Source: Halichondria panicea (Eukaryota; Porifera; Demospongiae; Suberitida; Halichondriidae). From it: a stretch of DNA of 64,000 nucleotides. Below are positions 1 to 64,000 of this stretch, one piece after another. The notes under the pieces are model-generated. The model saw only the letters and a list, made by a program, of their open reading frames with translations, did no database searches and was not told where the DNA came from. Position numbers and translations under genes: made by a program. The stretch's first letter is position 1. Each line of letters opens with the position of its first letter. The stretch lies in contig NC_087382.1 of NCBI RefSeq assembly GCF_963675165.1, positions 4,565,963 to 4,629,962 of the forward strand. The letters run 5' to 3'.

Positions 1-234
1 CACGGTAGAGTAACTTGTAATTGACCACACCCACCTGTAAGTGACGAGCCCCCAGTTCTCCATGGCACCAGCTGCAAAGTCCTGGATGGCGATGAGGTCC
101 ATCTTTGGCAGAGGGTACTTGATGTCAAAAAGTAGGTGGCGTAGAAGGGGAGGGTCTTCACAGCAACCTGGGGGGGTAGAATGTGTGCTAATGATACAGC
201 AACCTGGGGGGTAGAATGTGTGCTAATAATACTG

Positions 235-839
235 CAGGGGCGTAGCTACCATTGTTTCCTGGTTGCCCAGAAACCCCCCCAGGAGCTGCTGAGAAAATTG
301 GGCAGGGCTCCCTATAATTGAAATCATGCAGCCCTGCCCATCTTTTCACACGTGGCTGCAAATCAATAATCAGAGCAGCACCGTGAAGCGTTTCACTTTG
401 GCTTTGTCTCAGCTAGTTAGTCTCAGCTAGCTAGCTACCTCAAGCAAAGAAGACCAAGACTTAAGTTCTAGATCTAGTATCAATCCTGAATGCTCCAGTA
501 TTCTCAGACTCAGCTCTAAGCACAACTTTATTCAGGAAGTGTACAAGTTTAGAACAATCTCAGCCACATGAAACCTCTCAGGTAAATGACATTTAATTGT
601 TGCTCAGCTAGACTAGCATACCCAATTGGCACCTGCATGCCTAGTATGTTACGTCTATAGCTAGCTAGCTTCTCACAAACATGTAAAAAAGTCATGAACA
701 ATAGTCAATAACAGTAGGTGTGCCCCAATCAAGAGGGTGTGGTAGCGGAAGTGGGCGTGGCCACAAAAATTTCGCGGCGCTATCGCGCCGCTCATTATTC
801 TCCAGAAACCTCTGTCTCAAAAGTCTGGCTACGCCCCTG
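235..839. mobile_element. 605-bp CAGGGGCGTAGC-type DNA transposon, non-autonomous
   Basis: The ends are inverted: CAGGGGCGTAGCTAC at 235 and the complement GGCTACGCCCCTG ending at 839. A 5-bp target duplication TACTG flanks it (230-234 and 840-844). Unit 3 keeps the uninterrupted site at 49841-49845, so the insertion happened after unit 3 separated from the ancestor of units 1 and 2. It lies in PSA intron 5. No transposase frame is visible inside. CAGGG ends are common in hAT elements, but hAT usually makes 8-bp duplications, so the superfamily is open. Confidence 0.85.
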
Positions 840-1143
840 TACTGCTAGTGATACAACACACTGGGGGGTATATAAAATGCAACGCAAACATTGAGGTATA
901 TAACTTAAGTTTGTGGGAGGTCAAATTATAATTTCAGAAAGAAATCTGCTACTCTAATGGTGGTTGATTTTATATATGTGCACATGTAGAGCCCAAAATA
1001 GTAAGTAATTGTGCTAGCTAACTTTGAGCTCATAACTTGAGTTTGGAAGTTCAGAATTGAGAATGAAAAGATGCATTCTGTAGCTCTAAGGGAGGTCTAC
1101 CAATAACACAAATAAACTCTGTCAAGTAATTAATTTAACTCAC
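840..1143. other. PSA-3 intron 5, remainder
   Basis: AT-rich intron between the 605-bp element and exon 5. It is collinear with 25909-26212 and, with small deletions, with 49841-50032. I see no coding or structural signal. Confidence 0.6.
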
Positions 1144-2283
1144 ATCAAGAGCGTACTGTCCGTTCTCCTTCTTGCCTGTGGGCGTGAACACCCTCATCAG
1201 CACGCCATTGGAGTCCCGCCCCTCTACATGGTCAAACTCTCCCACGATGAACGCCAGGAGGTACGTGGACATGATGGGAGTGCGGGCCAACATCACTCTC
1301 TTTAAACCACCCTCTACATCCTCACAGCTCGTCTCGTTCTGTGGAGTGGGTGGGTGTGCGTGCAGATCAATTCATATAGTTGGGTGGAGGGTGACAGTAT
1401 ATTAATCTCTCAATTTTCTTAAAAGGCTGCTTTTCGTAAGCAATTGCAATTAAGCAACCTATAGTTGCTGTTAAGAGGGGTAGCTACAAATTGCATGATC
1501 GGTTTTGACCACAACATAAATTATAGAATTTTTACACATGATTCATCACAATCAGTAGACTTAATATAGTACAATAGGGCAAGGTCTAGTACATTGTTCT
1601 AGAAAGACAAAGTCAATCAGAATGGGGGATTTCCACGGGTTTCCCCACCAGTGCATAGAGTACAATAGTGAAAGCTCTAGTGGAAAGATAAGCAATAGTG
1701 ACCCCAAGCATATGTCATTTATACACATGTATATCTCACTACATGTGTTAAATGTATAATTATACTCACCATGTTGGACAGAGCCACAAAGTCCTTGGGT
1801 ACAATGAGGGTGACATTAAAGGAGGCCTTGATGAAAGGTTCGTCCCAGCAGAGGAGGGCTCGGCGGGTATCAGCTGCCTGTGCATGTGCACGTGTGTGTG
1901 TGGTGGAAAACATAAAATGCAAACCGAGTTGGGTGCACATTCGTCCATGAAACCTTGACCTATTCAACATTTCAAATTTCTCAAACAGGAAGATGACCAT
2001 TTTCCAGTTCATACACAATGTTTTCGTCTGCCTTATTTTATTTAGCATCGCAACATGAGCTTCTTTCCAAAATACTAACAAGGGGTTAGTTATGCTTTCC
2101 GTATACCTCATTCTATCTATACCAATGAATGAAAAAATGTATTACGAAACGGTAGTCATAACAATAATCACACAATCTATGCAGACTGTCGCTAGATACG
2201 AACACATAAAATAAAGATATTAACACACTAAAGAGTCACACTCTACAAGTATCTTACACAAAATAAACGAAAGATATAATCAT

Positions 2284-3858
2284 CTAGGTACATTTTTCTT
2301 TTTCTTTTTTTGTACAAAAATCGGGGTCAACTAGGTGATACCACGGTATGAGCACAGACATCATCACACTAATCATATATCCAGTGAGCTGAATTATTCG
2401 ACCAGCGTGCCTTAGCGGGCTCAGATTTGCTCTTTGTTCGACGTGCAAAAACACAGGATAAAGGATAACTATTACAATAATAGTTACAATAATCACAGAA
2501 GCAATAACACATTTGAAACAACGTTGAGATTTTTTCCGACTCCACTTGAGTAGACAAGTGTTGAGAGTTGCGAAAATAACCAATTCCACACGAGTGAATG
2601 TCAACAAACCACCCATTGCCGAGCTGGCCATAGTGAAATCGTAAACTAGTTTGTAGCATACAGCAGTTTGCTTTTGATTGTCAACAATCTCAGTGCAGTT
2701 GGCGGTGATAGGTTCCTCATCGAAGTTGTTGTCAAGGATATAGCAGTCTCGACTGGTATCGCACATTAGATCAGATTTGACAAAAAAAACATCAGCTCCT
2801 ACAGACAAAGTAAAAGCAAGCCAGAACAAAGCTTTAATGATCAATATGAACTGAAAGTAATTTGATTTTTCCAGCACTGGAATGTCATCAACGTACACAA
2901 CTTGCCGGCCAAGTTTATCAATATAAGCCACTCTTGGTGTGTCTCTCAGCACGCCTTGGTTGCTCCCATACACAATTCTAACAACACCATTGAAAAGTCC
3001 CATTAACAAAAAATATATACGCCACCATGGAATTTTAGAGCAAATTTTACGCAACCATTGCCAAAGACGTACATAGCTGGAATGAGTACAACACTTTCGG
3101 ACACATCTGTTACATGGACGCTCGTCATTTGGCACATCATCGGCAAAGGCAACTGGAGTGGGAGAGTCAAGTACAAACTCTTCAGTCCTTTTACCAGAGT
3201 CTGTTCTATCCAATTGAATGATCTCCAGCATAGGCACACTCTTTTCCTGGCGACTGGCGACTGACAAGCGACTGGCTTGAGGTGTGCTAGTGCTTTCAGC
3301 AGGAAGAGTAGATGTGCTCTGTTCCAATTCAGAGCTACATTTACACTTAGACATGCGATGACAAGGTTTTTCATTTCGCTTGGTACAATCTATACATTCA
3401 CATTCTTCGCATAAGAGTTTTTTGCAATGTGTACAGTGACAAGTTTCGCAAAGACAAAGTTCTGGAGGCTTCCTTGAGCATTCATCGCATCCTGGGAAGA
3501 AATGACAGCTTTTGTAAGAGTCTTTCTTACGATCACTACCATCGTCAGGATTGCTATTCTCACCAGGAACCAGGGGATCACTAGCCTGAACACGGTCAAT
3601 ACAGTCCTCACAAGCACAAGGTGCTGGGTCGTCCATACACATGAGACGGTTGCAACGCGTGCAGTGACAATCGCATGCCTTAGGGCAGTAGCTGAACTCC
3701 TGTAGAGCTTCTTTGAGTCTGTCCTTCTCTAAACAGCACACAACACACCACATAATAATCACTAGAGAGACCAACAATACACAAGCAAACCATATGAGGA
3801 TAATCGGGACTATGTCAAACTCTAGGTAACAGCTCTCAACATGACAGATGTTACCCAT
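2284..3858 (-). CDS. Nested cysteine-rich multi-pass membrane protein, 524 aa (unit 1, copy A)
   Basis: A single uninterrupted frame starting [13 protein letters not shown] hydrophobic segment at about residues 16-43 ends in a Cys-rich edge (WCVVCCLE). A Cys/His region at about 55-175 is full of CxC, CxxC and CHCTxC spacings (SYCPKAC, HCTRCNRLMC, CACEDC, FFPGCDEC, CHCTHCKKLLC), which could bind metal or form disulfides. A Ser/Thr/Pro-rich linker follows at about 180-240. The C-terminal half has about five hydrophobic segments near 277-298, 335-360, 410-437, 445-470 and 487-508. I do not recognise the family. It is intronless and lies on the same strand as PSA inside its intron. The start is supported because all paralogs begin MG(N/S)xCHVESCYL. 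The homologous copy in unit 2 has the same protein. Confidence 0.8.
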   Translation of the reverse strand: MGNICHVESCYLEFDIVPIILIWFACVLLVSLVIIMWCVVCCLEKDRLKEALQEFSYCPKACDCHCTRCNRLMCMDDPAPCACEDCIDRVQASDPLVPGENSNPDDGSDRKKDSYKSCHFFPGCDECSRKPPELCLCETCHCTHCKKLLCEECECIDCTKRNEKPCHRMSKCKCSSELEQSTSTLPAESTSTPQASRLSVASRQEKSVPMLEIIQLDRTDSGKRTEEFVLDSPTPVAFADDVPNDERPCNRCVRKCCTHSSYVRLWQWLRKICSKIPWWRIYFLLMGLFNGVVRIVYGSNQGVLRDTPRVAYIDKLGRQVVYVDDIPVLEKSNYFQFILIIKALFWLAFTLSVGADVFFVKSDLMCDTSRDCYILDNNFDEEPITANCTEIVDNQKQTAVCYKLVYDFTMASSAMGGLLTFTRVELVIFATLNTCLLKWSRKKSQRCFKCVIASVIIVTIIVIVILYPVFLHVEQRANLSPLRHAGRIIQLTGYMISVMMSVLIPWYHLVDPDFCTKKEKEKCT

Positions 3859-3865
3859 CCTGCAT

Positions 3866-3951
3866 AGCTCAGACAGTAACTGATTTTAGCTCAGACAGTA
3901 ACTGATTTTAGCTCAGACAGTAACTGATTTTAGCTCAGACAGTAACTGATT
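3866..3951. repeat. 22-bp tandem repeat, four copies, just upstream of the nested gene
   Basis: The motif AGCTCAGACAGTAACTGATT plus two T repeats four times directly before the start codon of the minus-strand gene 2284-3858. The sister gene at 5469-7025 has a single copy at the same place. It therefore lies in the 5' leader or core promoter and differs in copy number between paralogs. Confidence 0.85.
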
Positions 3952-5468
3952 TATTTTTGTGCATTTGTGCCTTTTATGCAAAACATGCAATAATCATAAT
4001 TATAATGATTACGCCCACAGGAAGTTAATTAGGACTGAATATGTAATTCTGAATCAAGTGGTATAGAAAACCCATTTATTGCACATAGAATAAACGGAAA
4101 ATGAAACTATACACACATAGAATTTATACAGCTAAGAAACTAAATCTTAGTAAAATGACAGGTAATTGGTGGGTGTGGTTTCTGTCCCCCCCCACATTTT
4201 CAAGGATCTATAGTCAATAATACCGGGTAATTTCGTTAGGTAAAACTTGATCGTTTGCTTCTGGTTCCGATAAACCACGCCCACGTTTTTAGGGTAAAAT
4301 TTGGGTCGAGGTTAGCTTACCACGAAAATACTCACTATATACGGTAAGTGATACAGTAGAACCTCGCTAATCCGAATAAAGCGGGACCAGACCCCATGCA
4401 TCCGAATACATGACATTTCCAGATTAATGGATGTCATTAAAATTAATTATTATGAATATCGTTAATGAAGACACTTGTATTATATAATACCGTATAATCT
4501 GGTTAGTAAGAGCATGCGCCTATAGGGAAAAGCAGGCCTCTATCCGATGCGCTTATAGAGATTAATCACGCCCATGACGTTTCAATTAACAACAAACAAT
4601 TAAGCAACCTATAGTAGCTGTTAAGAGGGTACCTACAAATTGCATGACCGGTTTTGACCACAACAGAATTTTTACACAACATAAATTATAGAATTTTTAC
4701 ACGTGGATTCATCACAATCAGTGGACTTAATATAGTACAATAGGGCAAGGTGTAGTACATTGTTCTAGAAAGACAAAGTCAGCTAGTGTAGCTGTGTAAT
4801 CAGAATGGGGGATTCCACGGGTTTCCCCACCAGTGCATAGTAGAGTACAATAGTGAAAGCTCTAGTGGAATTAAGATAAACAATAGTGACCCCAAGCATA
4901 TGTCATACACATGTATATCTCACTACATGTGTTAAATGTATAATTATACTCACCATGTTGGACAGAGCCACAAGGTCCTTGGGTACAATGAGGGTGACAT
5001 CAAAGGAGGCCGAGGTTCGTCCCAGCAGGGGAGGGCTCGGCGGGCATCAGCTGCCTGTGCATGTGCATGTGTGTGTGTGGTGGAAAACATAAAATGCAAA
5101 CCGAGTTGGGTGCATATTCGTCCATGAAACCTTGACCTATTCAACATTTCAAATTTCTCAAACAGGAAGATGACCATTTTCCAGTTCATACACAATGTTT
5201 TCGTCTGCCTTATTTTATTTAGCATCGCAACATGAGCTTCTTTCCAAAATACTAACAAGGGGTTAGTTATGCTTTCCGTATACCTCATTCTATCTATACT
5301 AATGAATGAACTTAAAAAAAAAGTATTACGAAACGGTAGTCATAACAATAATTACACAATCTATGCAGACTGTCGCTAGATACGAACACATAAAAATAAA
5401 GATATTAACACACTAAAGAGTCACACTCTACAAATATCTTACACAAAATAAACGAAAGATATAATCAT

Positions 5469-7025
5469 CTAGGTACATGTACATTTAAGTGTACAAAAGT
5501 CGGGGTCAACTAGGTAATACCACGGTATGAGCACAGACATCATCACACTAATCATATATCCAGTGAACTGAATTATTCGACCAGCGTGCCTTAGCGGGCT
5601 CAGATTTGCCATTAATTCGATGTGCAAAAACACAGGATAAAGGATAACTATTCCAATAATAGTTACAATAATCACAGAAGCATTAAAAAATTTGAAACAA
5701 CATTGACATTTTTTCCGACTCAACTTGAGTAGATAAGTGTTGAGAGTTGCGAAAATAACCAATTCCACACGAGTGAATGTCAACAAACCACCCATTGCCG
5801 AGCTGGCCATAGTGAAATCGAAAACTAGTTCGTAGCATACAGCAGTTTGCTTTTGATTGTCAACAATCTCAGTGCAGTTGGCGGTGATAGGTTCCTCATC
5901 GAAGTTGTTGTCAAGGATATAGCAGTCTCGACTGGTATCGCACATTAGATCAGATTTGACAAAAAAAACATCAGCTCCTACAGACAAAGTAAAAGCAAGC
6001 CAGAACAAAGCTTTAATGATCAATATGAACTGGAAGTAATTTGATTTTTCCAGCACTGGAATGTCATCAACGTACACAACTTGCCGGCCCAGTTTATCAA
6101 TATAAGTCACTCTTGGTGTGTCTCTCAGCACGCCTTGGTTGCTCCCATACACAATTCTAACAACAGCATTGAAAATTCCCATTAACACAAAATATATATG
6201 CCACCATGGAATGTTAGAGCAAAACCATTGCCAAAAACGTACATAGCTGGAACGAGTACAACACTTTCGGACACATCTGTTACATGGACGCTCGTCATTT
6301 GGCACATCATCGGCTGGAGTGGGAGAGTCAGGTACAAACTCTTCAGTCCTTTTACCAGAGTCTGTTCTATCCAATTGAACGATCTCCAGCATAGGCACAC
6401 TCTTTTCTTGGCGACTGGCGACTGACAAGCGACTGGCTTGAGGTGTGCTAGTGCTTTCAGCAGGAAGAGTAGATGTGCTCTGTTCCAATTCAGAGCTACA
6501 TTTACACTTAGACATGCGATGACAAGGTTTTTCATTTCGCTTGGTACAATCTATACATTCACATTCTTCGCATAAGAGTTTTTTGCAATGTGTACAGTGA
6601 CAAGTTTCGCAAAGACAAAGTTCTGGAGGCTCCTTTGAACATTCATCGCATCCTGGGAAGAAATGACAGCTTTTGTAAGAGCCTTTCTTACGATCACCAC
6701 CATCGTCAGGATTGCTATTCTCACCAGGAACCAGGGGATCACTAGCCTGAACACGATCAATACAGTCCTCACAAGCACAAGGTGTTGCTGGGTTGTCCAT
6801 ACACATGAGACGGTTGCAACGCGTGCAGTGACAGTAATCGCATGCCTTAGGGCAGTAGCTGAACTTCTGTAGAGCTTCTTTGAGTCTGCCCTCCTCTAAA
6901 CAGCACACAACACACCACATAATAATGACTAGAACGACCAACAATCCACAAGCAAACCATATGAGGATAATCGGGACTATGTCAAACTCTAGGTAACAGC
7001 TCTCAACATGACAGATGTTACCCAT
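5469..7025 (-). CDS. Nested cysteine-rich multi-pass membrane protein, 518 aa (unit 1, copy B)
   Basis: Paralog of 2284-3858 with the same layout: N-terminal membrane segment, Cys/His-rich region, Ser/Thr/Pro linker, then about five hydrophobic segments. The frame extends upstream to an ATG at 7082, but the conserved start [12 protein letters not shown] is at 7025. Relative to copy A it has small changes in the linker (loss of residues around PTPADD) and in the late membrane segments. The stretch [20 protein letters not shown] is the same in all five open copies. Sequence between its exon-4 neighbour and its upstream region matches block A, so it came from the internal duplication. Function unknown. 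Confidence 0.8.
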   Translation of the reverse strand: MGNICHVESCYLEFDIVPIILIWFACGLLVVLVIIMWCVVCCLEEGRLKEALQKFSYCPKACDYCHCTRCNRLMCMDNPATPCACEDCIDRVQASDPLVPGENSNPDDGGDRKKGSYKSCHFFPGCDECSKEPPELCLCETCHCTHCKKLLCEECECIDCTKRNEKPCHRMSKCKCSSELEQSTSTLPAESTSTPQASRLSVASRQEKSVPMLEIVQLDRTDSGKRTEEFVPDSPTPADDVPNDERPCNRCVRKCCTRSSYVRFWQWFCSNIPWWHIYFVLMGIFNAVVRIVYGSNQGVLRDTPRVTYIDKLGRQVVYVDDIPVLEKSNYFQFILIIKALFWLAFTLSVGADVFFVKSDLMCDTSRDCYILDNNFDEEPITANCTEIVDNQKQTAVCYELVFDFTMASSAMGGLLTFTRVELVIFATLNTYLLKLSRKKCQCCFKFFNASVIIVTIIGIVILYPVFLHIELMANLSPLRHAGRIIQFTGYMISVMMSVLIPWYYLVDPDFCTLKCTCT

Positions 7026-7416
7026 CCTGCATAGCTCAGACAGTAACTGATTTATTTTTGTGCATTTGTGCCTTTTATGCATATAATCATAATGATTACG
7101 CCCACAGGAAGTTAATTAGGACTGAATATGTAATTCTGAATCAAGTGGTATAGAAAACCCATTTATTGCACATAGAATAAACGGAAAATGAAACTATACA
7201 CACATAGAATTTATACAACTAAGAAACTAAATCCTACAGGTAATTGGTGGGTGTGGTTTCCTCCCCCCCCACATTTTCGAGGATCTATAGTCAATAATAT
7301 CGGGTAATTTCGTTAGGTAAAAAACTTGATCGTTTGCTTCTGGTTCCGATAAACCACGCCCACGTTTTTAGGGTCAAATTTGGGTCGAGGTTAGCTTGCC
7401 ACGAAAATACTTACTA

Positions 7417-8306
7417 CAGTAGACTCTCGTTAATCCGGTCACCCTTGGGACCATGCAGCTTGGCCGGAATAGCGAGGTGGCTGCAGCTCAGGAAATAGCC
7501 GCGGCTTAAAAACGACCTTACCTCGAATCTAATGACTACTTTTTGCGGTTCTTGTCTCGAGGATAATGTAGGATAATGAATCATTTTGTTCTCTATTTAA
7601 GTGTAATTCAATTTTATTTGCTAAACCACACCCAAAACGTCATATCCGGCCATAAACACGTATACAATTACATTGAAAACCTTGTTTTAGCCTCGACCCC
7701 AGGCCGATCCGTCTCCAATTGAACGCTAGTTAGCCTATTTTTCAACTTCGTTCTATTAAAAAAAAAATTGGCCTCGGACCGAGGCTAACCTTGTTTCGTT
7801 TGGGACAGCCAGCACTGGCCGTACTTCAGTAGTCGGGCGCCGCCGCCCTCTATACCGTTGCCCGGAAGGAGGTCGGGAATCAAGCCTATCCACAGTTTTG
7901 TTCTGTTGTTGGAAATCCAACAATTCCACCAGCTCCAATCAGATTGCAGTATCTCAAGGGGATTGATCACACCCACTCAACTGTACCACGTGTGAATTTT
8001 GCACACGTTGGATTGACTGAGAGGCGAGGCCAACACCCACTTTATAATAAATGATATTCATCGCTATTGGTTAGCACCCACATAGAATAAATGATATTCA
8101 TGATACTATTGCGTAACAGGCCAGAACAAAACTGTGGATATTAGGCTTGATTCCCGACCTCCTTCAAGGAGGGCGGCGGCGCTCGACTAGTACTTCAGGG
8201 TGAGTTTTGTGCAGTAAACATATAGCTAGCATTCCGTGCCAAGCCAAATGGCCGGTATATTGAGATGGCCGTACTTCAGGGAGCCGGGAATAGCGAGAGT
8301 CTACTG
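7417..8306. mobile_element. 890-bp TA-flanked pogo/Tigger-like MITE
   Basis: Ends read CAGTAGACTCTCGTTAATCC and, inverted, GGAATAGCGAGAGTCTACTG, flanked by TA on both sides (7415-7416, 8307-8308). Block A shows the empty site CTCACTATATACGG at 4331-4344 with one TA. Ends of this type are typical of the pogo/Tigger branch of Tc1/mariner. A second inverted pair lies inside (about 7825-7905 against 8108-8195). No transposase frame is visible. A 100-bp 9-bp-TSD element is nested at 7688-7787. Confidence 0.85.
7688..7787. mobile_element. Nested MITE of the TAGCCTCG family (9-bp TSD)
   Basis: Begins TAGCCTCGACCCCAGGCC and ends GGACCGAGGCTA. Flanked by a perfect 9-bp duplication ACCTTGTTT (7679-7687 and 7788-7796). 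A 9-bp duplication is the hallmark of Mutator-type transposition. It sits inside the 890-bp TA-flanked element. Confidence 0.8.
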
Positions 8307-8550
8307 TATATACGGTAACTAAGTGATACAGTAGAACCTTGCTAATCGGGACCAGACCCCATGCATCCGAATACATGACATTTCCAGATTAATTATTAAT
8401 TATTATGAATATCATTAACGAATACACTTTTGTACATGTATTATATAATACCGTATAATCTGGTTAGTAAGCGCATGCACCTATAGGGAAAAGAGCAGGC
8501 CTCTATCCGATGCGCTTATAGAGATTAATCACGCCCATGACCTTTCAATG

Positions 8551-10412
8551 AAGCAAATCTCCATTAGCTGGCTCAATCGTTATCTGTAAGAGGTCTATAT
8601 AGTCATATCAACTAGTTAACATCTATAAAGAAGTGTGGAGACCAGTTGTTGGGCAGAGAACTGTGCAAAAAACCATGCGCCTTCTATCCAGACTCTTGGT
8701 CTGCTAACCAGTATGTGCCTACATTGTTGTATTTGTGGCCAGAAGGGAAGTCTTTTATCTCAACTTTCTCTCTAATATACCCTTTCTCTATTAATACGTG
8801 AGTGCAGTGGCCATTGTATTGAGCACGTTATTGGTTAACCACGTTATTGATAAAATGAAAGCACCACGGGTGCTGATGCCTCGGTGGAGGTGCCAACGCT
8901 ATATATAGTACATAACATAAAACTACTAATAGCTAGCTTTTATACACGTACACACATTGATTATAATTATCATGATGAATTTTGCTGCATGCAATCAACC
9001 GAATAGTAGGTAATGATCGACCATGATTGTTGTTAAAAACGATCGATGCCAAAAGTTCAAGTCTAAAATAAATGGCTGCAAAGTCAGCAGAGCCTTACAG
9101 CTCTCTGCTCACTCTTGCAGCTACCAATAGCTAGCGTTCTAGTGCAGAGCTAACTACTAAGTAGAGTAGTAACACTCGGTGAACAAGTTTTGCTACGGAC
9201 TCTTCTGAAAAGGCTGCAATAGCATTCCAAGTAAGCAAAACTAGGCATAACTCGAGAACGAAGCATTATTTTGCAAATCCACGAATTAAAATCCAAGTAA
9301 ACATGACTAGAAGCCTATAGAAACTCTTACTTGCACTTGATTCATCCTTGAGCAGCTGTAGCGGTCTACACACACAGACACACAGACACACAGATACATA
9401 GCCTCTACACAGGCTCTCCTTTTTCTGTTCTTTATCACAATCGTTCAATAAGATAAAATACTGTATTATTCGTTCAATGAGATAAAATACGGTATTAATT
9501 GGAGGAATAAAGAAAGAAATAGACGTAAAGTTAGGAAAAAGGAGAGCATGTATCGGGAAGTCGCGTGAGGGTAGAAGGGTGGTAGAAGGGTGAAAATGAG
9601 CGTGGGCATACTGAGCTAGAGATGTTGGACTGCCCACGCAGAGGTCTACGACTAGTAAAACTTTGCCTGCAGCAAGCTGGACATGGACTTGGAACTGGAA
9701 GTTTGCAAGCACTATAGGCTCTAGCTATACCTTAGGCTTAGCTAGATGATCTACTAGTCTAGATTGTGTGTTTGGATTCTATCACTATTACTTTTTCTTG
9801 TGTCTTTCTACATGCTATAGTAGAATAGCTTAGTCATCATTATCATATAGCAGGTAGCTACTGCCACCAGAGCTGGCCACGCTGGTTCTCTGATCTGACT
9901 TGCAGCACAGCTTGTAGATGGGCGTGCCCGTCCCCAGCCCCCATTTTTATGGCCGGGGACGGGCACGCCCATCTACACAGCTTGGTGGTTGTCTCAGTGC
10001 AGTACAGTACAGTCTTACTCCGAATGTGTGGGAGAATACCTTACGTCACGATTGTGGGCTACATATCGCCCACGTTCATAAAAATCCTTGTGGATCACGC
10101 GATTTCCCAAACCAGGCCTTACTTTTTCTTAACTGTACGCCCATTTCTTTCTTTGCTGCCTCACTATGTCTTTCTTATGTTTATGGATGAACAGTGACAA
10201 CAGCAAGAAAAAGTAAGGCCTGGGAACGAGGCTAACAGATACACAGACACACAAACACACTACCGTATACCTCGCTTGCGCATGCGCACCGAGGCATAAT
10301 TATTGCTGATTCAGTAAAGCAAATTTTTTTTTTCCCGTGTAATATGTAATATCAAAACAATACAACTGTACAAAAGCAACAGACCAAAAGATAAGAGGGG
10401 GGGGCATACAGT
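8551..10412. other. Non-coding stretch with small palindromes
   Basis: No frame here looks like a gene; the 148-codon minus frame at 9266-9712 has no recognisable content. Visible structure: a 65-bp hairpin at 9913-9977 with 23-bp arms (TGTAGATGGGCGTGCCCGTC), short CA-type repeats near 9369-9395 and 10240-10262, two ATAAAATAC(T/G)GTATTA blocks at 9454-9498, and an inverted pair AGGCCTTACTTTTTCTT (about 10113) with AAGAAAAAGTAAGGCCT (about 10204) that looks like another small palindromic element. Confidence 0.55.
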
Positions 10413-10853
10413 TTAGCGGATACCATCCGCTGAAGGAGGTAAAGTTTGTTGGCGATGAAGCCACAGGCAGGCATTTCCTCTCCAAAGTGCAATGGCCAGG
10501 CGATGAAACAGATGCTTCTTGGTGGAGGATATGGAATGTGTCAAGGTTACTCTCCGGTCTATGGCATTTCCGATGGCACCTATGATGTTGATTGCTTCTT
10601 CGCCTAGACCTCCTAGTGTTTCTGCCACAATGGGAATGAAGTTTACACCTATGGAGCGGCAGGCCTGTAGATGGGTGGTGAGTTTGCGCCTAACTCCAAC
10701 TTCTAGGGCGTGTCCAGGGGAGAAGGCAGCTTCATGAATGAGGGTTTGCTGGAGTGCGCATGAGCAGTAGTGTATTTTACTGATAGCCCCTCCTCTTTTC
10801 AGTTGCCATTTTGTCCGGATTTGCAAGGTTTCGGACCAGAGGAGGGAGGACAC
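10413..10853 (-). pseudogene. Possible retroelement ORF tail, interrupted by a foldback
   Basis: A 146-codon minus frame contains the phrases GVNFIPIVAETLGGLGEEA and IIGAIGNAIDRR, then a Trp/His-rich tail. From general knowledge this resembles a C-terminal segment often seen after reverse transcriptase domains in invertebrate retrotransposon ORFs; I cannot confirm this without a search. The upstream end (WSETLQ) runs into the foldback element that begins at 10837, so the frame is broken there and continues, if anywhere, beyond 13275. No reverse transcriptase motif is present. Confidence 0.45.
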
Positions 10854-12368
10854 GATTAACCTTAGCTCTAATTAGCTAATTATCGCAACCTTTTAATTAC
10901 ATTCTTTGAACGATTCATCTTTTCTTTCTTTATAACCGCTACATATTGGACACAAGAGCTAGAGCCTTTTCTCCTACTGGAGGTACCCCTATGGCCAAGT
11001 TGTCAGGACCTGAAGGTAATAGATCAGATCAGTGGACCAAAGTGGCCAACTTGAATTTAGCACTGTGACCACAGAATCTGAAATTAGCTTTTGGCTATCA
11101 GCTTAGCTTTCAGCTTTTGGCTTCTCATCAGCTCAGCTTTCACCTATCAGCTATCAGCTTTCAGTCAGTATATACAGTGGACCTAAGTGGCCAAGTTGAA
11201 TTTAGCACTGTGACCACAGAATCTAATGCGTATGAAATTAGATTTTGACTATAAAATTATATCAGCTCAGCTTTCAGCTTTTGGTTTATCAGCTATCAAT
11301 GAACCAGATCAGATCATCACGCTGAATTTTGCATAGAAATTAACTTTTCGCAAGCAGCAAATTAAATCAGCTAAGGCTGTAGCTAGCTATAGCTATCAGC
11401 TCTCTGCATGGCTATATATCTCGCTGGCCAGTCCCACATCTAGTTTGACCACACCCTCCCAAATTAATGAGGCTGCTAACATCAATTACTGCTAGGATTT
11501 TCTAATTTTTTTATGCACCCATGACGTAATAATTATATCAAAAATCATTATTAATTAATTAGTAATTACCAAGTATCGTAATCTAGGGCAGACAGGTTCT
11601 TAGTGAATCTGGAGAAAGTTAAGTATGGCATCTTGAAGGGATGCTTATTGTCACACATCTTTTTGGTGTACTTCCAACGTACTTCCAACATAATGATTAA
11701 TACTCAGCTAGTTCAACCTGCAAAATTGTTTGTTTGTTTGATCACCTTTAAGGTTGTTCCTGGGAAATAAGGGCGTGTAAAGGGTGAATTTGCTCCACCA
11801 CACTGCACGTTCCAGTCTCAATCAAGCAATACTCGACATGGGGACATGAGGAGCCTAAATCAAATCACCTATATCGCCCGGCGCAGGTCACACATAATAT
11901 AATCCATAGGTGGTTTGATTTAGGCTCCTCCTGTCCTCACTGTCGAGTATTGCTTGATTGAGACTGTGACGTGCAGTGTGGTGGAGCAAATTCACCCTGT
12001 ACACGCCCTTATTTCCCAGGAACAACCTTAAGGTGGTCAAACAAACAACAAACATTGCAGGTTGAGTATTAATCATTATGTTGGAAGATATATGTATACA
12101 CCAAACTGATGTGTGACAATATCCTTTCAAGATGCCATACTTAACTTTATTCAGATTCACTAAAAACCTATCGCCCTAGATTACGATACTTGGTAATACT
12201 TTATCGAGTTATGGATTGATTTTTGATATGTCATGGATGCATAAAAAAGTGAAAGTCGCATGGTTAGGTTAAAATCCTAGTAGTAATATTAGCAGCCTCA
12301 TTTTAATTTAATTGGGGGGCGTGGCCAGACTAGATGTGGGACTGGCCATGCAGAGAGCCGATAGCTAG

Positions 12369-12478
12369 CAGAGGAGGTACGACATCCGCGTGTCAAAGGA
12401 AACGTTTTAGACACACATTCCTTAGGTCAAAGTTCGGAATGTGTGTGTTAAAGACATGCGGATGTCGTACCTCCTCTG
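12369..12478. mobile_element. 110-bp MITE of the same CAGAGGAGG family, nested
   Basis: Ends CAGAGGAGGTACGACATCCG and its inverse; 9-bp duplication GATAGCTAG at 12360-12368 and 12479-12487. The left arm of the host foldback has no counterpart near 11390, so it landed after the arms formed. An internal inverted pair (ACACACATTCC / GGAATGTGTGTG) makes the whole element a hairpin. Confidence 0.88.
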
Positions 12479-12823
12479 GATAGCTAGATAGCTGATAGCT
12501 AGCTACAGCCTTAGCTGATTTAATTTGCTGCTTGCGAAAATTTTATTTCTATGCAAAATTCAGCGTGATGATCTGATCTGGTTCACTGATAGCTGATAAG
12601 CCAAAAGCTGAATGCTGAGCTGATAGTCAAAATCTAATTTCATATGCATTAGATTCTGTGGTCACAGTGCTAAATTCAACTTGGCCACTTAGGTCCACTG
12701 TACTGACTGAAAGCTGATAGCTGATAGGTGAAAGCTAAGCTGATAGCCAAAAGCTAATTTCAGATTCTGTGGTCACAGTGCTAAATTCAAGTTGGCCACT
12801 TTGGTCCACTGATCGTAATAGGA

Positions 12824-13000
12824 CCTATAAGAAGCACCTCAAGTACTCCTATCTCTAAGATCCCTGTGAGAAGCATCCCAGGCACTCTGATCTTGTCTCT
12901 GTGAGATGACCCTGGAGACAGGATCCCTATGAGGAGCACCCCAGGCACTCCTGTCTCCAAGATCCCTGTGAGAAGCACCCCAGGCACTCCTGTCTCTGTG
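12824..13000. repeat. ~39-bp minisatellite, about four copies
   Basis: Repeats of a unit around ATCCCTGTGAGAAGCACCCC followed by AGGCACTCCTGTCTC. It creates an open minus frame (12787-12987) with PGVLLTGILE-type repeats that is not a gene. It is present only in the right arm of the foldback. Confidence 0.8.
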
Positions 13001-13298
13001 ATAAAGCTGCAACATGGAATTGTTTAGTTCAGAGTGTCTCCAACATGAAGAACATCAATGACATTAACAGTCTCAGCTTCTAGCACCCCTTTATTTGTAT
13101 GGTTTGCTCTGTGCCTGCAAGAATTTCCTGTCACTCATACTATAGTACTGTTCTGTGTGTCCCAATATGTAGAGGTTATACAGAAAGAAAAGATGAATCG
13201 TTCAAAGAATGTAATTAAAAGGTCGGGATAATTAGCTAATTAGAGCTAAGGTTAATCGTGTCCTCCCTCCTCTGGTTTCGGACCAGCGAGGTTCTACT

Positions 13299-13376
13299 TA
13301 GCCTCGATTCCAGGCCGTTCTCAATTGAGAAAGACGAACCTAGCCCCTCTAGTGAGAGGGGCTGGGATCGAGGCTA
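13299..13376. mobile_element. 78-bp TAGCCTCG-family MITE
   Basis: TAGCCTCGATTCCAGGCC at the left end, GGGATCGAGGCTA at the right, with a perfect 9-bp duplication GGTTCTACT (13290-13298, 13377-13385). It lies only a few bases beyond the right target duplication of the 2.4-kb foldback. Confidence 0.85.
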
Positions 13377-13794
13377 GGTTCTACTGTACTAACAATATTG
13401 ATACTCACAACTAAGAAAGCTAGACTAACTGAAACTGAAACTCTATTTCACCAATACAACAAACAACAAAATTCTAGCTCTGCTTTAATTAAAAGTGAAT
13501 ATTTGCATATTTTGTTTAAAAAATTTATAACTCATGAACCGTATATTAAAAACACTTGTAACAAAGTTCCACAGGTAGAACCGGACCCATGGACTCATAA
13601 TTGTTGCCTAGCAATCAACCACCACCCCACAAATAACAATTGTTAACAAAAATTCACAATTATGTACACAAACAATATTGTATGATGTTACGAAGTGAAT
13701 GAACACATGATATAAGTGTTCAGAATGCTCTCACGGTGACATGGCTCACTCAGGACTCAATCATGATCTGCAGAAACTTGTATTTGAGGTTCTA
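13377..13794. other. Non-coding, AT-rich
   Basis: An 82-codon plus frame (13398-13646) has no family features. Nothing else seen. Confidence 0.5.
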
Positions 13795-14126
13795 TCAGCA
13801 GACGCCTTTTTCCCGGGAAATATTTTCTTCACCTACACACAGGTTTACAAGTTCAATGGTGGCTCATGATGTCCACTGTTGTACTAACTAGCCTAAACAA
13901 ACCTATAGTGAAGCTATCAAGACTACAAATGCTACTCTAGTGACTTACCAGGTTCAGGAAGATAGTCCACCTCAAGTGCGTCTTCCTCAGGATTCTCAGG
14001 CTCTTTCTTTTTAGTTTGACCTCTGAAAGGAAGCTTCCTACCTAGCTATGATCTCAGTCACTGTCCTCTCACTCTACAAGGCCATAAGCATCGATATTCT
14101 CACTCTCTAGCTTCCCTAGAACCTCC
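13795..14126 (-). pseudogene. 3' terminal exons of an unidentified minus-strand gene
   Basis: Three short blocks have acceptor and donor sites and phases that fit together: 14073-14126 (reads EVLGKLESENIDAYGLV), 13949-14022 (GQTKKKEPENPEEDALEVDY then LPEP) and 13795-13832 (GEENISREKGVC, stop). The joins are phase 2 (GA|A) and phase 1 (G|GT). Composition is acidic and lysine-rich. I find no upstream exon between 14127 and 14480, so this would be a 3' remnant, or a chance frame. I do not recognise the protein. Confidence 0.4.
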
Positions 14127-14285
14127 CTGAGGTTGTACTACAAAGATCTTGTAGCAATTAATTAATATAAAACGGTCACTTTTCTTTCGATAGAACTGTA
14201 CCTCGAAGCAAAATATTAAAAATACCACGTAAGAGCAGCTCAATGCGCATGTGCTGGTACCTGCAGTGTGCGCATAGCTCTAACA

Positions 14286-14329
14286 TAGCCTCGATTCAAG
14301 GCCGATTAATCTGCCTGGAATCGAGGCTA
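14286..14329. mobile_element. 44-bp TAGCCTCG-family hairpin
   Basis: TAGCCTCGATTCAAGGCC and GGAATCGAGGCTA with near-perfect 9-bp flanks GCTCTAACA (14277-14285) and GCTCCAACA (14330-14338). Confidence 0.8.
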
Positions 14330-14484
14330 GCTCCAACACAGCGTGCACAATGATTTTTTGAAATTTATCAGTAGCCATGCCGACTATAGAGTCGGTCTAT
14401 AGTCGGCTAAAGCGGGGAAAGGGTTAAATCATTGTTCATCGATTATCAAATAACTGAAACTAAAACACGCTTCTAACCCCACAG

Positions 14485-15751
14485 AGGAGGACTTGCTTGA
14501 GACGACGGCCAGTGTCAGCTCTGCTGATTCAGACGATTTCTTTGTCGTCATACCGGACTGTTTCGATGTCAGCAAGCCTCTCCTAGGCTACACACCACCT
14601 GTCATCCAACCCCAGTATCCTGTTCCACCACCGATTTTGTCACATGATGTTATGACCAGGTCATCTGACAGTCACATGACCTCGTTCATCGTTGAAGAGC
14701 CAAAGCCCACCCTCACAAACTCCACACCCTCACAGACCACACCCCCTACGGCTCGTCGTGAGTACGTACCTCAGCGAGTCACACTCAAGAACGTGAGGGA
14801 CGCTCGCATGTATCGTCGACCTTTCACCGTTGCCGCCGGACTCGTGAACACAATGTCAGACTTGGTGAGCAGGAAAGTGAAAAAATAGCTCCACCCAGAA
14901 AGCCGGAAGAAGTGGGTGTGGTCAACAGCATGGAGGAAGACAGCAGTAGTGACGAGGAATTCGAGGTGAGAATAACATTTTTAAAACTCCCCACTGTTTC
15001 TGGCAGTGTAATTATATAATTTCACTTTCAATTTAGGTTAGTTTGGAAAATCACAATTTTACAATTTTGTGTTTCATTCTTGATCTCCAGGATGCTCCCG
15101 AGCCTCCCACCACTGCCCCTCCCCCTCAGCCGTGGAAGATCCAGCAGATGCCGAGCGTATCCCACCTCCTACCAGGACATAACTCCGCTCAGTGGGTGCA
15201 CAGTGATGAGGTGTGTGTGTGTGTGTGTGGGGGGGGGGGGATTATACAGTATCTAATCTCTTGTGCATAATTATAAGTACACAAACACATTATTGTAGTA
15301 CTGTACGTTAGTCACATGACGTTAGTCACATGACGTTAGTCACATGACATTAGCCTGCTTCTACATGTACATGACATGTAAGATGTTATTTTAGTATGTA
15401 ATTCTACGTGAAAGCTTCCTTTTTTTAACTTTGGTGTCTGTATGCGTGTCTATTCTATACTTTTTGACTGCAATGTACTCTGTTATCTCCCACCTGCGTG
15501 CTCATTATTACCTCCTCCCCCTCCCTCGGCACACATGCGCAGGATGGAGCCAAGTGGGTCCAGTCACCTGATGTCTCCCACCTCATCCCTCAGCGCTGGG
15601 ACGGACCCAAAGCCCCCAGCTCCCCGATGGAGAAGCTCATCTCAATGGGGTTTGCTGACAGGGCTTTCAACGAACAAATCCTGGCCAAACACAACAATGA
15701 CACTCCATGGTCCTCAACGAGTTGTTGGATGGTTACCAAGTAGACGTCTGA
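14485..15751 (+). pseudogene. NBR1: NBR1 autophagy receptor, last three exons, unit 1
   Basis: Exon a (14485-14965) follows a CCCCACAG acceptor and encodes SADSDDFFVVIPDCFDVSKP, matching the LC3-interacting region of NBR1 (core F-V-V-I within an acidic patch), then a Pro-rich linker and an amphipathic segment. Exon b (15091-15210) and exon c (15543-15751) end in a UBA domain (PMEKLISMGFADRAFNEQIL). Two one-base losses break the frame: a six-A run at 14882-14887 gives a stop at 14886-14888 although coding-like sequence continues to 14965, and near 15701 the frame slips so that MVLNELLDGYQVDV and its stop (15749-15751) lie in another frame. The PB1, ZZ and FW domains are absent upstream. A truncated pseudogene is most likely; homopolymer errors could explain the breaks but not the missing 5' part. 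Confidence 0.8.
15309..15352. repeat. 14-bp tandem repeat in the NBR1 intron
   Basis: GTTAGTCACATGAC repeated three times. The same intron opens with a (GT)n run followed by a poly-G tract at 15211-15240, directly at the exon b donor. Confidence 0.85.
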
Positions 15752-18208
15752 GCTGAAACAATTCGTGAACTCATTTAAAAAAAAAAAGTTTTTGTGTTGT
15801 GTTAACTATAGCGCTATAGCCTCCAAGAACTATCAATGTATTTTATACAATTATTTTATATATACTGTACATGTATTATATAATCAAGTGTAATTAAATT
15901 TCGAGATAATTCCAAATTTTATTCATGTTACTAATGTGTGCATGCGCACACTGATATTAATTAATACAAGCAATTCAATAAGGTCACTAATACAGTTGTA
16001 AGCACTGTCACTGTTTCAGCAGTTCCAAACATGCAATCTCTCGATCACTGACTGGCTAGCCACTCCTTGACGATGTCTCGGTCCCTCTGTAACCATTTGG
16101 CGTTGAGTCGAATGGCCTCACAGTTTTGCTTGACGATTCTCGCAGCCACTGGCCATGGGTTCTCTGAGAAGAACTTCTCTATTTCACCAGCTCTCTCCTC
16201 ACTCACAAAGCCAGCAGTGGACACCTGCATGGAGAGGGAGAGACAACATTTTAATTATAATACACCAGAGACAATTAATTTAAAACTCATACATTCACTA
16301 AAGTCTAGTTGAGTTGCCGGCCCCCAGAAGTTCTGTGGACAATAACTATGCTTCATTTATAGGCTTTATATGAAATTAATTCTTAATTATAGATTTCTAG
16401 ATAGAACCAGCTTTTTTAACAATGGCCGCTGCATACTTATATCGCCAACCGGTACCTCCCCCACACACACTCACATCGATCATCCTAGCCAGCAGGAACT
16501 GGCCGTTGTAGCGGTCCTTGAGCATGGTCCAGTTCTCCTGTACAAACTTCCAGACCCTCTCTCTAGAGTCTGGACACGAGCGGGTGAGGGACATGAGGAC
16601 TGCAGGGAGGTCCTGGGGGCGTACCTTATCCTGTGAGAGGGGTAAAGGGATTTAATACTCACATAGTATTATTATACAGACTAGCTGAAAATGCTGTGTA
16701 CAAATAATTTATAATATTATTGTACGGTACACCAGACTCATGCATGCACTGTATACATGGATACCAAATAAGAGCACGGGAGATCAACCAACACTTCAAA
16801 GGAGGACCTACATGCCAATTAAGGACCGGTGCTTCCCTGCATGTACCAAGCAAGATGCCCATGTAAACTATAGTATGAATATTTGTAACTGTATTATGAG
16901 TCACAGTACAGAAACATGAATGACATGCACATTAGTTGAATTACACAAACCACATACACACGTACACTTAGTAGTATACATGTACAAGCAAAGAACAAAC
17001 TTTGATTAATAATATGCCCCATGCAGAGTATACTATTCATGTACATCCCTCGACTTATGCGCACTGATGCATAACCATATAATTGAAATTCTTGATCTGC
17101 TTTTATTTATTAGTAGTCCATACAAGGTCACACCCACCCCGCCCCCTCACTCACACTGGTGGCAAAGTCGAGGCACTTGGTGATGAGTGTTTCTGTCTTC
17201 CCGTTGCCTAGCGAGCTGTAGATCCTCACCTTCTCCTCGTTGGAGTCAGCCTTGTCGTGGAGCTGCAACCAAATAACAATAGTCACCTAAATTTACTTAA
17301 CAAAATTTTACATACTGTGGAAGTAAAAACTTCCAGTCCACTAGATCTGGAAGTATAAAAATGGTACCATAATCCTTATGGTTAATGACAATCATGTAGT
17401 CTTCGAAGAAACAGTGCTTAATTGAGGTACTGTAATAAATGTACGGGTATTTCATGTCAATTAAGTATAGGCAACCAATATCGAGGTTTCCATGTACGAC
17501 AATACAGTAGGAAGACGACGAGACAATAATGTGGTAGTCATTGCATGCTTAGTATTGTCAGGAACAAACGATCCTGGTTATCCTATATTTCAACTCCCTT
17601 ATAATTATATGCAAGTCTTGTATACGCACTATTTGAGTTGATACTTGTATAACAAAACCCCCAAAGTACATGTATCAACTGATATTTGAGACCAACAGCT
17701 TTCCATTTATAGAACAACTCACCGCCACTAGATGGTCGAAGATAGATTCATCCCCACCACTGAGAGCAGCTGAGAACACGGCACTCTTAATGTCAGCAGG
17801 GATGGCGTCCTTCTCAGAGACATGGTCGCTAAATCTACGCTTGGACTCAGATATCATGTCCGGGTCACCATAGCGACCAAGCTGACCAATCACAAGACTC
17901 CGCAGCATTGTGTCCAGAGTACCTACATGTACGAGCGGATGAAATCAATAATCACGAAATGGATTTGTACATGTGAGATATCGGAAATGCATTTCCTGTA
18001 TACCTGTCACAAATAATTATGCCACACATAAAAACAGATTGAGGACTATTTATAACCTCCCTGCTATGCTGACAACTTTAACTTTAATGCTACAGCTCCA
18101 CTAAAGTATAAAATACAAGAGATGAAAACTTAAGAGATTGTGCTGGGGGGGGGGGGCTCCTGCATATACTTATTTAATATGGCCTCTAGCTGACATAGTC
18201 TAGTTTAA

Positions 18209-18295
18209 CGAGGCCGGAGAGGGCCGGGGGTGAGCCCCCTCACCTTGGATACGCCTTCTATTTCTTGCTCACCTCCCGGCCTTTCCCCGGCCTCG
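18209..18295. mobile_element. 87-bp GC-rich palindromic MITE flanked by TTAA
   Basis: Ends CGAGGCCGGAGAGGGCCGG and CCGGCCTTTCCCCGGCCTCG, with TTAA on both sides (18205-18208, 18296-18299). It lies in the intron between PSA exons 15 and 16. TTAA flanks suggest a piggyBac or Kolobok type, but four AT bases can match by chance. Confidence 0.65.
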
Positions 18296-18859
18296 TTAAA
18301 TTAGCCATGTTTAATGTTAGGACCGAAGTTTTCAGGAGACCCCACCTCCCAAACAATCTCTAACTCTTATTAAGTTACAAGTCTTAAATGTACTCACTGT
18401 CAGTGTCTTTACTGTCCCAGCCAAGTCGTGCAAAAGATGGAGTCAATAGTTTGAGAGCAAATCTCTTGAAATCCTCGTAACAATCGGTGGAGGAGAAGAG
18501 ACGAGCGAGGCTGCCAATGTTGGAGGCAAGGCTTTCCCACACCGTGTACGATGTCTCGCTAATAAACGAGCCAATCAGACGCAAGACGTCCACGGTGCTG
18601 CCCACTCCAGCACGAGCCTACGTATGTATATAATTATACAAAGTAGAAATAATTTTATTAGATATCGTGGTGTACAGTGTGAAAGTATTACGGGTTTGTC
18701 ATATCTCCCTTTAGGCAAAATGAACAAAATACCACAGAATACTATCAAAGGCTTACAAGAGAAGCCCTCGATACTATATTACTTTATAAGCTAGCCTCTT
18801 CAGTCAACCAGCATAAGAAACTCCTTACAAAATTACTACGATGACCTTTGCCGTTGACA

Positions 18860-18944
18860 CGTATTACACTACATTATCTACCCTTCAAATACAAGTGTGT
18901 GTGTGTGTGTGTGTGTGGTGTGGTGTGGGCGGGGGGTGACGTAC
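18860..18944. repeat. (GT)n tract next to PSA-2 exon 14
   Basis: A GT/TG run at about 18894-18927 followed by poly-G ends just before the exon 14 donor. Its length and form differ from the unit 2 version at 43937-43960. Confidence 0.8.
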
Positions 18945-20064
18945 AAGAGCGAAGGTGTCATTGAGTAGCCCGAGGCGATCCTGTGCTGACAGCTGCCCCA
19001 GAATGGAGAGGATGGGGGAGAGAAGAGTGGCCGAGTATGACACACGGTAGAAACCTTGACGACTTGGGTTCACCTGTATCAGTTTATTGGGGAGGGGAGG
19101 ACACATAATTCTCTGTAATAATTATTTTAAGCAATTGACAGGTAGTACGTGAGGAACACACATACACCAAAAAACTGTTACAAGTACGATCTAATGAAAG
19201 TTTGTGACAACTAAGAATATTTTTTAATTTGCCTGCCCGTACTGCATTATAAGACCATAGCTCATTAGAAGCAAGAGTTGATTACATCATTGTGAAGTGT
19301 TTGGCTCAGTAAGTGCTATGACTCCACCACTAGCAATGAGAAGGTGCAGCAAAGCCACTCCTTCCCAGCACGTAGTGACTGTTCTCATGGCAACAGACAT
19401 CAGCACCCCTGACATTCTCATCATCACCAAACACAACATCTCGTACACTCTTGCAGATACCGTATAGCGAGAAATTTCGGAGGCACTTAACTTTCGAGTA
19501 TATCACTTAGGGAATTATGAGCGTATAACTAGCTTCTTTGGAAGCTAGAAATTTATAATGGTAGGATGCTAACTCTAGTTCGCCAATGAAAGTGCATAGG
19601 ATATGTTATAGACTATATTCTAGTAGATAGAAATCACAAACCAGTTACAATACGACATGCAGTTAAACTTATTCTTCACGTACCAGTATCCAGTCGTCCT
19701 GCCCCACCCCCTCCACTGTCACAGTGGTGGACTGACTCTCCAGTACAAACTTGACAGCTGTCGGGTTCTTGCTCGTTGCTATGGTGACTGGTACTTGCCA
19801 CAACACAGACTCATGACCTGGACACACGTGACAATACAATCACTCAAACTAATCATTTCTTCAGGAAATTAGTTCTTCCCTCCCTAAATTTACATTCATA
19901 CCACATGTAGCTTCTCACCTGAGCTGTCACCATTGGCACAGAACTTCTTCTGAGAGATGGTCAGGATCCTGTTGTTGCCGTCCTGAGAAAATACAGTGCA
20001 CAAGGAGTTAACAAGATGTTAGAATACTAATGCTCGTATCACCAAAACAGTAACTATCAAGACA

Positions 20065-20275
20065 TACCGTATTACTAGAATGTTTTGCGAGCATCAAACA
20101 TTTGCGAACTTCGCGATGGTTGATCAATTCACAACAATAAATCAGCAAAACCTAGTAAATACACACGATCCGTGCCAGAACGCAATAGTTAGATTGCACA
20201 GGGTCAAATTTTCTGCTGATTTAATTGGCTTATTTGCAAAGGTTTTTCACCCGAAAATATTCTAGTAATACTGTA
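20065..20275. mobile_element. ~210-bp MITE in the intron between PSA exons 12 and 11
   Basis: TACCGTATTACTAGAAT at 20065 and the inverse ATTCTAGTAATAC near 20258-20271. It is also present in unit 2 (45129-45337), so it predates the older duplication. No coding content. Confidence 0.7.
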
Positions 20276-21084
20276 CATGTACTGAATAATAAACCTATTA
20301 ATTTTGGGGAAGCTCCTTTAATCACCTGCTTCCCCTCCACTGTCAGCACAGGGTAGCCCATCTGCTTTGTCCAGGTGTTCATCACCGTGGCAACTGGCTT
20401 CTTGCTGGCCTCCTCGAGAGACGCCCAAAGGTCCTCTGTCAGATGACATCAATAAAATTTGTTTGAAAACAATAAATTTACATCATACCTGTCTTCGCGT
20501 TTTTGTACGCAAATTTCTTCAAGTAGCTTCCGAGACCAGTTCGGAAATTCTGTAAAAAGAAAGAAATGGAAAAAAGTTGGAAATTTTGCAACACGCACAA
20601 AATTCAGGCATGCATTTACTTGGTTCCAATGACCTCCTGTACTCACACGCACACAGCAGCCACTATGTAAACCACACCCTAGCCACACCTACCTCCGTTC
20701 CGATCCAGTCGTGGAGCATGCGGATGATACAGGAGCCCTTGCGTAAGAGATGGTATCGAAGATCTCCTCCACCTCAGAGGGGGGTCCCACCTCAATCTAA
20801 TGTACGCAGGAGAGGGTATAGCGATCAAACAATATTGAAATAAAATTTCCTTACAATTATTAGGATTCGATCAACATCTTATATATAATTATGCCTAACA
20901 AGCTAGTACATGCAGTATAGCAGACGCCATAATCATAATAAGAGCACCGACTATCTAAGAATATGGATTTCAGTGAGCAAAAATGGCTAGTAAAACTAAA
21001 CGTATAATTATATACATGTGGCCATAATCACAAAAACTTTTGAGTGGTAAAAAAATTATCGCTTGAAGAAAGCTAGCTAGCTAG

Positions 21085-22184
21085 TAGCCTCGATCCCAGG
21101 CCGAGTTTTCGCTTTTATAACGGTTAGGCGAACAACTAGGCCTGGTACTAGTTGTCTGCGCATGCGTCAGTCGTTCGTTAGATTCTGGCGAATGGATATT
21201 CTCGTTCACTTTCGTGACATTTATATTCGTGTACTATCGTGTACTAGAAGTCAGTTCCCGTTTTATCATTATTGGAATGGCTCTTAGCTGAAGCTTCTCT
21301 CTTCTCTGAAGCTTAGAAAACATTATTCTGAAGACTAAACAACAAGGGAAGAGGTATAAAGCTTTGTCCAGCTTGTTAAGGTCAGAAATTTTTGTGTGGG
21401 CCCTATGCTATCAAATCTTGTTCATGTTTGGCAAGATCTAGGTAAACTATAGTTTCATCATTAATATGGTGGATCAAGTGAAGAGTGTGAGCTAGTGAAC
21501 TTGGTGCTACCATCATCAGCTCGTCGACAATGACACTATAACCTGTTTAAAATACGAGAAATTTAATAAAGATCTACACGTATTTAGAATGTCTACTTCT
21601 CTGTACAGGAGCAATGGCTAATATCCAGCTATCCCAACAGTGCTCCTCTTGGCTATACTAACGGACGAGACTGGACAGTTTAAGGTAAGGGTTTAACCGT
21701 CTTTGGTTCATGTATTAATTCTTTGTTTGCTCTTTCCCTTGCGTACTTGGACAGACCACGGATTGGAGGGACGCCATCCTTTTTCTCGAAGTATGCAGTG
21801 ATCACGCTCTTCTTCAGAGGCATCAAGAAAATCTACGTTTTCTCAAAAGTTACGAGTTGGGGCCTAGAATCAGAGAAGTCCAGCAGCCTGCTAAATCTTT
21901 TTGAAACGTAATTTGAAGGCATTCAATCATCCTAAAGTTGTCCTGGGTCACTGTAATCGTGCTGCAGCACAACTGGCAACTCCCCATGCCCTTGTGAAGC
22001 AGCTCTCTATGTGCATCTTTTGTGTACTCACTCTGTGCATTTTCTGTGTACAAATTTTGATTATAGATATTTTTGCCGACCACAAATACAATGAAAATTT
22101 GACGCATGCGCAGACAACTAGTACCAGGCCTAGTTGTTCGCCTAACCGTTATAAAAGCGAAAACTCGGCCTGGGATCGAGGCTA
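21085..22184. mobile_element. 1.1-kb long-TIR member of the TAGCCTCG family, unit 1 only
   Basis: Inverted ends of about 90 bp (TAGCCTCGATCCCAGGCCGA through the CGCATGCGTC block at about 21163-21174, and the inverse from about 22099). Flanks are GCTAGCTAG on both sides, compatible with a 9-bp duplication, though the local CTAG repeat makes this less certain. Unit 2 has the unoccupied site at about 46133-46150. Inside, 21606-21690 and 21755-21900 look faintly exon-like with GT and AG borders, but no transposase was recognised. Confidence 0.82.
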
Positions 22185-22782
22185 GCTAGCTAGGTATACT
22201 AGGTGGTAGCTATCAAGTTGTTTCAAAAGAATTAAGGCCTCCCTCAATGCATGAGCATCAAGTCCATGCAAGCTGCATGTCAACTCCAGTGTGAAGGAGG
22301 AAGGGACGTGTTGTATGGTTTCCTATACTGTGCTACGCAGACAATGAACTTTCAGTGAAAGTATAAAAAATAATAGACATTTATGACACATTTTACTACA
22401 AGCCCAGATACAATATCTCCTAGGCCTTGTTTCCCCATCTGACATAAAAGCGAATACTCTGCCTGGGAATGAGGTTAGTGCAATATTGTCATTTTCAGGC
22501 CTTCCTTTTCAGGCCTTCCCCTTGGTTGGCCTTCCAAAAATTTTGAGACTTAAAAGCCTCCCATCTGATAATGCTTTCGAGTCTTAACTGCACCTTTTAT
22601 AGTGTGACCCAGTGTGAACTTATTGTGGTGTTGCATATAACACTCGTGAATAACATTACAAACAGTCAATGGAATGCAAGAATAATAACTGTTTTGATAT
22701 TGGATATTGTACTATACTGACTGACAGCCATGACAGGAGATCCTGCTTCATTGAACATACCACTGTCTACACTCAACATTAT

Positions 22783-23038
22783 ACCGTATAGCGGGTATAT
22801 TTCGAGGGTATAAATATTTGCAGTTTTCGCGGATTGAGCCTGTACCGCGAAAATTTATGAATAGTAGGCGTGTTCAGTATTATGGATTCGAGGCTAACGG
22901 TGTGTAGGTACAGCTGCATGTTGATGTGCGCATGCGCCAAAAGGCTGGAACTCAGACCACGAAAATAAAATCCGCGAAATCCTTTGTAATGGTCCATCCG
23001 CGAAAATGTATACCCTCGAAATATACCCGCTATACGGT
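22783..23038. mobile_element. ~256-bp MITE, CCGTATAGCGGGT family, unit 1 only
   Basis: ACCGTATAGCGGGTATATTT at the left and its inverse AAATATACCCGCTATACGGT at the right; second inverted tract GAGGGTATA. The matching unit 2 intron (about 48180-48195) lacks it. A related element is at 59045-59252. Confidence 0.8.
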
Positions 23039-23870
23039 CTAATTATAGAGTAGTGATGTTTCATCCTTCGCTAATTATACAATTTTAAGCTTTTAGAAAA
23101 TAATAGTACACACTAGGATAAAATTAATGGAATATATATACATGTATGTATTTGAAAGCACTATAGCATCTGGGATATTTCTGAAAATCACATAAATCGC
23201 TGCCAGAGCACAAGTTACATATATATACATGTATGCTAGTTTGAGATGCTACTCCTCCAATAAGAAAGTATATACAAGGTTGGTAAATTATACGACTATA
23301 GACAGTACACTACCACTACTACTATAGCACAATGACACTACCCCTAAGCACAAGCGTTCGAAAATCTACCTTGGACCCAGAGGATGATCGTCAGGGTCAA
23401 AAGGTCTTAATCATAAAACTACTTCCGGAGGACTTTCCACTCAGCTAGCTCCACGTGAATTGGAGATACTAAAGGAAGAGTAGATGATTAAAGTCCTCCA
23501 GAAGCAGCTTAATATAATAAAATTATTATGATTAAGACCTTTTGACTCTGACGATCCTCCTCTACCTTGGACCCAATAACTATATAAATAGTGTTACTAT
23601 AGACTAGACACAGACCAAGTAAGCGGCTTACCTCAATGGGATGAGAGTTATCGAGGGCGTCTAGATTTAGAGCACTGGCGTACTCTCGACTGAGGAAGTT
23701 GGTCCAAATCTCAAACTCTGGGTGGGTGTGGTCAACGCACAGGTATTCAATCCAAGTGGCGAGACCCTCGTTAAGCCAGAGATGGGTCCACCACTCCATG
23801 GTCACCTGACGCGGGCAATTAACATAATTTATATGCTAACGGAATTTATATTACTGCATGAACACTCACT

Positions 23871-24122
23871 ATCCGCCCCCACACTCCACACTTATCACAC
23901 TCCCCACCCCCACACTTATCACACACCCCACCCTCACACTTTATCACACTCCCCACCTCCACACTTATCACACTCCCCACCCCCACACTTATCACTCCGG
24001 CTCTATATATACCCTCACTATTTTTCAGACTATCCCCACTTTCTACACTCTCCGCCCCCACACTCCTCACACTATATAATTATATCATCACCACTCTTCA
24101 CACCACCCCATGCACCCTCCTC
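23871..24122. repeat. CA/CCCCAC-rich imperfect tandem repeat in PSA intron 7
   Basis: Repeats around CACACTTATCACACTCCCCA. Unit 2 has a shorter version at 48966-49140. The tract abuts the exon 7 donor. Open frames across it are low-complexity artefacts. Confidence 0.8.
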
Positions 24123-24238
24123 ACATCCTCACCAAGTTGCCGAACCACTGATGAGCGATCTCATGACCCACGACGAGGGCCACCAGCTGTTTAGTGAAGG
24201 CTGAGGAGTTAACAGGATCAACCAGCAACAGCCGCTCC

Positions 24239-24627
24239 CTGCATGGAGGCAAAGGGGAAGAGGCATACAAAGTATACAAACAAGAAAGTAAGGGCATAAA
24301 GAGTATACCAGGAGTATACTCCAGATTAAACAAACAATTTTTCAGTAATTTTACAAAGGCACAATGAAGCTATGAAGGTTGTAAGTTAAGTAGCTCTCAG
24401 GGCTACCGTACTTCTTTGGCACGCATACTAAAAAATCAACATCCCAGTGTGATATGGTGTGACATGGTCCTTTAGAGATCCTTATACATGTAGGTCTCAA
24501 AATCCAATTGACACCAGAGGAAACAATACTAAAGCAACGCTTACCCTAGCACTTTGTTGCCAATGATTTTGAATAGATTGTAGCAACTAACTACACGGTA
24601 GAGTAACTTGTAATTGACCACACCCAC
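24239..24627. other. PSA-2 intron 6
   Basis: AT-rich intron, collinear with 49259-49648 in PSA-1. No additional feature seen. Confidence 0.6.
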
Positions 24628-24826
24628 CTGTAAGTGACGAGCCCCCAGTTCTCCATGGCACCAGCTGCAAAGTCCTGGATGGCGATGAGGTCCATCTTTG
24701 GCAGAGGGTACTTGATGTCAAAAAGTAGGTGGCGTAGAAGGGGAGGGTCTTCACAGCAACCTGGGGGGTAGAATGTGTGCTAATGATACAGCAACCTGGG
24801 GGGTAGAATGTGTGCTAATAATACTG

Positions 24827-25908
24827 CAGGGGCGTAGCTACCATTGTTTCCTGGTTGCCCAGAAACCCCCCCAGGAGCTGCTGAGAAAATTGGGCAGGGC
24901 TCCCTATAATTGAAATCATGCAGCCCTGCCCATCTTTTCACACGTGGCTGCAAATCAATAATCAGAGCAGCACCGTGAAGCGTTTCACTTTGGCTTTGTC
25001 TCAGCTAGTTAGTCTCAGCTAGCTAGCTACCTCAAGCAAAGAAGACCAAGACTTAAGTTCTAGATCTAGTATCAATCCTGAATGCTCCAGTATTCTCAGA
25101 CTCAGCTCTAAGCACAACTTTATTCAGGAAGTGTACAAGTTTAGAACAATCTCAGCCACATGAAACCTCTCAGGTAAATGACATTTAATTGTTGCTCAGC
25201 TAGACTAGCATACCCAATTGGCACCTGCATGCCTAGTATGTTACGTCTATAGCTAGCTAGCTTCTCACAAACATGTAAAAAAGTCATGAACAATAGTCAA
25301 TAACAGTAGGTGTGCCCCAATCAAGAGGGTGTGGTAGCGGAAGTGGGCGTGGCCACAAAAATTTCGCGGCGCTATCGCGCCGCTCATTATTCTCCAGAAA
25401 CCCTAGTCTCATGAATCAGCCGCCGTTCTTTGGAACCACCGTCTGAGCACTCTTGTCATCGTTTTATGTGCCAAGACGGAATTCCGTCTTGACCAATCAA
25501 ATTGCAGAAGTCCAGTCAGGTGATGAACTTGGAGGCAGCAAAGAACTGCACTTTGCTCAACGCATTTGGATAATCATTACGCATGCATTACGCATGGTAA
25601 ACACTTCATACATAGAAGCTGGTACGAAGCATGAGCAAGGCAAGCAGGGGTCCTTGGGCACAGATTTAGCACCACAGCAAAACACAAGTAGAGAGAGATG
25701 CCTTCTCTTGGCGATTTGTATAACAATTAGAAAATATGTGTGGGTGTAAGATCACGATTTAATTAGATTCCATTGGTTTTGTGAGCAATCAACATTCCAT
25801 TTTGAAATGACTTCATGACAAGAGTGCTCAGACGGTGGTTCCAAAAGAACGGCGGCTGATTCATGAGACTACAGAAACCCCTGTCTCAAAAGTCTGGCTA
25901 CGCCCCTG
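24827..25908. mobile_element. CAGGGGCGTAGC element, unit 2 copy with a nested insertion
   Basis: Orthologous in position to 235-839, with TACTG duplications at 24822-24826 and 25909-25913. It is longer because a 468-bp element plus its target duplication sits inside. Confidence 0.85.
25404..25871. mobile_element. 468-bp long-TIR element with 9-bp TSD, unit 2 only
   Basis: Inverted ends of about 57 bp starting TAGTCTCATGAATCAGCCGC and ending in its inverse. Perfect 9-bp duplication CAGAAACCC at 25395-25403 and 25872-25880. Unit 1 has the empty site CAGAAACCTCTGTCTC at about 801-816. It therefore inserted after the recent duplication of units 1 and 2. The 98-codon frame at 25453-25749 has no known features. 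Confidence 0.9.
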
Positions 25909-27353
25909 TACTGCTAGTGATACAACACACTGGGGGGTATATAAAATGCAACGCAAACATTGAGGTATATAACTTAAGTTTGTGGGAGGTCAAATTATAA
26001 TTTCAGAAAGAAATCTGCTACTCTAATGGTGGTTGATTTTATATATGTGCACATGTAGAGCCCAAAATAGTAAGTAATTGTGCTAGCTAACTTTGAGCTC
26101 ATAACTTGAGTTTGGAAGTTCAGAATTGAGAATGAAAAGATGCATTCTGTAGCTCTAAGGGAGGTCTACCAATAACACAAATAAACTCTGTCAAGTAATT
26201 AATTTAACTCACATCAAGAGCGTACTGTCCGTTCTCCTTCTTGCCTGTGGGCGTGAACACCCTCATCAGCACGCCATTGGAGTCCCGCCCCTCTACATGG
26301 TCAAACTCTCCCACGATGAACGCCAGGAGGTACGTGGACATGATGGGAGTGCGGGCCAACATCACTCTCTTTAAACCACCCTCTACATCCTCACAGCTCG
26401 TCTCGTTCTGTGGAGTGGGTGGGTGTGCGTGCAGATCAATTCATATAGTTGGGTGGAGGGTGACAGTATATTAATCTCTCAATTTTCTTAAAAGGCTGCT
26501 TTTCGTAAGCAATTGCAATTAAGCAACCTATAGTTGCTGTTAAGAGGGGTAGCTACAAATTGCATGATCGGTTTTGACCACAACATAAATTATAGAATTT
26601 TTACACATGGATTCATCACAATCAGTAGACTTAATATAGTACAATAGGGCAAGGTCTAGTACATTGTTCTAGAAAGACAAAGTCAATCAGAATGGGGGAT
26701 TTCCACGGGTTTCCCCACCAGTGCATAGAGTACAATAGTGAAAGCTCTAGTGGAAAGATAAGCAATAGTGACCCCAAGCATATGTCATTTATACACATGT
26801 ATATCTCACTACATGTGTTAAATGTATAATTATACTCACCATGTTGGACAGAGCCACAAAGTCCTTGGGTACAATGAGGGTGACATTAAAGGAGGCCTTG
26901 ATGAAAGGTTCGTCCCAGCAGAGGAGGGCTCGGCGGGTATCAGCTGCCTGTGCATGTGCACGTGTGTGTGTGGTGGAAAACATAAAATGCAAACCGAGTT
27001 GGGTGCACATTCGTCCATGAAACCTTGACCTATTCAACATTTCAAATTTCTCAAACAGGAAGATGACCATTTTCCAGTTCATACACAATGTTTTCGTCTG
27101 CCTTATTTTATTTAGCATCGCAACATGAGCTTCTTTCCAAAATACTAACAAGGGGTTAGTTATGCTTTCCGTATACCTCATTCTATCTATACCAATGAAT
27201 GAAAAAATGTATTACGAAACGGTAGTCATAACAATAATCACACAATCTATGCAGACTGTCGCTAGATACGAACACATAAAATAAAGATATTAACACACTA
27301 AAGAGTCACACTCTACAAGTATCTTACACAAAATAAACGAAAGATATAATCAT

Positions 27354-28928
27354 CTAGGTACATTTTTCTTTTTCTTTTTTTGTACAAAAATCGGGGTCAA
27401 CTAGGTGATACCACGGTATGAGCACAGACATCATCACACTAATCATATATCCAGTGAGCTGAATTATTCGACCAGCGTGCCTTAGCGGGCTCAGATTTGC
27501 TCTTTGTTCGACGTGCAAAAACACAGGATAAAGGATAACTATTACAATAATAGTTACAATAATCACAGAAGCAATAACACATTTGAAACAACGTTGAGAT
27601 TTTTTCCGACTCCACTTGAGTAGACAAGTGTTGAGAGTTGCGAAAATAACCAATTCCACACGAGTGAATGTCAACAAACCACCCATTGCCGAGCTGGCCA
27701 TAGTGAAATCGTAAACTAGTTTGTAGCATACAGCAGTTTGCTTTTGATTGTCAACAATCTCAGTGCAGTTGGCGGTGATAGGTTCCTCATCGAAGTTGTT
27801 GTCAAGGATATAGCAGTCTCGACTGGTATCGCACATTAGATCAGATTTGACAAAAAAAACATCAGCTCCTACAGACAAAGTAAAAGCAAGCCAGAACAAA
27901 GCTTTAATGATCAATATGAACTGAAAGTAATTTGATTTTTCCAGCACTGGAATGTCATCAACGTACACAACTTGCCGGCCAAGTTTATCAATATAAGCCA
28001 CTCTTGGTGTGTCTCTCAGCACGCCTTGGTTGCTCCCATACACAATTCTAACAACACCATTGAAAAGTCCCATTAACAAAAAATATATACGCCACCATGG
28101 AATTTTAGAGCAAATTTTACGCAACCATTGCCAAAGACGTACATAGCTGGAATGAGTACAACACTTTCGGACACATCTGTTACATGGACGCTCGTCATTT
28201 GGCACATCATCGGCAAAGGCAACTGGAGTGGGAGAGTCAAGTACAAACTCTTCAGTCCTTTTACCAGAGTCTGTTCTATCCAATTGAATGATCTCCAGCA
28301 TAGGCACACTCTTTTCCTGGCGACTGGCGACTGACAAGCGACTGGCTTGAGGTGTGCTAGTGCTTTCAGCAGGAAGAGTAGATGTGCTCTGTTCCAATTC
28401 AGAGCTACATTTACACTTAGACATGCGATGACAAGGTTTTTCATTTCGCTTGGTACAATCTATACATTCACATTCTTCGCATAAGAGTTTTTTGCAATGT
28501 GTACAGTGACAAGTTTCGCAAAGACAAAGTTCTGGAGGCTTCCTTGAGCATTCATCGCATCCTGGGAAGAAATGACAGCTTTTGTAAGAGTCTTTCTTAC
28601 GATCACTACCATCGTCAGGATTGCTATTCTCACCAGGAACCAGGGGATCACTAGCCTGAACACGGTCAATACAGTCCTCACAAGCACAAGGTGCTGGGTC
28701 GTCCATACACATGAGACGGTTGCAACGCGTGCAGTGACAATCGCATGCCTTAGGGCAGTAGCTGAACTCCTGTAGAGCTTCTTTGAGTCTGTCCTTCTCT
28801 AAACAGCACACAACACACCACATAATAATCACTAGAGAGACCAACAATACACAAGCAAACCATATGAGGATAATCGGGACTATGTCAAACTCTAGGTAAC
28901 AGCTCTCAACATGACAGATGTTACCCAT
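27354..28928 (-). CDS. Nested cysteine-rich multi-pass membrane protein, 524 aa (unit 2, copy A)
   Basis: The predicted protein is the same as that of 2284-3858, starting [12 protein letters not shown]. It has one N-terminal membrane segment, a Cys/His-rich region, a linker and about five hydrophobic C-terminal segments. It lies in the intron between exons 4b and 4a of PSA-2 on the same strand. The four 22-bp repeats before the start codon are also conserved (28936-29021). Identity to its unit 1 partner reflects the recent 25-kb duplication, so it says nothing about selection. Confidence 0.8.
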   Translation of the reverse strand: MGNICHVESCYLEFDIVPIILIWFACVLLVSLVIIMWCVVCCLEKDRLKEALQEFSYCPKACDCHCTRCNRLMCMDDPAPCACEDCIDRVQASDPLVPGENSNPDDGSDRKKDSYKSCHFFPGCDECSRKPPELCLCETCHCTHCKKLLCEECECIDCTKRNEKPCHRMSKCKCSSELEQSTSTLPAESTSTPQASRLSVASRQEKSVPMLEIIQLDRTDSGKRTEEFVLDSPTPVAFADDVPNDERPCNRCVRKCCTHSSYVRLWQWLRKICSKIPWWRIYFLLMGLFNGVVRIVYGSNQGVLRDTPRVAYIDKLGRQVVYVDDIPVLEKSNYFQFILIIKALFWLAFTLSVGADVFFVKSDLMCDTSRDCYILDNNFDEEPITANCTEIVDNQKQTAVCYKLVYDFTMASSAMGGLLTFTRVELVIFATLNTCLLKWSRKKSQRCFKCVIASVIIVTIIVIVILYPVFLHVEQRANLSPLRHAGRIIQLTGYMISVMMSVLIPWYHLVDPDFCTKKEKEKCT

Positions 28929-28935
28929 CCTGCAT

Positions 28936-29021
28936 AGCTCAGACAGTAACTGATTTTAGCTCAGACAGTAACTGATTTTAGCTCAGACAGTAACTGATTT
29001 TAGCTCAGACAGTAACTGATT
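28936..29021. repeat. 22-bp tandem repeat, four copies, upstream of nested gene
   Basis: Same tract as 3866-3951, positioned at the 5' side of the 27354-28928 gene. Confidence 0.85.
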
Positions 29022-30539
29022 TATTTTTGTGCATTTGTGCCTTTTATGCAAAACATGCAATAATCATAATTATAATGATTACGCCCACAGGAAGTTAATT
29101 AGGACTGAATATGTAATTCTGAATCAAGTGGTATAGAAAACCCATTTATTGCACATAGAATAAACGGAAAATGAAACTATACACACATAGAATTTATACA
29201 GCTAAGAAACTAAATCCTAGTAAAATGACAGGTAATTGGTGGGTGTGGTTTCTGTCCCCCCCCCACATTTTCAAGGATCTATAGTCAATAATACCGGGTA
29301 ATTTCGTTAGGTAAAACTTGATCGTTTGCTTCTGGTTCCGATAAACCACGCCCACGTTTTTAGGGTAAAATTTGGGTCGAGGTTAGCTTACCACGAAAAT
29401 ACTCACTATATACGGTAAGTGATACAGTAGAACCTCGCTAATCCGAATAAAGCGGGACCAGACCCCATGCATCCGAATACATGACATTTCCAGATTAATG
29501 GATGTCATTAAAATTAATTATTATGAGTATCGTTAATGAAGACACTTGTATTATATAATACCGTATAATCTGGTTAGTAAGAGCATGCGCCTATAGGGAA
29601 AAGCAGGCCTCTATCCGATGCGCTTATAGAGATTAATCACGCCCATGACGTTTCAATTAACAACAAACAATTAAGCAACCTATAGTAGCTGTTAAGAGGG
29701 TACCTACAAATTGCATGACCGGTTTTGACCACAACAGAATTTTTACACAACATAAATTATAGAATTTTTACACGTGGATTCATCACAATCAGTGGACTTA
29801 ATATAGTACAATAGGGCAAGGTGTAGTACATTGTTCTAGAAAGACAAAGTCAGCTAGTGTAGCTGTGTAATCAGAATGGGGGATTCCACGGGTTTCCCCA
29901 CCAGTGCATAGTAGAGTACAATAGTGAAAGCTCTAGTGGAATTAAGATAAACAATAGTGACCCCAAGCATATGTCATACACATGTATATCTCACTACATG
30001 TGTTAAATGTATAATTATACTCACCATGTTGGACAGAGCCACAAGGTCCTTGGGTACAATGAGGGTGACATCAAAGGAGGCCGAGGTTCGTCCCAGCAGG
30101 GGAGGGCTCGGCGGGCATCAGCTGCCTGTGCATGTGCATGTGTGTGTGTGGTGGAAAACATAAAATGCAAACCGAGTTGGGTGCATATTCGTCCATGAAA
30201 CCTTGACCTATTCAACATTTCAAATTTCTCAAACAGGAAGATGACCATTTTCCAGTTCATACACAATGTTTTCGTCTGCCTTATTTTATTTAGCATCGCA
30301 ACATGAGCTTCTTTCCAAAATACTAACAAGGGGTTAGTTATGCTTTCCGTATACCTCATTCTATCTATACTAATGAATGAACTTAAAAAAAAAGTATTAC
30401 GAAACGGTAGTCATAACAATAATTACACAATCTATGCAGACTGTCGCTAGATACGAACACATAAAAATAAAGATATTAACACACTAAAGAGTCACACTCT
30501 ACAAATATCTTACACAAAATAAACGAAAGATATAATCAT

Positions 30540-32096
30540 CTAGGTACATGTACATTTAAGTGTACAAAAGTCGGGGTCAACTAGGTAATACCACGGTATG
30601 AGCACAGACATCATCACACTAATCATATATCCAGTGAACTGAATTATTCGACCAGCGTGCCTTAGCGGGCTCAGATTTGCCATTAATTCGATGTGCAAAA
30701 ACACAGGATAAAGGATAACTATTCCAAGAATAGTTACAATAATCACAGAAGCATTAAAAAATTTGAAACAACATTGACATTTTTTCCGACTCAACTTGAG
30801 TAGATAAGTGTTGAGAGTTGCGAAAATAACCAATTCCACACGAGTGAATGTCAACAAACCACCCATTGCCGAGCTGGCCATAGTGAAATCGAAAACTAGT
30901 TCGTAGCATACAGCAGTTTGCTTTTGATTGTCAACAATCTCAGTGCAGTTGGCGGTGATAGGTTCCTCATCGAAGTTGTTGTCAAGGATATAGCAGTCTC
31001 GACTGGTATCGCACATTAGATCAGATTTGACAAAAAAAACATCAGCTCCTACAGACAAAGTAAAAGCAAGCCAGAACAAAGCTTTAATGATCAATATGAA
31101 CTGGAAGTAATTTGATTTTTCCAGCACTGGAATGTCATCAACGTACACAACTTGCCGGCCCAGTTTATCAATATAAGTCACTCTTGGTGTGTCTCTCAGC
31201 ACGCCTTGGTTGCTCCCATACACAATTCTAACAACAGCATTGAAAATTCCCATTAACACAAAATATATATGCCACCATGGAATGTTAGAGCAAAACCATT
31301 GCCAAAAACGTACATAGCTGGAACGAGTACAACACTTTCGGACACATCTGTTACATGGACGCTCGTCATTTGGCACATCATCGGCTGGAGTGGGAGAGTC
31401 AGGTACAAACTCTTCAGTCCTTTTACCAGAGTCTGTTCTATCCAATTGAACGATCTCCAGCATAGGCACACTCTTTTCTTGGCGACTGGCGACTGACAAG
31501 CGACTGGCTTGAGGTGTGCTAGTGCTTTCAGCAGGAAGAGTAGATGTGCTCTGTTCCAATTCAGAGCTACATTTACACTTAGACATGCGATGACAAGGTT
31601 TTTCATTTCGCTTGGTACAATCTATACATTCACATTCTTCGCATAAGAGTTTTTTGCAATGTGTACAGTGACAAGTTTCGCAAAGACAAAGTTCTGGAGG
31701 CTCCTTTGAACATTCATCGCATCCTGGGAAGAAATGACAGCTTTTGTAAGAGCCTTTCTTACGATCACCACCATCGTCAGGATTGCTATTCTCACCAGGA
31801 ACCAGGGGATCACTAGCCTGAACACGATCAATACAGTCCTCACAAGCACAAGGTGTTGCTGGGTTGTCCATACACATGAGACGGTTGCAACGCGTGCAGT
31901 GACAGTAATCGCATGCCTTAGGGCAGTAGCTGAACTTCTGTAGAGCTTCTTTGAGTCTGCCCTCCTCTAAACAGCACACAACACACCACATAATAATGAC
32001 TAGAACGACCAACAATCCACAAGCAAACCATATGAGGATAATCGGGACTATGTCAAACTCTAGGTAACAGCTCTCAACATGACAGATGTTACCCAT
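30540..32096 (-). CDS. Nested cysteine-rich multi-pass membrane protein, 518 aa (unit 2, copy B)
   Basis: Partner of 5469-7025; start chosen at the conserved MGNICH (32096), although the frame is open to 32153. It differs from the unit 1 copy by an Ile-to-Leu change in a membrane segment (TILGIV, codon near 30727). It lies upstream of exon 4b of PSA-2, so it is between the lost 5' exons and the surviving part of that copy. Confidence 0.8.
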   Translation of the reverse strand: MGNICHVESCYLEFDIVPIILIWFACGLLVVLVIIMWCVVCCLEEGRLKEALQKFSYCPKACDYCHCTRCNRLMCMDNPATPCACEDCIDRVQASDPLVPGENSNPDDGGDRKKGSYKSCHFFPGCDECSKEPPELCLCETCHCTHCKKLLCEECECIDCTKRNEKPCHRMSKCKCSSELEQSTSTLPAESTSTPQASRLSVASRQEKSVPMLEIVQLDRTDSGKRTEEFVPDSPTPADDVPNDERPCNRCVRKCCTRSSYVRFWQWFCSNIPWWHIYFVLMGIFNAVVRIVYGSNQGVLRDTPRVTYIDKLGRQVVYVDDIPVLEKSNYFQFILIIKALFWLAFTLSVGADVFFVKSDLMCDTSRDCYILDNNFDEEPITANCTEIVDNQKQTAVCYELVFDFTMASSAMGGLLTFTRVELVIFATLNTYLLKLSRKKCQCCFKFFNASVIIVTILGIVILYPVFLHIELMANLSPLRHAGRIIQFTGYMISVMMSVLIPWYYLVDPDFCTLKCTCT

Positions 32097-32486
32097 CCTG
32101 CATAGCTCAGACAGTAACTGATTTATTTTTGTGCATTTGTGCCTTTTATGCATATAATCATAATGATTACGCCCACAGGAAGTTAATTAGGACTGAATAT
32201 GTAATTCTGAATCAAGTGGTATAGAAAACCCATTTATTGCACATAGAATAAACGGAAAATGAAACTATACACACATAGAATTTATACAACTAAGAAACTA
32301 AATCCTACAGGTAATTGGTGGGTGTGGTTTCCTCCCCCCCACATTTTCGAGGATCTATAGTCAATAATATCGGGTAATTTCGTTAGGTAAAAAACTTGAT
32401 CGTTTGCTTCTGGTTCCGATAAACCACGCCCACGTTTTTAGGGTCAAATTTGGGTCGAGGTTAGCTTGCCACGAAAATACTTACTA

Positions 32487-33376
32487 CAGTAGACTCTCGT
32501 TAATCCGGTCACCCTTGGGACCATGCAGCTTGGCCGGAATAGCGAGGTGGCTGCAGCTCAGGAAATAGCCGCGGCTTAAAAACGACCTTACCTCGAATCT
32601 AATGACTACTTTTTGCGGTTCTTGTCTCGAGGATAATGTAGGATAATGAATCATTTTGTTCTCTATTTAAGTGTAATTCAATTTTATTTGCTAAACCACA
32701 CCCAAAACGTCATATCCGGCCATAAACACGTATACAATTACATTGAAAACCTTGTTTTAGCCTCGACCCCAGGCCGATCCGTCTCCAATTGAACGCTAGT
32801 TAGCCTATTTTTCAACTTCGTTCTATTAAAAAAAAAATTGGCCTCGGACCGAGGCTAACCTTGTTTCGTTTGGGACAGCCAGCACTGGCCGTACTTCAGT
32901 AGTCGGGCGCCGCCGCCCTCTATACCGTTGCCCGGAAGGAGGTCGGGAATCAAGCCTATCCACAGTTTTGTTCTGTTGTTGGAAATCCAACAATTCCACC
33001 AGCTCCAATCAGATTGCAGTATCTCAAGGGGATTGATCACACCCACTCAACTGTACCACGTGTGAATTTTGCACACGTTGGATTGACTGAGAGGCGAGGC
33101 CAACACCCACTTTATAATAAATGATATTCATCGCTATTGGTTAGCACCCACATAGAATAAATGATATTCATGATACTATTGCGTAACAGGCCAGAACAAA
33201 ACTGTGGATATTAGGCTTGATTCCCGACCTCCTTCAAGGAGGGCGGCGGCGCTCGACTAGTACTTCAGGGTGAGTTTTGTGCAGTAAACATATAGCTAGC
33301 ATTCCGTGCCAAGCCAAATGGCCGGTATATTGAGATGGCCGTACTTCAGGGAGCCGGGAATAGCGAGAGTCTACTG
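32487..33376. mobile_element. 890-bp TA-flanked pogo/Tigger-like MITE, unit 2
   Basis: Copy of 7417-8306 with the same ends and TA flanks, and the same nested 100-bp element at 32758-32857. Confidence 0.85.
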
Positions 33377-33619
33377 TATATACGGTAACTAAGTGATACA
33401 GTAGACCTTGCTAATCGGGACCAGACCCCATGCATCCGAATACATGACATTTCCAGATTAATTATTAATTATTATGAATATCATTAATGAATACACTTTT
33501 GTACATGTATTATATAATACCGTATAATCTGGTTAGTAAGCGCATGCACCTATAGGGAAAAGAGCAGGCCTCTATCCGATGCGCTTATAGAGATTAATCA
33601 CGCCCATGACCTTTCAATG

Positions 33620-35474
33620 AAGCAAATCTCCATTAGCTGGCTCAATCGTTATCTGTAAGAGGTCTATATAGTCATATCAACTAGTTAACATCTATAAAGA
33701 AGTGTGGAGACCAGTTGTTGGGCAGAGAACTGTGCAAAAAACCATGCGCCTTCTATCCAGGCTCTTGGTCTGCTAACCAGTATGTGCCTACATTGTTGTA
33801 TTTGTGGCCAGAAGGGAAGTCTTTTATCTCAACTTTCTCTCTAATATACCCTTTCTCTATTAATACGTGAGTGCAGTGGCCATTGTATTGAGCACGTTAT
33901 TGGTTAACCACGTTATTGATAAAATGAAAGCACCACGGGTGCTGATGCCTCGGTGGAGGTGCCAACGCTATATATAGTACATAACATAAAACTACTAATA
34001 GCTAGCTTTTATACACGTACACACATTGATTATAATTATCATGATGAATTTTGCTGCATGCAATCAACCGAATAGTGGGTAATGATCGACCATGATTGTT
34101 GTTAAAAACGATCGATGCCAAAAGTTCAAGTCTAAAATAAATGGCTGCAAAGTCAGCAGAGCCTTACAGCTCTCTGCTCACTCTTGCAGCTACCAATAGC
34201 TAGCGTTCTAGTGCAGAGCTAACTACTAAGTAGAGTAGTAACACTCGGTGAACAAGTTTTGCTACGGACTCTTCTGAAAAGGCTGCAATAGCATTCCAAG
34301 TAAGCAAAACTAGGCATAACTCGAGAACGAAGCATTATTTTGCAAATCCACGAATTAAAATCCAAGTAAACATGACTAGAAGCCTATAGAAACTCTTACT
34401 TGCACTTGATTCATCCTTGAGCAGCTGTAGCGGTCTACACACACAGACACACAGATACATAGCCTCTACACAGGCTCTCCTTTTTCTGTTCTTTATCACA
34501 ATCGTTCAATAAGATAAAATACTGTATTATTCGTTCAATGAGATAAAATACGGTATTAATTGGAGGAATAAAGAAAGAAATAGACGTAAAGTTAGGAAAA
34601 AGGAGAGCATGTATCGGGAAGTCGCGTGAGGGTAGAAGGGTGGTAGAAGGGTGAAAATGAGCGTGGGCATACTGAGCTAGAGATGTTGGACTGCCCACGC
34701 AGAGGTCTACGACTAGTAAAACTTTGCCTGCAGCAAGCTGGACATGGACTTGGAACTGGAAGTTTGCAAGCACTATAGGCTCTAGCTATACCTTAGGCTT
34801 AGCTAGATGATCTACTAGTCTAGATTGTGTGTTTGGATTCTATCACTATTACTTTTTCTTGTGTCTTTCTACATGCTATAGTAGAATAGCTTAGTCATCA
34901 TTATCATATAGCAGGTAGCTACTGCCACCAGAGCTGGCCACGCTGGTTCTCTGATCTGACTTGCAGCACAGCTTGTAGATGGGCGTGCCCGTCCCCAGCC
35001 CCCATTTTTATGGCCGGGGACGGGCACGCCCATCTACACAGCTTGGTGGTTGTCTCAGTGCAGTACAGTACAGTCTTACTCCGAATGTGTGGGAGAATAC
35101 CTTACGTCACGATTGTGGGCTACATATCGCCCACGTTCATAAAAATCCTTGTGGATCACGCGATTTCCCAAACCAGGCCTTACTTTTTCTTAACTGTACG
35201 CCCATTTCTTTCTTTGCTGCCTCACTATGTCTTTCTTATGTTTATGGATGAACAGTGACAACAGCAAGAAAAAGTAAGGCCTGGGAGCGAGGCTAACAGA
35301 TACACAGACACACAAACACACTACCGTATACCTCGCTTGCGCATGCGCACCGAGGCATAATTATTGCTGATTCAGTAAAGCAAATTTTTTTTTTTCCCGT
35401 GTAATATGTAATATCAAAACAATACAACTGTACAAAAGCAACAGACCAAAAGATAAGAGGGGGGGGCATACAGT
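33620..35474. other. Non-coding stretch, unit 2
   Basis: Collinear with 8551-10412. Contains the same 65-bp hairpin (34974-35038) and small palindromes. An 8-bp difference in the CA-type repeat (34437-34457 versus 9366-9394) distinguishes the units. No gene seen. Confidence 0.55.
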
Positions 35475-35915
35475 TTAGCGGATACCATCCGCTGAAGGAG
35501 GTAAAGTTTGTTGGCGATGAAGCCACAGGCAGGCATTTCCTCTCCAAAGTGCAATGGCCAGGCGATGAAACAGATGCTTCTTGGTGGAGGATATGGAATG
35601 TGTCAAGGTTACTCTCCGGTCTATGGCATTTCCGATGGCACCTATGATGTTGATTGCTTCTTCGCCTAGACCTCCTAGTGTTTCTGCCACAATGGGAATG
35701 AAGTTTACACCTATGGAGCGGCAGGCCTGTAGATGGGTGGTGAGTTTGCGCCTAACTCCAACTTCTAGGGCGTGTCCAGGGGAGAAGGCAGCTTCATGAA
35801 TGAGGGTTTGCTGGAGTGCGCATGAGCAGTAGTGTATTTTACTGATAGCCCCTCCTCTTTTCAGTTGCCATTTTGTCCGGATTTGCAAGGTTTCGGACCA
35901 GAGGAGGGAGGACAC
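35475..35915 (-). pseudogene. Possible retroelement ORF tail, unit 2 copy
   Basis: Same 146-codon frame as 10413-10853, again cut by the foldback that starts at 35899. Confidence 0.45.
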
Positions 35916-38338
35916 GATTAACCTTAGCTCTAATTAGCTAATTATCGCAACCTTTTAATTACATTCTTTGAACGATTCATCTTTTCTTTCTTTATAACCG
36001 CTACATATTGGACACAAGAGCTAGAGCCTTTTCTCCTACTGGAGGTACCCCTATGGCCAAGTTGTCAGGACCTGAAGGTAATAGATCAGATCAGTGGACC
36101 AAAGTGGCCAACTTGAATTTAGCACTGTGACCACAGAATCTGAAATTAGCTTTTGGCTATCAGCTTAGCTTTCAGCTTTTGGCTTCTCATCAGCTCAGCT
36201 TTCACCTATCAGCTATCAGCTTTCAGTCAGTATATACAGTGGACCTAAGTGGCCAAGTTGAATTTAGCACTGTGACCACAGAATCTAATGCGTATGAAAT
36301 TAGATTTTGACTATAAAATTATATCAGCTCAGCTTTCAGCTTTTGGTTTATCAGCTATCAATGAACCAGATCAGATCATCACGCTGAATTTTGCATAGAA
36401 ATTAACTTTTCGCAAGCAGCAAATTAAATCAGCTAAGGCTGTAGCTAGCTATAGCTATATCAGCTCTCTGCATGGCTATATATCTCGCTGGCCAGTCCCA
36501 CATCTAGTTTGACCACACCCTCCCAAATTAATGAGGCTGCTAACATCAATTACTGCTAGGATTTTCTAATTTTTTTATGCACCCATGACGTAATAATTAT
36601 ATCAAAAATCATTATTAATTAATTAGTAATTACCAAGTATCGTAATCTAGGGCAGACAGGTTCTTAGTGAATCTGGAGAAAGTTAAGTATGGCATCTTGA
36701 AGGGATGCTTATTGTCACACATCTTTTTGGTGTACTTCCAACGTACTTCCAACATAATGATTAATACTCAGCTAGTTCAACCTGCAAAATTGTTTGTTTG
36801 TTTGATCACCTTTAAGGTTGTTCCTGGGAAATAAGGGCGTGTAAAGGGTGAATTTGCTCCACCACACTGCACGTTCCAGTCTCAATCAAGCAATACTCGA
36901 CATGGGGACATGAGGAGCCTAAATCAAATCACCTATATCGCCCGGCGCAGGTCACACATAATATAATCCATAGGTGGTTTGATTTAGGCTCCTCCTGTCC
37001 TCACTGTCGAGTATTGCTTGATTGAGACTGTGACGTGCAGTGTGGTGGAGCAAATTCACCCTGTACACGCCCTTATTTCCCAGGAACAACCTTAAGGTGG
37101 TCAAACAAACAACAAACATTGCAGGTTGAGTATTAATCATTATGTTGGAAGATATATGTATACACCAAACTGATGTGTGACAATATCCTTTCAAGATGCC
37201 ATACTTAACTTTATTCAGATTCACTAAAAACCTATCGCCCTAGATTACGATACTTGGTAATACTTTATCGAGTTATGGATTGATTTTTGATATGTCATGG
37301 ATGCATAAAAAAGTGAAAGTCGCATGGTTAGGTTAAAATCCTAGTAGTAATATTAGCAGCCTCATTTTAATTTAATTGGGGGGCGTGGCCAGACTAGATG
37401 TGGGACTGGCCATGCAGAGAGCCGATAGCTAGCAGAGGAGGTACGACATCCGCGTGTCAAAGGAAACGTTTTAGACACACATTCCTTAGGTCAAAGTTCG
37501 GAATGTGTGTGTTAAAGACATGCGGATGTCGTACCTCCTCTGGATAGCTAGATAGCTGATAGCTAGCTACAGCCTTAGCTGATTTAATTTGCTGCTTGCG
37601 AAAATTTTATTTCTATGCAAAATTCAGCGTGATGATCTGATCTGGTTCACTGATAGCTGATAAGCCAAAAGCTGAATGCTGAGCTGATAGTCAAAATCTA
37701 ATTTCATATGCATTAGATTCTGTGGTCACAGTGCTAAATTCAACTTGGCCACTTAGGTCCACTGTACTGACTGAAAGCTGATAGCTGATAGGTGAAAGCT
37801 AAGCTGATAGCCAAAAGCTAATTTCAGATTCTGTGGTCACAGTGCTAAATTCAAGTTGGCCACTTTGGTCCACTGATCGTAATAGGACCTATAAGAAGCA
37901 CCTCAAGTACTCCTATCTCTAAGATCCCTGTGAGAAGCATCCCAGGCACTCTGATCTTGTCTCTGTGAGATGACCCTGGAGACAGGATCCCTATGAGGAG
38001 CACCCCAGGCACTCCTGTCTCCAAGATCCCTGTGAGAAGCACCCCAGGCACTCCTGTCTCTGTGATAAAGCTGCAACATGGAATTGTTTAGTTCAGAGTG
38101 TCTCCAACATGAAGAACATCAATGACATTAACAGTCTCAGCTTCTAGCACCCCTTTATTTGTATGGTTTGCTCTGTGCCTGCAAGAATTTCCTGTCACTC
38201 ATACTATAGTACTGTTCTGTGTGTCCCAATATGTAGAGGTTATACAGAAAGAAAAGATGAATCGTTCAAAGAATGTAATTAAAAGGTCGGGATAATTAGC
38301 TAATTAGAGCTAAGGTTAATCGTGTCCTCCCTCCTCTG
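35899..38338. mobile_element. 2.4-kb Mutator-like foldback, unit 2 copy
   Basis: Same ends, arms and 9-bp flanks (GTTTCGGAC at 35890-35898 and 38339-38347) as 10837-13274; two bases longer in an AT repeat near 36457. Carries the nested 110-bp MITE at 37433-37542. Confidence 0.88.
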
Positions 38339-38362
38339 GTTTCGGACCAGCGAGGTTCTACT

Positions 38363-38440
38363 TAGCCTCGATTCCAGGCCGTTCTCAATTGAGAAAGACG
38401 AACCTAGCCCCTCTAGTGAGAGGGGCTGGGATCGAGGCTA
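38363..38440. mobile_element. 78-bp TAGCCTCG-family MITE, unit 2 copy
   Basis: Copy of 13299-13376, with the same 9-bp GGTTCTACT flanks. Confidence 0.85.
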
Positions 38441-38858
38441 GGTTCTACTGTACTAACAATATTGATACTCACAACTAAGAAAGCTAGACTAACTGAAACT
38501 GAAACTCTATTTCACCAATACAACAAACAACAAAATTCTAGCTCTGCTTTAATTAAAAGTGAATATTTGCATATTTTGTTTAAAAAATTTATAACTCATG
38601 AACCGTATATTAAAAACACTTGTAACAAAGTTCCACAGGTAGAACCGGACCCATGGACTCATAATTGTTGCCTAGCAATCAACCACCACCCCACAAATAA
38701 CAATTGTTAACAAAAATTCACAATTATGTACACAAACAATATTGTATGATGTTACGAAGTGAATGAACACATGATATAAGTGTTCAGAATGCTCTCACGG
38801 TGACATGGCTCACTCAGGACTCAATCATGATCTGCAGAAACTTGTATTTGAGGTTCTA

Positions 38859-39190
38859 TCAGCAGACGCCTTTTTCCCGGGAAATATTTTCTTCACCTAC
38901 ACACAGGTTTACAAGTTCAATGGTGGCTCATGATGTCCACTGTTGTACTAACTAGCCTAAACAAACCTATAGTGAAGCTATCAAGACTACAAATGCTACT
39001 CTAGTGACTTACCAGGTTCAGGAAGATAGTCCACCTCAAGTGCGTCTTCCTCAGGATTCTCAGGCTCTTTCTTTTTAGTTTGACCTCTGAAAGGAAGCTT
39101 CCTACCTAGCTATGATCTCAGTCACTGTCCTCTCACTCTACAAGGCCATAAGCATCGATATTCTCACTCTCTAGCTTCCCTAGAACCTCC
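38859..39190 (-). pseudogene. 3' exons of an unidentified minus-strand gene, unit 2 copy
   Basis: Copy of 13795-14126, with the three phase-compatible blocks at 39137-39190, 39013-39086 and 38859-38896. Confidence 0.4.
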
Positions 39191-39349
39191 CTGAGGTTGT
39201 ACTACAAAGATCTTGTAGCAATTAATTAATATAAAACGGTCACTTTTCTTTCGATAGAACTGTACCTCGAAGCAAAATATTAAAAATACCACGTAAGAGC
39301 AGCTCAATGCGCATGTGCTGGTACCTGCAGTGTGCGCATAGCTCTAACA

Positions 39350-39393
39350 TAGCCTCGATTCAAGGCCGATTAATCTGCCTGGAATCGAGGCTA
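39350..39393. mobile_element. 44-bp TAGCCTCG-family hairpin, unit 2 copy
   Basis: Copy of 14286-14329. Confidence 0.8.
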
Positions 39394-39548
39394 GCTCCAA
39401 CACAGCGTGCACAATGATTTTTTGAAATTTATCAGTAGCCATGCCGACTATAGAGTCGGTCTATAGTCGGCTAAAGCGGGGAAAGGGTTAAATCATTGTT
39501 CATCGATTATCAAATAACTGAAACTAAAACACGCTTCTAACCCCACAG

Positions 39549-40815
39549 AGGAGGACTTGCTTGAGACGACGGCCAGTGTCAGCTCTGCTGATTCAGACGA
39601 TTTCTTTGTCGTCATACCGGACTGTTTCGATGTCAGCAAGCCTCTCCTAGGCTACACACCACCTGTCATCCAACCCCAGTATCCTGTTCCACCACCGATT
39701 TTGTCACATGATGTTATGACCAGGTCATCTGACAGTCACATGACCTCGTTCATCGTTGAAGAGCCAAAGCCCACCCTCACAAACTCCACACCCTCACAGA
39801 CCACACCCCCTACGGCTCGTCGTGAGTACGTACCTCAGCGAGTCACACTCAAGAACGTGAGGGACGCTCGCATGTATCGTCGACCTTTCACCGTTGCCGC
39901 CGGACTCGTGAACACAATGTCAGACTTGGTGAGCAGGAAAGTGAAAAAATAGCTCCACCCAGAAAGCCGGAAGAAGTGGGTGTGGTCAACAGCATGGAGG
40001 AAGACAGCAGTAGTGACGAGGAATTCGAGGTGAGAATAACATTTTTAAAACTCCCCACTGTTTCTGGCAGTGTAATTATATAATTTCACTTTCAATTTAG
40101 GTTAGTTTGGAAAATCACAATTTTACAATTTTGTGTTTCATTCTTGATCTCCAGGATGCTCCCGAGCCTCCCACCACTGCCCCTCCCCCTCAGCCGTGGA
40201 AGATCCAGCAGATGCCGAGCGTATCCCACCTCCTACCAGGACATAACTCCGCTCAGTGGGTGCACAGTGATGAGGTGTGTGTGTGTGTGTGTGGGGGGGG
40301 GGGGATTATACAGTATCTAATCTCTTGTGCATAATTATAAGTACACAAACACATTATTGTAGTACTGTACGTTAGTCACATGACGTTAGTCACATGACGT
40401 TAGTCACATGACATTAGCCTGCTTCTACATGTACATGACATGTAAGATGTTATTTTAGTATGTAATTCTACGTGAAAGCTTCCTTTTTTTAACTTTGGTG
40501 TCTGTATGCGTGTCTATTCTATACTTTTTGACTGCAATGTACTCTGTTATCTCCCACCTGCGTGCTCATTATTACCTCCTCCCCCTCCCTCGGCACACAT
40601 GCGCAGGATGGAGCCAAGTGGGTCCAGTCACCTGATGTCTCCCACCTCATCCCTCAGCGCTGGGACGGACCCAAAGCCCCCAGCTCCCCGATGGAGAAGC
40701 TCATCTCAATGGGGTTTGCTGACAGGGCTTTCAACGAACAAATCCTGGCCAAACACAACAATGACACTCCATGGTCCTCAACGAGTTGTTGGATGGTTAC
40801 CAAGTAGACGTCTGA
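39549..40815 (+). pseudogene. NBR1: NBR1, last three exons, unit 2
   Basis: Copy of 14485-15751: exon a 39549-40029, exon b 40155-40274, exon c 40607-40815. It has the same LIR and UBA segments and the same two frame breaks (six-A run at 39946-39951; slip near 40765), so the lesions predate the 25-kb duplication. Its 3' end faces the PSA-1 stop codon about 0.3 kb away. Upstream domains are again missing; this is a 5'-truncated fragment. Confidence 0.8.
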
Positions 40816-41108
40816 GCTGAAACAATTCGTGAACTCATTTAAAAAAAAAAAGTTTTTGTGTTGTGTTAACTATAGCGCTATAGCCTCCAAGAACTATCAA
40901 TGTATTTTATACAATTATTTTATATATACTGTACATGTATTATATAATCAAGTGTAATTAAATTTCGAGATAATTCCAAATTTTATTCATGTTACTAATG
41001 TGTGCATGCGCACACTGATATTAATTAATACAAGCAATTCAATAAGGTCACTAATACAGTTGTAAGCACTGTCACTGTTTCAGCAGTTCCAAACATGCAA
41101 TCTCTCGA

Positions 41109-44100
41109 TCACTGACTGGCTAGCCACTCCTTGACGATGTCTCGGTCCCTCTGTAACCATTTGGCGTTGAGTCGAATGGCCTCACAGTTTTGCTTGACGA
41201 TTCTCGCAGCCACTGGCCATGGGTTCTCTGAGAAGAACTTCTCTATTTCACCAGCTCTCTCCTCACTCACAAAGCCAGCAGTGGACACCTGCATGGAGAG
41301 GGAGAGACAACATTTTAATTATAATACACCAGAGACAATTAATTTAAAACTCATACATTCACTAAAGTCTAGTTGAGTTGCCGGCCCCCAGAAGTTCTGT
41401 GGACAATAACTATGCTTCATTTATAGGCTTTATATGAAATTAATTCTTAATTATAGATTTCTAGATAGAACCAGCTTTTTTAACAATGGCCGCTGCATAC
41501 TTATATCGCCAACCGGTACCTCCCCCACACACACTCACATCGATCATCCTAGCCAGCAGGAACTGGCCGTTGTAGCGGTCCTTGAGCATGGTCCAGTTCT
41601 CCTGTACAAACTTCCAGACCCTCTCTCTAGAGTCTGGACACGAGCGGGTGAGGGACATGAGGACTGCAGGGAGGTCCTGGGGGCGTACCTTATCCTGTGA
41701 GAGGGGTAAAGGGATTTAATACTCACATAGTATTATTATACAGACTAGCTGAAAATGCTGTGTACAAATAATTTATAATATTATTGTACGGTACACCAGA
41801 CTCATGCATGCACTGTATACATGGATACCAAATAAGAGCACGGGAGATCAACCAACACTTCAAAGGAGGACCTACATGCCAATTAAGGACCGGTGCTTCC
41901 CTGCATGTACCAAGCAAGATGCCCATGTAAACTATAGTATGAATATTTGTAACTGTATTATGAGTCACAGTACAGAAACATGAATGACATGCACATTAGT
42001 TGAATTACACAAACCACATACACACGTACACTTAGTAGTATACATGTACAAGCAAAGAACAAACTTTGATTAATAATATGCCCCATGCAGAGTATACTAT
42101 TCATGTACATCCCTCGACTTATGCGCACTGATGCATAACCATATAATTGAAATTCTTGATCTGCTTTTATTTATTAGTAGTCCATACAAGGTCACACCCA
42201 CCCCGCCCCCTCACTCACACTGGTGGCAAAGTCGAGGCACTTGGTGATGAGTGTTTCTGTCTTCCCGTTGCCTAGCGAGCTGTAGATCCTCACCTTCTCC
42301 TCGTTGGAGTCAGCCTTGTCGTGGAGCTGCAACCAAATAACAATAGTCACCTAAATTTACTTAACAAAATTTTACATACTGTGGAAGTAAAAACTTCCAG
42401 TCCACTAGATCTGGAAGTATAAAAATGGTACCATAATCCTTATGGTTAATGACAATCATGTAGTCTTCGAAGAAACAGTGCTTAATTGAGGTACTGTAAT
42501 AAATGTACGGGTATTTCATGTCAATTAAGTATAGGCAACCAATATCGAGGTTTCCATGTACGACAATACAGTAGGAAGACGACGAGACAATAATGTGGTA
42601 GTCATTGCATGCTTAGTATTGTCAGGAACAAACGATCCTGGTTATCCTATATTTCAACTCCCTTATAATTATATGCAAGTCTTGTATACGCACTATTTGA
42701 GTTGATACTTGTATAACAAAACCCCCAAAGTACATGTATCAACTGATATTTGAGACCAACAGCTTTCCATTTATAGAACAACTCACCGCCACTAGATGGT
42801 CGAAGATAGATTCATCCCCACCACTGAGAGCAGCTGAGAACACGGCACTCTTAATGTCAGCAGGGATGGCGTCCTTCTCAGAGACATGGTCGCTAAATCT
42901 ACGCTTGGACTCAGATATCATGTCCGGGTCACCATAGCGACCAAGCTGACCAATCACAAGACTCCGCAGCATTGTGTCCAGAGTACCTACATGTACGAGC
43001 GGATGAAATCAATAATCACGAAATGGATTTGTACATGTGAGATATCGGAAATGCATTTCCTGTATACCTGTCACAAATAATTATGCCACACATAAAAACA
43101 GATTGAGGACTATTTATAACCTCCCTGCTATGCTGACAACTTTAACTTTAATGCTACAGCTCCACTAAAGTATAAAATACAAGAGATGAAAACTTAAGAG
43201 ATTGTGCTGGGGGGGGGGGGCTCCTGCATATACTTATTTAATATGGCCTCTAGCTGACATAGTCTAGTTTAACGAGGCCGGAGAGGGCCGGGGGTGAGCC
43301 CCCTCACCTTGGATACGCCTTCTATTTCTTGCTCACCTCCCGGCCTTTCCCCGGCCTCGTTAAATTAGCCATGTTTAATGTTAGGACCGAAGTTTTCAGG
43401 AGACCCCACCTCCCAAACAATCTCTAACTCTTATTAAGTTACAAGTCTTAAATGTACTCACTGTCAGTGTCTTTACTGTCCCAGCCAAGTCGTGCAAAAG
43501 ATGGAGTCAATAGTTTGAGAGCAAATCTCTTGAAATCCTCGTAACAATCGGTGGAGGAGAAGAGACGAGCGAGGCTGCCAATGTTGGAGGCAAGGCTTTC
43601 CCACACCGTGTACGATGTCTCGCTAATAAACGAGCCAATCAGACGCAAGACGTCCACGGTGCTGCCCACTCCAGCACGAGCCTACGTATGTATATAATTA
43701 TACAAAGTAGAAATAATTTTATTAGATATCGTGGTGTACAGTGTGAAAGTATTACGGGTTTGTCATATCTCCCTTTAGGCAAAATGAACGAAATACCACA
43801 GAATACTATCAAAGGCTTACAAAGAGGAGCCCTCGATACTATAAGCTAGCCTCTTCAGTCAATCTGCATAAGAATTACTACAATGACCTTTGCCGTTGAC
43901 ACGTATTACACTACGTTATCTACCCTTCAAATACAAGTGTGTGTGTGTGTGTGTGTGTGGGCGGGGGGTGACGTACAAGAGCGAAGGTGTCATTGAGTAG
44001 CCCGAGGCGGTCCTGTGCTGACAGCTGCCCCAGAATGGAGAGGATGGGGGAGAGAAGAGTGGCCGAGTATGACACACGGTAGAAACCTTGACGACTTGGG

Positions 44101-47100
44101 TTCACCTGTATCAGTTTATTGGGGAGGGGGAGGGGCATAAATTCTCAGCACTATTTCAAAAAGAAGAGCTAGCCAATGATTATAGAGACAGAAAATACAT
44201 TAGACCATAATATTATAAGGAACACACGTACACGAAAAAACTGTTACATACGATCTAATGTGTAATGGGAAGATTTCTTAATTTGCCTGCGCATAAGATT
44301 ACATAACCTTCAGCTCATTAGAAGCAAGAGGCAATACAAGTTGATTACATCATTGTGAAGTGTTTGGCTCAGTCAGTGCTATGACTCCACCACTAGCAAT
44401 GAGAAGGTGCAGCAGAGCCACTCCTTCCCAGCACATAGTGACTGTTCTCATGGCAACAGACATCAGCACCCCTGACATTCTCATCATCACCAAACACAAC
44501 ATCTCATACACTCTTGCAGATACCGTATAGCAAGAAATTTCCGAGGCACTTAACTTTCGAGTATATCACTTAGGGAATTATGAGCGTATAACTAGGTTCT
44601 TTGGAAGCTAGAAATTTATGATGGTAGGATGCTAACTCTAGTTCGCCAATGAAAGTGCATAGGATCTGTTATAGACTAGTAGATACAACAAATTTATTTA
44701 GAGCACAAACCAGTTACAATACGACATGCAGTTAAAATTATTCATTACATACCAGTATCCAGTCGTCCTGCCCCACCCCCTCCACTGTCACAGTGGTGGA
44801 CTGACTCTCCAGTACAAACTTGACAGCTGTCGGGTTCTTGCTCGTTGCTATGGTGACTGGTACTTGCCACAACACAGACTCATGACCTGGACACACGTGA
44901 CAATACAATCACTCAAACTAATCATTTCTTCAAGAAATTAGTTCTTCCCTCCCTATTCATACTATACATGTAGCTTCTTACCTGAGCTGTCACCATTGGC
45001 ACAGAACTTCTTCTGAGAGATGGTCAGGATCCTGTTGTTGCCGTCCTGAGAAAATACAGTGCACAAGGAGTTAAACAAGATGTTAGAATACTAATGCTCG
45101 TATCACCAAAACAGTAACTATCAAGACATACCGTATTACTAGAATGTTTTGCGAGCATCAAACATTTGCGAACTTCGCGATGGTTGATCAATCCACAACA
45201 ATAAAATCAGCAAAACCTAGTAAATACACACGATCCTTGCCAGAACGCAATAGTTAGATCGCAAAGGGTCAAATTTTCTGCTGATTTGGCTCATTTGCAA
45301 AGGTTTTTCACCCGCAAAATATTCTAGTAATACGGTATATTATGTACTGAATAATAAAACCTATTAATTTTGGGGAAGCTCCTTTAATCACCTGCTTCCC
45401 CTCCACTGTCAGCACAGGGTAGCCCATCTGCTTCGTCCAGGTGTTCATCACCGTGGCAACTGGCTTCTTGCTGGCCTCCTCGAGAGACGCCCAAAGGTCC
45501 TCTGTCACATGACATCAATAAAATTTGTTTGAAAACAATAAATTTACATCATACCTGTCTTCGCGTTTTTGTACGCAAATTTCTTCAAGTAGCTTCCGAG
45601 ACCAGTTCGGAAATTCTGTAAAAAAAAAGAAATAGAAAAAAAGTTGGAAATTTTGCAACACGCACAAAATTCAGGCATGCATTTACTTGGTTCCAATGAC
45701 CTCCTGTACTCACACGCACACAGCAGTCACTATGTAAACCACACCCTAGCCACACCCACCTCAGTTCCGATCCAGTCGTGGAGCATGCGGATGATACAGG
45801 AGCCCTTGGCGTAAGAGATTGTATCGAAGATCTCCTCCACCTCAGAGGGGGGTCCCACCTCAATCTAATGTACACAGGGGAGGGTATAGTGATCAAACAA
45901 TATTGAAATAAAATTTTCTTACACAATTAGATCAACATCAAAATAAAATTATATATATGCCCAACAAGCTAGTAAATGCAGTATAGTCAGGCACCATAAT
46001 CATAATAAGAGCACCGACTATCTAAGAATATGGATTTCAGTGAGCAAAAATGACTAGTAAAACTAAACGTATATGTACATGTGGCCATAATCACAAAAAC
46101 TTTTGAGTGGTAAAAAATTATCGCTTGAAAAAAGCTAGCTAGGTAGGTATACTAGATCTACAGGTGGTAGCTATCAAGTTGTGTCAAACAAGAATTAAGG
46201 CCTCCCTCAATGCATGAGCATCAAGTCCATGCATGAGCATCAGGTCCATGCATGAGCATCAGGTCCATGCATGAGCATCAGGTCCATGCATGAGCATCAG
46301 GTCCATGCATGAGCATCAGGTCCATGCATGAGCATCAGGTCCATGCATGAGCATCAGGTCCATGCATGAGCATCAGGTCCATGCATGAGCATCAAGTCCA
46401 TGCAAGCTGCATGTCAACTCCAGTGTGAAGGAGGAAGGGACGTGTTGTGTGGTTTCCTATAGTGTGCTACGCAGACAATGAACTTTCAGTGAAAGTATAG
46501 ACATTTACGACACATTTTACTACAAGCCCAGATACAATATCTCCTAGGCCTTGTTTCCCCATCTGATATAAAAGCGAATACTCTGCCTGGGAATGAGGTT
46601 AGTGCAATATTGGTATTATCAAGAGTATATTATGATAGAGAGAGAGTATCGAACGTAGGCATACTGTACATTAGATGTATGCGGAGAGTAACGTGACTTC
46701 CTGTATCTGTCACTGACCAATCCAAGCGTGGGTGATATAATCTATTTGTACACTGACCAATCCAAGCGTGGGTGATGTAATCTATTTGCACACTGACCAA
46801 TCCTAGTGTGGGTGATGTAATCTACTTTCTTGATAGATTACATCACCCACACTTGGATTGGTCACATCACACACGCTTGGATTGGTCAGTGAGCAAATTC
46901 CAAGCTTGTGACAGATACAGGAAGTCACGTTACTCTCCGCATACAGTACTTTTCAAGTAGGTTGAATATCATTCCAAGTTGAATGTTGAAGTGAGTACTC
47001 ACACCACTAAACCACAAAGCTGATACAACTGTAGGTGGCTGTCACAGCCTGTCAGTGTGATGATGCCCATGCATGATAATACACAGCACTGACTACATGT

Positions 47101-50100
47101 GTGGGTGTTCATCTAGATGCATATTCAAATGACTTGAGGTGCAGAGTGTTGCTACACTACTTAAGCAAACCAAGTAAGAGAATTAATGTACATCAGCAAA
47201 AGTACTGTAAAACAATAGAGCATTTGTTCGGGAGAAGTGGAGATGTCGAGCCAAAGTAGCAAAAGCATGCATGGTCCTCATCCTATGTTGAATCCGTAAC
47301 AGTGCTACAGATACTCTTTGAAAATCTAGGCACTTAGGAGAAGTTCAAGCAAAGATACACATACATCTGTACATAATTATGAAGCTTGTGGGTAGATCAA
47401 AATCATGATCAGCTTTGTTTTGTGGTTTAGTGGTGTGAGTACTCACTTCAACATTCAAATGAATCAACCTACTTGAAAAGTACTGTACAGGGTTTTGCAG
47501 AGTCTTTGAAATAGAGGGTGTAGAGCGTTCCTTATATGGATATCTAATGTTTACACATTGTGGTGTCATATACACATTGTGGTGAAATGCCAAGTCTGAT
47601 TGAGAAGCAAAATTCAAACTTTTTCTTGTGAAAAAAGCTGACCAAGGGAATATAAGGTGGAGAATAATGCATCAGACAGAGCTGCTTGGACTGTCTTATC
47701 AAAGTGTTGCTGAGAATCTTCAAGTTGATCCATCAACTGTTTGTAGAATAGTGCATTGTTGACATGCTGACTAAGATCTACAACTTTATGGTTGACCACA
47801 GATAACCTTATAAGGAACGCTCAACGCAAAACGCTTTTTTGTGGATATTGCAAAGATTCTGCAAAACCCTGTACATCTGATGTACAGTATATGCCTACAT
47901 TCTCTATTATAATTATACTCTTGGTATTATTAGGCCTTCCCCTTGGTTGGCCTTCCAAAAATTTTGAGAATTATATTGACTGTCTCATCTGTATGCTTTC
48001 AAGTCTTAACTGCACCTTTTATAGTGTGACCCAGTGTGAACTTATTGTGGTGTTGCATATAACACTCATGAATAACATTACAAACAGTAAATGGAATGCA
48101 AGAATAATTGATATTGTATACTATACTGACAGCCGTGACAGGAGATCCTGCTTCATTGAACATACCACTGTCTACACTCAACACTATAATTATAGAGAAG
48201 TAATGTTTCATCCTTCGCTAATTATACAATTTAAGCTGTTAGAAAACAATAGTACACACTAGGACAAATGGAATATATACGTATTTGAAAGCACTATAGC
48301 GTCTGGGATACTTCTGAAAATCACATAAATCGCTGCCAGAGCACAAGTTACATATATACATGTATGCTAGTTTGAGATGCTACTCCTCCGATAATACAAG
48401 GTTGGTAAATGATACGATTATAGACAGTACACTATAGCACAATGACACTACCCCTAAGCACAAGCGTTCGGAAAATCTACCTTGGACCCAGAGGAGGATC
48501 GTCAAGGTCAAAAGGTCTTAATCATAAAGCTATTTCCGGAGGACTTTCCACTCAACTAGCTCCATGTGAATTGGAGATACTAAAGGAAGAGTAGATGATC
48601 AATTAAAGTCCTCCGGAAGCAGCTTTTTGATTAAGACCTTTTGACCCTGACGATCTTCCACTACCTTGGACCCAAAAATTATAGTAGCAGTGTTTCTATA
48701 GACACAGACCAAGTAAGTGGCTTACCTCAATGGGATGAGAGTTATCGAGGGCGTCTAGATTTAGAGCACTGGCGTACTCTCGACTGAGGAAGTTGGTCCA
48801 AATCTCGAACTCTGGGTGGGTGTGGTCAACGCACAGGTATTCAATCCAAGTGGCGAAACCCTCGTTAAGCCAGAGATGGGTCCACCACTCCATGGTCACC
48901 TGACGTGGGCAATTAACATACATGTTAACGGAATTTATATTACTGCATGAACACTCACTAAACCAACCCCACACTCCACACTTATCACACTCCCCACTCC
49001 CACACTTATCACTCCGGCTCTATATATACCCTCACTATTTTTCACACTATCCCCACTTTCTACACTTTCCGCCCCCGCACTCCTCACACTATATAATTAT
49101 ATCATCACCACTCTTCACACCACCCCACCCTCCTCACACCTCACACCCTCACCAAGTTGCCGAACCACTGATGAGCGATCTCATGACCCACAACGAGGGC
49201 CACCAGCTGTTTAGTGAAGGCTGATGAGTTAACAGGATCAACCAGCAGCAGCCGCTCCCTGCATGAAGGTAAAGGGGAAGAGGCATACAAAGTATACAAA
49301 CAAGAAAGTAAGGGCATAAAGAGTATACCAGGAGTATACTCCAGATTAAACAAACAATTTTTCAGTAATTTTACAAAGGCACAATGAAGCTATGAAGGTT
49401 GTAAGTTAAGTAGCTCCCAGGGCCACCGTACTTCTTTGGCACGCATACTAAAAAATCAACATCCCGGTGTGACATGGTCCTTTAGAGATCCTTATACATG
49501 TAGGTCTCAAAATCCAATTGACACCAGAGGAAAAATACTAAAGCAACGCTTACCCTAGCACTTTGTTGCTAATGATTTTGAATAGATTGTAGCAACTAAC
49601 TACACGGTAGGTCTTGTAGGAGAGTAACTTGTAATTGACCACACCCACCTGTAAGTGACGAGCCCCCAGTTCTCCATGGCACCAGCTGCAAAGTCCTGGA
49701 TGGCGATGAGGTCCATCTTTGGCAGAGGGTACTTGATGTCAAAGTAGGTGGCGTAGAAGGGGAGGGTCTTCACAGCAACCTGGGGGGTAGAATGTGTGCT
49801 AATGATACAGCAACCTGGGGGGTAGAATGTGTGGTAATAATACTGCTAGTGATACAACACACTGGGGGGTATATAAAATGCTACGCAAACATTGAGGTAT
49901 ATAACTTAAGTTTGTGGGAGGTCAAATTATAACTTCAAAAATAAATCTGCTACTCTAATGGTGGTTGATTTATAATTTTAGCTCTAAGGGAGGTCTATCA
50001 ATAAACTCTGTCAAGTAATTAATTTAACTCACATCAAGAGCGTACTGTCCGTTCTCCTTCTTGCCTGTGGGCGTGAACACCCTCACCAGCACGCCATTGG

Positions 50101-53100
50101 AGTCCCGCCCCTCTACATGGTCAAACTCTCCCACGATAAATGCCAGGAGGTACGTGGACATGATGGGAGTGCGGGCAAACATCACTCTCTTTAGACCGCC
50201 CTCCACATCCTCACAGCTCGTCTCGTTCTGTGGGAGGAGGGGGAGTGTGTGTGAAGTAGGTGGAGTGTGTGTGTGTGTGTGCAGATCCAGAGGAGGTCCG
50301 ACAGGCGCGGTGCAGCTCAAGTAATTAGCCTCTGATTACTCTCAGCAAAAACATACGACGTGGACGGATAATTATTGTTAATTGCCTGAGCTGCACCGCG
50401 CCTGTCGTACCTCCTCTGGTGCAGATCGATTCATATAGTTGGGTGGAGGGTGACAGTATATTAATATCCCAATTTTTTTTAAAAGGCTGCTTTTTGTAAA
50501 GCAATTGAACAATTAAGCAACCTATAGTTGCTGTTAAGAGGGGTAGCTACAAATTGACCGGTTTTGACTACAACATAAATTATATAATTTTTACATCAAT
50601 TCCGCATCACAATCATGAGACTACAGTATGCTAGTACAATAGGGCAAGGTCTAGTATATTGTTGTAGAAAGACAAAGTCAGCTAGTGTAGGCTGAATGGG
50701 GTAATCAGAATGGGGGATTTCCACGGATTTCCCCACCAGTGCATAGAGTACAATAGTGAAATCATGTCATACACATGTACATGTATATCTCACTACATGT
50801 ATTAAATGTATAATTATACTCACCATGTTGGACAGAGCCACAAGGTCCTTGGGTACAATGAGGGTGACATCAAAGGAGGCCTTGATGAGCGGTTCGTCCC
50901 AGCAGGGGAGGGCCCGACGAGCATCAGCTGCCTGTGTGTGGGCAGGGGAGGGCACATGTTAGTTACACTCACAACTAGATACACACCCATCCACTCTACA
51001 TATATCTACCAACGAGTAAACATCTTTTAGTAATTTAGTAAACGTCAAGCTTTGACAAGTATACACACAAAGTAACAGATAATATTTATTGACACTCTCA
51101 CACAGCCAAACATTGACAACTGAAAAGTCACACAATACAGACTAAAACTGTTTAAAAGACAGTTGCTACAAGAACAGGAAACATATCACACTATAGACGT
51201 CTCAACAATTCTACAGACTAGACATAACACATACACTAGCTAGGTACAGTTGCAGTTATCTTTACAAAAGTTGGGTTTAACTAAAAGATACCACGGTATA
51301 AGCAGAGACATTATTACGCTGGTAAAGTAACCAGTGACTTGAAACGCTCGACCAGTGTGCCTTAGCGGACTCAAACCCTTTGCAGCTTCAGAAACACCAT
51401 ACCCCACAATTGCAAGTAGTATCAAAAGAGCTATAATAATTATCAAGCTGACACTAAGTATGAGCCAAATTCTAGCTTTCTTTTTGAGTAGAACTTTCTT
51501 GAGTAGAGCAGTGTTAATAGCTGTGATAATAGTTAATTCAAAACGAGTGAACGACAGCAGACCACCCATTACCGATAATGCCATAGTGTAATCGAAAACT
51601 AATTCGTAGCATACAGCACTTTGCTTTTGATTGTCAACAATCTCAGTGCAGTTGGTGATAGGTACCTCGTTGAAGTTGTTGTCAAGGATATAACAGTCTC
51701 GACTGGCATCACAATTTAGATCAGATTTGACAAACAAAGCGTCAGCTCCTACAGATAAAGAAAAAGCAAGCCACAGCAAAGCTTTAATGATCAATATGAA
51801 CTGGAAAAAATTTGCTTTTTCCAGCACTGGAATGTCATCAACATACACAACTTGCCGGCCCAGTTTATCAATATAAGTCACTCTTGGTATCTCTCTCAGC
51901 ACGCCTTGGTTGCTCCCATACACAACTCTAACGATGAAATTAAATAGTCCCATTAGCTCAAAGTACACAAACCATAGCTTTGAGTAGTCACATCTAAATT
52001 CAGTTTGACATTCTGCATCCTTAAATCCAACTTCAGTTTCGTTATCTTCGTTAGAATCTGCTCTACTCACTATCTCCATAATTGGTTCTAGCGTAGGTAG
52101 ACACTCGACTCTAAGTGGAGGTGTACTATATATAGTGCCTTCAACTGAGGGAGTAGGTGAGTTAGAATCCGATTTAGGCCTGCACTTGCAATTACATGTA
52201 GATGTGTGATGGCAATATTTCCCATTGCAATCTGCACATTCACATGCCTTACACTCGAGTTTCTTACACTTTTTGCAGTGACAAGTTTCACAAAGACAAG
52301 GTTCTGGAGGCTTCCTTGAACACTCATTGCATCCTGGGAAGAAATGACAGCTTTTGTAAGAGTCTTTCTTACAATCACCACCCTTGCCATTGTCACCGGA
52401 GGCCAGGGGATCACTAGCCTCAACACGATCAATACAGTCCTCACAAGCACAAGGTGTTGCTGGGTTGTCCATACATTTGAGACGGTTGCAACTAGTGCAG
52501 TGACAGTACTTGCATGCCTTAGGGCAGTAGCTGAACTCCTTGAGGGATTTTTCGAGTTGGTCTCTCTTGAAGCAGCACAAACTACACCACATACAACCTG
52601 CTATAGAAATGAAGAATCCAAAAATTATCCATATGAGGATAATGGGACCAATGTCCCAATTTAGGTAACAGCTCTCAACATGGCAGAAGCTACCCATCCT
52701 CTTAATAAGCACTATATAGCACAGAGTGAAAACTTATATATTTTTGTGCATTTATTTTGCAAAACATGCTAATGATTACGCCCACAGGAAGTTAGGACTG
52801 AATATGCAATTTTGAATCACGTGGTATAGAAACCCAGGAATGCATTATTGAATAAACTGAATTACACACATAGAATTGATACGACAGCATACAGTAAAGA
52901 AACTAAATCCCAGTCAGGGTTTCATACAGAGGGGGGGGGGGGCGCCCTGGGATTTCCCCCACCTGGAAATATGAAAAATTAATGATGTCATACCATTTCA
53001 GATAGATCTACATGTAGCTATAATGATTATTCTACGTGTATCAGTTGAGAAAAAGTCTCTTACATACATCAGGAGTGCTACATGTATATCCAATCTAGCA

Positions 53101-56100
53101 CATGGTACAGTTCAAAGTTCAGACAGGGATCACATGCATGTATACAATTATTATTATATGATACCCTTTGAAATTTAAAACTTACAACATAAGTAGTGCA
53201 TGTACATAGTGGGACCATAGATAGAGTAGAGAGGGATTGGCAACGGAAGTGGTTCACGTGATGTTTTACAATGAAGTCTATGTAGAGCTCAGAAACAATC
53301 CGTGTTTCGCTTTCTACCCGGGTAAGTTTACCAGGAAACTTATTGAGTCTAATCATGGCTAATGCATGCGTCTCAAAGACCCCTCTAACACACAAATGCC
53401 CCCTGATGGTGAGTATCATTTGGAAACGAAGAAAATAAAATCTTGATTGTCATGAAGTAGCTAGTCTAACACAGAGCAATTTTTCATGCTTGTGTTAGTT
53501 TAGCTACGTTATAGTTAGAACATGGGTACGAGGTATATATCTATGTGTTATAGTGTCCCAAAGCTCGAGGGCTTTAGCCCGAGGGATGAGGGACACTATA
53601 ACCATAGATACCGAATGCACATGTGCTAGATCCCACTTTTCATTGGCTGCCTCAGGCAAGAAGTGTATCTATAAAAGCAGCAAGCCTTAGCACAGCTTTA
53701 TTTTGAAAATGTCCTGTTCTGACAAGCTAGATGATTTCTGCTTCTCTGCTAAAAAAACCTTTGCATTGGCCTTGCTTCAACATTGGAACTAGTGACTCCA
53801 CCTTGTGCAGGAAGCGCTCTGCAACAAATGAGCCCAGCCTCCTCTTTTTTCTGCACTCAAGCCCCACCCCAGCTCAAGCTTCTCAGTAAACTGTTCTGAT
53901 CTGTACGGCTAGCTAGCAAGGAACAGCTTGCAGCAATGCTACAGTGCACTATCGTTCCCAAAAAGACACAGGAGTCTACTGAAGTAAACAATTTGAAACA
54001 TGGCTGCAGGATAGAAACAGAAGTCAGGAGGACGAAGTTGACAAATGCTACAAGTTGAAGACATACTTTCATGCTTGTGACAATGGACCCAGAACTATTA
54101 AAATCATTGGCTCTTAGTGTTCCTCGTAGAGACAAGAAAAGATACTGGGGAACTCTACCATCAACCCAGCAAACGCTATAGAAACTGGTAGTGAAAAAAC
54201 TGAACAGCCATAGCTAATTATCATGCAGCTACAGCTATTATCATTTCTGTACATTCAAAAAATTATACTTGTACTTTATACCCTCAAGCTTATAATTCCC
54301 TGGGAAACTATGAGATTATGGCTCATAATTCCCTGCTAAACACACACAAGTGGGATCTAATATGATATAGCTAAGGTTGTGTCACTAAGTAGTGTGCTGT
54401 GTCCCAACTGGCCACAAGTATTTGATGAAGTTGATGTTTAGCAGCAGAACTGCTCGTGGACTTTTTACAGACAGCAAAAACAATTCTCATGAATTCTTCA
54501 TGTTTAGACCCCACGTTGGAAGTAAGCCTCGATTAAAACCGCGGGGAAACACGGATGGTACTTCGAGGGTACCTCGTTTCCCAATCCCTCTCTACTCCAT
54601 CTATGGTGGGGCCATAGGCTCTGTACACACATGCACTAGAGGTCAATTTGAGTACCTTTTCTGCTTTGCTAAAAAAATGTTTTTTTTCCGGTGAGTTGAA
54701 GGTGTACAATGCAGTAAGAACAGTTAAGAAATAGTTTTAAGCACAAAAACCTCCAAATTGCACCTTAGACAATCATTCTGCCAAATTTTCAACAGCGTAC
54801 GGCCGTCGTCATTTCCCCCCCTTGGCTAAAAATCCTGTATGAAACCCTGCCAGTTCAATAGCTATAGACTACCTTATATAGCTAGCGGGTAATTTTCGTC
54901 GGGGTTGAACTTGAACAGCGGTAATTTTCGTAAGTAAAAATTTCGTCCAAGATGTAGCAATACTTACTTTCATCACAATCATAATCAGAAGCTACAAAAA
55001 AAATATCAAAAAATGTTGACAAGCAAACGACAGTCAGCAATATAGATTTCAGTGTCAGAGCCAAATGCAGCAAAAAAGCCTTCTCAAGAATTGGAACATT
55101 GTTTATGTAGGCAATCTCCCTACCACGGCAATCAACACTACGTAATGTTTTGATTTCTCTTAGCGGACCTAAATTTCCACCATAGAAAACATTGCCAGCT
55201 CTTAAGAGGCTATTCATTTTGAAAGTTTTTTTGAAAAAGTATTTAATATTTTTGTAAAGGCTTTTACATGAACAAGAGATGTTTCGCTCAATAGAAGAAG
55301 AACAACCTTCACAACAACCTCCACACCACAGCATGACAAACAGTATATGATAACATCACAAATACCCCAAACTTTCAAAGCCTTATGCTTTATGACACCT
55401 TTGCAGTCTTCACATCCTGGCCTAGGATGCTTTCCTTTAAATGAAGTTCCTTCCCGGCAAGAAGAGAGGATCACTCTCTAAACTGTTTGGCAGAACTAAA
55501 GACAAAGATGTTGACCTGAGGCACGAACTAGAAGCAAAGACACAGCAATCAAAGTCCATCGATTTTGCAGCACTGGAGAAAAAGAAAGATGTTGAATTGG
55601 TCGAAACATTTATTACAAGTGCACGCACTGGAGCCATCACTGCACTTTAGATGGCCACAATTACGACAATAACAGTTTCCACAAGGAGCCTCTTTGTCAC
55701 AAGTTACACTCTGCTTTTTTAGACAACAATAATGCTGGCAAAAAGGTGCTACGACAAAAACACCTATAGACACACCTCCAAAAACCCATGTTAATAAAAT
55801 AGGCAATAAATCCAACAAAAGAAACACAAGTTCCACATAACGACTCATGATAGAAGACTTTCTTGTTAGCTCTAAATTCTGCTCAAGTTGCGAATTAATG
55901 TACGTTTCTAATTACTCGCACGTGGTTTTAATGAGATTTATTGCATTTTCCAATTATCTGCGAGTACGACTCTCATTTTTGCAGAAATTAATGACCCGCA
56001 AAAATATGTCACCTTTTACAAACATCATTAAAACTGTGTGCGCCCATTTAGATCCGTGCAGAAGAGGGACAGGTCTCATTTGGTCGCTAATTACGCTATT

Positions 56101-57436
56101 AAAAGAGGCATATTCGAGTATTAAATTGACTTCAAAAATTCTGGGCACACCACTGTTAACAGTATAATTATGTGTATCCCACATACCTCAAACTGAGTGA
56201 CTCCAGCGTATCTCTCCTCATTAGGGAAGTCGGGATGAGTGTACTTGGAGCGATAGAATCCTCTCATCTGGTCGTTAAGGATACCAGTGTACTCCATGCT
56301 CACTGTCGTCTCTCCCACGGCAAGGTCAGAGGTCAACTGGAGGGTGACAGTCTCAGCTTCAACATCATACGTCACAGTTACATCTGTGGGCAGGAAGGGT
56401 GTGGGCAGGAAGGGTGTGGGCAGGAAGGGTGTGGGTAGGAGGGGAAATCATCTATTAATTGCTGTACACATTTCCCACTAGTGTATCGTAACAGCCATGT
56501 ACGTTTACCAACTAGGGTATTTCCCTTCAGTGTTGTTACATTCCACTGTAGATAGGGTGCTTTCCCTCACCCTCTTGATATCGCAATACATTTGATATTA
56601 GATAGGGTGCTTTCCCCTTATATTGCTACATAACTATGATTGTACGCTAGGTATTTTCCCTTTGTTATTATTAATAGCAACGGCTTATAAAGAGAAATCT
56701 CCTTATAAATCCTTGGTCAAAAATAAACTAGTCATGGACCATGAGTTGAAATGTTGATGAGGCAGTTGTAATCTATTGAAATTAGTTTACCACTTCTTGA
56801 AAATGAAGTATATTGCAAACCAATAAGCACACACACACACACACACATACACACACACACGCACCTTGACCTCCACACTTTGCAGAAGTAATCTCAATCT
56901 CAGCAGAGTTCAGAACAATCCGATTGGTCGATTTTTTTACCTGTAGTTTATACATACAACTTATCCACAACTACTAATCCCATTAGGAGGTATATTCATT
57001 ACTACCATTACTTCCTACAAGTTGGTACACCAAATGATACACTGAACGCAGGAAGGTATCGGATAAGATACGGTAAAGCGTATAGTTTATGATAATCTAT
57101 TAAATCCGAGACAATCAATATTCAACACTAGCACTGGAGATCACACTTTAACACCTACAGTATAATTATTAAATTATAACTGCGTAAATTGTAGTTTAAC
57201 CTCAACGCTAAAGCTTGGTCGTCCGATATCCGATAGCCTTGTATCAGCCATGTTAACTATGCATCAAAGCATGCAGCTATAGTACTAGCTCATGCAGCCA
57301 GCTCACTCACATCCATAGTGATGTCGAGTGTGCCAGTGAACTTGAACAGTTTGAGGTCTGGCCTCAGCTCCAGTTTGTAGTTGGTGGGCACTACATCAGT
57401 AGGAAGACGCTCGAATGGTTTCTTATCAGCAGCCAT
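41109..57436 (-). CDS. NPEPPS: Puromycin-sensitive aminopeptidase (M1 family), complete, 19 exons
   Basis: Zinc aminopeptidase that removes N-terminal residues from cytosolic peptides. Exons: 57311-57436, 56865-56940, 56187-56383, 50824-50931, 50033-50227, 49649-49779, 49153-49258, 48726-48899, 45760-45864, 45555-45615, 45392-45501, 44982-45045, 44753-44886, 43977-44105, 43462-43681, 42787-42986, 42219-42326, 41539-41694, 41109-41288 (TGA). All have GT-AG borders, phases agree, and the sum is 2580 nt (859 aa). Exon 1 reads [20 protein letters not shown], like vertebrate PSA. GAMEN is in exon 6, HEIAH in exon 7, the third zinc ligand Glu in LNEGF in exon 8. The frame is open to an ATG at 57487, adding 17 residues (MQATTTELLTLLIVLGT); human PSA also has an upstream Met. 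Intron 3 holds a nested gene, a broken paralog and transposons. Confidence 0.95.
43273..43359. mobile_element. 87-bp TTAA-flanked palindromic MITE, unit 2 copy
   Basis: Copy of 18209-18295, in the intron between PSA-1 exons 15 and 16. Confidence 0.65.
45129..45337. mobile_element. ~210-bp MITE between PSA-1 exons 12 and 11
   Basis: Copy of 20065-20275, diverged by several substitutions and indels; ends TACCGTATTACTAGAAT and its inverse are clear here. Confidence 0.7.
46200..46410. repeat. 19-bp minisatellite, about ten copies, unit 2 only
   Basis: TCCATGCATGAGCATCAGG repeated, in the intron between exons 8 and 9 of PSA-1. Unit 1 has a single copy at about 22246-22274, so this is a local expansion. 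Confidence 0.92.
46620..47923. mobile_element. 1304-bp DNA element inserted in PSA-1 intron 8
   Basis: Ends CAAGAGTATA and TATACTCTTG, flanked by GTATTAT on both sides (46613-46619, 47924-47930). Unit 1 lacks the insertion near 22490. Inside are nested inverted pairs: 46692-46820 against 46835-46948 (the TCTGTCAC / CCAATCCAAGCGTGGG block), about 46950-47015 against 47410-47488, and about 47495-47560 against 47811-47882. A decayed helix-turn-helix transposase frame lies at 47667-47762. It looks like a rearranged, non-autonomous element. Confidence 0.8.
47667..47762 (+). pseudogene. Transposase helix-turn-helix remnant
   Basis: The plus frame reads [20 protein letters not shown] then VCRIVH, followed by a stop. 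This is the typical N-terminal DNA-binding motif of IS630/Tc1-like transposases (GLSYxxIAxxLxVxxSTVxRI). Traces of the following part appear on both strands at 47525-47570 and 47811-47850 (PYKERST). The catalytic domain is absent. Confidence 0.55.
47924..48725. other. PSA-1 intron 8, left part
   Basis: AT-rich; collinear with 22500-23631 of unit 1 but without the 256-bp MITE. It contains an imperfect inverted pair around AGGTCTTAATCATAAAGCT (48516) and its complement (48620), a small hairpin also seen at about 23405-23540. Confidence 0.6.
48966..49140. repeat. CA/CCCCAC-rich imperfect repeat in PSA-1 intron 7
   Basis: Shorter version of 23871-24122, abutting the exon 7 donor. Confidence 0.75.
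50288..50418. mobile_element. 131-bp CAGAGGAGG-family MITE in PSA-1 intron 4
   Basis: Ends CAGAGGAGGTCCGACAGGCG and the inverse (one mismatch), with a perfect 9-bp duplication GTGCAGATC at 50279-50287 and 50419-50427. Units 1 and 2 have the single site (about 1360-1368). Same family as the 2.4-kb foldback at 10837-13274. Confidence 0.92.
51240..52697 (-). CDS. Nested cysteine-rich multi-pass membrane protein, 485 aa (inside PSA-1 intron 3)
   Basis: Diverged paralog of the four genes in units 1 and 2, starting [19 protein letters not shown] at 52697 (the frame is open five codons further). It has the same arrangement: a membrane segment at about 16-43, a Cys/His-rich region to about residue 175 ([38 protein letters not shown]), a shorter acidic linker, then about five hydrophobic segments. 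The block around [20 protein letters not shown] and the CYILDNNF motif are kept, while the linker and late loops have changed much. A single frame of this length with many substitutions and no stop suggests it is under selection. It is intronless and on the same strand as its intact host gene. Function unknown. Confidence 0.85.
   Translation of the reverse strand: MGSFCHVESCYLNWDIGPIILIWIIFGFFISIAGCMWCSLCCFKRDQLEKSLKEFSYCPKACKYCHCTSCNRLKCMDNPATPCACEDCIDRVEASDPLASGDNGKGGDCKKDSYKSCHFFPGCNECSRKPPEPCLCETCHCKKCKKLECKACECADCNGKYCHHTSTCNCKCRPKSDSNSPTPSVEGTIYSTPPLRVECLPTLEPIMEIVSRADSNEDNETEVGFKDAECQTEFRCDYSKLWFVYFELMGLFNFIVRVVYGSNQGVLREIPRVTYIDKLGRQVVYVDDIPVLEKANFFQFILIIKALLWLAFSLSVGADALFVKSDLNCDASRDCYILDNNFNEVPITNCTEIVDNQKQSAVCYELVFDYTMALSVMGGLLSFTRFELTIITAINTALLKKVLLKKKARIWLILSVSLIIIIALLILLAIVGYGVSEAAKGLSPLRHTGRAFQVTGYFTSVIMSLLIPWYLLVKPNFCKDNCNCT
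52915..54849. mobile_element. 1.9-kb CAGGGTTTC-type element in PSA-1 intron 3
   Basis: Ends CAGGGTTTCATACAG and CTGTATGAAACCCTG, flanked by a 5-bp duplication CCAGT (52910-52914, 54850-54854). The 5-bp flank and CAGGG end match the 605-bp element at 235-839, so the two may share a transposase type. It contains a poly-G tract at 52931-52942, a hairpin at about 53555-53615 (TAGTGTCCC / GGGACACTA), and a second inverted pair (53211-54618). No transposase recognised. Confidence 0.8.
53211..54618. mobile_element. Inner inverted-repeat pair, 1.4 kb
   Basis: GACCATAGATAGAGTAGAGA at the left faces TCTACTCCATCTATGGTGG at the right; the inner GGGATTGG / CCAATCCC also pairs. It is either a nested element or subterminal repeats of the 1.9-kb element. 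Frames inside (53857-54135 minus, 54392-54694 plus) have no recognisable domain. Confidence 0.6.
54882..55848 (-). pseudogene. Broken paralog of the nested cysteine-rich membrane gene
   Basis: Minus-strand frames match the family in order: 55848-55600 gives the N-terminal membrane segment and [11 protein letters not shown] / ACTCNKC cysteines; a second frame resembles SDPLFLPG at about 55450; a third (55460-55370) gives [11 protein letters not shown]; and 55334-54930 gives [20 protein letters not shown], then [14 protein letters not shown], a membrane segment and [10 protein letters not shown]. At least two frame changes separate these, and the C-terminal third is missing. It is much more diverged than the five open copies, so it is an old member. 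Short introns could explain some frame changes, but the missing end argues for decay. Confidence 0.7.
55849..56186. other. PSA-1 intron 3, upstream end
   Basis: AT-rich, between the broken paralog and exon 3. No feature beyond short chance frames. Confidence 0.55.
56384..56445. repeat. 15-bp tandem repeat at the exon 3 acceptor
   Basis: GTGGGCAGGAAGGGT repeated about four times, last copy degenerate, directly upstream of PSA-1 exon 3 (on the minus strand it forms the pyrimidine-rich tract before the acceptor). Confidence 0.85.
56446..56826. other. PSA-1 intron 2
   Basis: Contains three diverged copies of a motif around TAGGGTGCTTTCCC / TAGGGTATTTCCCTT (about 56513-56660). No gene seen. Confidence 0.5.
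56827..56864. repeat. (AC)n microsatellite running into the exon 2 donor
   Basis: On the minus strand the donor GTGCGTGTGTG is the first unit of the GT run, so the exon 2 splice site borders a length-variable repeat. Confidence 0.85.
56941..57310. other. PSA-1 intron 1
   Basis: AT-rich; contains GATACGGTAAAGCGTATAG near 57067, similar to the ends of the CCGTATAGCGGGT MITEs. No gene seen. Confidence 0.5.
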
Positions 57437-57487
57437 GGTACCAAGCACGATAAGCAGAGTAAGTAATTCTGTAGTTGTAGCTTGCAA

Positions 57488-58335
57488 GAGTTAAAAGCAC
57501 GAGGTTGTGGGGGTCCACCTAATTAGCCTAGATGCGTTGGTGGCTAGACTTGTTCACACGCCCATTTCCGCTCCTGAATGAAGGAAGCTAAAGTTCATTA
57601 TTTCTCATTATTTTGGGGTGTGTCCTAGATTAATGAGCCACACCCATTGTATATCAGGGTGTGGTCTACAATTAATGAGTTACACCCATCCACATGGCAA
57701 AATAGAACTCAATTACTGATGATGTAATGTTTGTTTGTGCATGAAATTATTAAAATATTGCACTGTCAGCATAATGAATAATGAATAATGACCCCATGGC
57801 CTCATCAATTTTCAAAAACTAAGAAACTACTGCAGAGCCTCCAAGTATACGGTTTTTTCCGTATTTATACGGATTTCTGTCTTCTAATACGTTATACGGA
57901 ATTAACTGCAAAAATACGGATATACATGTAGATCTAGAAGACTAGAAGTGACCATTTGTCAGCTTACAGAATAAGTTAACCTTGAAGGCCGGTGAAGGAG
58001 GCTAACACAACACCAGTGCCAGTGCCATAATGTCATATCTTGATCTAGCCTCGATCCCAGGCCGATCCGTCTCCAATTGAACGCTAGGTCGCCTACTACC
58101 TAGCGTTCAATTGAAGACGGATCTGCCTGGGATCGAGGCTAGAGTTCATTAGTACAACTAAGTCACATGCAATTATACACAAATACTTGATTCTGCATGG
58201 CGTATAGTTATAGTGTGACAAAGAAACAGAAAGAGGCTAATACAAATCTCTACTATAGTATGCATTTCAGCTAAATGTACTCAGTCAGGCATGCATGACT
58301 CAGCTGTATATGCACACAACACTGTTATACATGCA
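57488..58335. other. Intergenic: PSA upstream region and 3' flank of the glycine-zipper gene
   Basis: Likely holds the PSA-1 promoter, but no clear TATA box or initiator can be assigned. A TACGG/CCGTA-rich palindromic patch is at about 57846-57925 and a TAGCCTCG hairpin at 58046-58141. Paired ATTAATGAG(T/C)(T/C)ACACCCA motifs are at about 57631 and 57672. Confidence 0.5.
58046..58141. mobile_element. ~96-bp TAGCCTCG-family hairpin
   Basis: TAGCCTCGATCCCAGGCCGA with inner GTCTCCAATTGAACGCTAG, and the inverse. The inner segment also occurs in the element at 7688-7787. No 9-bp flank is visible, so it may have mutated or moved as part of a larger copy. Confidence 0.8.
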
Positions 58336-59660
58336 CTATTGATAATATACACCACTATCACCAGATGCAGATGAGTTTGGAATAGATAGCTCATCATCAG
58401 CGTCTCTAGAATCAGTTTGGTCGTCTTGCACTGCTGGAGCTACAAAAGGTGGTGCCTCTCCAGATATTTCCTTGCTCTGTGCCTCCTCAATTTCTGGTGA
58501 CTTGTGGATTTTTCCCTCAAGTTTTGGCACTGAAGTGTGCATGAGTATTATATAATTACGTCACATTGAATTAATAAGATACATGCATGCAGATTCTTAG
58601 CCTTCACAAGGCCTCAAAAAAGGATGCATGAGGCTAGCAGATTCTATACTATTAATAGTAGCTAAATATGGAGTTATAGACTACACAGTTACAGCCCTGT
58701 AATGCAATTGATGCAGTGTTGAATACGCCTTGCCCAATTATGCTACATTACTTTTGAGACTAATAGGTGCAGTGGAGCATTGAGCATTATGCTAACAATT
58801 TTTACCAAATGTTAGTAGAAAGTATTTATGGCTAGACTGGCTAGTAGTAGTGGCTACTGAGTATATACGTATGGAAGGTGCTAGTATAGTATTACTAGAT
58901 CAGTTGACTCTTCACCAATATAGTTCCTTATAGAAGGTTATATATAGCTATAGAAGCGTCAGTGATGTTGCAGTATAATTCTCGTTGATGATTTTTATTG
59001 AGACTAATGGGTAATTATTAAAGACTATTTAGTAAGACTAGTATACCGTATAGCGGGTAATTTTCGGGGGACAAAATATTCGTGGTTCAGCAATATTGAG
59101 ACATTTTGTGGGTAATATTTTCGTGGTTGCTGCTTGCACTGCAGGTAAAGGTAGGCAAGGTCGCTTCATTTGTGGGTAAAATATTCGTGGTCAGACCTCC
59201 AACCACGAAAACCACGAATATTTTGCCCCACGAAAATTACACGCTATACAGTATAGGTACAATGCATGAGACTTGCATGGAGACTAGACTAATAGGCAAA
59301 ATTTTGAGCATAATTTGGCAAGGCCTATAGTGTTGAATTGTATGCACTATTATAATGCTCTCTGTGGTCAATTTTGACATGGCAATAGCTATATATATAT
59401 ACTGCATGCAGGGCTTATTGCAATATTTTGCTGTATGACAACCAACCTGTATTAAAAACCACAGTTGGGGGAGGTTTCGCTCCAGTACTAGCACTGGCAA
59501 CCACCCCCATCCCACCCCCAAGAACTGCTCCGATCACAGCACCAGCACCTGCTGCAAGGCCAAATGATGGAATGCCAGCAGCAAGAGCACCAATCAAACC
59601 CCCAATTGTGGCACCCATACCGCCACTAGCTACTCCAACAGCAATCTTCTTTTTTTCCAT
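58336..59660 (-). CDS. Small two-exon glycine-zipper membrane-type protein, 135 aa
   Basis: Exon 1 (59447-59660) starts MEKKKIAVGVASGGMGATIG; its residues 6-58 are Gly/Ala/Val-rich with repeated GxxxG spacing, ending PPPTVVFNT. Exon 2 (58336-58529) joins in phase 1 (G|TG) and reads PKLEGKIHKSPEIEEAQSKE, then an acidic Ser-rich tail ending DSGVYYQ. The borders are GT (GTTGGT) and AG (CTTCAG). Glycine-zipper segments insert in or associate with membranes in many unrelated proteins; I cannot name a family. The frame is open upstream of the chosen ATG to 59786, so a longer N-terminus or another exon is possible. The 0.9-kb intron carries a MITE (59045-59252). Confidence 0.6.
59045..59252. mobile_element. 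~208-bp MITE, CCGTATAGCGGGT family
   Basis: ACCGTATAGCGGGTAATTTT at the left, and AAAATTACACGCTATACAGT at the right. Inner inverted pair AAAATATTCGTGGT / ACCACGAATATTTT. It lies in the intron of the glycine-zipper gene. Related to 22783-23038. Confidence 0.75.
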
Positions 59661-60624
59661 TTCTCTTTCTTTTGCTCGATTTACTGTTGTCGCAGTGTAA
59701 ATCGACTGTCTATAGACTATAGCAAGACGTCTGTTGCAGCTAGTGTGTATAGAATCAGAGGATTGGAAAAACAGCTCGTGATCCAATGTATTGCACTTGG
59801 GAATTCTGACCCCATGCTGCGTGTTGCATTCCTCGGTACGACACAGTCACATATCCAGCCAAAAAGATTATGAATCTCATTAACTTGTGCATGATATCAT
59901 TCAAGACACTTTGATAGTGGATATAATTATGGTTTGGCGTGTACCTTTCAAGAAACACACTTTGAAACAAAACTGCTGTGCATCTCCAGTAGTGTATAAG
60001 GATAAAACAGATAATCACTGTCGACTAAGCCGCATGTGCGAAGAGTATCTATATAATTATGTACATGCAATGCTGTTGCAAGAATTTTCTTCGGTGCTCA
60101 ATTGCTCATTCAGGTGTCTCACAACTCATATACTGATAATGCATGGGGAATTTCATTCGACCTTGATATAGGGTTCTTCAGTTAGCTCAGTGATCGATAA
60201 TCATATGAATTGTAAGTCTACAACATAATTATATACTGCCAAGGAATGAAAAGCCACTGCATGAGCATGGGACCAGGGTGCCCCAAAAACGATATCCAGT
60301 CACTAGTTGACTTGCATTATTTTTGTCAACAAACCACCAGTTAAAATTATGCACCACTTATTTATCTTCGGCCAAGGCTAATTCGGGGTAAGAGTGAGCG
60401 TTGCATTGTCCCAGGCCAATTAAAATAAGCGACCTGGGACCAAAGCTAAGTGAGCGCAGGCCGGCCTACATAATGATGACAACTGTAACTAACTGAAGGA
60501 CTTAAAAGGCGTACACAAATACCACACACATTCCACATACATATATATACTCATGAATGCTATGCCTGCATGCATGATTGAATATTAGATGCATGTGGGT
60601 GTGCATAGTAAGTTGCTATTATAC
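59661..60624. other. Intergenic, no clear gene
   Basis: Short frames at 59755-60018 (minus) and 59887-60171 (plus) lack family features. A degenerate hairpin GTCCCAGGCCAATTAAAATA / CGACCTGGGACC is near 60398-60440. Confidence 0.5.
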
Positions 60625-60682
60625 TAGCCTCGAGACCAGGCCGATTAAAATACGTATTTTAATCGGCCTGGATTCGAGGCTA
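60625..60682. mobile_element. 58-bp TAGCCTCG-family hairpin
   Basis: TAGCCTCGAGACCAGGCCGA and inverse with a perfect 9-bp duplication CTATTATAC (60616-60624, 60683-60691). Almost perfectly palindromic. Confidence 0.9.
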
Positions 60683-60879
60683 CTATTATACCAACAAAAT
60701 GTGGTTTTTGCATTTATGGTCTAATTTATTCATGGTCTGATGGTTTGATAGTTTGCTAGAGACACTCCCCGGCCTGTCTCCTCTCAAGAAAGAGCAGCAG
60801 TATTAATACGTGTGTGGGATTTTCCCCAGGATCAAATGGGTGTGGTTTAGTGCCAGCTTCTCACTGCACGAGTATATGA

Positions 60880-61075
60880 TAGAGAAGAGAGTATCGAACG
60901 TAGGCATACTGTACATCAGATGTATGCGGAGAGTAACGTGACTTCCTGTATCTGTCACAAGCTTGTAATTTGCACACTGACCAATCCAAGTGTGGGTGAT
61001 GTAATCTATCAAGTACATCACCCACACTTGGATGGGTTGATAGATTATATCACCCACGCTTGGATTTCAACCATT
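60880..61075. mobile_element. Foldback repeat related to the 1.3-kb element
   Basis: Shares GTATCGAACGTAGGCATACT, the TTCCTGTATCTGTCAC block and CCAATCCAAG-GTGGGTGATGTAATC with 46640-46945. The arms GGTGATGTAATCTATCAAG and its inverse form a hairpin. Independent copy of the same element family. Confidence 0.75.
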
Positions 61076-61941
61076 GAGACTAATTATACACCTATACATT
61101 TATACCAGTGAAACCTGTCCTATATTGTAACACACCATCCACTCTGTGGGGGGGGGGGTAGCATGTTCAATGCATTTAATTAGGAATCTCCCCAGAGAAA
61201 GCCACTATACTTAAAACGCATCTGTGCAATTTGTTACTGTATGTCTGAGTGGATGGATATGGTCACCACGCTGGTGATGTAATCTAGGATTGGTTACAGG
61301 CAAAAATGATTTACTAAGGTAGCCCAATAATCATGGTATCGTATGACACCTTTGCATCTCTGAAGGTGAGTAGGAGAGTGTCCCTAGTGTATATGGAGCC
61401 GGAAACACCCCACAGTTGTGTATATGTATAAACACACCACATCAAGCTGTGAAGGTATACCTACACATGCACCCACATATATATACATGCCGATGGTTGC
61501 AGGTCATTGAGGTTACCAATTACTGTCTGTGGTCTAGCCACATTAAAATTTCCCTTAGCACATGCATGTTTCCACTTGTGTAAACAAGCTGTTAATTAAT
61601 TGGTCTGCCCAGTGGCCACCATAATTAAGCTAATTTCACAGCAATGATCTCACTATAATTAACCATTATCATATATGTAGTATATATAATACACAGGAAT
61701 TAACAAAAGTATAGTAGTTGAACTCTGCATGAACACCCAAGCACTATACACATTATATTCTTTGGACTTGGTTTTATTTTCCGTTTTGAAGTCCAGGTGA
61801 ACATCCATCTCCGACAAAGAGCGGTGACTAATTAATAGTCCTGAGAACCGGTACATCCAACAGGTCAACCTTGCCTGCATGGCCTGTGTGTGTGTTTGGG
61901 GTGGGGAAAGAGATGTAACGGCACTAGTATACTGGCTAGTA
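61076..61941. other. Intergenic, no clear gene
   Basis: A poly-G run at 61148-61158 and AT-rich sequence. The 73-codon minus frame at 61659-61880 has no recognisable features. Confidence 0.5.
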
Positions 61942-62278
61942 CAGTGTAATTAACTTTAATTGAAAATCCGGAATGCATACAAGTGCAGCCACACCCCCAA
62001 ATTTTTTTTGTAAGAAGAATTTCATTTTATCTTTCTTGTTTTGGGTGTAAAATTTGTGCAGCGTTTGCAGGCACGCATAAATCTGGGAAACTGTTATTTT
62101 TTCTATTTAAAGCCCCCTTATTATATATGCGTATTTAAAGTATCCGCTGAACTAAAAATGCTGGACAATTTTTCCAGGCACCACAAGAAAGATAAAATGA
62201 AGATCTTTTTCCTAAAAAAATTTGGGGGTGGCTGCACTTGTATGCATTCCGGATTTTCAATTCAAGGTAATTACACTG
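61942..62278. mobile_element. 337-bp TA-flanked mariner-type MITE
   Basis: CAGTGTAATTAACTTTAATT and the inverse ending TAATTACACTG, with TA on both sides (61940-61941, 62279-62280). The inverted ends extend about 75 bp (AAAATCCGGAATGCATACAA and GTGCAGCCAC). TA flanks and CAGTG ends fit Tc1/mariner. No transposase. Confidence 0.85.
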
Positions 62279-62516
62279 TAACACCACCCTCAAAGGTCAC
62301 ATGACCTACAAATTTGTTCAGCATGTAGCTTCTTTATGAGACTACATTCCTACAAAATTTCATTGATTCATATGAAACTATCTCAAAGATATGATCACTT
62401 GTACAAAAAAAATCACGGTTGTTTCTCCATGTAACCAATCCTAGATTACATCATCTATATACCTTCCTAATGACGTCATAGTAGCTGGTAGGTGAATATA
62501 GTAGGTAACTAGTAGC

Positions 62517-64000
62517 ATGCAGCAGTACAGTAGCACTGGTAGCAGCAGTAGCAGCAGTAGCACTGGTAGCACTGGTAGCACTGGTAGCAGCAGTAGCACT
62601 GGTAGCAGTAGTAGCAGCAGTAGCACAGGTAGCACTGGTAGCAGCAGTAGCACTGGTAGCAGTATAGTAGCAGCAGTAGCATTGGTAGCAGTAGTAGCAC
62701 TGGTAGCAGCAGTAGCACTGGTAGCAGTAGTAGCAGCAGTAGCACTGGTAGCACTGGTAGCAGCAGTAGCACTGGTAGCAGTATAGTAGCAGCAGTAGCA
62801 TTGGTAGCAGTAGTAGCACTGGTAGCAGCAGTAGCACTGGTAGCAGTAGTAGCCGACTGGTAGCACTGGTAGCGCTGGTAGCAGCAGTAGCACTGGTAGC
62901 AGCAGTAGCACTGGTAGCACTGGTAGCAGCAGTAGCACTGGTAGCACTGGTAACAGTAGTAGCATTGGTAGCATTGGTAGCAGTAGTAGCACTGGTAGCA
63001 GCAGTAGCACTGGTAGCAGTAGTAGCACTGGTAGCGCTGGTATAGCACTGGTAGCACGCACTGGTAGCAGCAGTAGCACTAGTAGCGCTGGTAGCAGCAG
63101 TAGCACTGGTAGCGCTGGTAGCACTGGTAGCACTGGTAGCAGCAGTAGTCTAGCACTGGTAGCAGCAGTATAGCATTGGTAGCACTGGTAGCAGCAGTAG
63201 CACTGGTAGCGCTGGTAGCACTGGTAGCAGTAGTAGCACTGGTAGCGCTGGTAGCACTGGTAGCAGCAGTAGCACTGGTAGCACTGGTAGCAGCAGTAGC
63301 ACTGGTAGCACTGGTAGCAGCAGTAGCACTGGTAGCGCTGGTAGCAGCAGTAGCACTGGTAGCACTGGTAGCAGCAGTAGCGCTGGTAGCAGCATGCAGT
63401 AGCACTGGTAGCGCTGGTAGCAGCAGTAGCACTAGTAGCACTGGTAGCAGCAGTAGCACTGGTAGCGCTGGTAGCAGCAGTAGCACTGGTAGCACTGGTA
63501 GCAGCAGTAGCACTGGTAGCGCTGGTAGCACTGGTAGCAGTAGTAGCACTGGTAGCGCTGGTAGCAGTAGTAGCACTGGTAGCGCTGGTAGCACTGGTAG
63601 CAGCAGTAGCACTGGTAGCACTGGTAGCAGCAGTAGCACTGGTAGCACTGGTAGCAGCAGTAGCACTGGTAGCGCTGGTAGCAGCAGTAGCACTGGTAGC
63701 ACTGGTAGCAGCAGTAGCGCTGGTAGCAGCATGCAGTAGCACTGGTAGCGCTGGTAGCAGCAGTAGCACTAGTAGCACTGGTAGCACTGGTAGCACTGGT
63801 AGCAGCAGTAGCACTGGTAGCGCTGGTATATAGCAGTAGTAGCACTGGTAGCGCTGGTAGCAGCAGTAGCACTGGTAGCACTGGTAGCAGCAGTAGCACT
63901 AGTAGCGCTGGTAGCAGTAGCAGTGGTAGCAGCAGTAGCACTGGTAGCAGTAGTAGCACGTACTGGTAGCGCTGGTAGCAGCACTGGTAGCACTAGTAGC
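62517..64000. repeat. AGC-rich satellite, at least 1.5 kb, continues past the window
   Basis: Long array of GGTAGCAGCAGTAGCACT variants, built from 3-bp steps (AGC, AGT, ACT, GGT) arranged in 9-, 15- and 18-bp modules. A higher-order period is visible: the segment around GCAGCATGCAGTAGCACTGG recurs at about 63391 and 63729, roughly 338 bp apart. The lack of stop triplets in several frames creates long spurious ORFs on both strands. Confidence 0.95.

Follow-up and report, generated by a model that had tools for sequence, protein, structure and literature searches.

A constrained single-frame gene nested within a PSA-type aminopeptidase intron belongs to a dispersed membrane-protein family in Halichondria panicea

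The reading frame called F in this study is a genuine protein-coding gene that sits within a PSA-type aminopeptidase intron and shares the strand of its host. F is a constrained gene, and its family has no name in the libraries searched and is wider than the original prediction, made from this locus, had seen. Our evidence comes from the window, the whole 64,000-nucleotide stretch of DNA analyzed here, and from related loci in the same genome. It covers the copies of the gene and their host, the frequency of lesions in both, and the sequence features that F has in common with its relatives.

The nested gene, its copies, and the host locus

The positions of all features are given in Table 1. 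Five open copies and one broken copy had been predicted in the window, every one on the host strand, and all six are present. The block of 20 residues described as identical in the open copies was likewise found in 5/5, and it is not kept in the paralogue on contig C11. The five open frames reduce to three sequences (F, A, and B) rather than five independent ones, because A1 and A2 are the same and B1 and B2 differ at a single site. The TATA-like element TATATAAG upstream of F and the AATAAA downstream of it lend weak support to a transcript of its own. This TATA-like element is absent from A and B, and the AATAAA of A and B stands at a different place than in F.

A set of ten peptides from PSA exons of unit 3 of the locus, without exon 2, was placed on the window. 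Because the profile positions matched by the two flanking host exons are contiguous, F lies within one intron of about 5.3 kb, and for this copy the predicted nesting in a PSA intron stands. It does not extend to the copies in units 1 and 2. Exons 1 and 3 were matched in unit 3 only, so the A and B copies are no longer enclosed by a host gene that is complete. A copy of exon 4 adjoins each A and each B, which implies that the nested gene and this host exon were duplicated together. The host exon duplicates are truncated and frameshifted while the neighboring nested frames remain open. The exon 4 copies next to B1 and B2 have a 7-nt deletion, the exon 6 copies of units 1 and 2 have a 2-nt insertion, and one exon 9 copy has a 1-nt deletion; the remaining host exon pieces that were found have no frameshift. 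When each ancestral unit is counted once, the host exon duplicates have three frameshifts over 1155 nt, and A plus B have none over 3126 nt. For three lesions, the probability of every one hitting a host exon is 0.02.

Units 1 and 2 were compared over window positions 1-18900 and 25070-44000. The first 18 one-kb bins showed 0-0.2% mismatches, or eight mismatches in total over 18 kb, and a single gap, about 480 columns long, in the first of them. Beyond these bins the mismatch level jumps abruptly to several per cent, climbing to 0.7% and then to 3-6%; two bins had too many gaps for alignment. Gene conversion, a segmental duplication that occurred recently, or a duplicate created by the assembly could account for the near-identity. 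The locus may have expanded by tandem duplication of the block of gene and host exon 4, followed by segmental duplication.

Divergence between the copies was evaluated by the Nei-Gojobori method. The ratio dN/dS is 0.55 for F and A (dS 0.49, Fisher p 3e-6) and 0.60 for F and B (dS 0.45, Fisher p 1e-4), in both cases below 1. The original prediction took the unit 3 copy, diverged yet open, to suggest selection, and it proposed the comparison of F with A1 as a check. The diverged pairs agree with that suggestion, although the recent A-B pair, with dN/dS of 1.34 at dS 0.028, is indistinguishable from 1 (p 0.50). Because of the values for F against the diverged copies, we consider the frame to be under moderate purifying selection. 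Comparisons with the C11 copy are saturated at synonymous sites. Indels come in multiples of three in 14/16 cases for F-A and 5/5 for A-B. Neutral mutation of F or A to d of 0.245, 0.27, 0.35, or 0.49 introduced a mean of 10-16 stops and left 0/2000 frames open per setting; at d of 0.1, the open fraction was 0.0055 for F and 0.004 for A.

Table 1. Positions of the nested gene copies, their sequence elements, and host exons (window coordinates, or coordinates of locus L009, which carries the C11 copy, where so marked)
Feature	Position	Strand	Basis or remark
Copy F	51240..52697	-	open frame, 485 aa, stop codon
Open copy A1, 524 aa	2284..3858	-	open frame
Open copy B1, 537 aa	5469..7082	-	open frame
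Open copy A2, identical to A1	27354..28928	-	open frame and copy comparison
Open copy B2, one site different from B1	30540..32153	-	open frame and copy comparison
Broken, diverged, older copy in the same intron as F, one Cys/His module	about 54882..55911	-	
TATA-like TATATAAG, 36 nt before the F ATG	52733..52740	-	sequence; putative element
AATAAA, about 150 nt past the F stop	51085..51090	-	sequence; putative signal
First Cys/His module of F, aa 65-88	52434..52505	-	pattern match
Second Cys/His module of F, aa 139-157	52227..52283	-	pattern match
Four-cysteine loop of F, aa 329-363, one N-glycosylation sequon	51609..51713	-	
Host PSA exon 1 (coding part), unit 3	57299..57436	-	exon peptide placement
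Host PSA exon before F, unit 3	56229..56384	-	Peptidase_M1_N 60-123 match at 56121-56447, E 5.5e-10
Host PSA exon 4, after F, unit 3	50824..50931	-	Peptidase_M1_N 121-162 match at 50767-50958, E 3.2e-14
Exon 4 duplicate next to A1	1770..1877 (same at 26840-26947 next to A2)	-	
Exon 4 duplicate next to B1, frameshifted	4954..5054 (same at 30025-30125 next to B2)	-	
Exon 6 duplicate, unit 2, frameshifted	24627..24760 (same at 34-167, unit 1)	-	
TBC exon upstream of the C11 copy	L009:8140-8382	-	PDB 5tuc residues 60-90, E 3e-4; no Pfam match
TBC exon downstream of the C11 copy	L009:2111-2335	-	RabGAP-TBC 51-88, E 0.0023, below cut-off
TBC exon downstream of the C11 copy	L009:1366-1620	-	5tuc 230-266, E 5e-10

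A dispersed family and its conserved features

The gene had been seen only inside the PSA intron and its duplicates, and this restriction does not hold. The F branch is only part of a family of single-frame membrane proteins that is scattered over the genome, with members on contigs C1, C3, C4, C6, C9, C11, and C12. The genome searched was that of the window itself, 131 Mb in 39 contigs, the sole animal collection behind the family counts. Single-protein searches with four queries returned 21, 20, 38, and 24 matching places in overlapping sets. A profile built only from window, C11, and C4 members matched C1, C3, C6 (3.29 Mb), C9, C11 (5.2 Mb), and C12 with E of 1e-5 to 1e-19. When 1256 distinct reading frames of at least 50 aa, taken from loci L001-L048 and the window, were searched with a 12-member profile, 47 matched; none of the 1256 reversed frames did. 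The 47 matches include the members used to build the profile, overlapping loci, and fragments, and since the loci were fetched by similarity, the fraction is no genome-wide rate. The alignment contains 19 members, from those seven contigs; matches on C10, on C15, and at 6.3 Mb on C12 were left out of it. Judged from the genomic sequence, 18/19 aligned members have a single uninterrupted coding frame of 294-537 aa, and L047 is cut at 218 aa. Some relatives stand in tandem clusters. Two C4 relatives, at L011 1951-3210 (-) and L046 1360-2607 (+), have a long repetitive LNVNPVLNV-like tail after the last hydrophobic segment.

The nearest relative of F is the C11 copy, which is 38% identical to it over aa 241-484. 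Its host is a TBC1D15/17-type gene, an intron of which contains it, and the reading frame and the host exons are all on the minus strand; in addition to the exons of Table 1, L009:8645-8920 gave a weak match (E 0.85). Nesting was examined for the branch that carries the Cys/His module, in the window and on C11. With the PSA and TBC1D15/17-type nestings, this branch has two known places, each within an intron and in the orientation of the host.

The most widely conserved feature is a loop of four cysteines (329, 335, 350, and 363 in F numbering), which are kept in 18/19 rows; L015 is without two of them. The pattern C-x4/5-[DE]C-...-C-...-C stands ahead of a GG pair in 18/19 rows. The GG itself (378-379 of F), in the third conserved hydrophobic segment, is invariant in 19/19. 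The loop holds at least one N-glycosylation sequon in 18/19 rows, with none in L020 and with a fixed 45-residue stretch scored for L015, and in 11/19 rows a sequon falls at the third loop cysteine. Hydropathy was computed for 12 rows. F, A, and B have six peaks and the C11 copy has five; among the rows without the Cys/His module, 7/8 have five and L015 has four. About five C-terminal hydrophobic segments had been proposed for F, and five were found there, although the total is six with an extra N-terminal peak. The segment at aa 241-259, the weakest member of a C-terminal pair (peak 1.67), is also present in A, B, and the C11 copy. No counterpart was found in the short relatives, so that within these 12 rows the peak is limited to the module-bearing ones. 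Charge and sequons would suggest an N-terminus outside, a C-terminus inside, and the loop outside.

The Cys/His module comprises seven cysteines and one histidine in the pattern CxCxxCxxLxC...C..CxxC. F, A, and B each contain it twice, and the C11 and broken copies have a single one; the 15 remaining aligned rows lack the pattern. In the tree, which was rooted at the midpoint for drawing only, F, A, B, and C11 form a group with support 100/99, and a branch with support 99/97 unites them with five C4 rows. The simplest reading of the module's history would be one gain and one doubling.

The earlier statement that the protein belongs to no recognized family was upheld, as nothing in Pfam exceeded its cut-off and nothing in NCBIfam, PHROGs, or the PDB sequences was convincing. 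F gave no Pfam match at E<=1, A and B gave matches below cut-off only (0.14 and 0.013), and none of nine paralogue queries gave one over cut-off. When the 19 members were searched at E<=0.1, 11 Pfam families were hit by one or two members each. NCBIfam returned five families with one member each (best 4.5e-4) and PHROGs one family (0.0027), and the best E against PDB sequences was 2.6 for F and 0.021 for the family profile. We read these hits as chance matches of hydrophobic stretches. The candidate DUF3333 (PF11812) was rejected: it matched 2/19 members, with a best E of 1.6e-5 and 25.5 bits against a cut-off of 26.5, over one 40-residue hydrophobic stretch. A GPCR was also discarded, as 4-6 hydropathy peaks were seen in 12/12 rows against the seven spans of that class. 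With two family members as queries, no relative was confirmed in bacterial and archaeal contigs or in viral contigs by short exact peptide patterns, which reach close relatives only. No description of the family was found in open-licence PMC papers.

Several repeats and frames of other kinds were seen at these loci. The sequence TAATTATGCCTCG is the end of a dispersed repeat, present at window positions 10290-10302 and 35351-35363 (-) and in 7/54 loci; with one mismatch allowed, two were found in the window versus 0.03 expected. Window positions 62530-64000 contain about 160 copies of the 9-base unit GTAGCACTG, and the long open frames there are artefacts of this repeat. A helix-turn-helix-like stretch (VDPSTV) is common to frames at window 47604-47762 (+) and L009 3987-4250 (+), one of which lies just past the C11 reading frame; we take these frames to resemble pieces of transposases. 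Hydrophobic frames rich in GG and similar to glycine zippers occur at window 59415-59846 (-) and, beside the C4 cluster, at L013 5481-6164 and 7156-8010 (-). Inspection of retrieved cysteine peptidases by eye revealed no recognizable silicatein.

Proposed architecture and alternative readings

From sequence features we infer the function, topology, disulfides, and metal binding of the F family. In our main reading, with a probability of about 0.5, F would be a real nested gene of a dispersed single-frame membrane family that encodes a surface receptor or scaffold from its own transcript, multiplied by tandem and then segmental duplication. The protein would cross the membrane five times, with its N-terminus outside and its C-terminus inside. 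The extracellular loop after span two would be glycosylated, stapled by two disulfides, and turned toward a ligand or partner. In the cytosolic loop between spans one and two, the Cys/His modules may bind zinc or be palmitoylated, and they would recruit a cytosolic partner. For the family as a whole, we regard it as an evenly balanced proposition that this is an undescribed animal family of single-frame membrane-protein genes in which one branch gained, then doubled, a cytosolic Cys/His module; the copies of that branch, at two known sites within housekeeping-gene introns and oriented like their hosts, would stay coding even beside decayed host duplicates.

The same proteins could instead act as a channel or transporter in which the spans form the pore of an oligomer, the stapled loop lies between subunits, and the module serves as gate or sensor. 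The multi-span layout, the conserved stapled loop, and the GG where the third span begins would all fit such a protein. We nevertheless consider it rather unlikely, as no channel family in Pfam, NCBIfam, or PDB exceeded its cut-off and, within the spans, no charged or polar position was noted as conserved among the invariant columns. The position of the Cys/His region depends on aa 241-259. If this segment is a true sixth span, the region lies outside, and it would then form a disulfide-rich ectodomain that binds ligand directly. The hydropathy peak in F, A, B, and the C11 copy is consistent with this topology, to which we assign a slightly lower likelihood than to the channel. The lack of a counterpart in the short relatives speaks against it, as do basic residues past span one, which suggest from sequence a cytosolic side, and CxC and CxxC spacing, which is more usual for metal ligands.

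Compared with the five-span surface protein, explanations that deny the frames an ordinary coding role fare worse. The open copies might be genes in decay, or genes that died not long ago, and still be open by chance, which would be compatible with the A-B dN/dS near 1 and with the broken copy in the intron of F. This is improbable, however, given that F and A/B are all open at dS 0.45-0.49 with dN/dS of 0.55-0.60 and that the lesions fell in host duplicates with none in the nested frames. Least credible of all, and in our view very improbable, is a mobile-element gene or cargo. Single open frames on seven contigs could be explained by such dispersal, and of the 24 inverted-repeat pairs detected in the TBC intron, six enclose the C11 frame. 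Conversely, 0/20 pairs bracket F, and relatives also stand in tandem clusters. The arm motif of the C11 pairs is a dispersed repeat, since it also occurs at two window places away from the gene and in six further loci of 54.

Comparison with known systems

The Sprouty domain is a cytosolic cysteine-rich region with CxC/CxxC spacing, located at the membrane. F would have in common with it a cytosolic Cys-rich region of CxC and CxxC spacing at the membrane. Sprouty (PF05210) was considered for this spacing and rejected, as it matched none of the family loci and gave one weak match below cut-off on C7 (E 0.09). Tetraspanins, innexins, and other proteins of few spans have stapled outer loops with conserved cysteines. 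The F family resembles tetraspanins and innexins in its few spans and in the conserved cysteines of its predicted outer loop, but it differs from them in its five conserved hydrophobic segments and in its cysteine spacing, and neither was among the 11 Pfam families listed for the 19 members at E<=0.1. The four-cysteine loop, the GG, and, in one branch, the Cys/His module provide a sequence signature for a membrane family unnamed in the libraries searched. The locus also offers a case of nested genes that outlive the duplicates of their host, which is relevant to how genes inside introns survive and increase in number.

Some annotations of sponge genomes abound in nested genes, so that nesting in itself is ordinary; one study (PMC10282587) gives 2432 in Aphrocallistes vastus and 3358 in Amphimedon queenslandica, along with many single-exon transcripts, and its passages on nested genes name no such protein family. 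As the study states that some annotation programs omit nested genes, families of this kind may be under-annotated. Like the sponge nested genes described there, F is contained in an intron of another gene. Unlike those genes, as far as these passages describe them, one branch of this family is nested at two places and has kept its frame where the host duplicates have decayed.
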